Assembly: GCF_000308795.1 (NCBI RefSeq)
Contig: NZ_BAGK01000071.1
Location: 62,001-126,000 of the forward strand
Direction of reading: 5' to 3'
Length of the DNA stretch: 64,000 nt
DNA from: Nocardia thailandica NBRC 100428
GTDB taxonomy: Bacteria > Actinomycetota > Actinomycetes > Mycobacteriales > Mycobacteriaceae
Shown: positions 1 to 64,000 of the stretch, piece after piece
Layout of the letters: each line of letters begins with the position of its first letter
Position numbering within the stretch: the stretch's first letter is position 1
The notes under the pieces: model-generated
Told to the model about the DNA's origin: nothing
Database searches by the model: none
Seen by the model: only the letters and a program-made list of their open reading frames with translations
Position numbers and translations under genes: made by a program

Positions 1-711
1 GGCCAGCAGAAGGGCGTCGACCTGCGCATCGGCCTCGACATGGCGGCCCACGCCCGCAACCACGCCTCGGACGTATTCGTGCTCCTGTCCGGCGACGACG
101 ACCTCACCGAGGCGGTCGAGGAGGCCCAGGTGCACGGCGTGCAGGTGACGGTCATGGCCGTCCCCACCGCCGACGGCAAACCGCACGGCGTCAGCCGTCA
201 CCTGATCCGTGCCGCCGACGACCTCAGCCTGCTGCCCGGCGCGGCCATCGACCGCACCGTCATCCGCCGCCTCGTCACCCCCGAGACGCCGCAGCCGATC
301 CCGGTGCCGGTGCCGAAACCGCGACCCAAACCGGCCGCTCCCACGTTCCCCACCCCCAACGACCTCGCCGCCCACCCGCGCCCGCCCGCCGCGCAACCCG
401 TCTCGGCCACCGTGGCCTACTCCGGCGTCACCGGCGGCCCGGCCCACGTCATGCCCGGCTACGACTGCGCCGACGACGCCGGCGACGACCAGATCGACGC
501 CGTGGTCACCAAGGTGCTGACCGCCTACCGCCAGAGCGCCACCCCGCAGGACCTCGCCGACCTGCGGCGCGGCCGCCCCTCCATCCCGCGCGACATCGAC
601 CGCGCGCTACTGGTCGACGCGTCGGAGGTGCTCGACGCCGAGGATCTCAGCGAGCGCATCCGCTATCGGCTGCGTGACCGGTTCTGGGACAAGGTCGCCG
701 AACTGCTGTAG
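1..711 (+). CDS. NYN-domain (PIN-like) putative RNase, 5' end missing
   Basis: The reading frame is open from the first base, so the true start lies upstream. About 236 residues are visible. The first 65 or so form the end of a NYN/LabA-like PIN-fold domain: a short Asp-containing helix (GLDMAAHARNHASD), then VFVLLSGDDDL with clustered acidic residues, then a strand and a helix ending in RHLIRAADD. Known NYN proteins are metal-dependent nucleases thought to act on RNA. A Pro-rich linker (about residues 95-125) leads to a C-terminal region of about 70 residues with a helical pattern (LADLRRGRPSIPRDIDRALL, then a charged C-terminus), possibly a small nucleic-acid-binding domain. It converges with the MoaD-like gene, whose stop lies 3 bp away. 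The NYN call is sound; the substrate is unknown. Confidence 0.8.
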   Translation, partial: GQQKGVDLRIGLDMAAHARNHASDVFVLLSGDDDLTEAVEEAQVHGVQVTVMAVPTADGKPHGVSRHLIRAADDLSLLPGAAIDRTVIRRLVTPETPQPIPVPVPKPRPKPAAPTFPTPNDLAAHPRPPAAQPVSATVAYSGVTGGPAHVMPGYDCADDAGDDQIDAVVTKVLTAYRQSATPQDLADLRRGRPSIPRDIDRALLVDASEVLDAEDLSERIRYRLRDRFWDKVAELL

Positions 712-714
712 CCG

Positions 715-987
715 TCACCCACCCGCGACCGACGGGATGATCATCACCTCGGTGGCGGCGTCGACCGGCGTGTCCAGGCCGTCGAGCGTGCGGCACTCGT
801 CGCCGTCGACGTAGAAGTTCACGTACCGCCGCAGCGCGCCGCTCTCGTCGCGCAGCCGCCGTTCCAGCGCGGGGGAGCGTTCCCGCACGGCGTCGAGGAC
901 CTGCCGCAGCGTGCTCCCCTCGATCTCGAGCTCTCGTTCGCCCCCGGCGTGCGGCCGCAACACCGACGGCAGCAGGACCCTGGCCAT
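715..987 (-). CDS. MoaD/ThiS-family ubiquitin-like sulfur carrier protein
   Basis: A 90-residue protein with the beta-grasp pattern of the MoaD/ThiS family: an opening strand (RVLLPSVLRP), a helix (TLRQVLDAVRERSP), the segment YVNFYVDGDECRTLDGLDTPV, and a closing strand ending in Gly-Gly at the very C-terminus. Family members are adenylated and thiocarboxylated on the terminal Gly and donate sulfur to molybdopterin, thiamine or amino-acid synthesis. No MoaE, ThiG or activating enzyme is visible nearby, so the pathway cannot be named. It lies 4 bp downstream of the BNR-repeat gene on the same strand, so the two are probably co-transcribed; this pairing is seen in other actinomycetes. The start is the ATG at 985-987. 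Confidence 0.85.
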   Translation of the reverse strand: MARVLLPSVLRPHAGGERELEIEGSTLRQVLDAVRERSPALERRLRDESGALRRYVNFYVDGDECRTLDGLDTPVDAATEVMIIPSVAGG

Positions 988-991
988 CGCG

Positions 992-2089
992 CTATCCGAC
1001 GACGGCCGCGCGCACGCACAGCACGTCGGGCAGTTCGCTCGCCACCAGCCGCCAGCGCTCGCCCTCGTCGGCGCTGCAGTAGACCTCGCCGTTGCGGGTG
1101 CCGAAGTAGATGCCGGTCGGGTCGGCGTCGTCGGCGCACATCGCGTCGCGCATGACCGCCGCCCAGAACGGAACCCGCGGCAGCCCTTCGGTCTTCGCGG
1201 TCCAGCTCACGCCGCCGTCGTCGCTGCGATATACCGCGCAGACGCCGTCGGGCGGGAAGCGGAACCGGTCCATCTCGGCGTCGAGCGGGAAGGTGTAGAC
1301 CACGCCGGGCCTGCGCGGGTGGGCCACGATCGGGAACCCGAAGTTCGACGGCGGCAGGTCGGCGTCGATGGACTGCCAGCTCGCCCCGGCGTCGGTGCTG
1401 CGGAACACGCCGCCGTGGTTCTGCAGATACAGCGTGTCCGGGGTGCCGGCGTCGCGGGCGACCTTGTGCACGCACTGCCCCCATTCCGGCAGTTCGCCCG
1501 GAAGGAAGTCCGCGGTGACCCCCTTGTTCGTCGGCGCCCACGAATCCCCGCCGTCCGCAGTCTGATACACCCCGCCGGTCGACATGGCCACCGCCATCCG
1601 CCTGCCGTCGGCGGGGTGCGGCAGGATCGTGTGCAGCGCGAGACCGCCGCCGCCGGGCTCCCAGCGCGGGCGGTGCGGGTGCTCCCACAAGCCGCGGACC
1701 AGCTCGAAGGTCGAGCCGCCGTCGGCGGACCGGAACAGGGCCGAGGGCTCCACCCCCGCATACACCACGTCGGGCCGATCGGCGGGCGCCGGCGCGATCT
1801 GCCAGACCCCTTGCAGCGCGGCCCCCGTGTCCTCCGGGAAGGCCAGCGGGGCGTCGTCGGGTTCGCTCCAGGTCTCGCCCAGGTCGTCGCTGACGACCAG
1901 CGTCGGGCCGAAGTGACTGTTGAGCACCCCGGCCAGCAGGCGCGGCCGGGCCCGGCGCGTGTCGATGGCCAGGGCTTTCACGTCCGCGACGGCGAACTGC
2001 GGCGGGCTGACGGTCCAGGTCTCGCGGCCGTCGCGACTGCGCGCGAGGAACAAGCCCTTGCGCGTTCCGATCCCGAGCAGTACGTCCAT
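992..2089 (-). CDS. BNR/sialidase-like beta-propeller protein
   Basis: A 365-residue protein made of repeated beta-propeller blades with the Asp-box signature of BNR/VPS10/sialidase repeats. Copies are visible as SRDGRETW (near residue 20), SDDLGETW, SADGGSTF, TADGGDSW, STDAGASW, SDDGGVSW and SADEGERW. Such proteins are often named exo-alpha-sialidase or glycosyl hydrolase, but the Arg triad and Tyr nucleophile of true sialidases cannot be assigned here, so enzymatic activity is uncertain. There is no signal peptide; the protein opens MDVLLGIGTRKGLFL, which suggests a cytoplasmic location. It is the first gene of a two-gene unit with the MoaD-like gene 4 bp downstream. Several long open frames on other strands in this interval are shadows of its GC-biased codons. 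Confidence 0.85.
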   Translation of the reverse strand: MDVLLGIGTRKGLFLARSRDGRETWTVSPPQFAVADVKALAIDTRRARPRLLAGVLNSHFGPTLVVSDDLGETWSEPDDAPLAFPEDTGAALQGVWQIAPAPADRPDVVYAGVEPSALFRSADGGSTFELVRGLWEHPHRPRWEPGGGGLALHTILPHPADGRRMAVAMSTGGVYQTADGGDSWAPTNKGVTADFLPGELPEWGQCVHKVARDAGTPDTLYLQNHGGVFRSTDAGASWQSIDADLPPSNFGFPIVAHPRRPGVVYTFPLDAEMDRFRFPPDGVCAVYRSDDGGVSWTAKTEGLPRVPFWAAVMRDAMCADDADPTGIYFGTRNGEVYCSADEGERWRLVASELPDVLCVRAAVVG

Positions 2090-2275
2090 CGCAACCTCCG
2101 AGAGGGTGGATCACCGCAACGCCGACGCGCCGAGCGTACTCCGGGATGCCGACAAGTCCCCCGGATCGGCGCCGATGAGCGATACTGGTGCGATCGTGCT
2201 CGCCCCGAGTCGGGAGCGTGACATTTCCGCGACCATTTCGTAATGTAGCGGAGACCTTGATTTCGAGAGTAGCTG

Positions 2276-2905
2276 GTGATCGACACAGTGCCTGGACAAC
2301 ATCGCACCACGGCGACCAACAAGCCCTGGAAGCCTGTCGCCGTCTGGGGTGTCGCGGCGACGCTGCCCTCCATGCTGCTGATGACGCTCAAGCCGAGCAG
2401 CCCGGAGGTCCAGACCGTCGGCGCCGTGCAGGCCCCCACCCCGGCCGCCGTCGACCTCGACGTGATCTCCGCCCCGCACGACGAGCCGCAGCCGCCGCAG
2501 GTGGACCCCGCCGAGGCCGAGATGTCGGCGCTGAAGGCGCTGCTCCCGTGCGGCACCGAGTTCAAGGGCACCCGCCCGCACGTCGCGCAGGTCGGCCACT
2601 TCCTGCAGAAGATGTTCGGCCTGGCCGACATCGGCGGCGCGAACGGGCGCTTCGACGGTGATCACGGCGCCGGCCTCGCGCTCGACCTCATGACCCCGAA
2701 CGCCGGCGTCGGCAACGCCATCGCCGAGTTCGTGCTCGCCAACCAGCAGCGTTTCGGCGTCAGCTACGTCATCTGGCAGCAGCGCTACAACGACGGCAGC
2801 GGCTGGTCGATGATGGAGGACCGGGGCAGCCCGACCCAGAACCACTACGACCACGTGCACGTGTCGTTCGACGCCTCCGCGACCGACATCAGCCTCAACT
2901 GCTGA
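2276..2905 (+). CDS. Secreted or membrane-anchored peptidase-like protein (ARB_07466-like fold)
   Basis: A 209-residue protein starting at GTG 2276. Residues about 18-38 (WKPVAVWGVAATLPSMLLM) form one hydrophobic segment, either a signal anchor or an uncleaved signal peptide. A Pro-rich linker follows (about 50-80). The C-terminal 125 residues contain GDHGAGLALDLM and YDHVHVSF. This spacing of His, Asp and a late HxH resembles the metal site of M15-type D,D-peptidase folds and matches the ARB_07466-like C-terminal domain common in secreted proteins of Nocardia and Mycobacterium. Cys near the start of the domain and at the C-terminus could form a disulfide. The next gene, convergent on the other strand, is a D-Ala-D-Ala carboxypeptidase, in line with a cell-wall role, though substrate and activity are inferred. 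Confidence 0.75.
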   Translation: MIDTVPGQHRTTATNKPWKPVAVWGVAATLPSMLLMTLKPSSPEVQTVGAVQAPTPAAVDLDVISAPHDEPQPPQVDPAEAEMSALKALLPCGTEFKGTRPHVAQVGHFLQKMFGLADIGGANGRFDGDHGAGLALDLMTPNAGVGNAIAEFVLANQQRFGVSYVIWQQRYNDGSGWSMMEDRGSPTQNHYDHVHVSFDASATDISLNC

Positions 2906-2909
2906 GGGC

Positions 2910-3818
2910 TCAGCCGATCGGCAGCACGTGCAGGATCGGCCCGTAGGCCCACTCCAGCAGCCGCACGGCGTCGTCCTTGGCAACGGCGCTGCTCGTGTCC
3001 GAGCTGTGCAAGACCACGCCGACCAGCGGGATCCCGGCCCGGACCGTCGCGAACAGCAGGCAGTGACCGGCCGCGTTCGTGTTCCCGGTCTTCATGCCGA
3101 TCGCGCCCGGGTAGTCGCCCAGCAGCCGGTTCGTCGTCTCCCAGTGGTGCTCGCGGTTCCCCGGCCCGGCGGGCACGAAGTGATCCCGCGCGGCGACGAT
3201 GTCACGGAACACCGGCCGCCACATCGCCTTCGCGCCGAGGGACACCAGGTCCGCCGGCGTCGAATGGGTCGAATCGTCGGTGGGGTTGGGCAGGCCGCTC
3301 GGATCGGTGAACTGCGTCCCGGCGAGCCCCATCCGCGCCGCGGTGTCGTTCATCTTCGCGATGAACCCCGCCTGCCCCGGCCCGAACGACTCGGCCAGCG
3401 CGTAGGCCGCGTCGCACCCCGACGGCAGCAGCAGCGCGTAGAGCACCTCCCGCGCGGTCAGCACCTCCCCGGGGGCCAGGCCCGCGGTGCTCCCGTTGTG
3501 CTCCGCGCAGTACCCGACCGCCTCGGCGGGCACGGTCACCGGCCGTTCGAGGTCGCCGCTGTCGATCACCACCACGGCCGTCATCACCTTGGTGATGCTG
3601 GCGATCGGCAGCGGCCGGTGCGCCTCGCGCGACCACACCACCGTCCCGGTGATGCCGTCCGCGAGGGCCGCCCCCGGCGCCTGGAGATCGACCGGTCCCG
3701 CCGCGGGCCACAGCCCCTCGGCACTCCCGGTCGGCCCCGCGACCGCCACGCCCTGACCCATCGCCATGACCAAAGCCCCAGCGAAGGCCGCGTGCAACAC
3801 TCTGGCAAAGGTGCGCAT
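2910..3818 (-). CDS. Serine-type D-alanyl-D-alanine carboxypeptidase (peptidase S11)
   Basis: A penicillin-binding protein of the S11 family that trims the terminal D-Ala from peptidoglycan stem peptides outside the membrane. The open frame extends further upstream, but the ATG at 3816-3818 gives a clean signal peptide (MRTFARVLHAAFAGALVMA, cleavage near AVAGP), so I prefer it; the product is 302 residues. Catalytic motifs are in order: SITK at 74-77 (nucleophile Ser74, general base Lys77), SGC at 133-135 in place of the usual SxN, and KTG at 243-245. The SGC variant is the one unusual feature. The mature protein appears soluble or peripheral, since no C-terminal membrane segment is visible. 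It converges with the peptidase-like gene at 2905 with a 4-bp gap. Confidence 0.9.
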   Translation of the reverse strand: MRTFARVLHAAFAGALVMAMGQGVAVAGPTGSAEGLWPAAGPVDLQAPGAALADGITGTVVWSREAHRPLPIASITKVMTAVVVIDSGDLERPVTVPAEAVGYCAEHNGSTAGLAPGEVLTAREVLYALLLPSGCDAAYALAESFGPGQAGFIAKMNDTAARMGLAGTQFTDPSGLPNPTDDSTHSTPADLVSLGAKAMWRPVFRDIVAARDHFVPAGPGNREHHWETTNRLLGDYPGAIGMKTGNTNAAGHCLLFATVRAGIPLVGVVLHSSDTSSAVAKDDAVRLLEWAYGPILHVLPIG

Positions 3819-4855
3819 CGGCACATTCTGACCCGGGGTCGCGCGGTTCGGCGGTATTGCCACGTCGGGACGCGGGTGTCGTCGTCGCGGGCCGGGTTCG
3901 ATGACGCCTCCGCTCCGGCGGGGACCGTCGGCAGCTCGTGGCCTCTGCCGACCTGGCCCGGACACCCGTCCTGGATGTCGATCAGTCCCACGCAGGGCTG
4001 CGCGCGGCGATTCCGTGCCGGACGCGCGGCCATCAGCTCCGATTCGCCGTGTCCCTACGCCGCCGCATCGGCGGCCGGTCGGCCATCGTCGCCGGGATCG
4101 CCACCGGTAGGTCTATCGCGACCCCGACGTCGTCATAGGCCGGCAGGATGACGATCCGCCTTTCGGCCGCGCTGCGGTAGTCCGTACTGCCCGCGCTTCG
4201 AACCCGGAACGCTCGGCCGCGCGCGCCGCGCCTAGGTCTCGCCTCGGACCCGCGCCCCGACGGGTTCGCAGGCGCGAACATGCGTGGTTGGGCGCGGGCC
4301 GAGACCGACGACACGCCCACCGGTGATTCCGTCATCGGACATCTTCGGTCGACAAGAGATTTCGTCCGGTTCCGTCTCGGCAGCCCATTCCGCCGGGTAC
4401 TCGACGGACCCAGCACCCGACCCGCTAATGCCCGCGCCGAGGCGAGTGACGAACGGCTGTCGACCGCCGCGCCGCCGCGCTGCTCTGCTCCCCGGAGGAC
4501 TTCCCGCCTGTAGCGCGAAGCCTCACGACTCGACCTCACCGGATATTTCCACCGACTCGGCCGAGTTCGTCGTGCCCGGCCGAGGGCCGACGTCTCACCC
4601 GGGTACCGTCCACTCGGCGAATAGTGGAGTTCGCGTAATCAGCTATGGAAGAGCAACTTTCGCCCGAAATCGCGCCCGGGAAGCGCCGCCCCCGCCGTCA
4701 ACATCACAGGGGGATTTCTGTCGAGCGAAACCGCAGCGCCGATCCGTGACGAACCTAGACTTCTGCGCAAGAGCGCGACAGAAAACAGGACGCCGATGCG
4801 GCCGCCGCGGGCCCGACAGCCACCGCGGCCCACGGCCCGGCGGAGGAGCACCGAC
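3819..4855. other. About 1 kb without a supported gene
   Basis: Open frames occur on both strands (for example 4284-4859 on + and 4033-4539 on -). None has a convincing start with a ribosome site, a recognisable domain, or the codon-position G/C bias of neighbouring genes. The composition is mixed, with some A/T-richer patches near 4540-4680. Promoters for the carboxypeptidase (leftward) and for the small gene at 4856 (rightward) must lie here, but I could not identify boxes with confidence. A degenerate gene remnant cannot be excluded. Confidence 0.5.
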
Positions 4856-5089
4856 ATGACTCAGCGATCGATCCTCGGCTGGAAGCGCACCCCGCGCGAC
4901 CTCCACTCCCGCGAAACCGCAACACAATTCGTCATCGACCGGGTGGAACGCACCGGCGCCGCCACCCAGCACGACTTCGACATCGACCTCATCGTCACCG
5001 CCGCCCACGACCAGACCGGCGACTGGGACCTGCGCGCCCTCCCCGAACCGGCCTTCTGGCGCATCGCCGCCACCTGCTTCAAGGACTGA
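4856..5089 (+). CDS. Small hypothetical protein, 77 residues
   Basis: The open frame extends further upstream, but the ATG at 4856 has a good ribosome-binding site (GGAGGAG at about 4842-4848), so I chose it. The protein is soluble, with no signal peptide or membrane segment. It begins MTQRSILGWKRTPRDLHSRE and ends in a compact segment rich in Trp and Phe (DWDLRALPEPAFWRIAATCF). The middle has alternating charge (HDFDIDLIVTAAHDQTGDWD). I do not recognise the family. It converges with the excalibur-domain gene, whose stop codon lies 1 bp away. Confidence 0.55.
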   Translation: MTQRSILGWKRTPRDLHSRETATQFVIDRVERTGAATQHDFDIDLIVTAAHDQTGDWDLRALPEPAFWRIAATCFKD

Positions 5090-5090
5090 C

Positions 5091-5396
5091 TCACTCGCAG
5101 CCGATACCGTCACCGTCGCGATCGAGCCCGTATTCGTCGGGCCCGATCACCCGCACCCGGCCCGTATAGGCCGGCCCGTCGCCCCCGCCACCCGCGCAAT
5201 CCACATCCGGCGCATAAGGCACGCACGGGTCATACGAAGGATGGCACTTCGACTCCCCCTGGGGTTTCGGGCAGAACTGCGCGGAACCGCTGTTGCACAA
5301 GAAATCGGTCACCGGATCGGCGGCGGCCACCCCTGGGCAGACGACCGCCCAGGCGACAGCGACACAGCCGAGCGACCGGGCCACACCCTTCCTCAT
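5091..5396 (-). CDS. Secreted excalibur-domain protein
   Basis: A 101-residue secreted protein with a signal peptide (MRKGVARSLGCVAVAWAVV, cleavage after GVAAA) and a C-terminal excalibur motif, seen as YGLDRDGDGIGCE. In this family the Asp-rich DxDxDGxxCE signature is proposed to bind calcium, and the domain is found on many secreted actinobacterial proteins. Four further Cys residues in the middle (LCNSGSAQFC, KCHPSYDPC) suggest disulfides. An in-frame ATG five codons upstream (position 5411) is an alternative start. A much longer upstream extension of the frame (to 5717) runs antisense over the 3' end of the TerD-fusion gene and is not credible. Confidence 0.75.
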   Translation of the reverse strand: MRKGVARSLGCVAVAWAVVCPGVAAADPVTDFLCNSGSAQFCPKPQGESKCHPSYDPCVPYAPDVDCAGGGGDGPAYTGRVRVIGPDEYGLDRDGDGIGCE

Positions 5397-5466
5397 CACC
5401 GCTCCGATCATCGACGCATCGAGCAATTGTCCCGCAAACGGGGCGGTGGGGGAAGGGCCGGGCCGC

Positions 5467-7404
5467 CTACTCTCCTGTAACGACTCGAACTCCCTCGGCC
5501 TGCTTCGGCGCGGCGGGCACCCATTCCCGCATCGGCTGCACGACCGCCCCGTAGAAGCCGTCCACCGCCGCCGTGACGCTGCTGATGAAACTGGCAGCCG
5601 TGCCCGACCGCCTGCTCCCCATGGGGAAGCTCTGCTCCAGCGTGAACGACACGATCGCGCCGGCACGCCCCTCGACCAGCGACTTCGGATTCGCGCGCAC
5701 GGTGTCCAGCAGTTCACACGCCTCGTTCCCCCGTTCCGAGAAGACCGCCTCGACCTGCACGGCGCCCGGCGCGTCGGCGAGCTGCTTGACCAGCCACGAC
5801 ACCCGTCGGGCCGCGGTGCCCTCGTCCGGCGCGGCGACGGTGGTCCGGCACCGCACCTTGTTGGTGCGGATATCGGCCATTACCGTGAGATCGCCCGCGG
5901 TCTCCGGAACCCGGAGTACCGCCTCGAACACCCCGTCCGCGGCGAGCCGCTCCGCCACCGCCGCGTTGCGGGAGTCCCGGTCCGCCCGGTGCTTCCTCGC
6001 CAGCACGTGCCGGACCTCGACGCCCAGCTCCGCGGTCAGCCGCAACGCCAGATGCCTGCTCAACGCCACCCAGGTCTCGGCCACCGCGAGCGCCTTCTGG
6101 TCACCCGCGCGCAGTGTCCCCGTCGTCACGGCGTCGCGGACGGCGACCCAGTGCCGTCCCATGTCGACGAACTCCGCCGCGCCGGACCTCGGATGGTCGA
6201 GATACCGGAGGAACTCGCTCAGGATCCACGCCTGCAGCGGATCCTCGATATCCCCGTGCGACAGCAACATCCGCGCCTCGTGGGTGACCTCGGCCCAGGA
6301 CAGGTGCCGGAGCGCGACCTTGGTCAGCTTGCGGCGATCCACCTGCACCGGCAGTTCGCCCGGCCCGGCGGGGATGTCGTTGGACAGGCTGACCACCGTG
6401 TCGTACTTCCGGCGCCGCGCCACATCGAGGTAACTCTCCAGCTGGTCCTTGCGCAGCTTCCCGTTCCCGGTCTTCACCTCGAGCAGCCCGGTCCACTGCT
6501 TGCTACCCCGGCTGACCTTGAGCACCGCGTCCGGAATGACCTTGGCGTCGGCCCGCTCGTACTGCACCTCCACGTAGCCCTCGAAGGCCCCTGCGGGTGC
6601 ACCCATCCGCGCGCAGATCGCCCGTGCGAACGGCCGCACGGCCTGCATGGTGGCCACCAGCGCCGAGGTCGCGCGCCGTTCCTGCTCCTCGCCTGCCCCG
6701 ACGCCGACCACGGAGAACAGCCGTGCCCGCTGCCAGGATTCGGCCTCGGCCTGCTTGAACTCCATCGGCTTGGCCCGCCGCGGCTTCGGCTTGCTCGTCC
6801 GGACGCCCCGACCGGCCGTCGGCTGCTCGGTGGGCACCGGCTCCGGCGACGCTGGCTCGGCGGTGCGCTCCGGTTCGTCGTCGATTTCGACGCCGAAAGC
6901 CGTTGCCACACCGGCCAAACCGGTGTCCCAGCCTTGGCCGACCGCCCGGACCTTCCACCCGCCGTCGCGCCGGTACACCTCGCCGAACACGAACGCCGAC
7001 TCCGTGGTCGCGTCCGCGGTCAGGTACTCGGCGACCGACTGCCCGGCCCCGTCGACCACATGCAGGCTCAGTTTGCCCAGCTCGCCGAACGTGCCCGACC
7101 CGAGACTGCCCACGAGCGCCACCGTCTCCACTGCCGCGTCGACCGCGCCGAGCTCGATCGTGACCCGGGCCTGCGCGCCCTCCTCCGTCACGCTGGTGCC
7201 GAGGAACCGCACCGATCCGTCGGTGGATTCGGGCTGGTTGTAGAACACGAAGTCCGCGTCGCACCGCACCCGCCGATCGACCCCAAGCAACAGCGCCGAC
7301 GCATCGACCTCCACCTGCGGCTCGGTCCACCCGAGCACCACGTCGATCCGCTCGACCTCCCCCGGCAGCGCGACGTTCTGACCCTTGGACAACACTGACG
7401 ACAC
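5467..7404 (-). CDS. TerD domain fused to a PD-(D/E)XK-like nuclease segment
   Basis: A 645-residue protein. Residues 1-175 are a complete TerD domain: LSKGQNVALPGEVERIDVVLGW, then DASALLL, DADFVFYNQP, TADATTESAFVFGEVYRR, and WKVRAVGQGWDTGLAG. TerD domains bind calcium and are known from tellurite and stress resistance operons. A Pro/Lys linker (175-215) leads to a long C-terminal part. Within it, VIPDAVLKV near residue 290, LLEVKTG at 307-313 and KDQLESYLDVAR just after fit the PD...ExK plus helix pattern of the restriction-endonuclease fold (Asp292, Glu309, Lys311). The last 300 residues are helical and unassigned. GTG 7402-7404 is chosen because the protein then begins at the conserved TerD N-terminus; GTG 7408-7410 is also possible. 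The nuclease assignment is inferred from the motif and not proven. Confidence 0.8.
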   Translation of the reverse strand: MSSVLSKGQNVALPGEVERIDVVLGWTEPQVEVDASALLLGVDRRVRCDADFVFYNQPESTDGSVRFLGTSVTEEGAQARVTIELGAVDAAVETVALVGSLGSGTFGELGKLSLHVVDGAGQSVAEYLTADATTESAFVFGEVYRRDGGWKVRAVGQGWDTGLAGVATAFGVEIDDEPERTAEPASPEPVPTEQPTAGRGVRTSKPKPRRAKPMEFKQAEAESWQRARLFSVVGVGAGEEQERRATSALVATMQAVRPFARAICARMGAPAGAFEGYVEVQYERADAKVIPDAVLKVSRGSKQWTGLLEVKTGNGKLRKDQLESYLDVARRRKYDTVVSLSNDIPAGPGELPVQVDRRKLTKVALRHLSWAEVTHEARMLLSHGDIEDPLQAWILSEFLRYLDHPRSGAAEFVDMGRHWVAVRDAVTTGTLRAGDQKALAVAETWVALSRHLALRLTAELGVEVRHVLARKHRADRDSRNAAVAERLAADGVFEAVLRVPETAGDLTVMADIRTNKVRCRTTVAAPDEGTAARRVSWLVKQLADAPGAVQVEAVFSERGNEACELLDTVRANPKSLVEGRAGAIVSFTLEQSFPMGSRRSGTAASFISSVTAAVDGFYGAVVQPMREWVPAAPKQAEGVRVVTGE

Positions 7405-7549
7405 AGACACCCCTTCTCGGAAAACACGGCGCGAACCACGACCTCCCGGACCGGTGCCGCCGTCCCCACCACCCGGATCCCGCCGCGCTTGCACGGCAAT
7501 GCATGTTGTCGATCAATCGGCGGTCGGTGTTACATGGACCACTACTCGG

Positions 7550-8209
7550 CTATCGCGCGAAGACACTCGCTCCGCCCGAGAACGACGAGTCGTGGAACCG
7601 TAGGACCGCAGGCGTTGTGTCCGGGGGCACATCGAACACGACCACGGTTGACACGCTCAGCCCCGGGTTGAGCTCGGTGAAGCCGACGTCGTCGGACAGC
7701 GCCATGTTCGCGCCGAAGCTGCTGTCGAACTTGCGGTTCCGGTCGTCGAATGGGTACTGGTTGCCGCTGTGGAAGGTGCGTGCCTCGCTGCCGATAGCGT
7801 TGATCCGCACGCGGACCACCACGAATTCGCCGGTCGCGTGTTCGGACCAGAATCCGTGCCCGAGCACGGTCGCGCCTTGTTCGACCGCGGTGACGCGGAA
7901 CTCGAACTTCCCGTCCCGGACCGCGGTCCCCGCGGATGCGGGTTGGTTCTACGCAGGTTTCGGCGTCGTCTTCGCCGGTGCGCCCGGCCCCACGGGCGCG
8001 ACACGGGACGTGCTGCTCGCGGCGACTCGGTTGGCCGAGTCCGACACGCCCGCGCCGAGCACGGTGAGCCAGAGCAGGCACATGCCGACACTGCCGCCCG
8101 CGACCCACAGAACGAGGGCGTTGGTCTTCTTGTGGGGCGGTCGCTGCGGATACCTGCCCGGATGGTCGTGGAACGGCGGCTGTGGCGGATAGTGGGGCGG
8201 CACGGTCAT
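7550..8209 (-). pseudogene. DUF4352-type membrane-anchored protein interrupted by an in-frame amber codon
   Basis: One reading frame of 219 sense and stop positions from ATG 8207-8209 to the stop at 7550-7552 encodes a Pro-rich start (MTVPPHYPPQPPF), one membrane segment (NALVLWVAGGSVGMCLLW), a linker, and a DUF4352-like beta-sandwich ending HDSSFSGGASVFAR. It is interrupted only by TAG at 7949-7951, after the codons for TTPKPA, with no frame change. The intact paralogue just upstream (8265-8846) has the same layout and a matching ending (HDSAFSGGARVALQ), which shows the two halves belong together. The TAG falls in the linker just before the DUF4352 domain. A GTG at 7865-7867 could restart translation, but without the membrane anchor. 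Readthrough or a sequence error are the alternatives. Confidence 0.75.
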
Positions 8210-8264
8210 TGTTCGGCTCCGCGGTCCGCGGCGGCGAAATCAGAGTCCCGCCGCCGGGTGTCGG

Positions 8265-8846
8265 TTACTGCAGTGCGACCCGCGCGCCGCCGGAGAACGC
8301 CGAGTCGTGGAACTCGACCGCGGCAGCTGCCGTGCCTTTCGGCACGTCGAAGACAAGCGTGATCGACAGCTTGTTGCCCGGATTGATCTCGGCGATGAGA
8401 TGGTCGTTCACATTGAGTTCCGCGCTGGTGTCGTTGGCGAACTCGCGGCCCTGCCCGTCGATCAGCTTCTGGTTGTCGCCGAAGTAGTGCTGCGCCCGGT
8501 TGCCCACATTGGTGACCTCGATGTGCACCTGGACGTACTCGCCCTGTGCCCGTTTCTCCAGGAACTTATTCGTGCCAACCACGTCCACCGGCGCCTCGAC
8601 CCCGGTGACGACGAACGCGAACTTGCCGTCGCGCACTTCGGACCCGGCGGGTGCCGCGGTCGTGCGCTTCTCCTCGGCCTTGGCGACCTCGTCGGCCGCT
8701 CCGCCGATCAGTGCTACGCACCCGCCGAACATCAACAGGATCACCGCGAGCACCGCGCCGAGCGCCCACGGCCACACCTTCTTCCGGCGCGGCGGGTAGG
8801 GCATCTGCGGATGGCGCAGTGCGGGGTACTGGGGGTTGGTCATCAT
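8265..8846 (-). CDS. DUF4352-domain membrane-anchored protein
   Basis: A protein of about 193 residues with a short cytoplasmic Pro/Arg-rich N-terminus (MMTNPQYPALRHPQMPYPPR), a single membrane segment (VWPWALGAVLAVILLMFGG), a charged linker (ADEVAKAEEKRTT) and an exported DUF4352 (telokin-like immunoglobulin-fold) domain of about 130 residues. The domain includes EYVQVHIEVTNVGN and LSITLVFDVPKGT. Such proteins are common cell-surface proteins of actinomycetes with unknown ligands. ATG codons at 8844-8846 and 8841-8843 are both possible; a GAGGAG site lies just upstream. It is the intact paralogue of the broken gene downstream, from which it probably arose by tandem duplication or the reverse. 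It may be co-transcribed with the exonuclease gene 47 bp upstream. Confidence 0.8.
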   Translation of the reverse strand: MMTNPQYPALRHPQMPYPPRRKKVWPWALGAVLAVILLMFGGCVALIGGAADEVAKAEEKRTTAAPAGSEVRDGKFAFVVTGVEAPVDVVGTNKFLEKRAQGEYVQVHIEVTNVGNRAQHYFGDNQKLIDGQGREFANDTSAELNVNDHLIAEINPGNKLSITLVFDVPKGTAAAAVEFHDSAFSGGARVALQ

Positions 8847-8893
8847 TGCTCCTCGAGAAAAGAAGGGAAAGTCGGTTCGTGGTCGAGTGCGGC

Positions 8894-9472
8894 TCAGCCG
8901 CGCACGCCACCCAGCAGGTTGAGCGGCCTGCCATTCACCCGGGCGAGGTCCTCGACGGTGCCCACCCGGGCTAGCCGGGCCAGCGCGACGGTCACCTCCG
9001 CGGCGGCCGCCGCGTCCGCGCCGGCTTCGTGGTGGCGGTCCAGCCGCACGCCCAGTGCCGCGGCGACGGTGCCGAGCTTGTAGTCGGTCAGCACCAACTG
9101 CCGTTTGGCCCAGCCCAGCGAGCACCCATACGTCCAGCGGGGGAGCGGTACGCCGCTGAACTCGCAGGCGCGGGTCAGGTTGTTCATGTCGAACGACGCG
9201 TTGTGCGCGACCACCGGCAGGTCGCCCACCAGCGCCCGGATCTCGAGCAGCCGTTGCGCGAAGGTCGGTTCGCCGACCACCACGGCGGGGGTGATGCGGT
9301 GGATCCGGACGTTGAACGGGGCGAAACTCCCTACCGCGGCGGGTGGCCTGCACAGGAGGGACGCTGTCTGCACGAGCACCGCGTTCCGAACGATCGCGAT
9401 CCCGACCGAGCAGATGCTGCCGCGCGCCGGATTCGCCGTTTCGACATCGAAGGCCGCGAACGAGAGCGTCAT
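8894..9472 (-). CDS. DnaQ-like DEDDh 3'-5' exonuclease
   Basis: A 192-residue single-domain exonuclease of the DnaQ/epsilon superfamily, which removes nucleotides from 3' ends with two metal ions. The motifs are clear: Exo I as AAFDVETAN (residues 6-14, Asp and Glu), Exo II as VAHNASFDMNNL (Asp near residue 95), and Exo III as HHEAGADAAAAAEV (His and Asp of the DEDDh type). Length and layout match stand-alone epsilon-like exonucleases found widely in actinomycetes, rather than the polymerase subunit itself. The last 20 residues extend past the core. The ATG at 9470-9472 is supported by the motif I spacing. Its role could be DNA repair, RNA turnover or defence; context does not decide. Confidence 0.88.
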   Translation of the reverse strand: MTLSFAAFDVETANPARGSICSVGIAIVRNAVLVQTASLLCRPPAAVGSFAPFNVRIHRITPAVVVGEPTFAQRLLEIRALVGDLPVVAHNASFDMNNLTRACEFSGVPLPRWTYGCSLGWAKRQLVLTDYKLGTVAAALGVRLDRHHEAGADAAAAAEVTVALARLARVGTVEDLARVNGRPLNLLGGVRG

Positions 9473-9709
9473 CGCATCGCCCCCGGCGCGTCCAGGGCAA
9501 CCGGATACCGGCTCGACATCGCGGAGCGCCGCGAGAACATCGGCGGCGCTTCCGCTTTCGAGGAGCGATCGGCACTCTGTTCGTGTGTGGCGAGCCCCGT
9601 CGGGGGTGGCGTGCGGATCATGGAAGTCTCCAAGTCGTGTCGGGATCCGGTGGCGGGCATGGGGTATCGCGCCGTGACAGGGCTCTGTTCGGCGAAGGTT
9701 CGGGGTGGC

Positions 9710-10195
9710 TCAGTGCGAGCGGCGCATGATGCGCCGAACGAAGGCGCGCACCCGTGCCCGGATCGACCGATCCGGCGATGCGGCAGGCGCGGTGACGCGA
9801 ACGCCCCGTCGCCGGGCGACCTCGGCCGGTGTCGGCACGGGCCCGGTTCGCGGCGGCACGTCGAGCCGGATCGGCGCGCGCGCCGGGGTGCTGCGCCGTT
9901 CGGGCACCGCCTGCGACGCGCGGTACTGCTCGAGCGTCGAGCTCGTCAGATGCCAGCCGTGGCAGGCCGGGCACAGGTAGCTGCGCTTCTCCCGGCGCCG
10001 CGGCCCCCGCCCGACGAGTCCCGTCAGGACGAGTTCGGCGTCGGAGCGGGTGAAGTAGCGGCGTTTGCCGTAGAAGCATCGCGTCGCCGGAATCGGGATC
10101 TGCCGGGTACGCAGGTCGGCACCGTGGCGGAGGGACAGCGACCGTGGCCCGCCGGCACGGCGCCGACGGTGGCGGAGGTGTCGGTGGGTGGACAT
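9710..10195 (-). CDS. Basic protein with a putative zinc-ribbon, 161 residues
   Basis: A very basic protein starting at ATG 10193-10195, preceded by a good ribosome site (GGAAGGAGAG). After an Arg/His-rich N-terminus, the segment CFYGKRRYFTRSDAELVLTG followed by YLCPACHGWHLTS (about residues 40-88) has the look of a small Cys/His zinc site in a treble-clef or ribbon, with a tail rich in Arg and Pro. Similar short proteins occur in actinomycete genomes without assigned function; nucleic-acid binding is suggested by charge and by the probable zinc site but is not shown. It is divergent from the methylase gene at 10502. The 306-bp region between them holds two copies of the shared 16-bp motif and a perfect palindrome, so the gene may belong to the proposed regulon. 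Confidence 0.65.
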   Translation of the reverse strand: MSTHRHLRHRRRRAGGPRSLSLRHGADLRTRQIPIPATRCFYGKRRYFTRSDAELVLTGLVGRGPRRREKRSYLCPACHGWHLTSSTLEQYRASQAVPERRSTPARAPIRLDVPPRTGPVPTPAEVARRRGVRVTAPAASPDRSIRARVRAFVRRIMRRSH

Positions 10196-10364
10196 GCGCT
10201 CTCCTTCCGGGTGGGTGAAGACACGACGGACCGCGACCGAACACGGCCGGATGTCGATGCAGATCTGTTGGGGGCGCACTCTTTCGGTTCCCGCGGTGCT
10301 GGTGGGAGCGGCTGCCCTCGCGATGACATGAAGCTAACATCACCGATGTCCAAGCGTCAAGCAA

Positions 10365-10380
10365 TTGACATTGTTTTCAC
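10365..10380 (+). promoter_or_regulatory. Shared 16-bp motif, copy A
   Basis: Reads TTGACATTGTTTTCAC and points toward the methylase gene 121 bp downstream. It begins with a consensus -35 hexamer, but no clear -10 hexamer follows at 16-18 bp, so it may be an operator rather than a simple promoter. It is one of five copies of the motif found in four intergenic regions of this window. Confidence 0.5.
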
Positions 10381-10421
10381 TCGCACGGTGGGAGGTTTCG
10401 GCCCGTGAACAGCGGGAATGT

Positions 10422-10437
10422 ATGAAAACATCGTCAA
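10422..10437 (-). promoter_or_regulatory. Shared 16-bp motif, copy B (one mismatch in TTGACA)
   Basis: On the minus strand it reads TTGACGATGTTTTCAT, facing the zinc-ribbon gene. It overlaps the left arm of the palindrome at 10432-10447. With copy A it makes this the only intergenic region holding two copies, one facing each flanking gene. Confidence 0.45.
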
Positions 10438-10447
10438 CTAGTTGACG
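10432..10447. promoter_or_regulatory. Perfect 16-bp palindrome, candidate operator
   Basis: CGTCAACTAGTTGACG equals its own reverse complement. It ends 54 bp before the methylase start and is followed at once by TGTTACCTT, which could serve as an extended -10 (TGnTACCTT). A dimeric repressor sitting here would cover the spacer of such a promoter. TGTTACCTT recurs at 32591, before the other + strand motif site. Confidence 0.5.
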
Positions 10448-10501
10448 TGTTACCTTTGCGTTGACGACCCCACCGGAAGGTGGCCGGTCGAGAGGAGGCT
10501 C

Positions 10502-12448
10502 ATGTCGGACTCAGTGCCCACGGTCGCCGCGGCGGAGATCGCCCGGCTGGCCGGCGTCACGCGCGCGACGGTCAGCAACTGGCGCCGCAGGCATCCCGAC
10601 TTTCCCGCCCCCGTGACCGGCGGCACCGAATCGCGGCCCCTGTTCGACCTCGGCGAAGTCCGGGACTGGCTGCGCGGTCACGGCGTCCAGGCTGCCGACT
10701 CGCCGGTCCAGCGACTGCGCGCCGTGCTCCGGTCCGACGTCGATCCCGCGACAGTCCCGGCCCTGATGGAACTCGCCGGTGGCCCCGAGATCCCCTCCGA
10801 CACCGCCGTTCACTCGGCCATCGGTGCCGCGGTCGCCGCGACCGGCCTGAAAGCGACCCTCGACGTCCTGGCCGAACGCGGTTTCGACGCCGTGCCGAGC
10901 ACCGGCATCTACCCCACCGAACCGCCCGTCGCCGCGCTGATGGCCGACCTCCTCGCCGCCGCGTCCGCCCCGAAACCACGGACCGTTCTCGATCCCGCCT
11001 GCGGCAGCGGCACTCTGCTCACCGAGGCCGCCCGTGTCGGCGCCACCACGCTGGCCGGACAGGACGTCCTACCCGTGCAGGCCGCCCGCACCGGCACCTT
11101 GCTCACCACCGAACTACCGGCCGCGACGGTGGACATACGCACCGGTGACAGCCTGCTCGCCGACGCCTTCCCCGGCCAACACTTCGACGCGGTCCTGTCC
11201 AATCCTCCCTACGCGCAACGTGACTGGGGCGCCGACCGCCTCGCCCTCGATCTGCGCTGGGAGTACTCGGTGCCCCCGCGTGGTGAATCGGAACTGGCGT
11301 GGGTCCAGCACGCCCTGGCGCATCTGAACCCTGGCGGTACCGCGGTGCTGTTGTTGCCACCCGCCGTCGCGTCCCGCACCTCCGGCCGTCGCATCCGCAT
11401 GGAACTCCTGCGCGCCGGCGCCCTCCGCGCCGTCATCGCACTACCACCGGGAGCCTCGACCCCCCGGCAGATCGGCCTGCAGATCTGGGTCCTGCACAGG
11501 CCCGACCAGTCGAGCACCTCCGAACACATCCTGTTCACCGACAGCACCCGGCTCACCGAATCGCTGGGCGTGCCCTCGGATTGGCCGGTGCTCGCCGAAC
11601 GCGTCACCGACGCCTGGCGGGCGTTCGATCACGGTGACATCGAGGCCGCCACACTCGCCGGCTTCACCGCGGTCGTGCGGGTGATGGACGTCCTCGACGA
11701 CGACATCGACCTCACCCCGGCACGCCGGGTTCGTGCCGCCGTCGACCCCGACAGCGTCGCCTCCTCCGCGCACGCCGCCATCGAGCTCCTGGGTGGTCAC
11801 CTGGCCGAACTGCGGGACGTCGCGGCGACGGTGGAACAGTGGTCGCCGGGCAACAACACCCCGTTACGCACCGCCACCGTCGGCGATCTGGAGCGCGGTG
11901 GCGCGGTTCGCCTCGTTCCGCTGACCCCGATGGAACCCGGCCCGGACGCTGCCCAGCGCCCCGTACTCTCCGGTCGTGATCTGCTCTCCGGCCGCGGCCC
12001 CTCCGGGCTCACCGCCCCCGGTGTGCCCACCTCGGCGGAATCCATCCAGGAAGGCGACGTCCTGGTCTCCCGTTTCCGCGACGACCACGGTGCCGCTCCC
12101 GGCGCCCGGGTAGCCGAGGGCCCCGACATCGGCGCCGCCGTCGGCGCGGGCGTGATCGTCTTCCGCACGGACCCCACCCGCATGGACCCGTGGTTCTTCG
12201 CCGGCTTCATCGGCAGCCCCGACAACTCCGCCGCCATGTTCGGCTCCACCACGATCCGCATCGACCCCACCCGCCTGCGCATCCCCATTCTGAAGTACGA
12301 GCAGCAGAAGCCCTACGCGAGCGCCTTCCGCCGCCTCCACCTTCTGCGCGTAGCCGCGGCCCGCACCGCCGAAGCGGCTCAGCAGGCCGCCGAACTGATC
12401 GGCACCGGGCTCACCGCAGGGGCGATCGAACCACCCGTCGACCGGTAG
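10502..12448 (+). CDS. N6-adenine DNA methylase with N-terminal HTH and fused recognition half
   Basis: A 648-residue HsdM-type methylase starting at ATG 10502 behind a strong site (GAGGAGG). Domains in order: an N-terminal helix-turn-helix resembling MerR/AlpA (AAEIARLAGVTRATVSNWRR, about residues 9-28); a methylase core with motif I DPACGSGT near 165 (AdoMet binding) and NPPY near 234 (catalytic, N6-adenine); and, from about 430, a segment like one half of a type I specificity subunit, ending in a helix that resembles the conserved coiled coil (YEQQKPYASAFRRL onward). No HsdR-type endonuclease is adjacent, so it is either an orphan methylase or works with a distant partner. A half specificity subunit with a similar ending occurs alone at 45084. 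The HTH could allow autoregulation through the palindrome upstream; this is inference. Confidence 0.85.
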   Translation: MSDSVPTVAAAEIARLAGVTRATVSNWRRRHPDFPAPVTGGTESRPLFDLGEVRDWLRGHGVQAADSPVQRLRAVLRSDVDPATVPALMELAGGPEIPSDTAVHSAIGAAVAATGLKATLDVLAERGFDAVPSTGIYPTEPPVAALMADLLAAASAPKPRTVLDPACGSGTLLTEAARVGATTLAGQDVLPVQAARTGTLLTTELPAATVDIRTGDSLLADAFPGQHFDAVLSNPPYAQRDWGADRLALDLRWEYSVPPRGESELAWVQHALAHLNPGGTAVLLLPPAVASRTSGRRIRMELLRAGALRAVIALPPGASTPRQIGLQIWVLHRPDQSSTSEHILFTDSTRLTESLGVPSDWPVLAERVTDAWRAFDHGDIEAATLAGFTAVVRVMDVLDDDIDLTPARRVRAAVDPDSVASSAHAAIELLGGHLAELRDVAATVEQWSPGNNTPLRTATVGDLERGGAVRLVPLTPMEPGPDAAQRPVLSGRDLLSGRGPSGLTAPGVPTSAESIQEGDVLVSRFRDDHGAAPGARVAEGPDIGAAVGAGVIVFRTDPTRMDPWFFAGFIGSPDNSAAMFGSTTIRIDPTRLRIPILKYEQQKPYASAFRRLHLLRVAAARTAEAAQQAAELIGTGLTAGAIEPPVDR

Positions 12449-12454
12449 CCGCCC

Positions 12455-13688
12455 TCATCTGCTCGCCAGAACGAACCGCTTCCCCGGATCCACCATTTTG
12501 CGCACCGTGGCCCCCTTCGCGTACTCACCCAGCGCCGTCATGTTCCAGCCGTGCGGCGCCCGGGTGAGCATGCACAGGAACACCCCGGTGGTCGGTTCGC
12601 CCTGGACAACTCGAACCGCACCAGTTCCGCGCCGCCGACGTCGTCGACGAGCCGGCAGTAGGCCCGGCCGACCTGGTTGAACTTGTGCCCGGCGAACGAG
12701 TTCACGGTGAACACCAGCGCGTGGACCTCGCCGGGCAGCGCGGGCAGATCGACACTGATCACCTCGTCGTCACCCTCGCCGTGGCCGGTCAGGTTGTCCC
12801 CGGAATGCCGGACCGCCCCACCGAACGCCTGCTGCCGCATGAACCAGACATTGATCAGCTTCTTGCCCCGCGCGTCATAAGCGATCACCGACGCGTCCAA
12901 ATCGATGTTGTGACCGTGAACGGCGGGATCCCAGCCGAGCCCCATCCGCACCCGGCTCAGCGGCGGCGCGTCCCGTGTGGTGAGCGAGACGGTTTGCTTC
13001 TTGCGCAACACCACCCGGCCTTTGCTCAGGTCGATGGTCGGGGTCCCGAACCGAGCCGGTTGTTCCGTCGGGTGGGCGGGGTGATCGGGTGCGCCGTGCC
13101 GGGCGGAGGCGTCCGGCGTGGACGATGTGTCCGTCGGCGCCGCGAGCGGATCGGCCTGGAAACCCTCGACCGCGCCATCGGCCGAGCGGCCCTCCGGATC
13201 GTCGTCCACCGAGATACCGAAATCGGTGGCGATACCGGCCAGTCCCTGCACATACCCCTGCCCGACCGCCCGCACCTTCCACGCCCCCCGCCGCCGATAC
13301 AGCTCACAGGCGATCAACGCGGTCTCCGTCCCGAGCCCGTGGGCACGAAGACGGCCAGACTCTCCCCGGTACCGGCGGCATTGACCACGATCCGGAACGG
13401 CCCCACCAGCCCCCAGTTCGCAGGCCCGGACCCATCGAGGCTGACCGTCACCACGACCTTCTCGATCTCCGCGGGCACCGCCCCGGTGACCACGCGGATC
13501 GCATCCGGCGGCCGCACCTCCACCCCCGGCGCGACCGGCTGGTTGTAGAACACGAAATCGCTGTCGGAACGCACTTTTCCCGCCGCGGTCACCAGCACCG
13601 CGGCGATGTCCGCAGCCACCGGCGCCTGCACGGCGACCAGCATTTCCCCCACCGGGATCGGCGCGTTCGGCCCCTTGCTCAACTCCAC
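12455..13688 (-). pseudogene. Tandem TerD-domain gene with two frameshifts
   Basis: Reading from GTG 13686-13688, a first TerD domain (MELSKGPNAPIPVGE, SDSDFVFYNQP) runs to FVPTG, where the frame is lost near 13337. In the next frame it resumes as LGTETALIACELYRRRGAWK, exactly where TerD proteins continue. A second TerD domain follows (IDLSKGRVVLRKKQTVSL, DLDASVIAYD, VFTVNSFAGHKF) and reaches FELSR near 12600, where a second shift is needed to read GEPTTGVFLCMLTR and the C-terminus, stopping at 12455-12457. Each shift looks like loss of one base. The intact product would be about 410 residues with two TerD domains, as in the TerD/TerE/CABP family. Loss of function is likely unless the sequence is wrong at both sites. 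Confidence 0.8.
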
Positions 13689-13885
13689 AGCTCGCCTTCC
13701 CGCGCGGTTGGACCGTTCCGGATCGATCGAACCACAGTGATCCGATGCGCGGCATCGTCCTGAGCGACCGAATGGCCCCGTCTCCGGTTCGGAGTACGCC
13801 AGTGGGGGACCGGCCGTCGCAGTTCGTCACCCCAGAGCAACTGCGTCCGCTACATTGTTGAGCCGCAATGATCTTGGAGGACGCG

Positions 13886-14900
13886 ATGGCAGAACAGCTC
13901 GATGTCGGCACTGTCGAACTCGACGTCGGCAAAGCCAAGGAGGGCATCGGGCGGACGGTCGACGGCCTCGGCAAGGCCGCGCGAACCGCGTCCACGCAGT
14001 TCGCCGGGCAGGTCGGCACCGTCCGGCAGGCTGCCCGGGGCAGAGTCGCGAAGCTGACCGCCAAACAGCCGGACCCCTACGACGTCGCCGTCGCCGACTA
14101 CAACGGCGCGTTCACCGCGATGGCGGACCGGGGCCTGTCCTTGTTGCGTCAGCGCGAACGTTCGACCGACGTGATCGAACTGGTCGAGCAGTTGGTGAAC
14201 AGCATCGCCAACACCCCGAAATCCTTCGACACCGACTTCGACGACATCGAGGTCCACCGGCAGCGGTTTCTGAACGCCGAGGACTTCGCCCCGGAACGAG
14301 CTGGAAGCCGCGCGGCTGTCGGCGGCGGGCGCCGGTGCCGGATTCGCGGCGGGCACCGCGGTCGCGGGCCTGGCGCCGTCCGCGGCGATCTGGGTCGCCA
14401 CCACCTTCGGGACAGCGTCGACCGGCACCGCGATCTCGACCCTGTCCGGGGCGACGACGAGCCAGGCCGCACTGGCGTGGCTCGGCGGCGGCGCGGTGGC
14501 CGCCGGTGGTGGCGGCACCGCGGCAGGCACGACGCTGCTGGCCCTCGCGGGCCCGATCGGCTGGACGATCGCGGGCGCGACCCTGCTCGCCTCGATCGCC
14601 CTGTTCGCGAAGAAGAAGTTCGAGAATCGGGAGGCGAAGAACGAAGCACTGTCCGCGATCAAGCGGAACACCGCGCTCGTGCGAGGCATGGACGCGCAGA
14701 TTCAGGACCTCCTTCGGCGGACGACCGCGATTCGCGAGGGACTGGTGCGCAGCTACGGCGAAGCCCTGGTGCACTTCCGCGCCGACTTCCAGGCGCTCAC
14801 CCCTGCCGAGCGGTCGACCCTGGCGGCCTTGGTGAACAACACGAAGTCGTGCGCGGCCATGCTCAGCGTGCGTGTCGAACAGGACACCGAGAGTGCCTGA
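13886..14900 (+). pseudogene. Membrane-type coiled-coil protein broken by a frameshift
   Basis: The ATG at 13886 has a good ribosome site (GGAGG at 13876-13880). The first 135 or so residues are helical and amphipathic (MAEQLDVGTVELDVGKAKEG, then RSTDVIELVEQLVNSIAN). The frame then shifts near 14290-14297 and resumes as ELEAARLSAAGAGAGFAAGT. It continues with Ala/Gly-rich hydrophobic stretches (TTLLALAGPIGWTIAGATLL) and a charged helical tail ending at 14900. No family is recognised. The overall plan is helix bundle, Gly-rich membrane hairpin, coiled coil. Its last 8 bp overlap the GTG start of the next gene, so the pair was coupled. The shift probably inactivates it, but programmed frameshifting has not been excluded. 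Confidence 0.6.
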
Positions 14901-16263
14901 CCCAGCCGACCTCGTCACCAACGCCCAGGAGCAAGCCGTCGCATCCTGGGCGAGCTACCTCAACCAGATCCGCGTGGACAATCTGCTGAACACGCTCGGC
15001 AGGCAGGACGGGCACCTGCGGGACGCACTCGCCGAAATCGATGAAGCCGTCAGAAGAATCGACGTCGAGGTGGTCGCCGCCAACCGCGGTGGCCGGCACG
15101 GCATGCACGGCTTCATCGCCGAGATCGCCGAAGTAGGGATCGGCAACGCCCGCCAGCAGGTCCTCGGCCACGAGCCGGTCCACCGCTGGATCAACGACAA
15201 CAAAGCCGCAGACCTCGTGCGCGGAAACGTCGAGATCCAGCAGAAATTCGTCGCCGCGGGCGGCCGCTTCTCCCTCGGCGCGATCACCGACCATCTCCAG
15301 AAGTATCCCGACTACGTGCGCAACGGAGGGCGATACCAGATCCCCCGCGATCACTACGACGTGATCCAGCGGCTCCGTGTCCTCACCCACGAACAGGCGA
15401 GCACCCAGCTCTCCCGCAGCGGCGACGGACCATCTCTCCGGGACTGGCAGCGAGTCCAGACCTTCTTCCAGGACGGGTCGGTCGGCTTCGAATCACTCGA
15501 AGCGTCGGCCCTCGAGTACAACGACGTACAGCGCGAGGTCTACGCCGCGACCATGGCGGCCGAACAAGACTCTCTCCGCACCACCGACCGCGCGCTGCGC
15601 GATGACGCCCACCGGGAAAGCCGCCCGACGCTGCACGAGGGAAGCACCGCCGCGCTGACAGCCGCCGGGACCGCGGCAGACACCGCGTTCGTCCTGGCCG
15701 TCGTCGCCAGGCGCCGAGAAGGCAAGCGACTCAGAGAATTCAGTAGCCAGGACTGGCTCGATATCGCAGGCACGACCGGCGCCGGATTCGGCAAAGGCGG
15801 CATTCGAGGCCTGAGCGTCTACGCACTCACGAACTTCACCGCCACCTCCGCATCCGTCGCCGGCTCGATCGTCACCACCTCCTTCGGCATCGCCGAGCAA
15901 GCGAACAAACTGCGCCGCAGCGAAATCGACGAACTCGCCTTCATCGAGAACGCCGAACTCCTCGACCTGGACGCCGCGATCCGCGCGCTGTCCTCCTTCA
16001 TCGGCCAGACGGCCATCCCCGTCCCGATCCTCGGTGTCGTCATCGGCACAACGGTCGGCACCGTGATGTACAAGGCCGTCGCCTCGTCGCTGACCAAGCG
16101 AGAAGCCGCGCTGATCGAGCGCTACCTGGCCGAACAGCGCGCGCTCGACGAACACCTCACCGCCGAATACCAGTCGCTCGTCGACAGGTTGACCGCGAGC
16201 ATGTCGGTCTATCTCGAGCTGCTCGAACGGGCCTTCTCGCCGAACAACGGTCGTCTACCCTGA
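14893..16263 (+). CDS. Uncharacterised helical membrane protein
   Basis: A 456-residue protein. GTG 14893 is preferred over GTG 14872 because AGGA lies 8 bp upstream and it overlaps the preceding stop by only 8 bp. The first 200 residues are helical and charged. Membrane-like segments appear near residues 255-275 (AALTAAGTAADTAFVLAVVA), 315-340 (SVAGSIVTTSFGIAEQ) and 380-400 (PVPILGVVIGTTVGTVMYKA). The tail is a charged coiled coil (LIERYLAEQRALDEHLTAEY). The plan mirrors the broken gene upstream, so the two probably formed a membrane complex. No enzyme motif was seen. A pore-forming or effector role is conceivable but is only a guess from layout and from neighbouring TerD and methylase genes. 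Confidence 0.65.
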   Translation: MPDPADLVTNAQEQAVASWASYLNQIRVDNLLNTLGRQDGHLRDALAEIDEAVRRIDVEVVAANRGGRHGMHGFIAEIAEVGIGNARQQVLGHEPVHRWINDNKAADLVRGNVEIQQKFVAAGGRFSLGAITDHLQKYPDYVRNGGRYQIPRDHYDVIQRLRVLTHEQASTQLSRSGDGPSLRDWQRVQTFFQDGSVGFESLEASALEYNDVQREVYAATMAAEQDSLRTTDRALRDDAHRESRPTLHEGSTAALTAAGTAADTAFVLAVVARRREGKRLREFSSQDWLDIAGTTGAGFGKGGIRGLSVYALTNFTATSASVAGSIVTTSFGIAEQANKLRRSEIDELAFIENAELLDLDAAIRALSSFIGQTAIPVPILGVVIGTTVGTVMYKAVASSLTKREAALIERYLAEQRALDEHLTAEYQSLVDRLTASMSVYLELLERAFSPNNGRLP

Positions 16264-16347
16264 CACTGCTCTCACACCTGTCCATGTGGCAGGTACGGAG
16301 CCTTACCTGCGGCCGACGCGTACGACCTGATGCGGCGAAGCTTTCGG

Positions 16348-16629
16348 CTACACGATCGCGCAGAGCAGTCCGGCCTCCACCCACAGGGTGATGAAGCCGG
16401 CCACGTTGCCCCGCGCCGCGGAGACCTCGCCCGCGACCGGCAGTTCACCGTCCGCCATCTCCGCAGCAGCCGCACCACCGGCGACCCGCAGATGTTGCTG
16501 AGTCGGTGAGCCGACTCCAGGTAGCGATGGCCGGCGTGTGATCGACTTGTGCCCTGAACTGCTGTGCACTGGGAAGTCGACGGACACCAGTTTTCGGACT
16601 ATCGCTTCCTCCGACGCCCACGTTGTCAT
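16348..16629 (-). CDS. Possible small gene at the end of the SMC operon
   Basis: A 93-residue frame whose ATG (16627-16629) overlaps the TGA of the upstream gene as ATGA, a typical sign of translational coupling. The product (MTTWASEEAIVRKLVSVDFP...) has no recognised domain. Its C-terminus, GFITLWVEAGLLCAIV, is hydrophobic. Third-position G/C bias is weaker than in the neighbours, so it could be chance. Apart from this frame, 16264-16625 holds nothing I can support; it is the convergence zone between the + strand membrane gene and the - strand operon. Confidence 0.35.
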   Translation of the reverse strand: MTTWASEEAIVRKLVSVDFPVHSSSGHKSITRRPSLPGVGSPTQQHLRVAGGAAAAEMADGELPVAGEVSAARGNVAGFITLWVEAGLLCAIV

Positions 16630-18011
16630 CGCACTAGGCGATGGGCCAAGGGTTCTCGTCGAGAACGACTCCGGTTCTGCTTCTGACGCTCGCCCGCCGA
16701 TTGGCCGGAGTCCACGGCGACCATCGCACTGTGCTGGTCGCTCAACCTGGCCGAGACGAGATCCCGTAGCTGCTCTCTGGTGACACCCACGGTACCGACC
16801 AGACCGTTCTTGACGAGGTCGATGAATTGGGTGCTGGTCAGATGGCGGTCGACTCGGCCGTAGCCGAGTACCCGTCCTGCAGCACCGTTGCTGCGGGTCC
16901 GGCCACTCAGTGTCGACTCGTGATTCAGCAACAGCCGGACATAGGAGACCGGCATGTACATTCCCGGCACGAGCGCATCAGGTCGGATATTCGCTCCGGG
17001 TGACCAGTAGGCGAGTTTGACGAAGCACGGGTCGGTGCCCAGTCGCCAATCATCTGGTTGCTTCGGTGTCTTCCCCATTCGACCGATCTCTTCGAGCCGT
17101 GCCAGCTGGCTCATCAGCCGATCATCGACAGAGACGGTTTTGCTCCGGGGATCGAGGCGTTTGTACTGCACGAGAGTGAAGCTGGCGGTCGGCTCGTGGT
17201 AGTAGATCAAGTCGGTGCCTAGGCGTGCCTCGACCGGGGTCGCGTTCACGTTGGCGATCTCGATGGTGCGGCCGCGCTGGTCGGTGAACACCTGGATATC
17301 GCACCTCGTCGACGTCGACCGGGTCCATTCGGAGAAGAGGTCGTCGCTCATCAGCGCGCGGGTGTCGTGGTCGATGGCACTCGCCTCGACGGGATCAGGG
17401 ATCAGCCCGCTCAAGTAGGGGTCATTCGTCGATGACGGTCGGCGCCAAGCGGCGATGCGAGTCGGTTGGATGCCTGCGATGCGAACGACCGTGCCGAGCG
17501 CGTCTCGTTCTTCCTGCCAATAGGCGTCGGCGGGGCTTCCCTCGGCGAGGTTCGGCGGGTTCGCGATCGCACCGATCCAATTCACCAGACTGCGAAGTTC
17601 AGGGTGAGACCGCACAAGTTCGCGTTCGATCGGTGCCCACACATGGGACATGACAGTTCTGACGCTGCCAACTCTGCATGCCAGATCGAACTCTTCCCGA
17701 ATCGACGATGGCAAACGTGCGGAGATACCTGTCGGTCCGCTGAAGAGAACGGTCTCCAGGACCTCCCGCAAGGGATCGATCGTGATATTTCCGTCGAACG
17801 CCCCGGACACCCCTCGGTGAGCGGCGACGCCGAGCCATGCCAGTCTGCGGGTGCCCGAGTTGCTGTCTTCTTCGACAACGATCACCATCCGCGATGGGTC
17901 GGTGTGCAAGACGTCGGATTTCTGGTACGCCTTCGTGAGCCGCTGTGTGTTCCTGAGGTCACGCTGTGAACGCAAAAGCTCTGTGGCACTGACAGCTACG
18001 ACGTAGACCAT
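16626..18011 (-). CDS. Putative nuclease-like protein, third gene of the SMC operon
   Basis: A 461-residue protein starting at ATG 18009-18011. No full family match is recognised. Residues 260-285 read VEARLGTDLIYYHEP...LVQYKRLD. This Glu261, Asp267, Gln282-Tyr-Lys284 series fits a PD-(D/E)XK nuclease core in which the last acidic residue is replaced by Gln, as in some Mrr-type enzymes. The N-terminal 200 residues are mixed alpha/beta (VYVVAVSATELLRSQRDLR); the C-terminus is basic (RQKQNRSRSRREPLAHRLVR). Its start overlaps the stop of the 140-residue gene by 16 bp, so it is co-translated with the SMC-like ATPase. It is the most likely effector of this operon. Confidence in the gene is high, in the nuclease call moderate to low. 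Confidence 0.7.
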   Translation of the reverse strand: MVYVVAVSATELLRSQRDLRNTQRLTKAYQKSDVLHTDPSRMVIVVEEDSNSGTRRLAWLGVAAHRGVSGAFDGNITIDPLREVLETVLFSGPTGISARLPSSIREEFDLACRVGSVRTVMSHVWAPIERELVRSHPELRSLVNWIGAIANPPNLAEGSPADAYWQEERDALGTVVRIAGIQPTRIAAWRRPSSTNDPYLSGLIPDPVEASAIDHDTRALMSDDLFSEWTRSTSTRCDIQVFTDQRGRTIEIANVNATPVEARLGTDLIYYHEPTASFTLVQYKRLDPRSKTVSVDDRLMSQLARLEEIGRMGKTPKQPDDWRLGTDPCFVKLAYWSPGANIRPDALVPGMYMPVSYVRLLLNHESTLSGRTRSNGAAGRVLGYGRVDRHLTSTQFIDLVKNGLVGTVGVTREQLRDLVSARLSDQHSAMVAVDSGQSAGERQKQNRSRSRREPLAHRLVR

Positions 18012-18418
18012 GGTGACAACCTATCGCGCTCCTGCTGCCCCGCGGTGATAGCCGCATCGACAGCCACGGCCATCCGGTGCGCCGCTTCCTGCCACCGCCG
18101 CAGTTCCTGAACGGCGGGGGCCAGCGCGAAGTCGTTGTGGTGGGCGGTGCTCGACAGCTCCGACCACAGCAGTCGTGCTTCGGCCGCGGCCTCCTCGCCG
18201 AGGTACTTCGGCAACACGAGCAGCTGGGCTCGGACCGTCACGCGACTCATCTGTGGAGACACCGCGCGCCACAGTTCACGGATGGCCTGTTCCATCGCGA
18301 TCCGCAGCATCCAGGCCGCGGCTCTCGGCCACATCCCGCCGACATCGGAACTCGCGTCGGTGATCAGCCGGTCGGCGGTGCGCAGGCGGGAGTGGACGGT
18401 GTTCAGCGATTGACCCAT
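17996..18418 (-). CDS. Small all-helical protein between the ATPase and the nuclease-like gene
   Basis: A 140-residue protein starting at ATG 18416-18418 inside the end of the ATPase gene (16-bp overlap). It appears entirely helical. The segment SELSSTAHHNDFALAPAVQELRRW (about 86-109) resembles helical domains of the HEPN type, but the Arg of the catalytic RxxxxH motif is absent, so RNase activity is doubtful and a structural or regulatory role is more likely. AARLLWSELSS and the two His residues are the most distinctive features. Overlaps at both ends show tight coupling with the ATPase and the nuclease-like protein, so the three products are probably made in fixed ratio and may form a complex. 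Confidence 0.7.
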   Translation of the reverse strand: MGQSLNTVHSRLRTADRLITDASSDVGGMWPRAAAWMLRIAMEQAIRELWRAVSPQMSRVTVRAQLLVLPKYLGEEAAAEARLLWSELSSTAHHNDFALAPAVQELRRWQEAAHRMAVAVDAAITAGQQERDRLSPWSTS

Positions 18419-20820
18419 GTGGCGATCCTCTCCGCGCGGTTGACCAGGTCGCCGAGTTCGTCCTTGCTGCAGCCGTGAGCGCCGCGGTTGCACGTGGTGA
18501 GGACGTCGGAGGCCCACGGCGCGAGTTCTCTGTCGAGATGCGCGGCGACGTCGGCTTCTCTGGTCCGGTCGAGAAACAGCGCCAGTGCCAGTTTCTGCAC
18601 CGTGCGTTCGGCCTTGCCGAGTTGCTCGGTGATGTCGGCCTGCCGGAAGCCGTGCTCGCCGAGGACCCGCCTGACCTTCGTGGTGGCCGCTGATTCGATC
18701 GCGAGCCTGCAGCACAGGGCGATCATCTCGTCGGCTTCCTGGCGCGGCAGATTGCGGGTGAGGGTCAGCGCGCGGGCGTCGTCGATGTAGCGGCGGACTG
18801 GGTCGATCGACACCCGGACCTCGACGACGGACCGCTCGCGGCGCTGCACGTCGAGCACGGTCGCCGGAATCTGCAAGCGCCGCACGGCTTCCGGCAGGCG
18901 AAGGTCGTGGGTGAACACGATGACCTGCCGGGCGCGCGCGACGTCTGCGAGTACCCGCGCCAGGCCGTCGACCTTCGCCGGGTCCATCGACTGCACCGGG
19001 TCGTCGATCATCAGGAAGCGGAACGGGCTCTGTTCGGCGGTCGCGCGAGGCAGGAACAGCGACAGACCGAGTGCGTGCAACTCGCCCTGGCTCATGACCC
19101 CCAGGGCCGCGCCCGCGACACCGTCGACGGCGACGTCGAGGTCGACGCGGCGAGTGCGGTCCGTACCCTGCAGCACGATGTCACCGAGTTCGACGTTGCT
19201 CTGCTGGCGCAGCGTGGTCCAGACCTGTTGCGACAGTTCGGTCAACGGCCGCATGCGCTCGTTGCGCAAGGACACGGCGGCATCCTTGAGCCAGGTCTCG
19301 GCGGCTTTTACGGTTTTCAGTTCGTCGGCGGCGCCGGCATGGGTGACTGCTGCGTCGACCCAGGTCGCGATCTGGCGGGCGAGCGGCGACCACACGTCGT
19401 CGAGCCGGGCGAGTTCGGTGCGGGCGCTCTCCTGCAGGGCGGTCAGTGCCGCGCGCAGCCGGCGGTATCGCACAGGGAGTTGAGCGGCCAGTGCCGCCGG
19501 TTCGATGGTCGCGAGTTCGGTCCACTCCTGCCACGCGGCGATGGTGTCGGTCGCGTCGATCGGGCAGTCCGCGAGAACGGCCGGAACCGGCCGGATCAGC
19601 TGGCGAATCGCGGCTGTCGCCCGCTCGTGCTGCTTCTGTGCGTCGGTGAGTTCAGTGGTCCGCGCGCGGATGCCGGCGATCTTGTGCTGGGTGTGCGCCT
19701 GCCACTGCTCGTCGAGTTCACCGACCCCGCAGACCGGGCACCGGCAGTCGGGCCCATCGGCGAAGGTGGTCGCCAACGTGAGGATCTCGAGCAGCCGCGA
19801 ACCGAGCTCCGCGTCGGTGGTCGCCGCCCCGAGCAGGCGGGTCGTCGCGGAGGTGAGTGCCGTGACCGCAGTATCGACAGCCGTGTCCGTCGGCAGTTCG
19901 ATGCTGGTCACCGCGGACAGGGACGCGGGGGCACCGGACGGCTGTTCGGCGCCGAGCACAGCACGCGACAGCGCCTCGACATCGACCCGGCGTGCTCGGA
20001 GAAGACTCTCGACCACGCGTGCGCGTTCGTCGTCGACGACCGACAGTTCGGCGAGCAAGGTGTCTTTACCACGTTTGATCTCTTTGATCGCCTTGTCGAG
20101 GTCGAGGCGCCTGCGCTGCAGGGTCGCCAGCGCGGTCGTGAGGTCGTCCAGGCCGAGCAGACTGTGCAGCGCGTCGTACATACCACTGGGCGTCCCGTCG
20201 ATGAGGGAACCCAGTTCGCTGTAGGACAGGAACGGGCGGAACAGCTCGAGCGATCGAGCGAACTGGGACCGGTCCAGCGGCGCCGGGCCACCCGCTGTGC
20301 GCTGGGCTGTCCATACGCCGTCGTCGAGATCGCTTGTCCGGTCCCAGCTCCCGGTGATCGTCAGCGGGTTGTCCGCGCATTCGGTCTGCAGTTCGACCGC
20401 GATGCGCGGGTTCGCGCCGTCGTGCAGGTTGCGCCAGCCGTCGCGCCAGATCTTGGACTTGCCTGCCCAGCGCTTGTTGTCGCCGGTGAGGGCCAGCTCC
20501 GCCGCCTCGGCGAAACTCGATTTGCCGCAACCGTTCCGGCCGACCACCAAGGTCAAGCCGAGCGAAGGCTGGATGGGCAACCGGGCCTGTTTCCCGATGC
20601 CGCGGAAGCCGTTGACGGTGATGGATCGGATGAACATTCCGGTCAGCGCGTCGCCGTCGGCGCTCAGCGCCGGGCCGGAGCTGTCCGGGAAGGCCGCCAG
20701 GACGGTGTCGGTCACCGCTGCCGGGAGTGCCGGGTCGGCGGCGAGCGCCGTGGTGACGAGGTCGGTGAGACGCCGTGCGGACGAGTCGGTCGTGATGGTG
20801 CCAGAGAACGATTCGTGCAT
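18403..20820 (-). CDS. SMC/Rad50-like AAA ATPase
   Basis: An 805-residue ABC-type ATPase of the SMC/RecN/RloC class. Motifs: Walker A GRNGCGKS at 94-101; a Cys motif CRCPVCG at 359-365, a single CxxC like half of a Rad50 zinc hook, between two short helical arms; ABC signature MSQGELHAL near 576-584; Walker B RFLMIDDP near 601-608 with the D-loop SMD; and H-loop THD at 637-639. The C-terminal 150 residues are helical and contain CNRGAHG near 780. The arms are short for a true SMC. In known defence systems such ATPases (Lamassu LmuB, RloC, Wadjet JetC) sense DNA or replication forks and activate an effector. Here it leads an operon with a helical protein and a nuclease-like protein. The start at ATG 20818-20820 is the first in frame. 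Confidence 0.88.
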   Translation of the reverse strand: MHESFSGTITTDSSARRLTDLVTTALAADPALPAAVTDTVLAAFPDSSGPALSADGDALTGMFIRSITVNGFRGIGKQARLPIQPSLGLTLVVGRNGCGKSSFAEAAELALTGDNKRWAGKSKIWRDGWRNLHDGANPRIAVELQTECADNPLTITGSWDRTSDLDDGVWTAQRTAGGPAPLDRSQFARSLELFRPFLSYSELGSLIDGTPSGMYDALHSLLGLDDLTTALATLQRRRLDLDKAIKEIKRGKDTLLAELSVVDDERARVVESLLRARRVDVEALSRAVLGAEQPSGAPASLSAVTSIELPTDTAVDTAVTALTSATTRLLGAATTDAELGSRLLEILTLATTFADGPDCRCPVCGVGELDEQWQAHTQHKIAGIRARTTELTDAQKQHERATAAIRQLIRPVPAVLADCPIDATDTIAAWQEWTELATIEPAALAAQLPVRYRRLRAALTALQESARTELARLDDVWSPLARQIATWVDAAVTHAGAADELKTVKAAETWLKDAAVSLRNERMRPLTELSQQVWTTLRQQSNVELGDIVLQGTDRTRRVDLDVAVDGVAGAALGVMSQGELHALGLSLFLPRATAEQSPFRFLMIDDPVQSMDPAKVDGLARVLADVARARQVIVFTHDLRLPEAVRRLQIPATVLDVQRRERSVVEVRVSIDPVRRYIDDARALTLTRNLPRQEADEMIALCCRLAIESAATTKVRRVLGEHGFRQADITEQLGKAERTVQKLALALFLDRTREADVAAHLDRELAPWASDVLTTCNRGAHGCSKDELGDLVNRAERIATWVNR

Positions 20821-21078
20821 CTACGATCCCCCTGATCGTGTGAAGGCCTTGAACATGGCGAGGCCGAGACGCGCCCGTCGTGAGCCGCCCGATTTCAGCC
20901 GGGGTTTCCCCGGTGGGCGTGGACTCGGCCACTGCGTATCGAGTACCGCTGGTTACGGATCCAGTGGCGTGCGCGGCACCCGATCGACGGTGGGCTCGCC
21001 CTGGTCCGGGTGTCTCGTCGTGGCCTCGGCGATCGTCAGGCAAGCGCGGTCCGCGACCGCTGGTCCGGTGTGCTCGGC

Positions 21079-21420
21079 TCAGCAGGGACCGGGGATGCGG
21101 TGACGCTGCTGGTCGGCGATCCACCACGACAGCGCGCCGAACCCGGCGCCGATGAGCGCGCCGGGAACCGCGCCGATGATGAAGATCGGCAGACCGGCGA
21201 ATGCACCGATCGCGGCGCCGATGCCTGCGCGCAGTTCCAGGGTGTCGCCTGGCATCATGCACATGGACACCGGTTGCCCGGTCTCGTCGACGCTGATGAG
21301 GATCGCTGCCGCGGAGGACGCCACGGGAGTTTCGGCGGTCGGCGTCGGCTCCGTGGTCGCAGGTCCACCGAGGGCGATCAGTGCGGAACAGGTCAGCGTG
21401 GCGATCGTCGTCTTGAGCAT
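21079..21420 (-). CDS. Small secreted or membrane Gly-rich protein
   Basis: A 113-residue protein from ATG 21418-21420 with a signal peptide (MLKTTIATLTCSALIALGG). A short Thr/Pro-rich segment and a Cys-containing strand (SVDETGQPVSMCMMPGDTLE) follow, then a Gly/Ala-rich hydrophobic stretch (IGAAIGAFAGLPIFIIGAVP and onward) like a glycine-zipper membrane hairpin. It ends in QQRHRIPGPC. Such proteins are frequent in nocardiae and have no known role. The region upstream holds copy C of the shared motif, so expression may be linked to the defence genes. A membrane effector is possible, but nothing in the sequence proves it. Confidence 0.65.
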   Translation of the reverse strand: MLKTTIATLTCSALIALGGPATTEPTPTAETPVASSAAAILISVDETGQPVSMCMMPGDTLELRAGIGAAIGAFAGLPIFIIGAVPGALIGAGFGALSWWIADQQRHRIPGPC

Positions 21421-21560
21421 GAAAACTCCTGTGCTGGAGGGATGTTGAGAGTCGAGTGCCTATCGGGTGCCGCGCCGCCGCGAGCGAAGGAAGCGGCGGG
21501 TGTAGGGATGGTGGTGACTGCTGATCGCGGCCCGGGAAGGTGCTTACAGCTTGCAGGTTC

Positions 21561-21576
21561 GCGAAAACATTGTCAA
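21561..21576 (-). promoter_or_regulatory. Shared 16-bp motif, copy C
   Basis: On the minus strand it reads TTGACAATGTTTTCGC, facing the small Gly-rich protein gene 141 bp away. No strong -10 hexamer follows at the usual distance. It overlaps the left arm of the inverted repeat at 21572-21596. Confidence 0.5.
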
Positions 21577-21596
21577 GCGTCTTTTGATCGCTTGAC
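21572..21596. repeat. Inverted repeat with 8-bp perfect arms
   Basis: GTCAAGCG and CGCTTGAC flank a 9-base spacer, just beyond the stop of the helicase gene at 21601. Outside the arms the sequence stays roughly symmetric (AAAACATT on the left, TGTTTTA on the right). It could be a terminator-type stem for the helicase operon, but the flanking motif suggests a two-site operator. Confidence 0.5.
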
Positions 21597-21600
21597 TGTT

Positions 21601-23841
21601 TTAGATGGAAGGCGAGAGTGGATCTCGGTCCAGCGATGGTGCGAGTAGTGGTGATGCCTGCCCGTGCCAGGTGACCACGAGCTGGTCTCGTGCACGGCTG
21701 GCCGCGACGTAGAGCAGGGAACGTTCGCGCAGTTCGGCTTCTTCGCGTTCCTCGGCGGGCACACCGCGTAGCTGGTACCGGGACGGTACGTGCTCGTCGT
21801 CGACACCGGCCAGCACGACGCAGCGGAACTCCATCCCTTTGGACCGGTGCATGGTCAGCACCTGTACGTGGTCGCCGGTCGGGAGCGATTCGTCGAGGAC
21901 TTCCGCGTCCACTCCGCGCTCCGTCAGGGCCCGGGCGAGAAAGTTCCGCTGAGTGGTGTCTCGGGTCAGCACCGCGATGTCGCCGGGTGCGATTCCGTCC
22001 TCGTCCAGCCAGGTCGTGAGCTGGTCGGCGATGACCCGGAGTTCGGCCTCGCCGGAACTGCAGCGAATCGGTTTCGGCACCGGGCCGAGCCGGGCCGAGG
22101 TGTAGCCGGCGGTGGACTCGGGCCCTTGCTCGAGATCGCGATAAGTCGCGTCGTCGAGTATGCCGATGGCGAAACGCAGATTCTGGGCCGTGGTCCGGTA
22201 GTTGAAGGTGAGTTTGGCCGACCGGCCGCCACGGATATTGATCCCCAGCCTGCTCAGCACCACAGGCTGCCCGTATATCCGCTGGTGAGAGTCCTCGGCG
22301 ATGAACAGATCATCGGGGCCCTCGCCGACAAGCTCGCGCAGCAGGGTCCAATGGGCGGCGTGCAGATCCTGTGCCTCGTCGACGATCACATGGTCGGCGA
22401 GGCGCGCTCCGGAGGTTTCGGCCCGCCAGCGCAGATCGGCCGCAGCGAGCGCGAGCACCTCGGGGAAACTCACCTGTCCAGCCGCCCGGTGCAGTGCGCG
22501 GAACCGGGAAAAGATCTGCCACAGCGCGATCCGTTGCGGTCGGGTCAGCCGGACGCCGCGCCCGGCGCGCGGTACCCGCAGATAGTCCGCTTCGGTGGTC
22601 ACCCGGTTACCGAGTACGACGCTGACGTACTCGGTGGTCAGGAACTGTGGCTGGGTGAGGCGTGGGTCCAGGACGCGATCCGCTGCCGCGACGGCATCGG
22701 CCCATCCCAGATCGGGCGAGACGGTGCGGGTCCGGCGCACGGAGGTACCCGGACCGAAGACCTGCTCGAAAGCACGGCCGATATCGGCGGGTTCCCGCAA
22801 CACGGCGGCGGCGAGCCGATCGATACCGCCGACATAGACGCCCGGCCGGCCGGGTTCGGCGGCCAGCCGCACGTCGGGGTCCAGTGCGATCAGGCTGTCG
22901 CGAAGCCCCCGGGCGAGCGTCTTGTTGAACGTGGTCAGCACGATGCGCGCGTCCGGATTCCGGCGGGCGAGATATCGTGCACGGTGCAGCGCCACGATGG
23001 TTTTTCCGGTTCCTGCGCCGCCGGACAACCGGAAAGCGCCGCGCTGGGACTGCTCTGCGAAGCGGCGCTGGCTGGGGTGCAGGAAGGTGCGCCAGGCGGC
23101 GAAGTCGCCGCCCTCGAGTACTCGCCGCAGCTCGTCGTCGGTATCGACCAGGGTGAACTGCATCCGGCTGGCCGGATGGGACAGGGCCGCGAGGATCGCG
23201 GAGTCGTCGTCGACCGTCGCGTCCGGCGCGGTGTCGCTCTCGAGGTCGGCGCAGATGTCGTCGATCGAACGGCCCACGGCCAGTTCGAGAATCGCGTTCT
23301 GCTGCCAGGCGATATCGGTTGTCTGGGCGACGGCGAACACGCCGTCCTGGTCGTCGGCCGCGAGCACCTCGGCCGCCAGATCCGGGTCGAGACCGAGCTG
23401 GGTGGTCAGGTGTTCGATGGTGTATCCGACTCCGGCGAGATAGCCGGCGAGGACGGCCGGTCCGGCAGTCCGGCGGGAACGTGGAGTGGCCCGCCGGTGG
23501 TCGTCACGGCTGACGATGCCTTCCAGTACGCCATTGATCGGGTTGACGCGCAAGGTGGTCTTCTCGGCGATGCCGTTGGCGACGTCGTGCTTCCAGGTCC
23601 CGAGATAGATGTAGGTCCGCTCGCCGAAGCGGTCGTCGACGCGGAACATGACGGCGCGATAGTTCAGGTCGACCCGGCCGGTTCGAACACGCGCGTCCGC
23701 GGCCCCGCGCAGTGGCTCGATGTGCAGTCCCGGCGCGGTATCGTCGGCGCGTAGCTTGTTGAAGAACTCGTAGACCTTGTCCTTGATCGAGCCGTCGATC
23801 TTCGGCAGCGACATGTCGTTCGCCAGTACCAGGTTGGCCAC
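21601..23841 (-). CDS. UvrD-type SF1 helicase with ParE/RelE-like N-terminal domain (copy 2)
   Basis: A 746-residue protein from GTG 23839-23841 with a GGAG site inside the previous gene. Residues 20-105 have the ParE/RelE toxin-fold pattern: VYEFFNKLRADD, GLHIEPLRGAADARVRTGRV, LNYRAVMFRVDD, YIYLGTWKHDVAN. From about 250 it is an SF1A helicase: GGAGTGKT (Walker A), VIVDEAQDLHAAHW (motif II), LFIAEDSHQRIYGQPVV (III), FNYRTTAQNLRFA (IV), VLTMHRSKGMEFRCVVLAGV (V) and YVAASRARDQLVVTWHG (VI). Motifs are intact, so ATP-dependent translocation is expected. Paralogous to the next gene over its full length; 13 bp separate them. Third gene of the operon led by the DUF1998-type helicase. Whether the ParE-like part acts as a toxin or only binds nucleic acid or gyrase is unknown. 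Confidence 0.85.
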   Translation of the reverse strand: MANLVLANDMSLPKIDGSIKDKVYEFFNKLRADDTAPGLHIEPLRGAADARVRTGRVDLNYRAVMFRVDDRFGERTYIYLGTWKHDVANGIAEKTTLRVNPINGVLEGIVSRDDHRRATPRSRRTAGPAVLAGYLAGVGYTIEHLTTQLGLDPDLAAEVLAADDQDGVFAVAQTTDIAWQQNAILELAVGRSIDDICADLESDTAPDATVDDDSAILAALSHPASRMQFTLVDTDDELRRVLEGGDFAAWRTFLHPSQRRFAEQSQRGAFRLSGGAGTGKTIVALHRARYLARRNPDARIVLTTFNKTLARGLRDSLIALDPDVRLAAEPGRPGVYVGGIDRLAAAVLREPADIGRAFEQVFGPGTSVRRTRTVSPDLGWADAVAAADRVLDPRLTQPQFLTTEYVSVVLGNRVTTEADYLRVPRAGRGVRLTRPQRIALWQIFSRFRALHRAAGQVSFPEVLALAAADLRWRAETSGARLADHVIVDEAQDLHAAHWTLLRELVGEGPDDLFIAEDSHQRIYGQPVVLSRLGINIRGGRSAKLTFNYRTTAQNLRFAIGILDDATYRDLEQGPESTAGYTSARLGPVPKPIRCSSGEAELRVIADQLTTWLDEDGIAPGDIAVLTRDTTQRNFLARALTERGVDAEVLDESLPTGDHVQVLTMHRSKGMEFRCVVLAGVDDEHVPSRYQLRGVPAEEREEAELRERSLLYVAASRARDQLVVTWHGQASPLLAPSLDRDPLSPSI

Positions 23842-23854
23842 GAGACCACTCCTC

Positions 23855-26068
23855 TCATCGGCCCGCGGCCGATACCTCTCGCGACGGAAGCAGCGCTGAC
23901 GCCCGCCCGCTCCACGTCACCACGAGTTCGTCGCGTGCGCGGCTGGCGGCGACATACAGAAGCGAGCGCTCACGCAGCTCTGCTTCTTCGCGTTCTTCCT
24001 CGGGTGTCTCGTTGAGGACCGACCGAGCGGGGACGTGGTTCTCGTCCACTCCGGCCAGGATCACCTTCGCGAACTCCATTCCCTTCGCACGGTGCATCGT
24101 CAATACCTGCACGTGCTCCGGGCCCGGAGGATTGTCCTCGAGAATCCGGGCCTCGATGCCGCGATCACCGAGCGCCCGCACGAACTGGGAGCGTTCGCCT
24201 CGCCCTCTGGTCAGGATCGCGATACTCGACGGCTCCGTGCCCGCGTCGAGCCATGTGCGTACCAGATGGGTGACCCGTTCGATCTCATCGGTGAGCGAAT
24301 CACATTTCTCTCGACCGGGCTCGGGACCGGTACGCGCCGAACGGTAGCCGAGCGTGGTCTCCGCCTCTTCTTCGAGATCCTGGTAGGCGCCGCCGGAGAG
24401 GATGTCGACCGCGAACCGTAGGTTCTGCGCGGTCGTGCGGTAGTTGAGGGTCAGGCGACGGGACCGGCCCACGATCTTGATGCCGAGCCGCCCGAGCACG
24501 ACCGGCTGACCGAAGATGCGCTGGTGGGAGTCCTCGGCGATGAACATGTCGTCGGGGCCTTCGGCGACCAGGGCGCGCAGCATCGCCCAGTGGGTGGCAT
24601 GCAGATCCTGTGCCTCATCGATGAGCACGTGATCGGCCAGCGATTGTTCGCCGTTCGCGCCGCGTCGGCGCAGGTACTCCGCGGCCAGTGCCAGCACCTC
24701 CGGGAAGCTGATTGTTCCGTCCATCCTGCTGTGCCGGCGGAACGCTTCGATGAGTTTCCACACCGCGATCCGTTGCGCTCGGTTGAGCCGGACCCCGCGA
24801 CCGGCGCGGGCCACTTTGGCGTACTCCGCAACGGTGGTGATCTTGTTCGCGAGGACCACCGCGGTGTATTCGTTCTCCAGGAACGTGGGCGTGGTCAGGC
24901 GCGGATCCAGCGTGGTCTCCACCGATTTGGCTACCTCACGCCAGACCTTGCCGGTGTCGGTGCGCCGCGACGATATCGTCACGTCACCTCCCAACACCGC
25001 CTGGGTGACTGCGGGTTGCGTTCTGAACTCGGCGAGCACATCGCTGGCCAGCTTGTCGACGCCGTCGATGTAGACACCGGGTTCGCCGGGAGCGGAAGCG
25101 ATCACGATCCCCGGCTCGAGGATGCGCAGGTCGGCTCGGAGCTGGCGGGCAAGGGTGCGGTTGAACGTGGTGAGGACGATGCGGGCGTCCTTGTTCCGCC
25201 GCCACAGGTTCCTGGCGCGGTGCAGGACGACCACCGTCTTGCCGGTGCCCGCGCCGCCGGACAGCCGGAAGGCACCCCGATAGCTGTGCTCGGAGTAGAC
25301 CCGCTGCTCCGGATGCAGGAAGGTGCGCCACGCGGCGAAACTGCCGCCTTCGATGATCCGCCGCAGTTCGTCACCGTCGTCGCCGATGTAGGTGAAGCGG
25401 ATCTGTGTCGCCGGGTGCGTGAGCGATTGCAGCACTTGGTCGTCGGCGCCGAGCGAGGGATCGACGGGGTTGTCGTCGAGCCGGAGCTTCTCTTTGATCA
25501 CCCCTATCTGGACTCCGCAGGCCAGATCGAGGATGGCGGCGCCCTGCCAGCCGTCGATCTCGGCGGCGAGGTCGTTGATCACATGATCGTCGGGTGCGGC
25601 GAGAACCGCGGCCGCCAGTTGCGGGTCGAGGCCGAGATCGTCGGTGAGCTGATCCATGGTGAAGCCCTGCTCGGCGAGGTACCCGGATCGCGGTGCGTCG
25701 GACTTCGCAACCGCTGGAGCTCGCGGAGCGGCGGTTTCGTGCACTATGAGATCGAGGACTCCGTTGACCGGGTTCACCCGCAGCTCGGACCGGGATGCGA
25801 GTTCCGCGGCGGTGAGGTCCGGCCACGCTCCGACGTAGACATACGAAGCGTCCCCGTGGGCGGGTTGCACGCGGAACAGGATCGCGCTGTATCGCGACCC
25901 GATCCGGCCGAGCCGGACGCGGTCGTCGAGCGCGCCGGGCACGGTCTCGATGGTGGTGGGCTCATCGCCCTGCACCTTCTCGAGGAAGTCGTACACCTTG
26001 CGCTCCACAGCCCGGTCGAGCTGTTCGACGGATTTGTTCGTGCTGGTCATGACGATGTGCGCCATCAC
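23855..26068 (-). CDS. UvrD-type SF1 helicase with ParE/RelE-like N-terminal domain (copy 1)
   Basis: A 737-residue paralogue of the downstream gene. GTG 26066-26068 overlaps the preceding TGA by 4 bp; ATG 26063-26065 and ATG 26048-26050 are alternatives. Residues 20-110 are ParE/RelE-like (VERKVYDFLEKVQGDE, DDRVRLGRIGSRYSAILFRV, SYVYVGAWPDL). A helical linker (130-225) follows, then the SF1 helicase: GGAGTGKT at 271-278, LIDEAQDLHATHW, MFIAEDSHQRIFGQPVV, LNYRTTAQNLRF, LTMHRAKGMEFAKVILAGV and YVAASRARDELVVTWSG. Retention of two divergent copies side by side suggests they act as a heteromer or have different partners. The protein most likely works with the giant helicase encoded just upstream. 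Confidence 0.85.
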   Translation of the reverse strand: MMAHIVMTSTNKSVEQLDRAVERKVYDFLEKVQGDEPTTIETVPGALDDRVRLGRIGSRYSAILFRVQPAHGDASYVYVGAWPDLTAAELASRSELRVNPVNGVLDLIVHETAAPRAPAVAKSDAPRSGYLAEQGFTMDQLTDDLGLDPQLAAAVLAAPDDHVINDLAAEIDGWQGAAILDLACGVQIGVIKEKLRLDDNPVDPSLGADDQVLQSLTHPATQIRFTYIGDDGDELRRIIEGGSFAAWRTFLHPEQRVYSEHSYRGAFRLSGGAGTGKTVVVLHRARNLWRRNKDARIVLTTFNRTLARQLRADLRILEPGIVIASAPGEPGVYIDGVDKLASDVLAEFRTQPAVTQAVLGGDVTISSRRTDTGKVWREVAKSVETTLDPRLTTPTFLENEYTAVVLANKITTVAEYAKVARAGRGVRLNRAQRIAVWKLIEAFRRHSRMDGTISFPEVLALAAEYLRRRGANGEQSLADHVLIDEAQDLHATHWAMLRALVAEGPDDMFIAEDSHQRIFGQPVVLGRLGIKIVGRSRRLTLNYRTTAQNLRFAVDILSGGAYQDLEEEAETTLGYRSARTGPEPGREKCDSLTDEIERVTHLVRTWLDAGTEPSSIAILTRGRGERSQFVRALGDRGIEARILEDNPPGPEHVQVLTMHRAKGMEFAKVILAGVDENHVPARSVLNETPEEEREEAELRERSLLYVAASRARDELVVTWSGRASALLPSREVSAAGR

Positions 26069-29000
26069 ATCACCCCGTTCGTCTTCAGTGCCTCGACGAG
26101 CTCCGCCGGGTCGGCCGGGCAGATCGTCCAGCCCTGCTCGGTCATCGTAGGTGCGGCTTCGGGCTTCTCCAGGAGCACCCCGATGCGTGCCTCCAACCAG
26201 CCGATATCGATGACATCGCCACGATCGGTCTCCACGCCGAGTTCGGGCAGCGGGGCGCCGACGGCGGCCAGGCCGAGCAGCAGTTCCCGCTCACCATCGG
26301 AAATGGTGTCGTCGTAGAGCGCCTGCCATTCCGGGGTGAGACCGGCGGTCGTGGAATCGGGCCCTCGGTCCGGCACGGCGCTGTCGGCGACCAGCAGGCT
26401 GTGGGTAGTGACCATGTGATCGCCCAGCCCGAACCAGTTGGACAGGCGCAACCATTCCTTCCACGCCGCACCCTCCTGCAGCTCCAGCATGTCGTCGCGA
26501 TCGTCGAGCGCGAGGACCGCTTCGATGACCTTGCGGTCCTTCCGCAACGACGCCGTCACGGTCAATGGCCCGGCCGAGTAGGACCAGCAGGCGTGTTCAC
26601 CCGGGGCGAGCTGGGTGTCCTTGCCATCGAGGAGATCCAGAGCCCATCCGGCGATGGCCTCGTCGGTGCCGGAATGCCGGCCGTTGAGCATGAATATCAG
26701 CGGCAGCCAGCGGCCGACCGCGCTCCATTTCTCCCGGTCCGGATCCTGCATGAAGCTGATCAGCTGGGTGATCGGATCACTGCGCAGCAGATCGAAGATC
26801 CCTGGCTTCAGATTGGCATGCCCGATGGTGAATTTCGCGAGTTTGTCGGTGAACCACGCCGGCTGGACGGGCTGACTCGCCTGGAATCGCACGAGATCGT
26901 CGTGCCCGAACGACCACACCAGAACTCCACCCGAACGCAGGATGGCCCGCTTCCCGGTGTCGTCGGCGACACGGTTCTTCCCGGGAACAGCGTGGAAGCG
27001 GCGGCCGTCGGCGAAGATCGCGATGAGCGGGACATCCGGGTCGGCAGTGCGGAGCTGGAAGTCCGGCTTGCTGTTACCCATCAGCACCTGGGGTTCCAGC
27101 TGCCAGGTCCGGATCTTGGCACCGGGGAGTTTGATCGTCGCGGTGGGGCCGTAGGTGCCCGGCTTCTCGATGATCGTGGCGCCCATGGTGGTCAGGCGTT
27201 CGGTGAAGGCTCGGTAGAACTCCTTCTCCAGTGGCGATTCCGCGCTCCCGTTGGGCTTCGCCGGAGTCTCCTCGGTGATCGATGCCAGCCAGGCTTCCCT
27301 CTCGGGCTCGCCCTCCTGGCAACCGAGTAGATCATCGAGGATCTTCGCAGCGGTGACCCGGGAGACCTTGTCCAGCTCACGCGGCGGGGCGAACGGCAGC
27401 AAACACTTGTGACAGGCCAGCCGGTCGGTGCAAGTGCAGGCGCGCAGCACCCGGCGTGCCGCGGCAAGCGCCTCCCATACTCGCCCTGGGTCGGCGAAAT
27501 CGGCGAGATACCCGGTTCCACCAGGCACGGTGTCGTGGATGAGCAGGGCCCGCTGATTCGGCGCGTGGAGGGCGTCGGTGATGGTGGTGACGTCGAGATG
27601 CTCCGGTGAACCGCCGATCACCTGGCGCAGCCCGAGCAGGATGGCCGCGCTGAGGCTCGGATGCGCGAACGAGTCGTACTCGAGCCAGTTCGGCAGATGC
27701 AACAGCACCGCCTGGGTTCGCAGCGTGCGGGCCAGCGCGATCTCGCGGACGTGCTTCTCGTCGGCCGCCCGGCGGTACTTGCACCAGCTGCGATGCTCGT
27801 GCGGCTGGTTCTGTCCGGCGATCTTGTCAAGCTGTCCGCATCCCGAACACACGCGGAACAGCCCGCCGGTGGTAGTGTTGCCCGCGATGGAGCGTTTGCC
27901 GCCCTGCGATGTCCGTCTGCCCATGTTGATCCACCGGATGTCCATGCGCCGCAGATACTCCGCGCCGAAGTCCTGCTCGGCAACGAACCAGCGTTTGGTG
28001 GCGTTGCCCGGATCGATGTCGGCCGCGGTCAGAACGGTGAACGACTCCCGGCGCCGTTCGTCGCGGAGATCGGTGATGGCCGACTCGTCGCGCCGGACCT
28101 CCGCCGACACCTTCGCCAGCTCGACCACCTGCAACTGCTGACTGATGTCGGCAACCGCCGAGGTGTGACAGCGCGGGCACTGGATCGGCGGCGGGCTCTG
28201 ATCGGTGCCGTGGCTGATCCCGACCCAGCCGCAGGACGGACACATCCGCCAGGTCTCGATCGCGGACTCGCCCCCGCCGAGGTCGACCGCGTCGATCTCG
28301 ACCGCGAGACCTTGGGCGTAGAAGGTCGCACCCGGTGCGAGTTCGGTGAGCGCGACCCGCGAACCGCGCCGGTAGCTGGCGGTGTCCTCGGCATACTCGT
28401 TCGTGTCGGGATCGATCCAGGTGACCCCCACGTCGAGGGTGACCGCGTCGTCGAGCAGAGTGTAATTCGGCAGTACGCCATAGCGTTCGAGGACACCGAC
28501 CCAGTGCTCGGTCGTCAGATCGGCGATGGTGCGGGACAACAATCGCAGAGTGCCGCGAGCTGTGCGGAGGTCGCGCTTGTCCTCGTCGGTCGCCGCTGGT
28601 GAGTTGGCTCGCTGCTCGTACTCGGGGAGCGCGGCGTCGACCGCGGTGCGGCGATGCCGTAGCTCATCGACATCCCGGTTCCAGCGGTGCACCGCTTCGC
28701 GCAACAGCCGGGCGAGACCGCTGTGCTCACCCAGGCCGGGTGGTGTAGCCCACCGGCGCAGGGACTCGGCGGCCGGTTCGCTGAGCGTGCCGGTGAACTG
28801 GCGGAGGAACTCGTCGACCAGGAGGTCGGCGTCCTCGTCAGCGGTCTCGAGGAGCGTCCCCATCCAGGTCCCCTCATCGAAGCTCGACAGGACATTGGTG
28901 GCATTGCCCGGGTCTTCGGCCCCGGATGTGCGAGCGAGCCGGTCGATGATGTGCGCGATGTACTGGCGTTGGAGGATCTCCTCGGCGGTCAGGAACGTGG

Positions 29001-32000
29001 CCGGTGGCCGGACATCGCCCTGGATCACCGAAGTCGGATCGCCGAGTTTCGGCAGATGCTCGCCCCGGCCACGAACGAACGCGAGCGCCAGGGAGTTGCC
29101 GGTCAGGCGCCCGGCGCGGCCGACCCGCTGCAAGTACGACGAGACGGTGCGCGGCAGCGATCCGAGCATCACGGTGGACAAGTCGCCGATGTCGATGCCC
29201 ATCTCGAGCGTCGGTGTCGCGACCAGCACATTCGGCGCGGCCGGGTTGGTCGCGGTGGTCTTGAACTCGGTCTCGTACTCCAGCCGGGTCTTCGTCGGGA
29301 GCAGCGACGTGTGCTCCCGGGCGACGACCCGTTTCATCTCCGAGGTGTTGTACAGGCCGCGATAGAAGTTGTCGTGCTTGGGCGCCCGGTTGAGGGTGCC
29401 GGGGCAGCGGGTGAGCAGACACGGTGCTCCGTCGAGCTGATCGATGACGGTGGCGCTGCCCGGGGTCGGTGTCTGGCAGACATCGCAGACGAGCAGATAG
29501 CGCATCGCGGCCAGGCCGGCGTCATCGGGGATGCCCACGAGTACCGCGTCGTGGGTGAGTTGATAAGCAGTGAGCGACTTCTCGGTCTGCGTGGTGGTGA
29601 CGAGGCGTTCCTCGGCCAGCACTTCGAACAGGGCGCGTGCCAGAAAGCCACCCTCGTGCGGGGAGACGTCGAGGCACTGGGCCGCCCAGCGGGCATACCA
29701 GGAGGTCGATGCCGTGATCGGGTCGAACCCCTCGGGGATGACGCGGGCTCCGACCGCGGGGAAGGCCGGGGCGGGTCGCCCTTTCGGAAAGGCCGGCATG
29801 CCCTGACCTTTCGGTCGGCCACCCCACACCCAGCGCCGATTCGCGTCGCGCTGTATGTATTTCGTCAGCCATTCGTGCCTGATCGCGCCGCGCGTGCGCA
29901 TTCGTTCGGCGACACCACGAACCCAGTGGGTCACCGCCGTGGTGTCGGGCGCGGAGAACGCCAGCTGGTGTTCGGTGCGTTCGAGCGCCGCGGCGCCGAG
30001 CTGCGCGACCCGGTGCGGTGCACCGAGATCGACTTCGGCGACGACGCTGCCCGTCAGTTCGAGCGTACGGCCGAGCCGGGACTGCAACCCGAATTCGAGG
30101 TCGATATCGAACTGGACCCGTCGTGCGACATTCCGGGCCGCCGCGCGTCGCAGGGCTGCGGGCCGGTCCGGCTGCCAGAAAGCGGTGAACTCGTCGTGCT
30201 CGACGATATCGGGGGGCAGTAGCCGGTACCGGCGGCCCGGGTCCTCGCCGGCGCGTTTCAGCACTGCCGCGGTCAGCTCCGACAGGGTGAGCATCTGGGT
30301 GTCGTTCACCGTGTCGCCCAGTGCGCTGCGCAGTGTCGAACGCAGACTCAGGCTGTGCGACCGGGCTTGGACGAAGCCGGCGCGGTGCGCGGCATCCTGC
30401 ACACTGTCGGTGAAGACGAGGGCCTTCTTCTCCGCCTCGTCGAGCCGCGCGTCACCGAAGAGATTCGACAGTGCGACCGACAGCTGCGTCGCGATCGCGC
30501 TGCCCAGGAACCGGATCCCGTCCTCCGTACCGCAGGCCGGGCACAGATCTTTCACCGAATGATCGTCGGCTTCGGGTCCGCTCAGGCAGAGCACTGGAAG
30601 TACCCGCCCGTCCAGGAGCTCGGGGCTGTCGGAATCCGGGCGCTGATCGACGATCTCCCGTTCGTCGAGGCGGAACCACTGCAGTCCTTCCACCGGAGTG
30701 TCGAACTGTGCCTCGGTCGGCGCTGCGATCAGCGCACGGAATCGCGGCCCACCACCCGCGTGGTAGCCACGAATATCCTCGTCACTGGCATCGAGCGCAC
30801 TTCCGGTCGGTGCCAGCCGCACCCCCCAGCCGGACCGGCCGCAGTGCCTGCAATACACCGCGGGGAAGTACTCCGTTGTCACATCGTCGAGCTTGCCGTC
30901 GTCGAACCACCGGAACTGCGGTGTGACCGTCGCCGCTCTATCGACACGTGACAGTTCGCGAAGCCACAGGTGTACATCGACATTCAACGCCGAACGGCCG
31001 ACCTCGGCACGAAGGTGGGACAGGGCGGCGAAGAGATAGCCGAGATACCGTTCGCGCTGCTTCCTGCCGCGGGCGGGGTCCCGCTCACCGGTGTGTGCGG
31101 GCAGGGCCGTCACCGCGAGATCCTCGATGGCGCAGGCATCTTCGGCGTTCCGCAGCAACCGGGCGATGGTGCCGTGCCGCCTGGCCAGATCGAGCATCTC
31201 GGCTTCGCTCAGGCGATGCAGATCCGCCGCCGCTCGGTCGAACGTGTCGTCGATGTCCGACGTCCGCCGATAGAGGGTCGCGAGCACCGCGGCAGTGAGC
31301 CGCTTGTTCGAAACACCTTGTGCGGCGACCTGATTCAGTTCCCTGACGGCTTCGTCCACTACCGGCTCGATGGGGGAGAAGGTCCGGTCCAGCGCGGCGC
31401 CGCGCCGCTGCAGCCATTCCTGCGCCGTCAGCCGCGTCTCGCCGATCAGGGTCTCGGCATCGAACGTCTCACCGAACACCGTTCTGGCGAAATCGAGCAT
31501 CGTCTCGGGAGAGGAATCCTTCGAGCCGAGTGTCGCCGATGTCGCCACCGGTGTGATCTTGCCGAGCGGGCGTTCGCGATCCTCCTCGGTGACAGGCGAT
31601 CCGGGCTTCCAGTGCGCCTTGATCGTCAGCCCGAGTCTTCGCAACAACATCGCCACGTCGGTGCCCTGCGCTCCGTCATAGGTGTGGAACTCGTCGAGAA
31701 CCACGTACTGCAGAGAATCCGCCGACTGGCGCCACAGCGCGGCCCGGTCCGGGCGCAGCAGCATGTGATCGAGCATCTTGTAGTTGGTCAACAGGATGTC
31801 GGGTGGCGAATCGTGCATCAGCCGACGGTCGGTGATGAGCCCCGCCTCCGAGACCAGCGTCCGCCCGCCCGAGGACTGTTCTCCGGTGTACAGGCCGGCG
31901 GTGACCCCCGACAGTTCCGGATGGCCGGTGATCATCCGCGCCAGCCGCTGCTCCTGATCGTTGGCCAACGCGTTCATCGGATAGATGATCAGCGCCTTCA

Positions 32001-32400
32001 TCCCGTGCACACCGGACTTCTTGGCCCGCAGCACATGATCGAGGATCGGGATGAGGAACGACTCCGTCTTGCCGGAACCGGTGCCCGTGGTGACCAGCGT
32101 CGGCAACGGCCTGCGCTGGAACTTGGTCGACAGCCGCTCGAACGCCTTCGCCTGGTGCCCATAGGGCTCGAACGACCGCGGCCACCAGTCCAGATGCATC
32201 CCCCAATTGCCGACGGCCGCCGCGAACGGCAGCCACAACCGCACATACGGACCTTTGAACAACCCGTCCTGCGGGTGACCGATGAAGTCGGTGAGAGCGC
32301 CCTGGGTATCCGGATCGGTCAGCGCGAACGTCGTGGTCAGGTAGTCGGTCAATCCCTCCCGCAGCCGTTCGGCCTGCAGTGTCGGAAGCAGGGCCCCCAC
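26065..32400 (-). CDS. Giant DUF1998-type SF2 helicase, DruE-like
   Basis: A 2111-residue helicase from GTG 32398-32400 with a GAGGAG site. Near the N-terminus is a DEAD/DEAH core: PYGHQAKAFERL (Q-like motif), TGTGSGKT at 105-112, IIYPMNALANDQEQR, and VVLDEFHTYDG at 233-243. After a long insert with Cys pairs (YCRHCGRSGWG, LCPACGTEDG) come the second RecA lobe (TPTLEMGIDIGDL, YLQRVGRAGR) and a C-terminal MZB/DUF1998-type zinc site (CTCTDRLACHKCLLPF). The final 400 residues carry a further domain. Size and layout match DruE of the Druantia anti-phage system; DISARM DrmA/DrmB split similar domains over two genes. It leads an operon with two UvrD-type helicases. The family is firm; the Druantia assignment is tentative because no DruH, DruA-D or DruM/F/G partner is visible. 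Confidence 0.85.
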   Translation of the reverse strand: MGALLPTLQAERLREGLTDYLTTTFALTDPDTQGALTDFIGHPQDGLFKGPYVRLWLPFAAAVGNWGMHLDWWPRSFEPYGHQAKAFERLSTKFQRRPLPTLVTTGTGSGKTESFLIPILDHVLRAKKSGVHGMKALIIYPMNALANDQEQRLARMITGHPELSGVTAGLYTGEQSSGGRTLVSEAGLITDRRLMHDSPPDILLTNYKMLDHMLLRPDRAALWRQSADSLQYVVLDEFHTYDGAQGTDVAMLLRRLGLTIKAHWKPGSPVTEEDRERPLGKITPVATSATLGSKDSSPETMLDFARTVFGETFDAETLIGETRLTAQEWLQRRGAALDRTFSPIEPVVDEAVRELNQVAAQGVSNKRLTAAVLATLYRRTSDIDDTFDRAAADLHRLSEAEMLDLARRHGTIARLLRNAEDACAIEDLAVTALPAHTGERDPARGRKQRERYLGYLFAALSHLRAEVGRSALNVDVHLWLRELSRVDRAATVTPQFRWFDDGKLDDVTTEYFPAVYCRHCGRSGWGVRLAPTGSALDASDEDIRGYHAGGGPRFRALIAAPTEAQFDTPVEGLQWFRLDEREIVDQRPDSDSPELLDGRVLPVLCLSGPEADDHSVKDLCPACGTEDGIRFLGSAIATQLSVALSNLFGDARLDEAEKKALVFTDSVQDAAHRAGFVQARSHSLSLRSTLRSALGDTVNDTQMLTLSELTAAVLKRAGEDPGRRYRLLPPDIVEHDEFTAFWQPDRPAALRRAAARNVARRVQFDIDLEFGLQSRLGRTLELTGSVVAEVDLGAPHRVAQLGAAALERTEHQLAFSAPDTTAVTHWVRGVAERMRTRGAIRHEWLTKYIQRDANRRWVWGGRPKGQGMPAFPKGRPAPAFPAVGARVIPEGFDPITASTSWYARWAAQCLDVSPHEGGFLARALFEVLAEERLVTTTQTEKSLTAYQLTHDAVLVGIPDDAGLAAMRYLLVCDVCQTPTPGSATVIDQLDGAPCLLTRCPGTLNRAPKHDNFYRGLYNTSEMKRVVAREHTSLLPTKTRLEYETEFKTTATNPAAPNVLVATPTLEMGIDIGDLSTVMLGSLPRTVSSYLQRVGRAGRLTGNSLALAFVRGRGEHLPKLGDPTSVIQGDVRPPATFLTAEEILQRQYIAHIIDRLARTSGAEDPGNATNVLSSFDEGTWMGTLLETADEDADLLVDEFLRQFTGTLSEPAAESLRRWATPPGLGEHSGLARLLREAVHRWNRDVDELRHRRTAVDAALPEYEQRANSPAATDEDKRDLRTARGTLRLLSRTIADLTTEHWVGVLERYGVLPNYTLLDDAVTLDVGVTWIDPDTNEYAEDTASYRRGSRVALTELAPGATFYAQGLAVEIDAVDLGGGESAIETWRMCPSCGWVGISHGTDQSPPPIQCPRCHTSAVADISQQLQVVELAKVSAEVRRDESAITDLRDERRRESFTVLTAADIDPGNATKRWFVAEQDFGAEYLRRMDIRWINMGRRTSQGGKRSIAGNTTTGGLFRVCSGCGQLDKIAGQNQPHEHRSWCKYRRAADEKHVREIALARTLRTQAVLLHLPNWLEYDSFAHPSLSAAILLGLRQVIGGSPEHLDVTTITDALHAPNQRALLIHDTVPGGTGYLADFADPGRVWEALAAARRVLRACTCTDRLACHKCLLPFAPPRELDKVSRVTAAKILDDLLGCQEGEPEREAWLASITEETPAKPNGSAESPLEKEFYRAFTERLTTMGATIIEKPGTYGPTATIKLPGAKIRTWQLEPQVLMGNSKPDFQLRTADPDVPLIAIFADGRRFHAVPGKNRVADDTGKRAILRSGGVLVWSFGHDDLVRFQASQPVQPAWFTDKLAKFTIGHANLKPGIFDLLRSDPITQLISFMQDPDREKWSAVGRWLPLIFMLNGRHSGTDEAIAGWALDLLDGKDTQLAPGEHACWSYSAGPLTVTASLRKDRKVIEAVLALDDRDDMLELQEGAAWKEWLRLSNWFGLGDHMVTTHSLLVADSAVPDRGPDSTTAGLTPEWQALYDDTISDGERELLLGLAAVGAPLPELGVETDRGDVIDIGWLEARIGVLLEKPEAAPTMTEQGWTICPADPAELVEALKTNGVM

Positions 32401-32590
32401 GTATGCTCCTCGCGATATCTGCCGGCCGGTGGCCGGGTCCTCTCCCCACCAGAAGTGCCGCGCTGGTGTGTCGGCACGCGGCCGCTGTGTCGGATGCTAG
32501 CCGACCGATATGCCCGGACCTGCTGCGTTCTGGTAGATCCGAGGCTGTGTCGGGCGCGGGTTGGTCTTGATAGCGGACACGGTATCGGTA

Positions 32591-32640
32591 TGTTACCTTG
32601 GCAGTCAAGGGTTGACAAAGTTTTCAACTGCCCGTAGAGA
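32591..32640 (+). promoter_or_regulatory. Promoter of the TIGR04255 operon with shared motif, copy D
   Basis: TTGACA at 32612-32617 and TAGAGA at 32635-32640 are separated by exactly 17 bp. The -35 box is part of TTGACAAAGTTTTCAA (32612-32627), a copy of the shared motif that is nearly palindromic in this case. TGTTACCTT at 32591-32599 repeats an element seen at 10448. The site lies between the divergent giant-helicase and TIGR04255 genes. The rest of the 305-bp region (32401-32705) shows no further gene. Confidence 0.6.
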
Positions 32641-32682
32641 TGCAGCGCACGACTTTTGTTGGCAAGGGCGGGGGAACGCCTC

Positions 32683-32706
32683 CAGTGTGAACTACAGTGT
32701 GAAGTA
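32683..32706 (+). repeat. Tandem 12-bp repeat abutting a start codon
   Basis: CAGTGTGAACTA is followed directly by CAGTGTGAAGTA (11 of 12 identical), whose last base is the A of the ATG at 32706. There is no usual ribosome-binding sequence here, so the repeat replaces it. It could bind a regulator or influence translation. Confidence 0.45.
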
Positions 32707-33527
32707 TGGCGACGCCGAGACATCCTTTCGCTGTGCCGGAACCAGGCAGTGTTCCGTTGCGCGAAGCTCCGCTCGTTCGTGTGATCGGCCAGATCCGCTT
32801 TCCGAGTTTGACTCGGTTCGCTGCGGACGGTGACGAGATCGCCAAAGGGATCGCAGCCGATCTGGCAGAGCGTTACCCCATGATCCAGGTCGGCCAGGAG
32901 GTTGCCGAGATCCTGACAGCCAACGGTGTGGCGCAGGAGCCCAGATCCTCCCGAATCTGGAGGTTGACCAGCACGGACCGAAGCTGGCGAGTCTCGTTCA
33001 GCGGTTCGTTTCTGAGCGTCGACACGACGAGCTATTCACGAAGGGACGACTTCGTCGAGCGCCTCGTGGAGGCGTGGGCCACGTTGTCCGGACATGTCGA
33101 AGTTCCGTTCGTCGAACGTGTCGGAGTTCGATATGTCAATCAGCTGACGGACAAGGCGCGCATCGATCGGATTGCCGAGCTGATTCGTCCCGAAGTGCTC
33201 GGAGTAGCGTTCGCGCATCAACCGGACGAGGCTGCGCTGCAGTCCGCACTGACCGAGGCGCAGTACTCCTTCGCCGACGGTGCCGCTTTCGTTTCTCGCT
33301 GGGGCCTCCTGCCGCCCGGCTTTTCCGTGGATTCCGAGCTGGACGTTTTCGAGCATTCGACCTGGGTCCTCGATATGGACTCCTTCCAAGAATTCGGCCC
33401 GGGCAGCTACGACGGGGGCGACCTGAGTGAGGTCGCGGTGACGATGGCGCGCCGCGGCTACCAGTTCTTCCGGTGGACGGTGACGGCGGAAGGTCTGAAA
33501 GAATTCGGGAGCGACTATGGAGACTGA
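32706..33527 (+). CDS. TIGR04255-family protein
   Basis: A 273-residue soluble protein. The opening PLREAPLVRVIGQIRFPSL, then RSWRVSFSGSFLSVDTTSY, then PFVERVGVRYVNQL is the typical layout of the TIGR04255 family (strand, helix and the GVRYVN segment). The C-terminal half is a beta-rich domain ending YQFFRWTVTAEGLKEFG. The biochemical role of the family is unknown. Members are often found beside small HTH proteins and in defence or toxin-antitoxin contexts. It is first of three genes; the next start overlaps its 3' end by 11 bp. A good promoter with the shared motif lies 66-94 bp upstream. Third-position bias is lower than in neighbours, which suggests more recent acquisition. Confidence 0.8.
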   Translation: MATPRHPFAVPEPGSVPLREAPLVRVIGQIRFPSLTRFAADGDEIAKGIAADLAERYPMIQVGQEVAEILTANGVAQEPRSSRIWRLTSTDRSWRVSFSGSFLSVDTTSYSRRDDFVERLVEAWATLSGHVEVPFVERVGVRYVNQLTDKARIDRIAELIRPEVLGVAFAHQPDEAALQSALTEAQYSFADGAAFVSRWGLLPPGFSVDSELDVFEHSTWVLDMDSFQEFGPGSYDGGDLSEVAVTMARRGYQFFRWTVTAEGLKEFGSDYGD

Positions 33528-34158
33528 TCCCGGGGGAGAGGCAGCGGCACGCCCGGCGAAGCCGGGGCGTCACCGGGCAGCCGGTGCGACGTCGTCCTGG
33601 GCGTCGCGCAACTGGACGGTCGCCGCGCTGACCTTGTACACCTTTCCCACGGTTCTCACGGGAACAACGGCACGGGCAGAGCCACCGCCTCTGATGGATT
33701 CGGTGGTGACCAGTCGGACCGATTTCGGACTGCTGGAACCCACCGCGACGGCCGCGTCCGACGCTGTCGTGCCGGAGGCGGCGCCCGCGGTCGGAAAACG
33801 ATCAGATCGTGAAGAGGTTGCCTGGGTGAAGGACAACTCCGGACTGACCTGGGATCAACTGGGAAAGGTCTTCGGGGTCTCCCGGCGAGCAGTGCATATG
33901 TGGGCGAACGGCGGGCGGTTGAACGAGTCGAACGCCCAACGGCTGCGCGAGTTCTCGGCGATCGTGCAATCACTCGTCGCTGCTGCCCCCGGTGATGGCA
34001 CCGAGGCTACGCCCGAGTCGGTCCGTGCGCGTTTGCTCGAGATCGGGCCGCTGGGCCGCAGTATTGTCGGCGAATTTCGCTACCGGCGCACGAAAGGGCC
34101 GTCCTGGGGCGCACCGTTCGAGCCCGAGTACTTCATTGATGCTGTACGGGAAGGGTAG
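33517..34158 (+). CDS. HTH DNA-binding protein of the TIGR04255 operon
   Basis: A 213-residue protein whose ATG (33517) overlaps the end of the TIGR04255 gene by 11 bp. The first 100 residues are low in complexity, and part is mildly hydrophobic (WTVAALTLYTFPTVLTGTTA). Residues about 100-150 form an XRE-like helix-turn-helix: EEVAWVKDNSGLTWDQLGKV, then VSRRAVHMWANGGRLNESNA, then QRLREFSAIVQ. The C-terminus contains RYRRTKGPSWGAPFEPEYF. Proteins of this type beside TIGR04255 genes are likely regulators or DNA-targeting partners. Whether it binds the operator at 32612 is not known, but that site is the obvious candidate. Confidence 0.75.
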   Translation: METDPGGEAAARPAKPGRHRAAGATSSWASRNWTVAALTLYTFPTVLTGTTARAEPPPLMDSVVTSRTDFGLLEPTATAASDAVVPEAAPAVGKRSDREEVAWVKDNSGLTWDQLGKVFGVSRRAVHMWANGGRLNESNAQRLREFSAIVQSLVAAAPGDGTEATPESVRARLLEIGPLGRSIVGEFRYRRTKGPSWGAPFEPEYFIDAVREG

Positions 34159-34169
34159 GGCAGGGACCA

Positions 34170-35171
34170 GTGGCGCTCGGCGGCGGGGATCTCGATGGAA
34201 GTTCTTCCGGTGTCACAGGTTCCTCGGGAACCGCTGCTCTTGAACAACTGCCGGAACTGGGTGATGCGTGCCGAGCGTGGGCCCAAGGCGATGTCTTCGG
34301 CGGAGTCCCGACATTTGCCTTCGACCACCTCTGGCGGCCGCAGCAACGTAGTGAGCAGTCCGCTGCGATCGTGAGCCAGACCTGTGATGCTTCGCTGCCT
34401 AATCGGCGGATTGTTCAGATCGCACCGGTGGTGGAACTGACTGGCTCGATCGGGAAAGAGGCGTCGGCCGGTAAGCGTCCTCGGTATGTTCCACTGTCCG
34501 GCCTCGGACCGAGCCACTTCGTCGACCTCGAAGTGATCGTGTCGGTGGACAAGGCCGCATTACTGCAGAAGCCGCGGCGGCGTGGCCTGGTGAACGATCA
34601 GCACCGGCGGGAATTTGCGTTCGCGGTCGCGCGAAAGTTCGGGCGATTCGCGTTCCCCGACGAGGTGGTGCGCTGCTTCGAGCCGCTGGTCCACCTGCTG
34701 CAGAGGAAGGCACGCAAGGACACTACCTCGCTCGGCAAGGTGCTGGCAGGAGTACATTCGATCCGTATCCACTGTGAGGACTGGAGCAGAACGCCGTACG
34801 AGTTGACGCTGATCGTGCTCCTGGAGGCCGGTATTCTGCCGGCCGGTCCTGATGACTTCGACGAAGTTGTGGATCTTTCGTTTCTCGAAGGCCCTGCGGA
34901 AGAGCCGGTTTCGCTTCGCGTCGACAAGTATGTCGACTATCTGGCAAGCGCCTACCGCACCGAGGGCGAACGGCAAGCATGCTGGTACCTGCTCGCAGAC
35001 GGGTGGGCCGCACAATGCGAAAACGCAGCGTGGCTGGCCAGCTCGGACAGCATCATCGGCTCGGTTCGAGCCGAGGTCGACAGCGTGGACATCTTCCCCT
35101 ATTCCCGAGCGATGATCACCGAGGGGCTCGATCTCGACTACTTGTGCGACTCTCGAAAGACATTGACATAG
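34170..35171 (+). CDS. Uncharacterised protein with VSQTCD motif, third gene of the TIGR04255 operon
   Basis: A 333-residue protein from GTG 34170, 11 bp after the previous stop. The N-terminal part contains AAIVSQTCDASLPNRRIVQI, the signature of a family of small beta-rich proteins commonly annotated as hypothetical in defence regions, followed by RYVPLSGLGPSHFVDLEVIV. The C-terminal half is helical (RREFAFAVARKFGRFAFPDE; KVLAGVHSIRIHCEDW). No catalytic site is evident beyond the conserved Cys-Asp of the motif, which could be nucleophilic but is untested. Codon use is less GC-biased than the flanking operons. It converges with the TerD-HIRAN gene; the 205 bp between them (35172-35376) show nothing else clear. 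Confidence 0.7.
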   Translation: MALGGGDLDGSSSGVTGSSGTAALEQLPELGDACRAWAQGDVFGGVPTFAFDHLWRPQQRSEQSAAIVSQTCDASLPNRRIVQIAPVVELTGSIGKEASAGKRPRYVPLSGLGPSHFVDLEVIVSVDKAALLQKPRRRGLVNDQHRREFAFAVARKFGRFAFPDEVVRCFEPLVHLLQRKARKDTTSLGKVLAGVHSIRIHCEDWSRTPYELTLIVLLEAGILPAGPDDFDEVVDLSFLEGPAEEPVSLRVDKYVDYLASAYRTEGERQACWYLLADGWAAQCENAAWLASSDSIIGSVRAEVDSVDIFPYSRAMITEGLDLDYLCDSRKTLT

Positions 35172-35376
35172 CGGTCATTCTGATGCCGGGTCTGTTGTCG
35201 TCGATATCATCCCCTGATGAATAGGCGGACTGGCCGCTGTAGTTGGCGGCTGGATGTTCTGGGGGCGCCCTTCCCGCTCTCCGCAGGCACAGGCTGTCGT
35301 CGAGCCGGCGGGCGAATTCGGACCTCGCCTGTTCGATCGGGTGTGGGGTGTCAGCAGGGGCGGTGAGGGGCGGGTC

Positions 35377-37314
35377 TCATGGTTCGACGGGGGTCCAGGA
35401 AGTGGCGAGTTGGATGTGTCGGCCGTGTCGGGAGATTTCGGGCCAGGTAGCGAATTCGGCGATGGGGAGGTGACGGGCGGCGGGGGTGGTGATCGTGGTG
35501 AACCAGTCGCCGTCGGGGTCGGCGGGGGTGCTGATGTTCAGTGCGGCGGCGTAGTTGTTGCCGACGGTGAAACGGATGGTGCTGAGGTGCTGGCGGACCC
35601 GGGGATCGCCGGGGCCCGCGATCGGGGTGAAATCTGTTGCTATGTCGAACTTCCGGATGCTGCGGGCGAGGTCGGGCCAGGTCATGTGCTGGTCGATCGT
35701 GCCGCCGGGGTTGGACGCGGTGGTTTCCCAGTGGGTGCCCCGGCGGACCGCGAGGTAGGTGTAGCCGCTTCGGTCGAAGCGGATGAGGGAACCGTCCGGT
35801 GGCTCCGGGGGTATCGGGCGGGCTACCGGCTGGACTAGGGGCAGTGGCTCGAGCAGGGCGGCAGCGGGGGCGAGGTCGTAGGCGAGGGGGTCGGGGCGTT
35901 CGGGAATGAGGGCGGGGCAGGTGATGGGCGGTCCGTCGAGAACCTGGGCGGAGGCTTCGTTGGCTTTGATGCCGTCGATGCGGACCTCCGCGGCGACCGC
36001 GGAACCGGTGATGTCGCCCCAGCAGGCGGTGAGCAGGCCGCGGTTCTCCAGATGCTGGATCATCGGGGCGAAGCGCTGGCTCATCTGCGGGGTCAGCTGG
36101 CCGACGCGCTGGTTGCCGACCCGGACCTCGACGTACGGTTTGGCCCGACCGGACTCGGGTGTGACGACGTGCAGCGTGACCAGCAGGATGCCGTGCCCGC
36201 TGGGGGTGACGTATGTGCTGAGTACGTCGAAGTGGTCCTGCTCCTTGGTCACCTGGACGATGGCCGAGCGCGGCAGGATGGTGTACGCGTCTGTCGGGGG
36301 CGGGTTCAGCGGGGCCGCATCGAAGGGCTGATCGAGGCGCAGATGCACAGAGGCGTAGGACGTGGTTTCGTCCCATCCCTCGTACTCCCGGTCGGAGATG
36401 CGGCTCGAGGTGGCCGGGATGTATCCCGAGGCGATGATGCGCCGGATCGGGCCCGCCCAGGCACGGGCTGTTCCGTCGTCCAGGTAGCCGATCGTGCGGC
36501 CTTCGGCGCGTACGGAGATCCCCCACGGGCCACGGGGTCCGGTCGGCTCCGGGATCAGTTCGACATCGGGGGTGAGTTCGGCTCGGTCCTCGGGGAGGTC
36601 GGCGGGGAACAGGCTGCGGATCGCAGGCAGGAACTCGTCGGTGACGGTCAGTTCGTGGTTGTACCAGCTTCGTGACTCGCCCCAGAGTCGGTAGTGCGAG
36701 ACCGCCGCACCGGGTGCCATCGGTCCGGTGGATCGGGGGACGGGTTCGTGCTGCGGGTGGTGGGTGGGCGCGGCATCGCCGGAATCGGTGACATCGACAC
36801 CGAAATCGACTGCCAGACCGGCGAGTCCGGAATCCCAGCCTTGGCCCACCGCACGGATCTTCCAGGCGCCCGCGCGGCGGTACACCTCCCCGAACACGAA
36901 GGCACGCTCGGTGGTCGCGTCCGCTGTCGTGTAGTCGGCGACCGGAGTGCCCGATCCGTCGGTGACCGTGAAGGTCAGTGCGCCGAAGGAACCGAAGGTG
37001 CCCTCCGCGACGCTGCCGGCGACGGCCACCGTGTGCACGTCATTGGGAAGCGCGGACAGGTCGATGGAGATCCGCGCCCGCGCGCCCGATCCAGTGGTGG
37101 TGACGCCCTCGAACCGCACCGCTCCGTTCGCGGACCGCGGCTGGTTGTAGAAGACGAAATCCGCGTCGGAGCCGACCTTTCCGTCAGCGCCGAGCAGGAG
37201 CGCGGAGGCGTCGACCTCTGTCGTGGTGAGGTCCCAGCCGATGACCGCGTCGATGCGCGAGGTGCCGGTCGGCAGAGGGACGTTCTGGCCGCGCGACAGC
37301 TTCTGGGGAGTCAC
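35377..37314 (-). CDS. TerD domain protein with two HIRAN-like segments
   Basis: A 645-residue protein beginning at GTG 37312-37314, 22 bp after the methylase stop; a longer in-frame extension overlaps the methylase end and is not preferred. Residues 1-175 are a complete TerD domain (LSRGQNVPLPTGTSRIDAVI, SDADFVFYNQP, TADATTERAFVFGEVYRR, WKIRAVGQGWDSGLAG). Residues about 220-330 (GISVRAEGRTIGYLDDGTAR, then GPIRRIIASGYIP) and 365-455 (YVEVRVGNQRVGQLTPQMSQ, then FAPMIQHLENRG) resemble HIRAN domains, which bind 3' ends or damaged DNA in SNF2-type helicases. The last 180 residues are unassigned. As third gene after an SNF2 helicase and an adenine methylase, it may deliver substrate recognition to them. 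The HIRAN calls rest on pattern only. Confidence 0.75.
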   Translation of the reverse strand: MTPQKLSRGQNVPLPTGTSRIDAVIGWDLTTTEVDASALLLGADGKVGSDADFVFYNQPRSANGAVRFEGVTTTGSGARARISIDLSALPNDVHTVAVAGSVAEGTFGSFGALTFTVTDGSGTPVADYTTADATTERAFVFGEVYRRAGAWKIRAVGQGWDSGLAGLAVDFGVDVTDSGDAAPTHHPQHEPVPRSTGPMAPGAAVSHYRLWGESRSWYNHELTVTDEFLPAIRSLFPADLPEDRAELTPDVELIPEPTGPRGPWGISVRAEGRTIGYLDDGTARAWAGPIRRIIASGYIPATSSRISDREYEGWDETTSYASVHLRLDQPFDAAPLNPPPTDAYTILPRSAIVQVTKEQDHFDVLSTYVTPSGHGILLVTLHVVTPESGRAKPYVEVRVGNQRVGQLTPQMSQRFAPMIQHLENRGLLTACWGDITGSAVAAEVRIDGIKANEASAQVLDGPPITCPALIPERPDPLAYDLAPAAALLEPLPLVQPVARPIPPEPPDGSLIRFDRSGYTYLAVRRGTHWETTASNPGGTIDQHMTWPDLARSIRKFDIATDFTPIAGPGDPRVRQHLSTIRFTVGNNYAAALNISTPADPDGDWFTTITTPAARHLPIAEFATWPEISRHGRHIQLATSWTPVEP

Positions 37315-37336
37315 AGGGGGCGATGTCCTTCGATGG

Positions 37337-40300
37337 TTACCGGTGGAGCTGGTTTTCGGGGGCGGCGGCGAGGCGGGAGAAATGTTCGTGGGCGATGCGC
37401 ATGTCTCGTTCTCTGTCGACACCGGTGAACGGTGCTACGTAGGTGATGCCGTCGACGGTGAGGTCGGAGGTGGGTAGGGAGCCCTTCTTGCGGTACTCGG
37501 AGGCGAGTTTGGTGGGGAGCTGGCGGCCGGTGGCGTCGTAGAGGGCTTCGCGCTCGTACTTCTGGAGGACGGGGAATTGGGTGCGGTAGATGGTGAGGAG
37601 TTCGTCGGCGGTGATGTCGAGCATTACCGCGACGATGGCATCAATTTCCACGAGGGCCAGTCGGCGATCAGCATCCGACCGGAGCGGTGTGCTCCAATTC
37701 CACTCGGGTCCTATATTCCCCAGCTCACCCCCAATCGGATACCTGTTGTCGACAGCAACCCATGTATCGGTTTGCCAGCTGGCGCGATAGAGATCGGACC
37801 AAAGGTCGGCGTACGGTGCTGTCAGGCAGTTCAGTCGGAGCGTGCGGAGGTTGAGATGTTCTTCAAGGGGGTTCTCACGGATGTGAGGAAGTTGTCGCAC
37901 AAGTCCATGCTTGAGCTCGGTGGCGCCACTTGCCTTGATCAGGAAATCTGCGGGAATTGACGACCAGATTCCGGATGCAACTACAAGGTCCGCGTTGGTG
38001 GGAAGCAGGGCGGTGAGGACAGTGCCGACGAAGGCGGGTCCCGGTGGAATCAGCGCTGAATGGAGGGTACGCACAGTCGCTGAGTCGGCCATGCGGCGCC
38101 AGGCGAGGCGGAAGTAGGACGAGCTCGGTTCGTTGTTCCACCTCGGGTAGGCGGCCCGGTATTCCGGGAGGGGCCGGGCGACCTGGTAGTTGGTTCTCGG
38201 GATGAAATTCTCAGGGATCGTCGTGAGATCGATGGTGGAGTAGTCGACGTTGCTACGCATAGTCGGGTTGCCCTGCTGGTAGGCCGGGCAGGCGACGGTG
38301 AGGTGGGGGCCTTGGAGGATGGTGTATTCCAAATTCTGAGGCACGGCGGATCGAGACTCGAAGTGGCCGAGTTTGCGGTCAGTCGTTTCATTCCATCCGA
38401 AGGTCCACTGGAACCCGGTTTCGCCAAGCCTCGGTGCGGCGGCGATCTTGTCGAGCACAGCTGCGCTCGCTCGGTTGACCGGATACATCATGCGAGCCTC
38501 GGTCGCTGGTGTGCCCGGCTCGTCGATCAAGGTGCACCAGCTGTGGAGAACCGCCTCGGTAACTTCGATAATGCGTTCAGGGTGTGGGCGCAGGTCCCAG
38601 TCGCCGTTGGGGTCCTTTACTCCGGGAACGATGGTCGTGCTGTCGAATCCTGCTCGGCGGGCTTGGAGAGATCGTGTGGGGACATCGGGGTGGTAGAGCG
38701 CCGATCCCTGAAGAAAATGCACGGCTGATTCATTGCCGTACACGTGTACTCCGTACTGCCGAGTGTTATTTATCTCGGAGAAGAGTTTGAGTTCGTTCCG
38801 AAATTGCCAGTGTCGCCGGAGTCGGCGGTAGCAGGCTCGTCGGAGCGCCTGTGCTCGCGCTTCGGTGAAATGGCTTTCCGGGTGGATCAGAGAAATTATG
38901 CCCCGAGGTGAAGACGAACGCCACGTCCGCTCCATGAAACATCGATACAGGTCCGGGCGCAAACCTGCGAGTACCGGGTGGTTTGGGGTCGATGCCAGGT
39001 GCTCGGTCTGTCCCGCTTGTGCTGCACGCTCGGTGAGGAGAATCGCGACCGCCGGGTCTTCGGACAGAATCTCAGCGGCTTTCGCCTTCTTGGCCGACTC
39101 CGACGGCTTGTGGGCCAACTGCCACCAGGGATCGAACTCGGCCAGAACCCCAGCTTCATCCCAATCCAGCCGAACCCACGGCGGATTACCGACCTGCAGG
39201 TCGAACCCACCCCGAGCGAACACCGGCCCGAAGTCCAGTTCCCAGTGGTGGAAACCCTGCTCGGCCGAGATGGCGGCAGCGGTATGCAACCAGGGGAACT
39301 CCGCGAGTGCGGAGTCGATGGATTTGACCTGGGCGAAGGTGCGGTCGGTGTCCTCGGCGACGTCGAGTTCGAACCAGCTCAGGTCGGAGGCGATGCTGGT
39401 TTGGCCGTACTTCTCGAATTTGCCTGCTTTGGGCGTGGTTCCGAGGAGGGCTTCGAGGCCGCCGATCCACTGGTCCCAGTCCGGGGCGTCGACGGTGCCG
39501 GTGACGGGCCAGGACCACAGCGCGCACCAGGCATCCATGACTCGGCGGACGCGCTGGTAGGAGCCGTTGTGGTCGTGCAGGACGGCTTCGATCTGTTCGC
39601 GGGTGACAGCGGGTTCGCGGCGGGCGGGCTGCTCGCCCCACAGCTGGAGGTCGCGGCGGATCGCGGATTCGGCGATGGTGAGACGGCGGAGGGCGAAGTC
39701 CCACAGGGTTTCCACGCGTTGAGCGAGGGAGGCGAGGCGTTTGACGATGTCCTTGCTCGGGGACTTGCGGATGTCGTTGCGCCACAGCCGGAGTTCCTCG
39801 CGGCGCTCGGGAGCGTAGGTCTTGGCTTCGGGGGTGTCGACGACGGCGCCCCAGCCCTGGGCGGGGAGCAGGAAGTGATGGATGCCGGTGCCGATCTCCT
39901 CGCCGAGGGGGACATCCTTGGGAACTGTGGTGAGCCACGCCTTCTTGGCCAGTTCGCCGGGCAGGTAGACGGCGCGGCGGGCGCCGATGAGGGAGTTGCC
40001 GCGGCGCAGGTGGAGGCCGAACCAGGGGGCCTGGAGACCGGCGACCATGGTGTCGAGCCAGAGGGAGATCTCGGCGAGTTCCACGGCCGTGGCGTTGAGG
40101 TCGACGCCGTAGACCTGGTGGAGGGCTATGTGGGCCTTCACCTTCTGGAGTTCGACAGGGTACTGGTCGGCGTCGATGAGTTCGCCGCGCTGTTTCTGTT
40201 TGCGCTCGAGATATGCGGCGGCCAGCTGGCGGACTGCCTCGATGGCGAACGCACCGGAGCCCAGGGCGGGCTCGCAGATGGTGTAGGACAGGATGTCCTC

Positions 40301-41944
40301 GGGGGTGGTGTCGTCGTCGAGAAGTTCTTCGAGGGCCTGGGAGACGACGAACTTCGTGAGGACTTCGGGGGTGTAGTAGGACGCGGACTGCTGGCGTTCG
40401 CGGCCGGCCAGACGGAAGACGAACGTGCCCTTCTCGTGGACGACCGGCTTGAGCTCGTGGGTGTTCGGGTCCTCGGCACGGACGAAGTCGGATTCGGAAA
40501 GGTGGTCCGCGCGATGGACGGGGACGACCCAGGAACCTTTCTCCGGGTTGCCGTCCTTGGCCACTTCGTAGAGGTCCTCCTCGGCGAAGAAGCCGGTGTA
40601 GGACATCAGGCCCTCGTAGACGGCACCGAGCTGGTTGATGCCGAGTTCGGCGTAGCTGATGAACCCTCGGTCGGCGCCCTTGCGGGATGTGGATTCCTTG
40701 GTCAGCAGGAGGTGCGCGAGGACCTGCTGGGTGGCCTCGTTGCCGAGCCCGACTTCATCGATGAGCGCGGTCGCCTTCGGGGAGAAGAGGTCGGCTCGCA
40801 GAGGATTGAACTGGAGGCCGGGGGCGGAATCGTCGAGCCCACCGTCTCGGACCGGGGGAGTGTGGCCGTGTTCCACGAGGTCGAACAGCCGGGCGAGGGA
40901 CTCGTAGAGGTGGGTGCCGGTGCGGGCGTGGTGGGAGACGAGTTCGGTGAGAGTGAGCTCGCGGAGCCGGTCGAGGCCGTAGCCCTGCTCGTATTCGGTG
41001 GCGCCGGTCGGCAGGACCTGCATTTCCGGGGATGCCTCGGCATAGAGCAGGAACAGAATCCGGTAGAGGAAGCGCAGTGATTGTTTGGCGAGTTCGTTAC
41101 CGTCGATCCCTTCCAGCGGCAGGTCGCGCTCGCGGCGGCGGCGCACCACTTCGTTGGCGATGATCTCGATCGACAGGCGGATGCCTTCGCGGAGATCTTT
41201 GGAGACGCCGACAGTGTGCTTCACCGAGTCCTCGAGCACACCCGTCCACCAGATGTTGCCGTCCGGGTCGGGGCGCAGCGACTGATGGCCGAAAATGGCG
41301 GCGGCGCGGTCGATTTCGCCGCCGCGGGCGTCGTGGCGGCGCTCGGCGACGACGAGCAGGTCGAGGGCGAGGTAGCGGCCCTCGGCCCAGCGTTCGGCCT
41401 CGGCGAGCAGGAGCCAGCGGCCGGCCTGGAGCACGACGAACGACGGCGGGGTGTCGGAGCGGAAGGCGGCCGAGACCGTCTTGGAGGCCGATACGAGGGG
41501 CTTGCCGTCCTCGGTGGCAGGAGTGATGAGGGTGCCGGTGTCGGGGGAGAGCAGGTCTTCGATCGACTCGACCGGAGCTGCTTGCAAGAACAGGACGTCG
41601 GAGGTGCCCGCCAGCTGGGCGTCCGGGATGGTCAGGTCGGTGCCCGCGCGTTCGGCGGTGAACGCGGTCAGTTCGCCCGGGTAGCCGAAGATTTCGCGGA
41701 TCTGGGCGTGGGCCTTCGGGGCTGCCCCGGGGTTCTCGGCGAGGGAGCCGAGCAGAGCATGCAGGTCGCCCGCGGCGGACAGCAGAGAACTGCGCACTGT
41801 CGTGCGGCCCTCTTTCGCCTCGGCGTCCCAGGCCTTGCGCAGTTCCATGACCTTGCCGTGGAAGGACTCCTTCACCGAGTCGGTGGTGAAGTAGTGTTCG
41901 CTGATCCAGTCCTCGCCGACGACGATGGAATCGAAGGAGGCCAC
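37337..41944 (-). CDS. Eco57I-type N6-adenine DNA methylase, DrmMI/PglX-like
   Basis: A 1535-residue protein from GTG 41942-41944, 4 bp after the helicase stop. The core has ASYYTPEVLTKF near 521, motif I EPALGSGAF at 558-566 (AdoMet), VYGVDLNATAVELAEISLW, a long insert, and NPPW at 920-923 (N6-adenine catalysis). The N-terminal 500 residues include a Trp-rich alpha/beta region (IWWTGVLEDSVKHTVGVSKD) but no clear PD-(D/E)XK active site; the C-terminal 500 are probably target recognition. Size and motifs match large methylases of DISARM class 1 (DrmMI), BREX (PglX) and type ISP/IIL systems. With the SNF2 helicase directly upstream, DrmMI is the closest match. No cutting subunit is obvious in this operon, so modification or helicase-linked exclusion is more likely than classic restriction. 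Confidence 0.85.
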   Translation of the reverse strand: MASFDSIVVGEDWISEHYFTTDSVKESFHGKVMELRKAWDAEAKEGRTTVRSSLLSAAGDLHALLGSLAENPGAAPKAHAQIREIFGYPGELTAFTAERAGTDLTIPDAQLAGTSDVLFLQAAPVESIEDLLSPDTGTLITPATEDGKPLVSASKTVSAAFRSDTPPSFVVLQAGRWLLLAEAERWAEGRYLALDLLVVAERRHDARGGEIDRAAAIFGHQSLRPDPDGNIWWTGVLEDSVKHTVGVSKDLREGIRLSIEIIANEVVRRRRERDLPLEGIDGNELAKQSLRFLYRILFLLYAEASPEMQVLPTGATEYEQGYGLDRLRELTLTELVSHHARTGTHLYESLARLFDLVEHGHTPPVRDGGLDDSAPGLQFNPLRADLFSPKATALIDEVGLGNEATQQVLAHLLLTKESTSRKGADRGFISYAELGINQLGAVYEGLMSYTGFFAEEDLYEVAKDGNPEKGSWVVPVHRADHLSESDFVRAEDPNTHELKPVVHEKGTFVFRLAGRERQQSASYYTPEVLTKFVVSQALEELLDDDTTPEDILSYTICEPALGSGAFAIEAVRQLAAAYLERKQKQRGELIDADQYPVELQKVKAHIALHQVYGVDLNATAVELAEISLWLDTMVAGLQAPWFGLHLRRGNSLIGARRAVYLPGELAKKAWLTTVPKDVPLGEEIGTGIHHFLLPAQGWGAVVDTPEAKTYAPERREELRLWRNDIRKSPSKDIVKRLASLAQRVETLWDFALRRLTIAESAIRRDLQLWGEQPARREPAVTREQIEAVLHDHNGSYQRVRRVMDAWCALWSWPVTGTVDAPDWDQWIGGLEALLGTTPKAGKFEKYGQTSIASDLSWFELDVAEDTDRTFAQVKSIDSALAEFPWLHTAAAISAEQGFHHWELDFGPVFARGGFDLQVGNPPWVRLDWDEAGVLAEFDPWWQLAHKPSESAKKAKAAEILSEDPAVAILLTERAAQAGQTEHLASTPNHPVLAGLRPDLYRCFMERTWRSSSPRGIISLIHPESHFTEARAQALRRACYRRLRRHWQFRNELKLFSEINNTRQYGVHVYGNESAVHFLQGSALYHPDVPTRSLQARRAGFDSTTIVPGVKDPNGDWDLRPHPERIIEVTEAVLHSWCTLIDEPGTPATEARMMYPVNRASAAVLDKIAAAPRLGETGFQWTFGWNETTDRKLGHFESRSAVPQNLEYTILQGPHLTVACPAYQQGNPTMRSNVDYSTIDLTTIPENFIPRTNYQVARPLPEYRAAYPRWNNEPSSSYFRLAWRRMADSATVRTLHSALIPPGPAFVGTVLTALLPTNADLVVASGIWSSIPADFLIKASGATELKHGLVRQLPHIRENPLEEHLNLRTLRLNCLTAPYADLWSDLYRASWQTDTWVAVDNRYPIGGELGNIGPEWNWSTPLRSDADRRLALVEIDAIVAVMLDITADELLTIYRTQFPVLQKYEREALYDATGRQLPTKLASEYRKKGSLPTSDLTVDGITYVAPFTGVDRERDMRIAHEHFSRLAAAPENQLHR

Positions 41945-41948
41945 TGGC

Positions 41949-44828
41949 TTACCGGTCCTTTCCCGGGACGATCACGAGCAGCGGACGCACGAGCTGCTGG
42001 GTGGGAGCGAGGGATTCGGCGATGCTCTGCTCCCTGCTGACGCGCTGCGCGTATTTGCCGACCTTCTTGCGCTGGGCGCCGAACAGCTCGAGCTGGCCGG
42101 CGCTGGAATGCCAGCGTTCGGCGCGGAGACGCCACTGCGCCAATCGCTCGTTGGCGGAGCGCTCCTGGTGATCGAGGACGATCTTCATCGACTGGGTGGC
42201 CTGATCGACGGCGACGGGGATCAGCGGCTGGAAGCGCCCGGCGTCCTGGATCGGACCCGGGTTGGGGGTGTCGGGCTTCAATCCGGTTGTCGTGAGCAGG
42301 AAGCCGAGATTCTCGAGGGGTCTCGGGATGGCGAAGGCGGGTCGCTCGGGGTCGGGGAACTCGACGGTGGAGAACACCCGGGAGATGAGCTGGCCGCGCC
42401 GGTTCATCAGCGTGCCCATCAGCAGCACGGTGACCGCGGGGACATCGCCACGGATGGCGAAGATCTGATTGCGGCCCAGGGCCGCGAGCGCGCGGTCGCC
42501 GGCCCAGTCCAGGACCGGATGCAGGGGTCCGAGGAAGTGCGCTTCCGGCCAGGTGGTGTTGTTGATGCCCTTGCCTTGTCGGGCGGCACGGAGCTGGGCA
42601 TTGCCCGCCTGCTCGGTGGTGGCGAGTTTGAGATGTTCGTCGATGCGGCCGTGTTCTCGGTAGCTCTGAGGCAGGTGGGCGAGGCGCTGGCGGAGGTCGC
42701 GGGGTGGGACGAGTTCGGCGATGCCGTGATTGGCGTGGACGGTCCAGCCGACGCCACCCGCGGCGGGTGCGGCGTGCGGGACGTCGTTGTAGGCGGCGCG
42801 CAGGGCTTCGTCGAGGAACGTGACGTCGTCGCGGTAGAGGCTCTGGCGGGGAAGCTCGGGCAGGGGCTCGGGCTCGTCGGTGTCGAGCTGGGCGAAGAAC
42901 GAGTCGAAGTCGTCACCGTCGAGGACGTCGTCGACGGTGCGGACCTGCTCGTCGAGGGTGGACTTACCCGCCAGCACGTCGCGGATCGCCGATTCCTCGT
43001 CGCCCACACTGTGTTTGCCCATCAGAGACGCGACATCGCCGAGGGCGGAATGGGCCTGGTTCTCGCGTTCGAGGAGCCTTGACAGCACGCGCAGGTCGCC
43101 GGAGAAATCGGGATCGGACGGTTCCAGGATCAGCGAGGAGATCACCGGCGGGAACTGCTGGCCGTAACGGTCGACGCGGCCGTTGCGCTGTTCGATGCGG
43201 ATCAGCGACCACGGGATGTCGTAGTGGATGAGGTGGTGGCACTGGGCGTGCAGGTTGACGCCCTCGGAGGCGACATCGCCGGTGACCAGGACACGGACGG
43301 GGGAGCTCTCGAGTTTGAAACTGTCGACGATCTCCTGCTGTTCGATGTCGGAGAGGCCGCCGTGCAGCATCGCGATGTTCTCCGTTTTCAGGCCGAGCGC
43401 GGCGGGAAGCAGGTCGGTGAGCCATTTCAGCGTGGCGACGCGCTCGGCGAATACCACGGCGCGGGTGGTCGATTTCGCGCCGATGCCGATCTCCTTCAGC
43501 CGGGCGATGAGCGCGCCCTGCTTGCCCGCGGACTCGGTGAACGACTTGTCGTTCAGGTCGGCCAGGGTGTTCAGGGCGGCGAGCTCGGTGTGCTGCTCCG
43601 GGGTGTGCGGGCCGCCCTCGTCCCGGAGCTTCGCACGGCGCTGGTCGATCGACTCGGCGAGTGCGGCGGGGGAGGAGAGGAAGGCTTTGGCCAGGGTCCA
43701 GGGGAACAAGGACTTGGTTTCGCCGGAATACGGCGAACGGCCGGACTCGGGGTGCAGCCAGGTCCGGGACAACTCGCGGGCTACCGCATCCTCCGGTGCC
43801 GACGGCTGGACCAAGCGGTGCACGGGGTCGGCGCGTTCGGCCCAGTCGCTACCGACTTCCGCCGCGACTTCGTCGTGGTGGCGGTGTCGGCGGATGAGCA
43901 GGTTCTGCACGTCGGCCTTGGTGAAGGTGCCGTCGGCGGCGACGGCGGTGGGATCGAGCAGGCGCAGGAGTTCGGCGAAGGACTCCTCACGGCCGTTGTG
44001 CGGGGTGGCCGACGCGAGGATCAGGGCTTCGGTGTTGGGGGCCAGGATGCGCGCGAGTTCATTGTTCTGGGTGCCGACGTTGGTGAGGTTGTGGGATTCG
44101 TCGATGACGACGGCGTCCCAGGGCTGGCGTTCGAGGTGTGCCTTGTAGCGGGGGCTCTTGAGGGTGTCGATCGAGATGATCGCGCGCTTGTAGTAGGTGA
44201 ACGGGTTACGTGTGGCGGGGAGCTTCTGGCGGACCTTCTGGATGCCCGCGGAGTCGAGGCGCACGAACGGCAGTGCGAAACGGCACCAGAGTTCGTGCTG
44301 CATCTGCTCCAGGACGTGTTTGGGGGTGACGATGAGAATGCGTTCACCCCGGCCACGGCGCACCAGCTCCGACAGGATCATGCCGATCTCGAGCGTCTTG
44401 CCAAGGCCCACCGCGTCGGCCAGCAGGATACGGGGCCGGATGTGCTGGGGGTCGAGGGCCTTGGCGACCGCGGCGCGCTGGTAACCGAGGGAGTCGGCGA
44501 GCATGTGGGTGGCGACGGTGAGCTGCTGGTCGCCGTAGGGGAAGGGAGTTTTGCGCAGGAGGGCTTCGAGCCAGAGCCGGGAGTCGCGGTAGTTCGAGGA
44601 GCCGTCGGGGACGACGACTGCTTTCGCGGGATCGCGGACCTCGATGTCGTCGAGGCTGTCGTAGAAGGTCGCGGTGGTGTCGGCGACGAGTTCGGACAGG
44701 CCGCGAACGCGCAGGAGCCAGCCGTCGGAGCCCTGTTCGGCCGAGGTGACCAACCATTCTTCGTCGCGGACGATGACGACAGAGCCGGGGGCGACGTTCA
44801 GCGGAGGGCGCTCGACGGCGGAGGTCAT
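41949..44828 (-). CDS. SNF2-family helicase, DrmD-like
   Basis: A 959-residue SNF2/RapA-type ATPase from ATG 44826-44828, with an AGGAG site upstream. The N-terminal 90 residues form a small beta domain (PGSVVIVRDEEWLVTSAEQG). Motif I is LLADAVGLGKTLEIG at 135-149, motif Ia LIVTPKHVLEQMQHEL, motif II VVIDESHNL near 240-248, motif III LILASATPHNG; in the second lobe GVNLHAQCHHLIHYDIPWSL and RIEQRNGRVDRYGQ (motifs V and VI) are intact. The C-terminus is helical. DISARM class 1 starts with the same pairing of an SNF2 helicase (DrmD) and a large adenine methylase. Here DrmA, DrmB and DrmC do not follow; a TerD-HIRAN gene does. First gene of the operon, with copy E of the shared motif upstream. 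Confidence 0.87.
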   Translation of the reverse strand: MTSAVERPPLNVAPGSVVIVRDEEWLVTSAEQGSDGWLLRVRGLSELVADTTATFYDSLDDIEVRDPAKAVVVPDGSSNYRDSRLWLEALLRKTPFPYGDQQLTVATHMLADSLGYQRAAVAKALDPQHIRPRILLADAVGLGKTLEIGMILSELVRRGRGERILIVTPKHVLEQMQHELWCRFALPFVRLDSAGIQKVRQKLPATRNPFTYYKRAIISIDTLKSPRYKAHLERQPWDAVVIDESHNLTNVGTQNNELARILAPNTEALILASATPHNGREESFAELLRLLDPTAVAADGTFTKADVQNLLIRRHRHHDEVAAEVGSDWAERADPVHRLVQPSAPEDAVARELSRTWLHPESGRSPYSGETKSLFPWTLAKAFLSSPAALAESIDQRRAKLRDEGGPHTPEQHTELAALNTLADLNDKSFTESAGKQGALIARLKEIGIGAKSTTRAVVFAERVATLKWLTDLLPAALGLKTENIAMLHGGLSDIEQQEIVDSFKLESSPVRVLVTGDVASEGVNLHAQCHHLIHYDIPWSLIRIEQRNGRVDRYGQQFPPVISSLILEPSDPDFSGDLRVLSRLLERENQAHSALGDVASLMGKHSVGDEESAIRDVLAGKSTLDEQVRTVDDVLDGDDFDSFFAQLDTDEPEPLPELPRQSLYRDDVTFLDEALRAAYNDVPHAAPAAGGVGWTVHANHGIAELVPPRDLRQRLAHLPQSYREHGRIDEHLKLATTEQAGNAQLRAARQGKGINNTTWPEAHFLGPLHPVLDWAGDRALAALGRNQIFAIRGDVPAVTVLLMGTLMNRRGQLISRVFSTVEFPDPERPAFAIPRPLENLGFLLTTTGLKPDTPNPGPIQDAGRFQPLIPVAVDQATQSMKIVLDHQERSANERLAQWRLRAERWHSSAGQLELFGAQRKKVGKYAQRVSREQSIAESLAPTQQLVRPLLVIVPGKDR

Positions 44829-44943
44829 CAGGGGTGCTCCTGGTGGGTCGACACTGTGGTGGTCTGGTGGTCCAACTTTGTACCGAATCGGAGGCTCGCC
44901 GGTGCGGAATCGGCCCGATGCGGGCGAAGCCAGCGTAGGTGTG

Positions 44944-44959
44944 TGTGAAAACTATGTCA
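44944..44959 (-). promoter_or_regulatory. Shared 16-bp motif, copy E
   Basis: On the minus strand it reads TTGACATAGTTTTCAC, facing the SNF2-methylase-TerD operon 115 bp away. TACGCT follows the TTGACA box at 16 bp and could be a -10. It lies in the 255-bp region shared with the divergent half-specificity gene at 45084, so it could affect both. Confidence 0.55.
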
Positions 44960-45083
44960 AACGAGTTGCCTGGTCTGCGGGATTGCCCTGGCGTCGGGTC
45001 TGGTGAGTGCTCGGCGGGGGCCGGTCCTTGCTACCGTTGCGGCGAAAGGGCTGGGGAACGGCGACGGTGGGAGGTGAAGGGTC

Positions 45084-45779
45084 TTGAGCGACGAGTCTGC
45101 CGCCGCGCGAACGGAACTCCTCCCTGGCGAGCGTCGCGCCGCCGGAGGCTATCTCGCGACACGTGACGATGTGCTCGCCGGACTCTCGTCCGTCGTCGTG
45201 CCCGAACTCGTCGCCGGAGTGCCGTTGGCGGCCACCGTCACGATCGGCGAGCTCGCCGACGCGGGAGCGATCACGGTGCTGGAATCACCGCCGACACTCG
45301 GATCGGGCTCGGGGGATTCGCCGATGCTCACCGCGAAAGATGTCCGCCTCGAGCGGAATCCGTCGGATTCGGGCGATCCAGGGACCCCGGGGGCGGTCTC
45401 GACGCGATTCGGTGACCTACTCGTCGTCCTCGGAGCGGGCCCGCTGTCGGTGCGCGTGATCGACTCGGCCGTGCTGGTCGCGCCCGGCGTGACCGTGGTT
45501 CGCGTGAATCCCGAGGTGATCGATCGGTACTTTCTCGCCGGGATACTTCGCGCAGCCGCGGACCGCGCCGACGGGCGCCTGCTCGACCTGTATCCCGTGA
45601 CGTTCCCGAGGATGCCCTTCGCCGAACAGGCCGCGCGGGGAGAGGCAGTCGCGCAGCTGATCGCGGCCGAGACCGCCTTCCGGAGGCAGCGGACAGCAGT
45701 CGAACAGCTCGTGCGTGAGGGCTTTGCCGGCCTCGCCTCCGGTGCGCTGAAGCCCGCCGGCGACCCAGTGCGGGGCTGA
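45084..45779 (+). CDS. Half of a type I specificity subunit (HsdS-like), stand-alone
   Basis: A 231-residue protein from TTG 45084, preceded by GGAGGTGAAGG. After a helical N-terminus (RAAGGYLATRDDVLAGLSSV) it has one target-recognition-like beta domain (ATVTIGELADAGAITVLESP, TRFGDLLVVLGAGPLSVRV, VVRVNPEVIDRYFLAGIL) and ends in the conserved-region helix (AEQAARGEAVAQLIAAETAF onward), the dimerisation coil of HsdS. True HsdS has two such halves; a single half can dimerise to recognise a palindrome. It resembles the C-terminal part of the methylase at 10502. No HsdM is adjacent; the nearest methylase is the divergent Eco57I-type gene. The next gene starts 2 bp after its stop, so it is coupled to the kinase. 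Pairing with any methylase is inference. Confidence 0.75.
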   Translation: MSDESAAARTELLPGERRAAGGYLATRDDVLAGLSSVVVPELVAGVPLAATVTIGELADAGAITVLESPPTLGSGSGDSPMLTAKDVRLERNPSDSGDPGTPGAVSTRFGDLLVVLGAGPLSVRVIDSAVLVAPGVTVVRVNPEVIDRYFLAGILRAAADRADGRLLDLYPVTFPRMPFAEQAARGEAVAQLIAAETAFRRQRTAVEQLVREGFAGLASGALKPAGDPVRG

Positions 45780-45781
45780 GC

Positions 45782-47185
45782 GTGCCGCCGAAGATCATCG
45801 CCGATCGATACGAGCTGATCGAGGTCATCGGCCGAGGTGGCATGGGACAGGTGTTCCGGGGGTTCGACCGGCAGCTCAAGCGGCGGGTCGCGGTGAAGTT
45901 CATCCACGCCCACCTGGCGGGGGACCAGGAATGGGAGAAGCGGTTCGCCCGCGAGGCCGAACTCATGGCTCGGATGAGTCACCCAGGGATGCCCGCCGTC
46001 TACGACGCGGGGATCGACCCGGGCCCGCCGGACCGGCCCTACCTGGTCATGGAATACATCGACGGTGTCACCCTCGACGATGTGCTCGCCGCCCGCGGGC
46101 GGTTGCCGGTCGGGGCCGTCGCCTGTATCGGCGCGCAGACCGCTGCGGTGCTCGCGGAAGCGCACGGGCACAGCATCTTCCACCGCGACCTCAAACCGTC
46201 GAACCTCATGCTCTGCGCCGACGGGTCCGTCCGGGTGCTCGACTTCGGAATCGCGGTGGCGCTCGAAGCCGGACACGACCGGCTCACCCGGACGGGGTCG
46301 GGAATCGGTACACCGGAATATATGGCGCCGGAACAGGTCCGCGGGCACACCGTGGTGCCGCAGACCGACCTGTACGCGCTGGGACTGGTCATGTTCGAAC
46401 TGCTGACCGGGGTCAGGGCAATGGCCGGTGCCTCGAACATCGACACGATGATCAATCAGATCAACGGTCAACCGCCCCCGCTGGAACGCGAACGCGATGA
46501 CGTGCCCGCGGAACTGGCGGCACTGATCGGCACAATGCTGGCCAAACAGCATTCGCACCGGCCCGCCGACGCCGCGGCGGTCTACTCGGTGCTGCTGCGA
46601 TACGTCGGCTCCCTCGACAGTCTGCTCGACCACCCGGACCCCGCCAGCCCGGCCCGCATGTACGCGACGGTGCTCGGCGCGGCGGCCGGTACGCCGGAAC
46701 CGAACCCGGCGCGAAGACCTGCGCCCGGCACCGTCGCACCGGATTTCACCCGGGGCGACCTCGCTCGCGCGCTGCGGCATGCCCACGACCTGGCCGACGA
46801 GTCCCGGTATGTGCCCGCCATCGGCGAACTGCAAACCGTCCTGGCGATCGCCGTGCCGCGACTGGGTGGCCGCGACGTGGATGTGATCGACGCGCGGATC
46901 CGGCTCGCCGACTTGTGCGCGGAATCCGGTGATCACGAACAGGCCATCCGCCGCTACAGTGAGCTGATCGACGATCTCACCGCCGAACGCGGACCCTACG
47001 ACGATCAGGTGATCTTGTGCCAGCGGCAACTCGCGCGAGCGCAGGTCGACAGCGGGCAGGTGCGGGCCGCGCTCACCCGCCTGCGCCGGCTACACGCCCA
47101 GCTCGCGGCCTGGCACGGATCCGATGACCGCCGCGTCGTGCAGTTCGCGGAGATGATCGAACAGATCCGCGCGGCCAACCGTTAG
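45782..47185 (+). CDS. Ser/Thr protein kinase with C-terminal helical repeats
   Basis: A 467-residue Hanks-type kinase from GTG 45782. The catalytic domain (about 8-270) is complete: ELIEVIGRGGMGQVF (Gly loop), VAVKF (Lys near 40), HRDLKPSN near 134 (catalytic Asp), DFG near 153, GTPEYMAPEQ and TDLYALGLVMFELLTG. There is no membrane segment, so unlike PknB-type receptors it is cytoplasmic. The C-terminal 130 residues have a tetratricopeptide-like pattern (IRLADLCAESGDHEQAIRRY; QLARAQVDSGQVRAALTRLR). Kinases occur in defence (PglW of Pgl/BREX type 2, Stk2), where they signal infection. Here it sits between a specificity half and two giant helicases and is probably co-transcribed with the former. 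Phosphorylation of the helicases or of the TerD protein is possible but untested. Confidence 0.88.
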   Translation: MPPKIIADRYELIEVIGRGGMGQVFRGFDRQLKRRVAVKFIHAHLAGDQEWEKRFAREAELMARMSHPGMPAVYDAGIDPGPPDRPYLVMEYIDGVTLDDVLAARGRLPVGAVACIGAQTAAVLAEAHGHSIFHRDLKPSNLMLCADGSVRVLDFGIAVALEAGHDRLTRTGSGIGTPEYMAPEQVRGHTVVPQTDLYALGLVMFELLTGVRAMAGASNIDTMINQINGQPPPLERERDDVPAELAALIGTMLAKQHSHRPADAAAVYSVLLRYVGSLDSLLDHPDPASPARMYATVLGAAAGTPEPNPARRPAPGTVAPDFTRGDLARALRHAHDLADESRYVPAIGELQTVLAIAVPRLGGRDVDVIDARIRLADLCAESGDHEQAIRRYSELIDDLTAERGPYDDQVILCQRQLARAQVDSGQVRAALTRLRRLHAQLAAWHGSDDRRVVQFAEMIEQIRAANR

Positions 47186-47257
47186 CTGTACAGACCTGCC
47201 GCCGTGCTGGCAGGCCGGGTCCCGGCAACGCTGCGCTGGCAGGCCTCCCCCGGGAGG

Positions 47258-47286
47258 TTGAGGTTACCCACCTCCGAAGTCATAAA
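47258..47286 (+). promoter_or_regulatory. Candidate promoter of the giant-helicase pair
   Basis: TTGAGG (47258-47263) and CATAAA (47281-47286) with a 17-bp spacer, in the 167-bp gap before the helicase gene. The spacer contains a short dyad (GAGGT, then ACCTC). Two copies of GCTGGCAGGCC lie just upstream (47206 and 47235). Evidence is limited to box similarity. Confidence 0.35.
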
Positions 47287-47352
47287 ACGCGCCACCGAGA
47301 GCGGTGTCTGGCACACTGGTCCGGCTCGCACTGACAGGGGTGGTGGACGAAG

Positions 47353-50300
47353 GTGAATGTGGCGAACGCGCGGTTCCCCGATGACAGCAGCTATCGCACG
47401 GCGCTGGCCGGTACGGTACAGGTCTGGCGGGAAGCGCTCATCGACCTGAGCAGCCGAAACCGACTGCTCAACTACAAAGCCACGCGCCTCACCTCGCTGG
47501 AGCTGACCAATCCCGGCGCGGAAAATATCCTCGCCGCGCTCGGTCGCGGGATCCGATTTGCGCCGCTGCCCGACGCCGACGACGATCCAGGAAGGGGTCC
47601 GGCGATCCGTGCGACGCGCTCGGCGTCGCCGACCGAGATCGTGACCGAAAAATCCACCACCAAGTCCCTGCACGCGACACTGAAAGCCCTGCAGCGCAAG
47701 GCAACCCAGATCTACAACGACTACGGCCTGTGGACGCTGCAGCTGGGCATCGGCAACCTGAACTGGCGGGAGGACAAGGCCGCAACAGGGTGCGACGCTC
47801 CACTGATCCTCATCCCTGTCCGAATCGAGCGCGACAAACGCGGCGACTATCTGCTCACCCTCAATTCCGATGACGACGCCCGGTTCAACCCCGCGCTGCG
47901 CATCAAACTCGAGCAACTGCACCTGGACTGGAACGTCGCCGAGAAGTATCAGCCCGACGAACTCGCGCAGGTCCTCGTGGCGACCACCGCCCTGGTGGCG
48001 AACAAGCCGTCCTGGACTGTGTCGGCGCGGGTGGTGCTCGGGATCTTCGCCTCCCACAAAGAGGCGATGTACCAGGACCTGCGCGACAACGTCGACGCGG
48101 TGATCGCCAGTGATCTGGTCGGCGCGGTGGCGCTGGGAGCCGACGCCCGGATCGACAGTGCGCGGTTCGTCTTCGATCCGATCGAACTCGATCGCATCGA
48201 TGAGGTCGCGCCACCCGAGGACACGCCGCTGGTGCTCGACGCGGATTCCTCCCAGCGCCAGGCGGTCGCCGCCGCGGTCGGGGGCAACTCGTTCGTGCTC
48301 GACGGACCACCCGGAACCGGCAAGAGCCAGACCATCACCAACATCATCGCGGCTCTGCTGCACGCCGGGCGATCGGTGCTGTTCGTCTCGGAGAAAGCGG
48401 CCGCGCTCGACGTGGTGCTCAACCGGATGCGCACGGTCGGCCTCGACGGTTACGTTCTCGCGCTGCACAGCAACAACACCTCGCGGAAGGCGGTCGCGCA
48501 AGAACTCGGCCGCGCGCTGGTCGAGCAGCCCGCCCCGGTGCCGATGCGTCCCGAGGCGCTCGACGACCTGCGCGCCACCAGGCAGGCGCTGAGCGGCTAC
48601 GCCCAGGCGATGAACCAGACCAGGATGCCGTTCGAGGCCTCGATTCACGAGGTCATCGGACGCCTGGGGCAACTGGCCGACACCGCCCTCGCCGACCATC
48701 TGCTGCCCGGACCGGGGAATCGTGGATTCGCCGTCGATCGCCTCGATCAACGCACACTGCGGGACCTGCTTGCAGCCGCCGAGACGATCGCGGACGTCTA
48801 CGGCACCGTCTACGCCGAGGCGTATCCGTGGCGGGGCGTGATCACCGGATCCGAAAGCCCCGAAGTAGTACTGCGGCGCGCCGATGCCGCGCTGACCCAG
48901 CTCCGCGCGGTGGTGGCGGAATTCGCCGGTCTGGCGCCGGAATCCGGCGCCATCGATGACGAACCGGGCTTGGACCGGCTGGCGAATCTGATCAGGTTGC
49001 TCGCGATGCGGCATCCGGTACCCGAATCCTGGTTGTCGGCTGGGGGTTTCGATTCTGTCGTCGAGACTCCGGTACGTGACTTCCTGGCGCAACTGTACGA
49101 CGTGCAGCAGGCGCGGACCAGGGCCGAACAGCTCGGTGGTGACCGGTGGGACGAGGTGCCCGAGTCGCTCGATCCGGATCCGCCCGCCGAGGAACAGGCG
49201 CTGCCCGCCCTCACCCCGGCAGGCATCGAACCCGCCGACCTCGCCATCCCGTATCTGAAAGAAGCGTGGACGAAGTTCGTCGAATGGATCGACGATCTGG
49301 AATCGCTGATCGATACCGTCACCGGACTGGCTGAATCCTTTGGTCTGCTCGCGCCGGGCACTCCGGAGGAAGTGCGCGGCCTCTGTCAGCTGAGCAGGCT
49401 GGCCGCCGCCGAGAACCTGCCACCCGCGGAAGTACTGGAACCCGGTGGCCCGGAACGGGCCGACGGCGCGGCAGTCGTTGTCGTCGCCCAGGCGTTGCGG
49501 CGCTTCGCGGTACGGCGCGGCGCCGTGCTGTCAGCCCAGCAGCGGGCCGCCGTCGGCCTGGGTGCCAACTGGCTGCGGGTTCCGCGGGACTGGTCGGCGA
49601 CCCCGCCCATCAGTGAGGTGGAGCTGGCGCGACTGACACCGGCCGGGATCGACTTGTCGGCATTCACCGGACCACGAGCGGCCGAGAACTACAGCCGATT
49701 CGAGCTACTGGTTCAGCGGTTCGAGACCGCCGCGCGCCAGGCCGAGGCGATCGCCCTGCAGATCGGGATCGACCCGGAGATCCCGGTGGCCGATCTGGGC
49801 AGGCTGGTCGAGCTCGCCGACCTCGCCAGGATGCCGAATCGAGCGCTGCCGCAATGGTTCACACCCGACGGTGAAGTCCTGGTCGAGCAGATGGTCGCCG
49901 CTCTCACCGCCGCGCATGCCGAACTCGCGGCGGCCCGAGAAGTCGCGACCACGATCTTCGAGCCCGAACTCGTTCGCAACCCCGATGTTCCGGAAGCGAT
50001 CGCGCGGTTGCAGGAACGCGGGCCGGGGTTCGGCAGGGGCCTGGTCAAACAGGTGCGAGACGATCGCAAGCTGATCGGGAGACTCACTGTCACCGGTTCC
50101 TGGCGTAAGGACCTGCACTCCCACCTCGCAGACGCGCTGCGTTGGTACCGGGCACAGGAGCAGTTCACCGCGATCACCGGCGAATACGCCGGGCTCCTGG
50201 GGCGCTATCTCGTCGACGGGGAACCGGACGTGCCCGCCGTCGTGGCCGCGACCGAGCAGTCGCGCCGGGTGGTCCGACTCGCCGGTTGCGGCCCCGCTGA

Positions 50301-53300
50301 CCACCGGGCCCGCGGCCTGCTCGCCGGCATCTTCGCCGACGGTGTCGCCGACGATCCGGTCCTGGCCTGCCGCCGCGCCGATCTCTCCGCCGCCATCCAG
50401 TCCTGGGACGAAGAATGCACGCGGGCGCCACTGGCCGCTGTCGTCGGCGAGCTGGCCGGACAGACGCCCGCCGCGGTCGCCAGGTGGCTACGGGCACACC
50501 TGGACCCACTGAAGCGTGCCGAAACGCTGATCGAATCGACCAGCGCGCTGCCCGCTCCGGGCGACGGTGCAGTGGCGAATCTGACCCTGGCAGACGCGCG
50601 CGAAATGGTACACCTGGCGCAGGTCGCACAGGTGGCAACGGCCGACTTCGACAACCGCCAGGAAGTCGATCGGCGGGTGCTCGGTCCCTGGTACCGCGGA
50701 CTCGACACCGACTGTGGGCGTCTCTCGGCTGATCAGACCGAGATCCCGGCCGGGTGTGAGCCGATGTGGCGATTGCTCGAGCGCGCCCAGGCGGCCTCGG
50801 CGACTGCATCGGTGCCACCGGAGGCCATGCGGCTTCTCGGGCGGTACGCCGCGATCGAGGAATACGGTACGCGCGCACTGGCGGACGCCCTGCAGGCCGC
50901 GACGGTGATCGTGCGTGATGCCGGTGCGGCGGTGCTGGATCCCGTCCGGCGCCGGCGCTTGTGCGGTGTTCTCGCCGACGACGGCCCGCCGCGGCCGGAC
51001 CTGGCGCGCAAGGGTGAGAAAGTGGCTGTCGCCCTGGATATTTGGATCGATCGCACTGCGGAGCACCACGCGACCGCACTGCTGCAGAAGCTGCCGCTGG
51101 CCACATCGATCGAATGGATGCGGGCGCACCTCGAACCGTTCCGTCGCGCCGTCGACTTCACCGGCACCGTGTCCCGGGTCGTCGGGAACAGCGAACTCAC
51201 GCTGTCGCAGGCTCGCCGGACGGTCGACATGATCCGGAAGGCGCGGCTGGCGGAGGAGTCGCTGAGAGCGGGCGAACAGCAGTGGTCGGCGCTGTTCGGG
51301 CAGCTCTATGCCGGTGCCGGCACCGACGCCGACCAGATCGGGGCCGCGCTGGATTGGGCGCGCGGCGTCCGGCGAGCCGCGAACCCCCGCAACTACCACG
51401 GCAGTGGTGGCGCCGTCCGCAGCGGTCACGGGCTACCGCCCCTTTCGGAGACGGCCGCACGGGTCATGCTCGACGCCGCGCCGGAGACCACGTTCGCTCA
51501 CGACCGCGAACAGTGGAACCAGCGGCGAGCGGAATTCGGCGACTGCTTCGGCGTACCCCATCGCGACGCCGCCCGACAGCGGCTCACCGGCTCGCTGTCC
51601 GGCGCGGCGGAGTGGCTGGGGCAGCTGGGCGGCGACCCGAACGGACCCGACGCCTGGTATCGGTACGCCTCGGCCGTCGCCGGTCTGACTACGCACGGCC
51701 TGCGAGGACTGCCCGAGAACGCGGCCAGGGAGGGCTTCGAGATCGCCGATCTGGAGTGGATCCTCGAGAAGTCCGTGCTCACCGCCTGGGTCGATCAGCA
51801 GCTGGAACGTGACCAGCGACTGTCTCCGCTACGGGCCGACGAACGCGAACGGGAAGTGGTCCGGTTCCGCGAAGGCGACCTGTCGCTGATCCGCAACGCA
51901 CCGGCCAAGGTGATCGACAAAGTCAACCGCCAGCGCCCACAGAACATCACCATCGGTAGCGGGGCGACGATTCTGCGGGAGGCCGAGAAGAAGACACGGC
52001 ACATGCCGGTGCGCAAGCTGCTCGGTGACTGCGGCGAGATCGTCCGCCGGATCAAGCCGTGCTTCATGATGAGCCCGCTGACCGTGAGCCAGTTCCTGCC
52101 GCCGGACTTCCGCTTCGATGTCGTCATCTTCGATGAGGCCTCGCAGGTCCTGCCCGAGGACGCGGTGAATTCTCTGTACCGGGCCCGGGCACTGATCGTC
52201 GCCGGTGACCAGAACCAGCTCCCACCTACCTCCTTCTTCAGTGTCACCGGCGACGCGGGCGAGGCCGAGTACACCGAGGACGGGGTCGACCAGTTCGAAT
52301 CGGTGCTCGGACTCTGCAAAGGCAGCGGCGTGCTGCGTGGACTACCGCTGCGCTGGCACTACCGCAGCAGGCACGAAGACCTGATCGCGTTCAGCAACAA
52401 CGACTTCTACGACAACAAGATGATCACCTTTCCGGGTGTCTACGAGACCGGGCCCGATATCGGCGTCGAGTTCTTCAAAGCCGACGGGGTCTACGACCGT
52501 GGCGGTCGCCGCGACAACCCCCGGGAAGCCGCACTCGTCGCACAGCGGGTCATCCACCATTTTCGGACCCGGTCCGAGCTCACCCTGGGGGTCGTCGCAC
52601 TCTCCAAATCGCAGGCCGAGGCCATCGAGGCGGCGGTCGCCGACGCGCGCGCCCGGCACCCCGAACTCGAAAAGCATTTCAGCGACGACCGGCTCGACGG
52701 CTTCTTCGTGAAGAACCTCGAATCGGTCCAGGGTGACGAACGCGATGTCATCATCCTGTCGGTCGGATACGGCCCCGACAAGGACGGCAAGCTGCGCTCC
52801 GAATTCGGGCCGATCAACCGCAGTGGTGGCTGGCGGCGCCTGAATGTCGCGGTGACTCGGGCGCGGCAGCGCGTCGAGCTGGTCGCCTCCTTCTCCGGCG
52901 CCGAGCTCGGAACGCCGCCCAACGACGGTGTGCACCACCTCAAGCGGTATCTGCAGTACGCCGAATCCGGCTCCGGAATGCTGGCCGCGGCGGTCGCGCC
53001 CGACGAGCGGCCGCACATCGAGAACCCATTCCTGGAAGACGTGGCCTCCCTGCTGACGGAATGGGGATACGACGTGGTTCCCCGGATCGGCGTGGCGGGG
53101 TACCGGATCGACCTGGCCGTACGGCACCCGCAACATCCGGGAGTGTTCGCCCTCGGCATCGAATGCGACGGGCCGATGTACGACTCGACCCGGGTCGCCC
53201 GCGATCGGGACCGGCTGCGGGAAGATGTCCTGGTCAACCTCGGTTGGACGATGCACCGCATCTGGGGAACCGCGTGGCACCGGGACCGGCCGGGTGAGCT

Positions 53301-54042
53301 GGCGCGGCTCCGATCGGCCGTCGAAGCCGCCGTGACCGGTGATCCGCGCCCGGCGCGGCCCCCTGCCGCCCCGGTAAACATCGAGAAGCCGACACAGGCA
53401 TCAGGTACCGGCACGGTGCCACCGGCGGAGAACACGAGGGCCGCGTCGGCGGCCACGCCGTCCTGGGCGACCGAGTACGACGGCTACTCGGTGAGCGAAC
53501 TGCACCGGATGCGAACCGACCTCGCCGACCGCACAGGACAACCATGGGTGGCCGTGCAGGACCGGGAGGCGCAACCGCTCATCGCGGAGATCTGCCTGGC
53601 GATCGTCCGGCGGGAAGGACCGATCGAGCTGGACATGCTGGTCGCCCGGATCCGGGACGCGTGGGCGCTCGGCCGGGCCGGCGGGGTGGTGCGCAACCAG
53701 GTCGAGACGGTGCTGGCCCGCTCGGCTGCTCAGGGCACACTGCACTGCGAGGGCACCACCTATACCATCCCCGGAATCGCGGTGGAGACGGTGCGCACGC
53801 CGACCGCCATATGCGCGCGCCTCGTCGGGCAGGTGCCCGCGCCTGAACGGAAGCTGGCGATCACCTCGATGGTGCGGGACACCGTCGGAGCGCAACGCGC
53901 TGAACTGGTCAAGGAAGTCGCCCGCTTGTTCGGCTGGAACCGGGTCGGCACCGAAATCCGGGTGGCGCTCGAGGGTGACCTCGACGACCTGATCCGCGCG
54001 GGCATTGTCCGCGAAGCGTCGAAAGGGCTCAGCTATGGGTAG
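47353..54042 (+). CDS. Giant DUF4011-SF1 helicase-Vsr-like nuclease (Hhe-like)
   Basis: A 2229-residue protein from GTG 47353 (GTG 47359 also possible). Domains in order: a DUF4011-type N-terminus (VWREALIDLSSRNRLLNYKA); SF1 helicase lobe 1 with GPPGTGKS near 318-325; a helical insert of about 1200 residues; VVIFDEASQVLPEDA near 1588-1602, VAGDQNQLPPTSFF, HYRSRHEDLIAF and SVQGDERDVIILSVGYGPDK (lobe 2); a Vsr/DUF559-like nuclease near 1890-1985 (YRIDLAVRHPQ, IECDGPMYDSTRVARDRDRL, GWTMHRIWGTAWHRDR) with Asp, Glu and Asp in place; and a DUF3320-like winged C-terminus. This is the layout of Hhe, a one-gene anti-phage helicase-nuclease. The helicase gene that follows has related layout, so they may act as a pair. 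Recognition of the architecture is strong; anti-phage activity is inferred. Confidence 0.87.
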   Translation: MNVANARFPDDSSYRTALAGTVQVWREALIDLSSRNRLLNYKATRLTSLELTNPGAENILAALGRGIRFAPLPDADDDPGRGPAIRATRSASPTEIVTEKSTTKSLHATLKALQRKATQIYNDYGLWTLQLGIGNLNWREDKAATGCDAPLILIPVRIERDKRGDYLLTLNSDDDARFNPALRIKLEQLHLDWNVAEKYQPDELAQVLVATTALVANKPSWTVSARVVLGIFASHKEAMYQDLRDNVDAVIASDLVGAVALGADARIDSARFVFDPIELDRIDEVAPPEDTPLVLDADSSQRQAVAAAVGGNSFVLDGPPGTGKSQTITNIIAALLHAGRSVLFVSEKAAALDVVLNRMRTVGLDGYVLALHSNNTSRKAVAQELGRALVEQPAPVPMRPEALDDLRATRQALSGYAQAMNQTRMPFEASIHEVIGRLGQLADTALADHLLPGPGNRGFAVDRLDQRTLRDLLAAAETIADVYGTVYAEAYPWRGVITGSESPEVVLRRADAALTQLRAVVAEFAGLAPESGAIDDEPGLDRLANLIRLLAMRHPVPESWLSAGGFDSVVETPVRDFLAQLYDVQQARTRAEQLGGDRWDEVPESLDPDPPAEEQALPALTPAGIEPADLAIPYLKEAWTKFVEWIDDLESLIDTVTGLAESFGLLAPGTPEEVRGLCQLSRLAAAENLPPAEVLEPGGPERADGAAVVVVAQALRRFAVRRGAVLSAQQRAAVGLGANWLRVPRDWSATPPISEVELARLTPAGIDLSAFTGPRAAENYSRFELLVQRFETAARQAEAIALQIGIDPEIPVADLGRLVELADLARMPNRALPQWFTPDGEVLVEQMVAALTAAHAELAAAREVATTIFEPELVRNPDVPEAIARLQERGPGFGRGLVKQVRDDRKLIGRLTVTGSWRKDLHSHLADALRWYRAQEQFTAITGEYAGLLGRYLVDGEPDVPAVVAATEQSRRVVRLAGCGPADHRARGLLAGIFADGVADDPVLACRRADLSAAIQSWDEECTRAPLAAVVGELAGQTPAAVARWLRAHLDPLKRAETLIESTSALPAPGDGAVANLTLADAREMVHLAQVAQVATADFDNRQEVDRRVLGPWYRGLDTDCGRLSADQTEIPAGCEPMWRLLERAQAASATASVPPEAMRLLGRYAAIEEYGTRALADALQAATVIVRDAGAAVLDPVRRRRLCGVLADDGPPRPDLARKGEKVAVALDIWIDRTAEHHATALLQKLPLATSIEWMRAHLEPFRRAVDFTGTVSRVVGNSELTLSQARRTVDMIRKARLAEESLRAGEQQWSALFGQLYAGAGTDADQIGAALDWARGVRRAANPRNYHGSGGAVRSGHGLPPLSETAARVMLDAAPETTFAHDREQWNQRRAEFGDCFGVPHRDAARQRLTGSLSGAAEWLGQLGGDPNGPDAWYRYASAVAGLTTHGLRGLPENAAREGFEIADLEWILEKSVLTAWVDQQLERDQRLSPLRADEREREVVRFREGDLSLIRNAPAKVIDKVNRQRPQNITIGSGATILREAEKKTRHMPVRKLLGDCGEIVRRIKPCFMMSPLTVSQFLPPDFRFDVVIFDEASQVLPEDAVNSLYRARALIVAGDQNQLPPTSFFSVTGDAGEAEYTEDGVDQFESVLGLCKGSGVLRGLPLRWHYRSRHEDLIAFSNNDFYDNKMITFPGVYETGPDIGVEFFKADGVYDRGGRRDNPREAALVAQRVIHHFRTRSELTLGVVALSKSQAEAIEAAVADARARHPELEKHFSDDRLDGFFVKNLESVQGDERDVIILSVGYGPDKDGKLRSEFGPINRSGGWRRLNVAVTRARQRVELVASFSGAELGTPPNDGVHHLKRYLQYAESGSGMLAAAVAPDERPHIENPFLEDVASLLTEWGYDVVPRIGVAGYRIDLAVRHPQHPGVFALGIECDGPMYDSTRVARDRDRLREDVLVNLGWTMHRIWGTAWHRDRPGELARLRSAVEAAVTGDPRPARPPAAPVNIEKPTQASGTGTVPPAENTRAASAATPSWATEYDGYSVSELHRMRTDLADRTGQPWVAVQDREAQPLIAEICLAIVRREGPIELDMLVARIRDAWALGRAGGVVRNQVETVLARSAAQGTLHCEGTTYTIPGIAVETVRTPTAICARLVGQVPAPERKLAITSMVRDTVGAQRAELVKEVARLFGWNRVGTEIRVALEGDLDDLIRAGIVREASKGLSYG

Positions 54043-54103
54043 CGCACGTCGCTGACCGGGGGATACCGTCATACGGTTGGTCTGTTGTGTGAGGAGAGAT
54101 CGG

Positions 54104-57100
54104 ATGGTCGACGCGGGGACCGGAGCGGGCGCGGAGCTGGCGGATCGGGCTTCGCGGTTGTTCCGGTTTCTGGCGCGGGTGCAGGGTGTCGGTGGGCAGC
54201 CTGTGCTGGATGCCGACGATCTGGGTGCGATGCAGTGGCTCGGCGAGTTGCCCGAGAGCGCGGCTGTGCGGTTCACGCCGGGGTCGGAGGACAAGCCGTT
54301 CCTGCGGCTCGACAAGCTGGTGGTCCCGCCGCCGGTCGCAGCACCGGATGCCGAGGTGCGGGCCTGGCTGGTGCCGGGTCGGCTCGACGACTACACGGTG
54401 GAGCCCGCGCTACGGTCGCATCGGGTCGACGGGAGTGCACGGACCGAACGGCTGGCGGACCACCCCGAAGTGGCGGAGCGGTTCGGCGCGTGGTTGCGGC
54501 GGTGGCGGATGTGGGCCGAGCAGGCCCGGGTCGACGAACCCGCGCACCGGTGCTATCGAGCGGTGTACCGGATGTATTCCGATGTCCATGCCTCGGCAGA
54601 GAGTCGGGAGGCGGTGTTGGCGCTGGGGTGCGTGGTATGGCGGCGGCCCGGGGTCGGAGTCGTTCGCAGGCACGCACTCACGCTGCCGGTGAAGTTCGAC
54701 TTCGACACCGACTCGGGCACTCTCACCGTGCGTCTCGATCTCGACACCGGTCGTCCTGCGGTGGAACTGCTGGATTTCCTCGACCCCGAGCTGATCCTCG
54801 ACCCGGCTCTGCTGCGTGCGGCCGAGAAGGAATTCCTGCGTGGAACAGATCCTTTCGACCGGGACGCGGTCGCGGTGCTCATGCGGCGGCTGCTGCACAG
54901 CCTCGGACCCGACACCGGAGTGTTCGACGAGATGATGCCCGCGGTGGCGACGGCCGACCCGGTCGGCTATTACGCACCCGCATTGATCGTACGATCGCGC
55001 GGAACCAGGGGCCTCGCCCGGGTCCTCGACACCATTGCCGACCGGATCGCCGATCGCGGGTCGGTTCCGGTCGGCCTGCGCACACTGGTCGACGCGTCCT
55101 ACGCCGCGGAGCCGGAGCCGCCCACCGACAGCGGCGCGATCGTCCAAGACGGTCCGGACAGCTTTCTTCCCCTGCCGCTCAACGCCGTTCAGCTCTCGAT
55201 CCTGCGCCATGTCGACTGCCATACGCACACGATCGTGCAGGGGCCACCCGGAACCGGCAAGACGCACACCGCGGCTGCGCTTATCACGCATCTGCTGGCA
55301 CAGGGCAAGCGGGTACTCGTCACCGCGCACACCGATCGCGCGCTGGCCGAAGTCCGGGGCAAGCTCCCCGGTGAGATCCGTGACCTCTGTGTCTCGGTGG
55401 CCGGGGCCACCCGTGACAATTTCGACGACCTGAAACTGTCCATGGAGCGGATCGCGGCCGCCGCCGACGCTCACGACGGGGGTGCCGCCCGGCGCAGGAT
55501 CGCCGAGGTGAACGCGAGGATCGCCGAACTGCGGTCGGCCAGGGCGGGGCTGATGAAGCGGCTCCTGCACGAGCGGGAACACGAGGTCCTCGTTCACGAA
55601 ATCGGTTCTTATCGCGGCACAGCCGCCGAACTGGTGCTGGCGCACCGAGCTGACGCCGACCGTTTCTCCTGGATCGCCGAGTTGGATCCTGCGCCGGGAA
55701 CCCGACTGCCCGTCAGCCCGGGTGACGTGCGCGAATGGCGGACGCTGCTGCTCGACGAGGCACTGTCGGACCCGGACGTGGCCGGCGCGCAACTGCTCAC
55801 GGTGGCCGATCTGCCCACGGTGGCACAGGTCGCGCATTGGCAGCGACGGCTGTCGGCGGCGTCGGAACGGGCCGGTGCCGTCGCCGCACACGCCAGCCGG
55901 CCGTGGATCGAGGCGATCCGCCGACTGCCGCCTGCCACCCGCGGCGAGATCTCGGCGACGGTGCGGCGGGTGGACAACGTGCTCACCGAGCTTTCCGGAA
56001 ACCAGGACGAATGGGTCCGTGCAGCGGTCTCCGATGTTGCGCGGGGCCGCGGTGGGGTGTGGTTCGGGCGGCACCGGCGATCGCTCGAACTGCTCGCCCC
56101 GACGGCGGGTCTGCTCGACGAGCTGGGTATCGCGCAGGTGCGGGTCTCCGGCGGAGATCGCGGCGCACTCGTCGCGCTGGCGGAGGCGGTACTGCGGCTC
56201 ATCGACAGCTCCGGGCCGCTGCGGGTTCGCGCGGATGGTGCGCCGCGCGTCGGTATCACCGCGAACAAGGCGCTCAAGGAAGCCGCGCCGCTGTTCGAGC
56301 GCGTTCGGGTCGACGGACGGATCCCGGTCGAGGCGGCGCACTTGCGGGCATTCCTCCGGCAGTGCGAACTCGACCGCCTCGTCGAACAGCTCGACGAGGT
56401 GTGGTCGGGAACCGGTGACGCGCTGCCGGGCAGTCTCGCGGTGCGTCTGGCGCAGCACCGGGCCGACGCCGAACAGCTGCGGTCGGTGCTCGGTATCGGC
56501 GCCGAACTCGTCGCGGCGGGGCAGCTTCTGCGCGGCTACGGGATCGTGGAACCGGACTGGTCGGACTCGGCCGCCCGGCGAACCCTCCTCGCCTCCTTCG
56601 ACGCCGCGGCCGCGATCGACGAAGAGGACTCGGTCGCCGACCTGTTCGACCACGTCGCCGCCCGGGTGGCGGGCCTGCGGTATCAGCCGGGCGCGACCAT
56701 CGAACTGCACGCACTGCATCGCGCGCTGGAGCAGCGTGATGTCGAGGGATACCAGCGGGCGCACGTCCGGCTGACCGAGCTGGCCGAGCTGCGGGTCCGG
56801 TTCGCTCGCCGCACCGACCTCGAGATTCGGCTGGCGCAGTGGCCGCGCCTGCGCGCCGCCGTGGCCGCTACGGCGGGATCGCCGGTCTGGGACACCCGGC
56901 TGACCGAACTCGAACAGGCCTGGGATTGGGCCGCTCTGGGCGCATGGCTGGCCGGCCTCGGCCACGAACCGGTCAATGAGCTGTTCGACCAGCTCGACGA
57001 CATCGAAACCGGACTGCGGGCCGAGGCCACGCGGCTGGCGGTCGTCAAGGCCTGGGACCGCGCCGTCGCACCGGAACGGCTGGGGCCCGGAACCCGAACG

Positions 57101-59365
57101 GACCTGCGGCAGTACGCACAACTGGTCCGGCGCCTCGGCAAGGGCACTGGTATGCACGCCGATCGCAGGCGGCGAGAGATCCGCGAGACCATGGGCCGCT
57201 GCCGATCGGCCGTGCCGGTATGGATCATGCCGATCTACCGGGTGGTCGAACAGCTCGACATCGAACCCGACATGTTCGACGTCGTCGTGGTCGACGAGGC
57301 TTCCCAGGCCGGGGCCGAAGCAGTATTCCTGCAATACCTGGCGCCACGCATCGTGGTGATCGGGGACGAGCGGCAGGTGTCGCCGTCGGGGGTCGGCGTG
57401 AAGATCGATACCGTGCGTGGGCTGGCCGAACAGTACCTGGCCGGTGATCCGCGCAAGGCCAGCTGGATCGATACCAAACGCAGTCTGTTCGACGACGCGA
57501 GTATGCGGTTCGCCTCGCGCCTGACCTTGATCGAGCACCGGCGCTGTGTGCCGGAAATCATCGGGTTCTCCAACAAGATCGCCTACGCCAAGGACGCCAA
57601 ACCGCTGATTCCCGTCCGGGTCTACGGCAGTGACCGGCTTCCGCCCATTCGCACCGAGTACGTGGTCGGCGGGGTGAGCACCAAGAGCAATCTCAACGAG
57701 GCCGAAGCGGATCGGATCGTGGCCCGAGTGCGCGCGTGTCTGAGCGATCCGCGGTACGCGTCCAAGACTTTCGGGGTGGTGTCACTGCTCGGCACGGCGC
57801 AGGCCGAGCTTATCTGGAACAAGCTGCTGGCGGTGATCCCACCCGAGGAGATCGATCGCCGGCGGCTGCGCTGCGGTGACGCGGCGGACTTCCAGGGCGC
57901 CGAACGCGATGTCATGTTCCTGTCGATGGTGAAATCCGCCGAACCCGGCACGCGGCTGATGCCGCAGACCGGCGAAGCCGCCATCCAGCGCTACAACGTT
58001 GCCGTCTCCCGCGCCGCCGATCAGCTGTGGCTGTTCCATTCGCTGCGGCTCGACGAACTCCTAAATCCCGACGACATGCGCTACCAGCTGCTCGACTACT
58101 GCCTGTCCCACGACACCGAACCCGCGTACGCACAGCGGCTGCTGCCCGCGCCGGTGCGGGAGGACCGCAGGGTCGTCCCGTTCACCACGGTGTTCGCGCA
58201 GCAGGTGTTCAACCGGATCCTGGCCCGCAACTACCAGGTGGTCGCCGGATACGAGGTCGGCGCGCACCTTCTGGATATGGTGGTGATCGGCGGGCACATC
58301 CGGGTAGCGGTCCTCTGCGAGAGCGATGACTGGACCGGACCCGCCGCGTACCAGCAAGAGCTGGGCTGGCAGCGAGATCTCCAGCGGTGCGGGTGGCCGT
58401 TCTTCCGAATCCGCCGGTCACAGTTCGTGTTCGACCCCGACGACGCGCTGGCGCCGCTGTGGGAGCTGCTCGGCTCGGTAGGGCTCACCCCGGTGAGCGA
58501 GTTGCCGGAACCGGACGTGGCACCGGAGCCGATCCCACCAGAGCCACCGGTTCTCCTGCGCGAGGCCGTCTTCGCGGTGATCCCCGAGGCGGAGGTGCTC
58601 GCCGGGTTCCGGTGGGACAAGCCTTGGGTCGATGAAGCCTCCGGCGACACATCGGTTCTCGACACCCGCCCGGATGCATCCGAGCCGGACACGCCGGACG
58701 TGGACAGGGAGCGGGTTATCCCGGAACCGTCTCGATGTGAGGTGGATACGGTACCCGTGCTTCCGGTCGGCGACACGACTCCGGAAGCTTCGCGGCTCCG
58801 GGGCGGTGTACGCGAACGGCTCGCCAGTACATGCACCGGCGAGCCGGCGGAGTACCGGTCGTTCTCGGACCTGCTCGCGGTGTCGCAGGCCGGCTACAAC
58901 ATCGCGTCCGCAAAGGAAGATGTGCTACGCATCGTCGCGGTCGAGGGGCCGGTGACAGCCGCCCGGTTGCATGCCGTCGTCGCCAGGGTGCGCAGCGCTG
59001 ACGACGAGGTCGCGGATCGGGCTCCGGTGCTGGTGGATCGTGCGCTGGAAATCGCTGTGCGGCAAGGTTTCCTCGTCGCCGATGACTTTCTCGAACTCGG
59101 GCAGTCGCGATGGTTCAGCTACCGGACCCCCGAACAGCCCGCCTATCTGCCGCGCCTGCTCGGCGTGCGCGCGATAGACCAGGTGCCGGTGCGGGAGCTG
59201 GCCGAGGTACTCTTCCGAACCGCCGAATCCACCGGCTGGAACGATCGGGTGGCCCTCATGACGCGAGCCGTCGCCACCTTGGGACAGGGGCAGCTGACCG
59301 ACCGGGCGATCGCGGCGCTGGCCATCGTCCTGCCGATTGCCGAGCGGCGGGCGGGGTATCGCTGA
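54104..59365 (+). CDS. Second giant SF1 helicase with degenerate nuclease-like domain
   Basis: A 1753-residue protein. ATG 54104 with GAGGAG 8 bp upstream is preferred to the frame's first start at 54077. The N-terminal 340 residues are unassigned (LFRFLARVQGVGGQPVLDAD, then YRAVYRMYSDVHASAESREA). SF1 helicase motifs: GPPGTGKT near 380-387, VVVVDEASQAGAEA near 1060, IVVIGDERQVSPSG, EHRRCVPEIIGFSN, ADFQGAERDVMFLSMV and VSRAADQLWLF. A Vsr-like segment at about 1365-1445 (YEVGAHLLDMVVIGGHIRVA, then QELGWQRDLQRCGWPFFRIR) keeps the fold outline but a less typical acidic set (Asp, then CESDDW). The C-terminus resembles the winged end of the upstream helicase. It lies 61 bp after that gene on the same strand, so they are probably co-transcribed and work together. 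Confidence 0.83.
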   Translation: MVDAGTGAGAELADRASRLFRFLARVQGVGGQPVLDADDLGAMQWLGELPESAAVRFTPGSEDKPFLRLDKLVVPPPVAAPDAEVRAWLVPGRLDDYTVEPALRSHRVDGSARTERLADHPEVAERFGAWLRRWRMWAEQARVDEPAHRCYRAVYRMYSDVHASAESREAVLALGCVVWRRPGVGVVRRHALTLPVKFDFDTDSGTLTVRLDLDTGRPAVELLDFLDPELILDPALLRAAEKEFLRGTDPFDRDAVAVLMRRLLHSLGPDTGVFDEMMPAVATADPVGYYAPALIVRSRGTRGLARVLDTIADRIADRGSVPVGLRTLVDASYAAEPEPPTDSGAIVQDGPDSFLPLPLNAVQLSILRHVDCHTHTIVQGPPGTGKTHTAAALITHLLAQGKRVLVTAHTDRALAEVRGKLPGEIRDLCVSVAGATRDNFDDLKLSMERIAAAADAHDGGAARRRIAEVNARIAELRSARAGLMKRLLHEREHEVLVHEIGSYRGTAAELVLAHRADADRFSWIAELDPAPGTRLPVSPGDVREWRTLLLDEALSDPDVAGAQLLTVADLPTVAQVAHWQRRLSAASERAGAVAAHASRPWIEAIRRLPPATRGEISATVRRVDNVLTELSGNQDEWVRAAVSDVARGRGGVWFGRHRRSLELLAPTAGLLDELGIAQVRVSGGDRGALVALAEAVLRLIDSSGPLRVRADGAPRVGITANKALKEAAPLFERVRVDGRIPVEAAHLRAFLRQCELDRLVEQLDEVWSGTGDALPGSLAVRLAQHRADAEQLRSVLGIGAELVAAGQLLRGYGIVEPDWSDSAARRTLLASFDAAAAIDEEDSVADLFDHVAARVAGLRYQPGATIELHALHRALEQRDVEGYQRAHVRLTELAELRVRFARRTDLEIRLAQWPRLRAAVAATAGSPVWDTRLTELEQAWDWAALGAWLAGLGHEPVNELFDQLDDIETGLRAEATRLAVVKAWDRAVAPERLGPGTRTDLRQYAQLVRRLGKGTGMHADRRRREIRETMGRCRSAVPVWIMPIYRVVEQLDIEPDMFDVVVVDEASQAGAEAVFLQYLAPRIVVIGDERQVSPSGVGVKIDTVRGLAEQYLAGDPRKASWIDTKRSLFDDASMRFASRLTLIEHRRCVPEIIGFSNKIAYAKDAKPLIPVRVYGSDRLPPIRTEYVVGGVSTKSNLNEAEADRIVARVRACLSDPRYASKTFGVVSLLGTAQAELIWNKLLAVIPPEEIDRRRLRCGDAADFQGAERDVMFLSMVKSAEPGTRLMPQTGEAAIQRYNVAVSRAADQLWLFHSLRLDELLNPDDMRYQLLDYCLSHDTEPAYAQRLLPAPVREDRRVVPFTTVFAQQVFNRILARNYQVVAGYEVGAHLLDMVVIGGHIRVAVLCESDDWTGPAAYQQELGWQRDLQRCGWPFFRIRRSQFVFDPDDALAPLWELLGSVGLTPVSELPEPDVAPEPIPPEPPVLLREAVFAVIPEAEVLAGFRWDKPWVDEASGDTSVLDTRPDASEPDTPDVDRERVIPEPSRCEVDTVPVLPVGDTTPEASRLRGGVRERLASTCTGEPAEYRSFSDLLAVSQAGYNIASAKEDVLRIVAVEGPVTAARLHAVVARVRSADDEVADRAPVLVDRALEIAVRQGFLVADDFLELGQSRWFSYRTPEQPAYLPRLLGVRAIDQVPVRELAEVLFRTAESTGWNDRVALMTRAVATLGQGQLTDRAIAALAIVLPIAERRAGYR

Positions 59366-61579
59366 TCAGAGCAGCCCGTGCGGGGTGGTGCCCCGAAGGA
59401 AGGCCGCCAGCTGAATGAGGCGGTATGACGGTATCGGCAGGCCGGCGAGGTCGGCCATGAGCTGGTACATGCCACCGATCGGGTCCTCGGACGAGACGGC
59501 CCAGGCGGCGATGTTGCCGGAATACCGCACCAGGTCTGCGTGGTCGGTGTGTGGTGCGGTCGACAGCAAGAGGAGATCCTCGCTGTCACCGCCGATGTCG
59601 TGAAAGACGAGATCGCCTGCGCAGGCGGCAGTTTCGGCGAGCTCGCGCAGTTCTGCCGGATCGCAGCACCCGACTACATCGCCGATCTCCTCGGCGGTCC
59701 CGATTCCGCCGAGTTTCATGAGCTCGGCCAGGAAGTCGGTGTAGATACCGGGTTCGGTGTGATCGTCGTAGCCGCCCTCGTCCGCTGAGGCGGGGTAGAC
59801 CTCCGGAGTCTCGACGGTTCCGGACCTGAGCACCGCAGCGGCAAGCTCATCGGCGCCCGCCACATCGGCGGCGGGTTCAGCGACATCCACATCGGCGACA
59901 GCCGATTCCGGGGCAGGCGCCGCAGCGGCGGCTGCGTCGTCCGCGTCGGCCGGAACTGGATCGGCGGTGGCCGGCTCGGGGACAAGTGCTTCGGTTACCG
60001 CGCTGTTGTCGCGGGGTGCCGTGCGATGCCACTGCTCCAGCAGCGTGATCAAACCTGCAGGATCGGTCCGGACCGTCTCGGCGGCGAGGGGGCGGATGGC
60101 CGCTGTCGCATCGGCATCGTGGGCCGGGTCCTCCGGGGAACCGATGACGAACAGGACGATGACCAGCCTGGGCCGGCGTGGTGCGGACGACCGGACGACA
60201 CGGCCGAGTCGGTGGATCAGCTGGGTGGAGTCGCGGCTGCGGGCAAGAACGAGTGCGATGCCCGCGTCGGGGACCGCCAGCGCGGGCTCCAAGATCCGCT
60301 GCTCGACGAGCACCTTCAGCGATCTGTCGGCAAGCCGGTCGGCGATGGCCGACCGCTGGGCCGGGGTGAGTGCGGCGCTGGTCGTAGCAACGGGAATGCC
60401 ACGGTCGGCGAGCAGCTGATGGACGCGGCCCGCGGCGACGGGTCGGTCGGCGAAGACTATCGTCTGGGTGCCGGCCAGGACATCTGTGGGAAGAAGCTCC
60501 AGCACCTCGGCCTTGGCCCGGCACTCGGCCAGGATCGTCGCGCGGTCGGATACCGCGGTCAGATAGCGATTCGCGTGGTGGGCGCCGGAGCCGCGGCCTG
60601 CGGCGAGAGCGTCGACGAAAGCCCGGAACTCCGCGGCGGATTCGGGGGCACCGTAGCTTCCGGTAAGAGTGTCGTACTGGCGTTCGACCAAGGCGTTCGC
60701 CCGGTCGAGACTGGCACGTTCCTTGGCGTCGAGTTGGACCCCGACCTGGACGAGCGTGACCGGGTCCAGCAGTCTCTCGGCACGTGCGGTCGCGTAGTCG
60801 CATCCCGCGACGAACAACGGACCGAAATACGGGACGAGCTGGGTGCGCACGGTCTGGTTGCCGCGATCGACCGCCCTGCTCAAGCCCAGCCGGGCCGTGA
60901 ACTGATCGGTGAGGGCATGGGCGAACACGCCCGCACTGTGCCGATCGAGATCATCCACGACCAGCAGCGCGTCAGAACACTGCGTGGGCGGCGCAATCTG
61001 GCGGAGCCGGTTGGCGGTCGCCGGAGTCAAGATCGCGACCTGCCACGTTCTTTCGGTGTTCGGCCGCGCCTCACCACCCGGACCCACGACACGGTGGCCG
61101 GGGGCCATCTCGGCGAGCCGGGAGAGCCAGATCGCGCGGGCCGCGTCGTCTGCGACGATCACCACGGCGGGAGTGCCCGCCGTCATCGCCTCGACAACGA
61201 CGCGCATGCCGAGCGCGGACTTCCCGGTGCCACCGACAGCTTCGATGATGCCTTTGCGTCCGTTGTCGGTCCAGGCGGCCAATGCGCGCTGCTGCCAGCT
61301 GCGCAGCGGCGGCCATGAGGCGGGCTCCAGCCGGTCGACAGGACGAGCCGCTGCCGATCTGACCTTCGCGGTGACCGCGGATTTGCGCTCCCGCAGTGAC
61401 CAGCGGGGCGGGTTGCCCGAGGCGTCAACCACGAACCGGGCTCGCTCGGTGTAGAGCACGCGGTTCACCACGGTCCGGTCGATCGCGGGATCGTTCAGAG
61501 CGGCCGCGATCTGTGGTGCGCTCTGGTCTGGGAGCGTTAGCAGGAGGGCGGCGATCTGCTCCACCAACTCATCGCTCAC
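59366..61579 (-). CDS. SF2 helicase-like ATPase with acidic linker
   Basis: A 737-residue protein. GTG 61577-61579 (VSDELVEQIAALLLTLPDQS) is preferred because the upstream extension is low-complexity and overlaps the divergent gene. Residues 1-60 look like a winged helix (QSAPQIAAALNDPAIDRTVV). Then SF2 motifs: SWQQRALAAWTDNGRKGIIE, GGTGKSALG (motif I, Gly-rich variant), LLVVDDLDRHSAG (motif II as VDDLD, not DEAD or DEAH), TIVFADRPVAAGRVHQLL, ALVLARSRDSTQLIHRLGR (motif VI QLIHRLGRVVR). An Ala/Asp/Glu/Pro-rich linker leads to a C-terminal domain of about 150 residues. The VDDLD variant may lower ATPase activity. It converges with the second giant helicase (stops adjoin) and is divergent from the large unrecognised gene, with which it may share a 203-bp promoter region. 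Confidence 0.78.
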   Translation of the reverse strand: MSDELVEQIAALLLTLPDQSAPQIAAALNDPAIDRTVVNRVLYTERARFVVDASGNPPRWSLRERKSAVTAKVRSAAARPVDRLEPASWPPLRSWQQRALAAWTDNGRKGIIEAVGGTGKSALGMRVVVEAMTAGTPAVVIVADDAARAIWLSRLAEMAPGHRVVGPGGEARPNTERTWQVAILTPATANRLRQIAPPTQCSDALLVVDDLDRHSAGVFAHALTDQFTARLGLSRAVDRGNQTVRTQLVPYFGPLFVAGCDYATARAERLLDPVTLVQVGVQLDAKERASLDRANALVERQYDTLTGSYGAPESAAEFRAFVDALAAGRGSGAHHANRYLTAVSDRATILAECRAKAEVLELLPTDVLAGTQTIVFADRPVAAGRVHQLLADRGIPVATTSAALTPAQRSAIADRLADRSLKVLVEQRILEPALAVPDAGIALVLARSRDSTQLIHRLGRVVRSSAPRRPRLVIVLFVIGSPEDPAHDADATAAIRPLAAETVRTDPAGLITLLEQWHRTAPRDNSAVTEALVPEPATADPVPADADDAAAAAAPAPESAVADVDVAEPAADVAGADELAAAVLRSGTVETPEVYPASADEGGYDDHTEPGIYTDFLAELMKLGGIGTAEEIGDVVGCCDPAELRELAETAACAGDLVFHDIGGDSEDLLLLSTAPHTDHADLVRYSGNIAAWAVSSEDPIGGMYQLMADLAGLPIPSYRLIQLAAFLRGTTPHGLL

Positions 61580-61782
61580 CGCACACCGCCTTCCGCTTCG
61601 GCCGCCACGGCCTCGGTCGAGGGTAGCGGCTACGGCGGTCGTTCGGCGGCGCACCCGCGGTAGGGCAAACCGTGGGTTGCCGAGTGGACCACACAGGCGC
61701 ACCGGTGGTGCGATGATGGACGGGTAGGTCAGAGGTTTGCCGCGGGTGGAGTTGGGTAGCGGCTGGGTGAAGGGGAGGGTTC

Positions 61783-64000
61783 GTGCCGGATACGCTGGTC
61801 TGGCGGGAAGCCGAAGACGAGGAGTTCCGGCAGGCCCGGCGGCTCGAGCAGGTATCACTGTTCGCCGAGCTCAACCTCGACTACGACGAGATCGCCCGTA
61901 CTCGCGACCTGCTCGGTCAGGTCATCCGTGACCATCGGCGGCAGCTCGGGGCGGCGCGGCTGATCGCCCGGTTCCCCGCGCTCACCTTGACCACGCTGGT
62001 GGGCCACGCCGGTCTCGAGTACGAGCAGGGCAGATACTGGGAGTCGTTCTGGGACGAACTCGGGCTGGCGCGCGAGCAGGAGTTCGAGAACCTGTTGCGT
62101 GGGCGGGTGCCCGCGCTGTTGCAGAGGTTCAGAATGCGTGAATTCCCGGAGCTCAGGTCGCAATATGTGCAGATGTTGGCCGTGCACGCCGGTGTCCCGG
62201 TGTACTGCCTCGGCGATCTGGTCGACATCATCGAGGAACACATCGCCCACGGGCGCGATCCGAGCGGAGCGGCTGTCTTCGACTGGCTCACTCAGCCGGG
62301 TATGGAATATCGACTGAACAGGCTCGATATGCCGGTGCGCAACTTCCTGCAGCACGGTGGGGAGGTCGCCGTCGACATCGTCGACCGGATCATCGAGTTC
62401 GCCGACTATGCGCGGGAACATCCCGACTACGCGAACGACCTGGATCTCGACACGTCGACCACCGGCATCCCGAGCCTGCTGCTCGACGCGCTCATCGACC
62501 GGTGGAAGGAGAAGCCGTTCGGTGTCGCCGCCGGGCAGGCAGCCGAGCGGGCAACCCGGTCGCCCAGGCCGGTGCTCGCCTACTCCCGCACCGATGATCA
62601 GATCGTCGTCGAGGTGCCCGTCCCCCCGACCGGCACCGAGAGTCCGTGGCTGGTGTCGTTCGACGGCGAGACCACAACTGTCCATGCCCGGCGCGGCTGG
62701 GGGATCGCCGCGGGCGAGGCGCAGCCGACCACCGCGGTGCCGGTACCGCGCCGGGTGCGTGAGGTGGTGCTGCGACACGAGGCAGCCGGGTTGGACCACC
62801 GGATTCCACTCGTGGACAGAGCGGATCCGTTACTGGTGTTCGACGAGCAGGGCAGGCATCTGTCGCGGCACGTCGCGCTGCCCCGTGGTGAGGTCATCGC
62901 CGTGCATCCGGCGCGGGCCGAACTGTGCGATCTGCACACCGGCGCGCCGGCTGTCTGGATCGTGGGGGCCATACCGGTGGGCTGGCAGGACTGGGTGGCC
63001 CGGGTCTACGACCTGTCCGAGACCGACGCGGTGGTACTGCGCGACGACAACCGGCTCGGCACACCACGCCGAGTCCGGCGGACCGGCTCCGCGCGCCTGG
63101 AACTTCCGGAACCTGTCGAGGGCACGTTCACGCGATCGGGGATGCCGGTATACGCCGAACGTCCCGGCGTCGACCTGCCCCCTCATGTGGTCGAACCGGT
63201 GGAGTGGCGGATCCGGGTGCGCCACCACGCCACTGTCGACTGGCTGGCCGACGATGTCTGGGTATCCGCCACTGAAGAGGTGTCGCTGGACCCGTTCGAG
63301 GGACTCGCACCTGGTCTGTTCGGATTCTTCGACGTGGTCATCAGCGGACCGCTCGGCCAGGACATCCGGCACACCCTATTCCTGGCAGAAGGGCTCGAGG
63401 TCGAGCACGCCGCCGAATTCCGCGTGCCGGTCCCGAACGGGCTGGCGGCGACCGTCGCGACTGTCACGGTGCCGCCCCCGTTGCGCGTGGACCAGGCATC
63501 CCTCGAGTTCGGAGTCACCGACCGGGAAACGCAGCTGGCCGTGCACGGTCCGGCACGGACCGAACGGCTCGTGGTGCGGCCACCCGCAGTGGAACTGCGC
63601 GTCGATCCGGTCGGAACGGCGGCTCGCTGGCGCACTGTGGCACCGATGCTGACCGTCGATGATCTCGCCGAGCACCGGATCGCGGCCGCACGGGTACCGG
63701 GATCGGTCGAGGTCGACATCGTTCTGACCGACGAAGCCGGCGAGATACATCAGTTTGCCCGCCCGGAAGTCGGGCGCGACAACGTCTTCCATGCGCCGAC
63801 CCGTGAATTCGCCGATACGGCGCGGGCGCTGCGGCGCTCCCGCCTGATGGTGCGGATCGACACCGAGGACGACGAGACCACGTCGGTCGTCCTCGCCCGG
63901 ATCCAGCCTCGCCGCCTGATCGCCGGGGTAGTACTCGACGGCGATCAGCTGGTCTTCTCCGGTGCTGCTGATCCCGACCTGGCGGCGTACGTCTGGCCGC
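61783..64000 (+). CDS. Large uncharacterised protein, 3' end outside the window
   Basis: An open frame from GTG 61783 (GGGGAGGG 4 bp upstream) to the window edge, 739 codons so far. Residues 1-190 are helical (VWREAEDEEFRQARRLEQVS, LARFPALTLTTLVGHAGLEY). Residues 190-270 are also helical (IPSLLLDALIDRWKEKPFGV). From about 275 on the protein is beta-rich, with repeated sandwich-like segments (LVSFDGETTTVHARRGWGIA; VVISGPLGQDIRHTLFLAEG; LLVFDEQGRHLSRHVALPRG). I do not recognise the family. There is no signal peptide or membrane segment in the visible part. Divergent pairing with an SF2 helicase in a defence island suggests a partner or sensor role; the missing C-terminus could hold the catalytic domain. 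Confidence 0.7.
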   Translation, partial: MPDTLVWREAEDEEFRQARRLEQVSLFAELNLDYDEIARTRDLLGQVIRDHRRQLGAARLIARFPALTLTTLVGHAGLEYEQGRYWESFWDELGLAREQEFENLLRGRVPALLQRFRMREFPELRSQYVQMLAVHAGVPVYCLGDLVDIIEEHIAHGRDPSGAAVFDWLTQPGMEYRLNRLDMPVRNFLQHGGEVAVDIVDRIIEFADYAREHPDYANDLDLDTSTTGIPSLLLDALIDRWKEKPFGVAAGQAAERATRSPRPVLAYSRTDDQIVVEVPVPPTGTESPWLVSFDGETTTVHARRGWGIAAGEAQPTTAVPVPRRVREVVLRHEAAGLDHRIPLVDRADPLLVFDEQGRHLSRHVALPRGEVIAVHPARAELCDLHTGAPAVWIVGAIPVGWQDWVARVYDLSETDAVVLRDDNRLGTPRRVRRTGSARLELPEPVEGTFTRSGMPVYAERPGVDLPPHVVEPVEWRIRVRHHATVDWLADDVWVSATEEVSLDPFEGLAPGLFGFFDVVISGPLGQDIRHTLFLAEGLEVEHAAEFRVPVPNGLAATVATVTVPPPLRVDQASLEFGVTDRETQLAVHGPARTERLVVRPPAVELRVDPVGTAARWRTVAPMLTVDDLAEHRIAAARVPGSVEVDIVLTDEAGEIHQFARPEVGRDNVFHAPTREFADTARALRRSRLMVRIDTEDDETTSVVLARIQPRRLIAGVVLDGDQLVFSGAADPDLAAYVWP

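What the first reader, a model, noticed from the sequence alone, without database searches (positions are those of the whole stretch)
35377..44828. SNF2 helicase, giant adenine methylase and TerD-HIRAN protein in one operon
The first two genes match the DrmD/DrmMI opening of class 1 DISARM, but the third product is a TerD domain joined to two HIRAN-like segments rather than DrmA, DrmB or DrmC. Gaps of 4 and 22 bp indicate one transcript. HIRAN domains recognise DNA ends, so a TerD protein that senses DNA and works with a methylase and translocase would be a new role for TerD.
Basis: partly seen in the sequence, partly recalled or inferred. Interest (0 to 1): 0.82.

Follow-up and report, generated by a model that had tools for sequence, protein, structure and literature searches.

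The report
TerD–HIRAN gene inside ARMADA defence locus
The first two genes belong to a recently described bacterial anti-virus system called ARMADA type II, whose other parts lie further along the window, and the TerD–HIRAN gene is an optional extra that sits inside that system in some Nocardia bacteria and may help it.

Summary
The three genes and the 4 and 22 bp gaps are real. The "DISARM-like opening" is armA–armB of ARMADA type II (Bell et al. 2025). All four types align over most of their length with the E. coli ATCC 8739 system. In 29 relatives armB stands beside armA; 0 of 29 stretches hold the TerD gene.

The third protein is TerD, two HIRAN folds (by structure prediction) and a beta-rich tail. 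Its TerD lacks the canonical calcium loop. HIRAN1 has lost the EPxNPxD Asn and Asp in 8 of 8 TerD-fused proteins, while the Asn is kept in 15 of 15 TerD-less relatives, so DNA-end sensing is not supported.

Of 150 Nocardia genomes, 26 match its C-terminal part. Twelve of these also match armD; in 9 the gene lies inside or against the ARMADA locus, at different positions and from two subfamilies. Fourteen have no armD match.

Verdict: a known system carrying an apparently undescribed, recurrent but dispensable TerD–tandem-HIRAN accessory. ARMADA identity is near certain; a functional role is about even odds against independent cargo.

The parts
41949..44828 (-). armA: RapA/SNF2 helicase, ARMADA type II
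   Evidence: SNF2-rel_dom; 36% to E. coli ArmA over 801 columns; DAVGLGKT and DESH motifs
37337..41944 (-). armB: PglX/type IIG-like DNA adenine methyltransferase
   Evidence: Eco57I, N6_Mtase; PADLOC REase_MTase_IIG 1365 bits; 35% to E. coli ArmB over 1381 columns; NPPW at 920
35377..37314 (-). TerDx: TerD-HIRAN1-HIRAN2-beta-rich tail, likely start GTG 37314 (frame open to 37422)
36802..37302 (-). TerD domain of TerDx, canonical calcium loop missing
   Evidence: Pfam 142 bits; VIA Z 20.8 to 3ibz; loop compared
36310..36687 (-). HIRAN1 (residues 246-371 of the 681-aa frame), EPxNPxD motif lost
   Evidence: VIA Z 7.9 to 3k2y and 5.2-6.2 to HLTF HIRAN entries; next unrelated row 3.0; motif
35932..36276 (-). 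HIRAN2 (residues 383-497)
   Evidence: VIA Z 8.1 to 3k2y, 6.3-6.6 to HLTF HIRAN entries
35383..35790 (-). C-terminal beta-rich tail (residues about 545-680), fold not identified
   Evidence: predicted strands, pLDDT of 10-residue blocks mostly 66-87, last block 57; a relative without TerD or HIRAN pair exists (L048)
32706..35171 (+). three opposite-strand genes (32706-33527, 33517-34158 with weak HTH, 34170-35171), cargo in the armB-armC interval
26065..32400 (-). armC: YprA/DruE-like helicase with MZB domain and Vsr-like C-terminal region
   Evidence: DEAD, Helicase_C, MZB; 28% to E. coli ArmC over 2224 columns, better than to DruE; C-terminal region aligns at 1e-07
23855..26068 (-). armD1: UvrD-like helicase
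   Evidence: UvrD domains; 31% to E. coli ArmD over 735 columns
21601..23841 (-). armD2: second UvrD-like helicase
   Evidence: UvrD domains; 32% to E. coli ArmD over 736 columns

Best explanation
The locus is a complete ARMADA type II defence system (armA, armB, armC, and armD in two copies) whose armB-armC interval has been opened and now holds cargo, first of all a TerD-tandem-HIRAN gene (TerDx) likely co-transcribed with armB. Shown: identity and completeness of the ARMADA genes, the tandem HIRAN fold by prediction, and the recurrent placement. Inferred: ArmB marks host DNA by adenine methylation while ArmA, ArmC (with its Vsr-like nuclease region) and ArmD act on unmarked invading DNA; TerDx is an optional accessory, with TerD as an assembly/scaffold domain and the HIRAN barrels as a docking surface (protein or nucleic acid, not specifically a DNA end) that tunes or targets the helicases. 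ARMADA identity about 0.95; tandem HIRAN about 0.9; co-transcription about 0.8; a functional accessory role rather than plain cargo about 0.5.
For: Matches of all four protein types over most of their length to the E. coli ATCC 8739 locus, the kind of system that Bell et al. name and test (PMC12458937). armA-armB pairing in 29 loci, with armC directly behind armB (<= 300 bp) in 18 of 29 (for L056 the script missed armA, which one search shows in L042). Motifs kept: ArmA DAVGLGKT/DESH, ArmB NPPW, ArmC DEFH, ArmD GGAGTGKT/DEAQD. TerDx starts 22 bp behind armB. Of 12 Nocardia genomes with both a TerDx-C-terminus match and armD, 9 have them together: in the armB-armC interval (G000, G286, G265) or directly before armC (G288, armB on another contig); between armD1 and armD2 (G121, G231, G240); after armD (G255); beside an armD remnant (G174). 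The family tree needs at least two changes of ARMADA linkage, which occurs in the TerD-fused and in a TerD-less subfamily.
Against: 14 of 26 Nocardia genomes with the match have no armD match and 15 of 26 no armB match; 8 of the 13 TerD-fused copies read are in genomes without either. By genome, co-occurrence is not significant (12 both, 14 family only, 41 armD only, 83 neither; Fisher one-sided p = 0.15; the armD count includes distant matches near 35% identity). Among the loci read, only the window has it next to armB. The tested E. coli system works with four genes. Three cargo genes share the interval in the window, and G286 and G265 have about 31 and 39 kb between armB and armC. The binomial value for 9 of 12 (5e-15) is against random placement, not against the clustering expected in a defence island.
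Confidence: 0.5

Rival explanations
1. TerDx is independent cargo: a stand-alone stress or defence gene that landed in the armB-armC cargo slot and has no working link to ARMADA.
For: Matches without armD in 14 of 26 Nocardia genomes; position differs between loci; the slot holds other genes elsewhere; TerD is fused to many unrelated partners in this genome (HNH, RNase_T-BRCT, vWA-TerF, AIM24).
Against: Same strand and 22 bp behind armB; a HIRAN gene between armD1 and armD2 sharing a boundary base with armD2 in three species; two subfamilies placed in ARMADA loci.
Confidence: 0.38
2. One reading: SNF2 + methylase + TerD-HIRAN form one three-gene DISARM-like system in which HIRAN senses DNA ends.
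For: Tight spacing; HIRAN folds; DrmD/DrmMI similarity in PADLOC.
Against: 0 of 29 armB stretches carry TerDx, armC follows armB instead; NCBIfam DrmD 334 bits under its cut-off of 610; HIRAN1 Asn/Asp motif lost in 8 of 8 TerD-fused proteins.
Confidence: 0.02
3. TerDx acts as a brake or immunity-type regulator that restrains the ARMADA helicases/nucleases in the host, so its gene is kept close to them (a special case of the accessory reading).
For: Both ligand sites look altered (no calcium loop, no EPxNPxD in HIRAN1) while the folds persist, as in a protein turned to protein-protein contact (inference); PMC11706625 reports that HIRAN proteins beside HipA were predicted to be antitoxins (passages).
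Against: No direct evidence of interaction; 0 of 29 armB stretches of relatives carry it.
Confidence: 0.1

Closest known systems
ARMADA type II (Bell et al. 2025, PMC12458937; sections 5-9 and 26 read, plus passages)
   Same: ArmA, ArmB, ArmC and ArmD homologues in the same order, aligning with the E. coli ATCC 8739 copy over most of their length
   Different: armD is doubled, armB-armC interval is open (4.9 kb) with TerDx and three opposite-strand genes; the paper's main text has no mention of TerD, HIRAN or Nocardia
DISARM class 1
   Same: SNF2 helicase related to DrmD, methylase related to DrmMI
   Different: NCBIfam DrmD cut-off not reached; the YprA-like helicase is one 2111-aa protein carrying MZB and is DruE/ArmC-like, not split DrmA + DrmB
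HIRAN domain (HLTF, Rad5, lp_0118)
   Same: fold of two segments; Pfam HIRAN hits in 17 of 23 family members
   Different: Asn and Asp of EPxNPxD replaced in HIRAN1 of 8 of 8 TerD-fused members; no such motif seen in the HIRAN2 stretch of the 23 rows printed
TerD (KP-TerD 2kxt, SCO 3ibz)
   Same: fold, Z 15.2-20.8; 142 bits
   Different: GDNxTGxGxGDDE loop of the solved TerDs missing
TerD-dependent systems with McrBC-like RM (mentioned in PMC3710099, passages; original not held)
   Same: TerD near restriction genes
   Different: there McrBC-like RM; here ARMADA, and TerD is fused to tandem HIRAN

Membership tests
ARMADA type II | ArmA: BrxHII/RapA-like SNF2 helicase | tested here: met
   36% over 801 columns to E. 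coli ArmA, E 1e-143
ARMADA type II | ArmB: PglX-like methyltransferase with NPPW | tested here: met
   35% over 1381 columns; NPPW at 920
ARMADA type II | ArmC: YprA-like helicase with DUF1998/MZB and C-terminal Vsr-type nuclease | tested here: met
   28% over 2224 columns, MZB, C-terminal region aligns at 1e-07; nuclease activity not tested
ARMADA type II | ArmD: GajB-like UvrD helicase with N-terminal RelE-like domain | tested here: inconclusive
   UvrD part met; alignment to E. coli ArmD includes the N-terminus from residues 11-16, but the RelE fold was not tested by itself
ARMADA type II | gene order armA-armB-armC-armD | tested here: met
   same order and strand in the window, with 4.9 kb of extra genes between armB and armC
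ARMADA type II | anti-phage activity | not testable with these tools
   bench test only
DISARM class 1 | DrmD at its curated cut-off | tested here: not met
   334 bits against 610
DISARM class 1 | separate DrmA, DrmB and DrmC | tested here: inconclusive
   the helicase is DruE/ArmC-like; no DrmB or DrmC among the up to 25 families shown for each of 12 proteins scanned, lists cut at 25
TerD (PF02342) | profile match and fold | tested here: met
   142 bits against cut-off 25.3; Z 20.8 to 3ibz
TerD (PF02342) | calcium loop as in the solved TerDs (role recalled) | tested here: not met
   GDNxTGxGxGDDE absent from the window protein and from 7 of 7 other TerD-fused relatives in A4; the pattern is also missing in 7 of the other 12 TerD proteins of this genome, so its loss is common
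HIRAN (PF08797) | profile match | tested here: not met
   no hit for the window protein itself; 17 of 23 family members hit at E <= 1
HIRAN (PF08797) | fold | tested here: met
   residues 246-371 and 383-497 by VIA-align; the seven top rows are HIRAN, Z 5.2-7.9 against 3.0 for the next; Foldseek alone gives HIRAN first but only at E 0.013
HIRAN (PF08797) | Asn/Asp of the HLTF-type DNA pocket | tested here: not met
   0 of 8 TerD-fused, against Asn 15 of 15 and Asp 12 of 15 TerD-less; HLTF alignment, E 0.024; NN90,91AA mutant in the PMC4666394 legend

The most novel reading that the evidence does not exclude
TerD-tandem-HIRAN proteins are true ARMADA accessories: a HIRAN pair repeatedly recruited into ARMADA loci, fused once to a calcium-blind TerD and stripped of its end-binding motif, now a protein-docking regulator of the ARMADA helicases. 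That would be a concrete, testable molecular role for a TerD domain in phage defence.
Probability: 0.25. Interest if true: 0.72.

Novelty: new variant of a known kind. Interest (0 to 1): 0.5.

Why it matters
It shows that the 'DISARM-like' pair is part of ARMADA type II in Nocardia, and names a recurrent accessory that the describing paper's main text does not mention. TerD's molecular role is still unclear (recalled); a TerD protein tied to a defence system with a tested E. coli relative offers a direct assay. The family also gives a natural comparison: HIRAN with and without its DNA-pocket motif, with and without TerD.

Tried and rejected
DISARM class 1 membership: rejected on the DrmD cut-off and on helicase kinship. 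A stand-alone SNF2-methylase-TerD system: rejected, 0 of 29. A genome-level link between the family and armD: not significant (p = 0.15). Phage or plasmid carriage of the tandem-HIRAN part: no plasmid match at E <= 0.001, no relative confirmed in viral contigs; among phages, weak hits to Propionibacterium phage E6 (two records) and one Nostoc phage; E6 gp33 has a Pfam HIRAN domain and no TerD hit. Neighbours of TerDx: 10 proteins from five loci (L084, L085, L086, L087, L090) gave AAA_16/NACHT-like, AAA_21 and metabolic enzymes or nothing, no common partner; L086 is an ARMADA locus, and L085 is the same contig region as G286, whose armC lies further out.

Papers: 'TerD' with 'HIRAN' as word starts, 49 papers, noise; 'TerD' with 'DISARM' 0; 'TerD domain' with restriction, methyltransferase, helicase 1, listing only; 'DrmD','UvrD','DruE' 0; 'HIRAN','phage','defense system' 4; 'TerD' with 'anti-phage' 4; Druantia/SNF2/UvrD set 5; six-term Nocardia set 0; HLTF HIRAN set; 'antiviral defense array' 3, of which I read sections of PMC12458937 and saw the other two in the listing only. 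No supplement was read.

Rows left out: 29 of the 30 other genomes with an armB match were read; G049, cut at a contig end, was not. Alignment A4 uses 22 of the 32 loci (L097, a near-copy, and L107-L115, weak or partial, dropped). In the tree G287 was lost because my cut was out of frame and gave no hit, and G304 is partial. Of the 26 Nocardia genomes with a match, G218, G201, G289, G282 and G241 were not read around the match; G164 and G289 match only the tail. In '9 of 12' G218 and G289 (match and armD on different contigs) and G164 (tail fragment about 5 kb before armA) count as not together.

Full report
What is there. It holds the three genes described, on the minus strand. SNF2 helicase 41949-44828, methyltransferase 37337-41944 and TerDx 35377-37314 (frame open to 37422) are separated by 4 and 22 bp. 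GC3 of 0.88, 0.81 and 0.84 marks all three as coding.

The rest of the system. Searching 201 genomes of the family with the methyltransferase gave 31 genomes with a match, the window's own included. I took stretches of up to about 20 kb around the locus in 29 of the other 30. The SNF2 gene is next to the methyltransferase in 28 of 29 by script; in the last, L056, the script missed it, but L042 of the same genome shows it. A ~2100-aa MZB helicase follows within 300 bp in 18 of 29, at 0.7-4.7 kb in 7, and is not seen in the stretch in 4 (one of these, L062, ends at a contig end); UvrD genes follow where the stretch reaches them. TerDx-like genes occur in 0 of the 29 stretches. In the window the same MZB helicase (26065-32400) and two UvrD helicases (23855-26068, 21601-23841) lie on the same strand, behind TerDx and three plus-strand genes.

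Naming it. PMC12458937 (bioRxiv 2025; sections 5-9 and 26 and passages read) describes ARMADA type II: ArmA RapA-like helicase, ArmB PglX-like methyltransferase, ArmC YprA-like helicase with a Vsr-type nuclease, ArmD UvrD with a RelE-like N-terminus, in strict order. I fetched the E. coli ATCC 8739 locus and compared: ArmA 36% over 801 columns, ArmB 35% over 1381, ArmC 28% over 2224, ArmD 31-32% over 735-736. The window helicase scores higher with ArmC (631 bits) than with the Druantia III helicase (123 bits for its best piece). Motifs whose mutation hit the E. coli NCTC 12900 system (ArmB NPPW, Walker motifs of ArmA, ArmC and ArmD) have counterparts: DAVGLGKT/DESH, NPPW, DEFH, GGAGTGKT/DEAQD; my pattern for the ArmC Walker A found nothing in either species. 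The window thus holds a complete ARMADA type II with doubled armD. Activity is not shown.

The third protein. TerD covers residues 41-207. The AlphaFold2 model (23 sequences, mean pLDDT 82.9, pTM 0.57) matches TerD 3ibz at Z 20.8 and, at 383-497, HIRAN structures at Z 8.1 (3k2y) and 6.3-6.6 (HLTF entries). A model of residues 231-520 (26 sequences, pLDDT 89.2) matches HIRAN at 246-371: Z 7.9 and 5.2-6.2, the next unrelated row being 3.0. Foldseek alone ranks HIRAN first for that piece but only at E 0.013, shows no HIRAN in the 50 rows listed for the whole protein, and the family profile reaches HLTF at E 0.024. The leading VIA rows are one family, and Pfam HIRAN hits 17 of 23 family members, so I accept the fold. 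The tail (545-680) is beta-rich and unidentified.

Altered sites. The profile of the family aligns EPdNPhD with HLTF DPNNPYD. In alignment A4 the Asn is kept in 15 of 15 TerD-less proteins and the Asp in 12 of 15; in the 8 TerD-fused proteins, the window's included, both are gone in 8 of 8. HLTF with the two asparagines at 90-91 changed to alanine is a studied mutant (PMC4666394 legend). HIRAN of yeast Rad5 binds ssDNA without preferring a free 3'-OH (PMC7804152 passages). The TerD loop GDNxTGxGxGDDE, present in the solved TerDs, is absent from all 8. Against reading much into that: by a strict pattern the loop is present in only 5 of the 13 TerD proteins of this genome that I compared, so loss is common. 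That this loop binds calcium is recalled; the title of 2kxt mentions calcium binding. So 'a DNA-end sensor' is not supported for this protein.

Where the family sits. The genome-contig scan gave 32 loci: 7 with TerD (L084-L090); no armA/armB-like gene in the flanks held (up to 10 kb; one weak SNF2 match, 24%, in L113); 4 of 32 beside armC/armD (L086, L096, L097, L099), and L085 with an ArmD-like gene about 5 kb away; 7 of 32 beside or one gene from a giant DUF4011-like helicase-nuclease (L091, L093, L094, L095, L098, L102, L106). In 150 Nocardia genomes 26 match the TerDx C-terminal part at E <= 1e-8 (G164 and G289 match only the tail) and 53 match armD at E <= 1e-40 (the lower ones, near 35% identity, may not be ARMADA); 12 have both. 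Nine of the 12 have them together. G000, G286 and G265 have it between armB and armC. In G288 it lies directly before armC, with armB on another contig. In G121, G231 and G240 it lies between armD1 and armD2, in G255 after armD, and in G174 beside an armD remnant. armB is found in 11 of the 26; armA was not checked in all of them. TerD is fused in 13 of the 21 copies whose surroundings I read, and 8 of these 13 are in genomes without armD or armB matches. By genome the association is weak (p = 0.15), whereas placement, when both occur, is far from random; defence-island clustering alone could explain part of that. The tree (31 rows; G287 dropped) groups the TerD-fused proteins as one clade (100/99), so the fusion probably happened once, and ARMADA linkage needs at least two changes.

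Mechanism. Shown: gene content, order, predicted folds, placement. Known from the E. coli relative: non-abortive protection that needs all four Arm genes. Inferred: ArmB marks self DNA and the helicases act on unmarked DNA; TerDx is an optional docking or regulatory protein. Plain cargo is nearly as likely, because more than half of the copies live without ARMADA and because the armB-armC interval of this clade also takes up other genes: of the 11 loci with armB identity of 60% or more (window included), armC is in the stretch in 7, at 1.7-4.9 kb in six of them (L063 counted from the end of its armB, 3.3 kb; the script's 961 bp counts from an armB fragment) and at 53 bp in L061. Below 60% identity the interval is 300 bp or less in 17 of 19.

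Odds.

Novelty. The core is known since 2025. The TerD-tandem-HIRAN accessory is not mentioned in that paper's main text (TerD 0, HIRAN 0; supplement not seen), and the searches listed under Tried and rejected found no other paper on it. TerD near restriction systems was already proposed (PMC3710099 passages). Hence: new variant of a known kind.

Noticed in passing
window 5467-7494 (-): Second TerD protein without the calcium loop; its C-terminal part holds an EVK-type stretch like PD-(D/E)XK nucleases (by eye). Two Rhodococcus plasmid proteins share its C-terminal part (by eye) and lie near ThiF-JAB-DUF6602 genes; a weak Tox-REase-7 hit (0.034) in one of them.
   Followed up: partly
window 61783-63999, continuing on the contig (L018): Large protein (1123 aa read across the window edge) followed by a helicase somewhat nearer Druantia III DruE than ArmC: a Druantia III-like pair near ARMADA, as in E. 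coli ATCC 8739; the partner has no detectable match to E. coli DruH.
   Followed up: partly
window 32400-37337: The armB-armC interval is 300 bp or less in 17 of 19 loci below 60% armB identity but open in most loci nearer the window, and spans about 17-40 kb in G255, G121, G286 and G265: it looks like a cargo slot inside an operon.
   Followed up: partly
window 12538-14064 (-): A TerD gene appears broken: Pfam TerD pieces lie in different open frames at neighbouring places.
   Followed up: no
window 47353-54042 and 54077-59365 (+): Two giant AAA_11/MTES_1575 helicase-nucleases (the first matches PADLOC PDC-S37 at 1151 bits). Distant relatives of the first stand next to or near tandem-HIRAN genes in Mycobacterium-group and Rhodococcus genomes.
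   Followed up: partly
own genome, L010, L011, L012, L013: TerD fused to HNH, to RNase_T-BRCT, to AIM24 and to vWA-TerF.
   Followed up: no
L139:1864-3462 (Propionibacterium phage E6 gp33): A HIRAN protein gene beside repressor and antirepressor genes of a phage with an integrase, a place typical of phage accessory genes (recalled); top structural match of TerDx in the viral library.
   Followed up: partly
L113:9848-12889: The HIRAN-like match lies inside a 1013-aa protein with a weak SNF2 match: possibly a HIRAN-SNF2 fusion.
   Followed up: no
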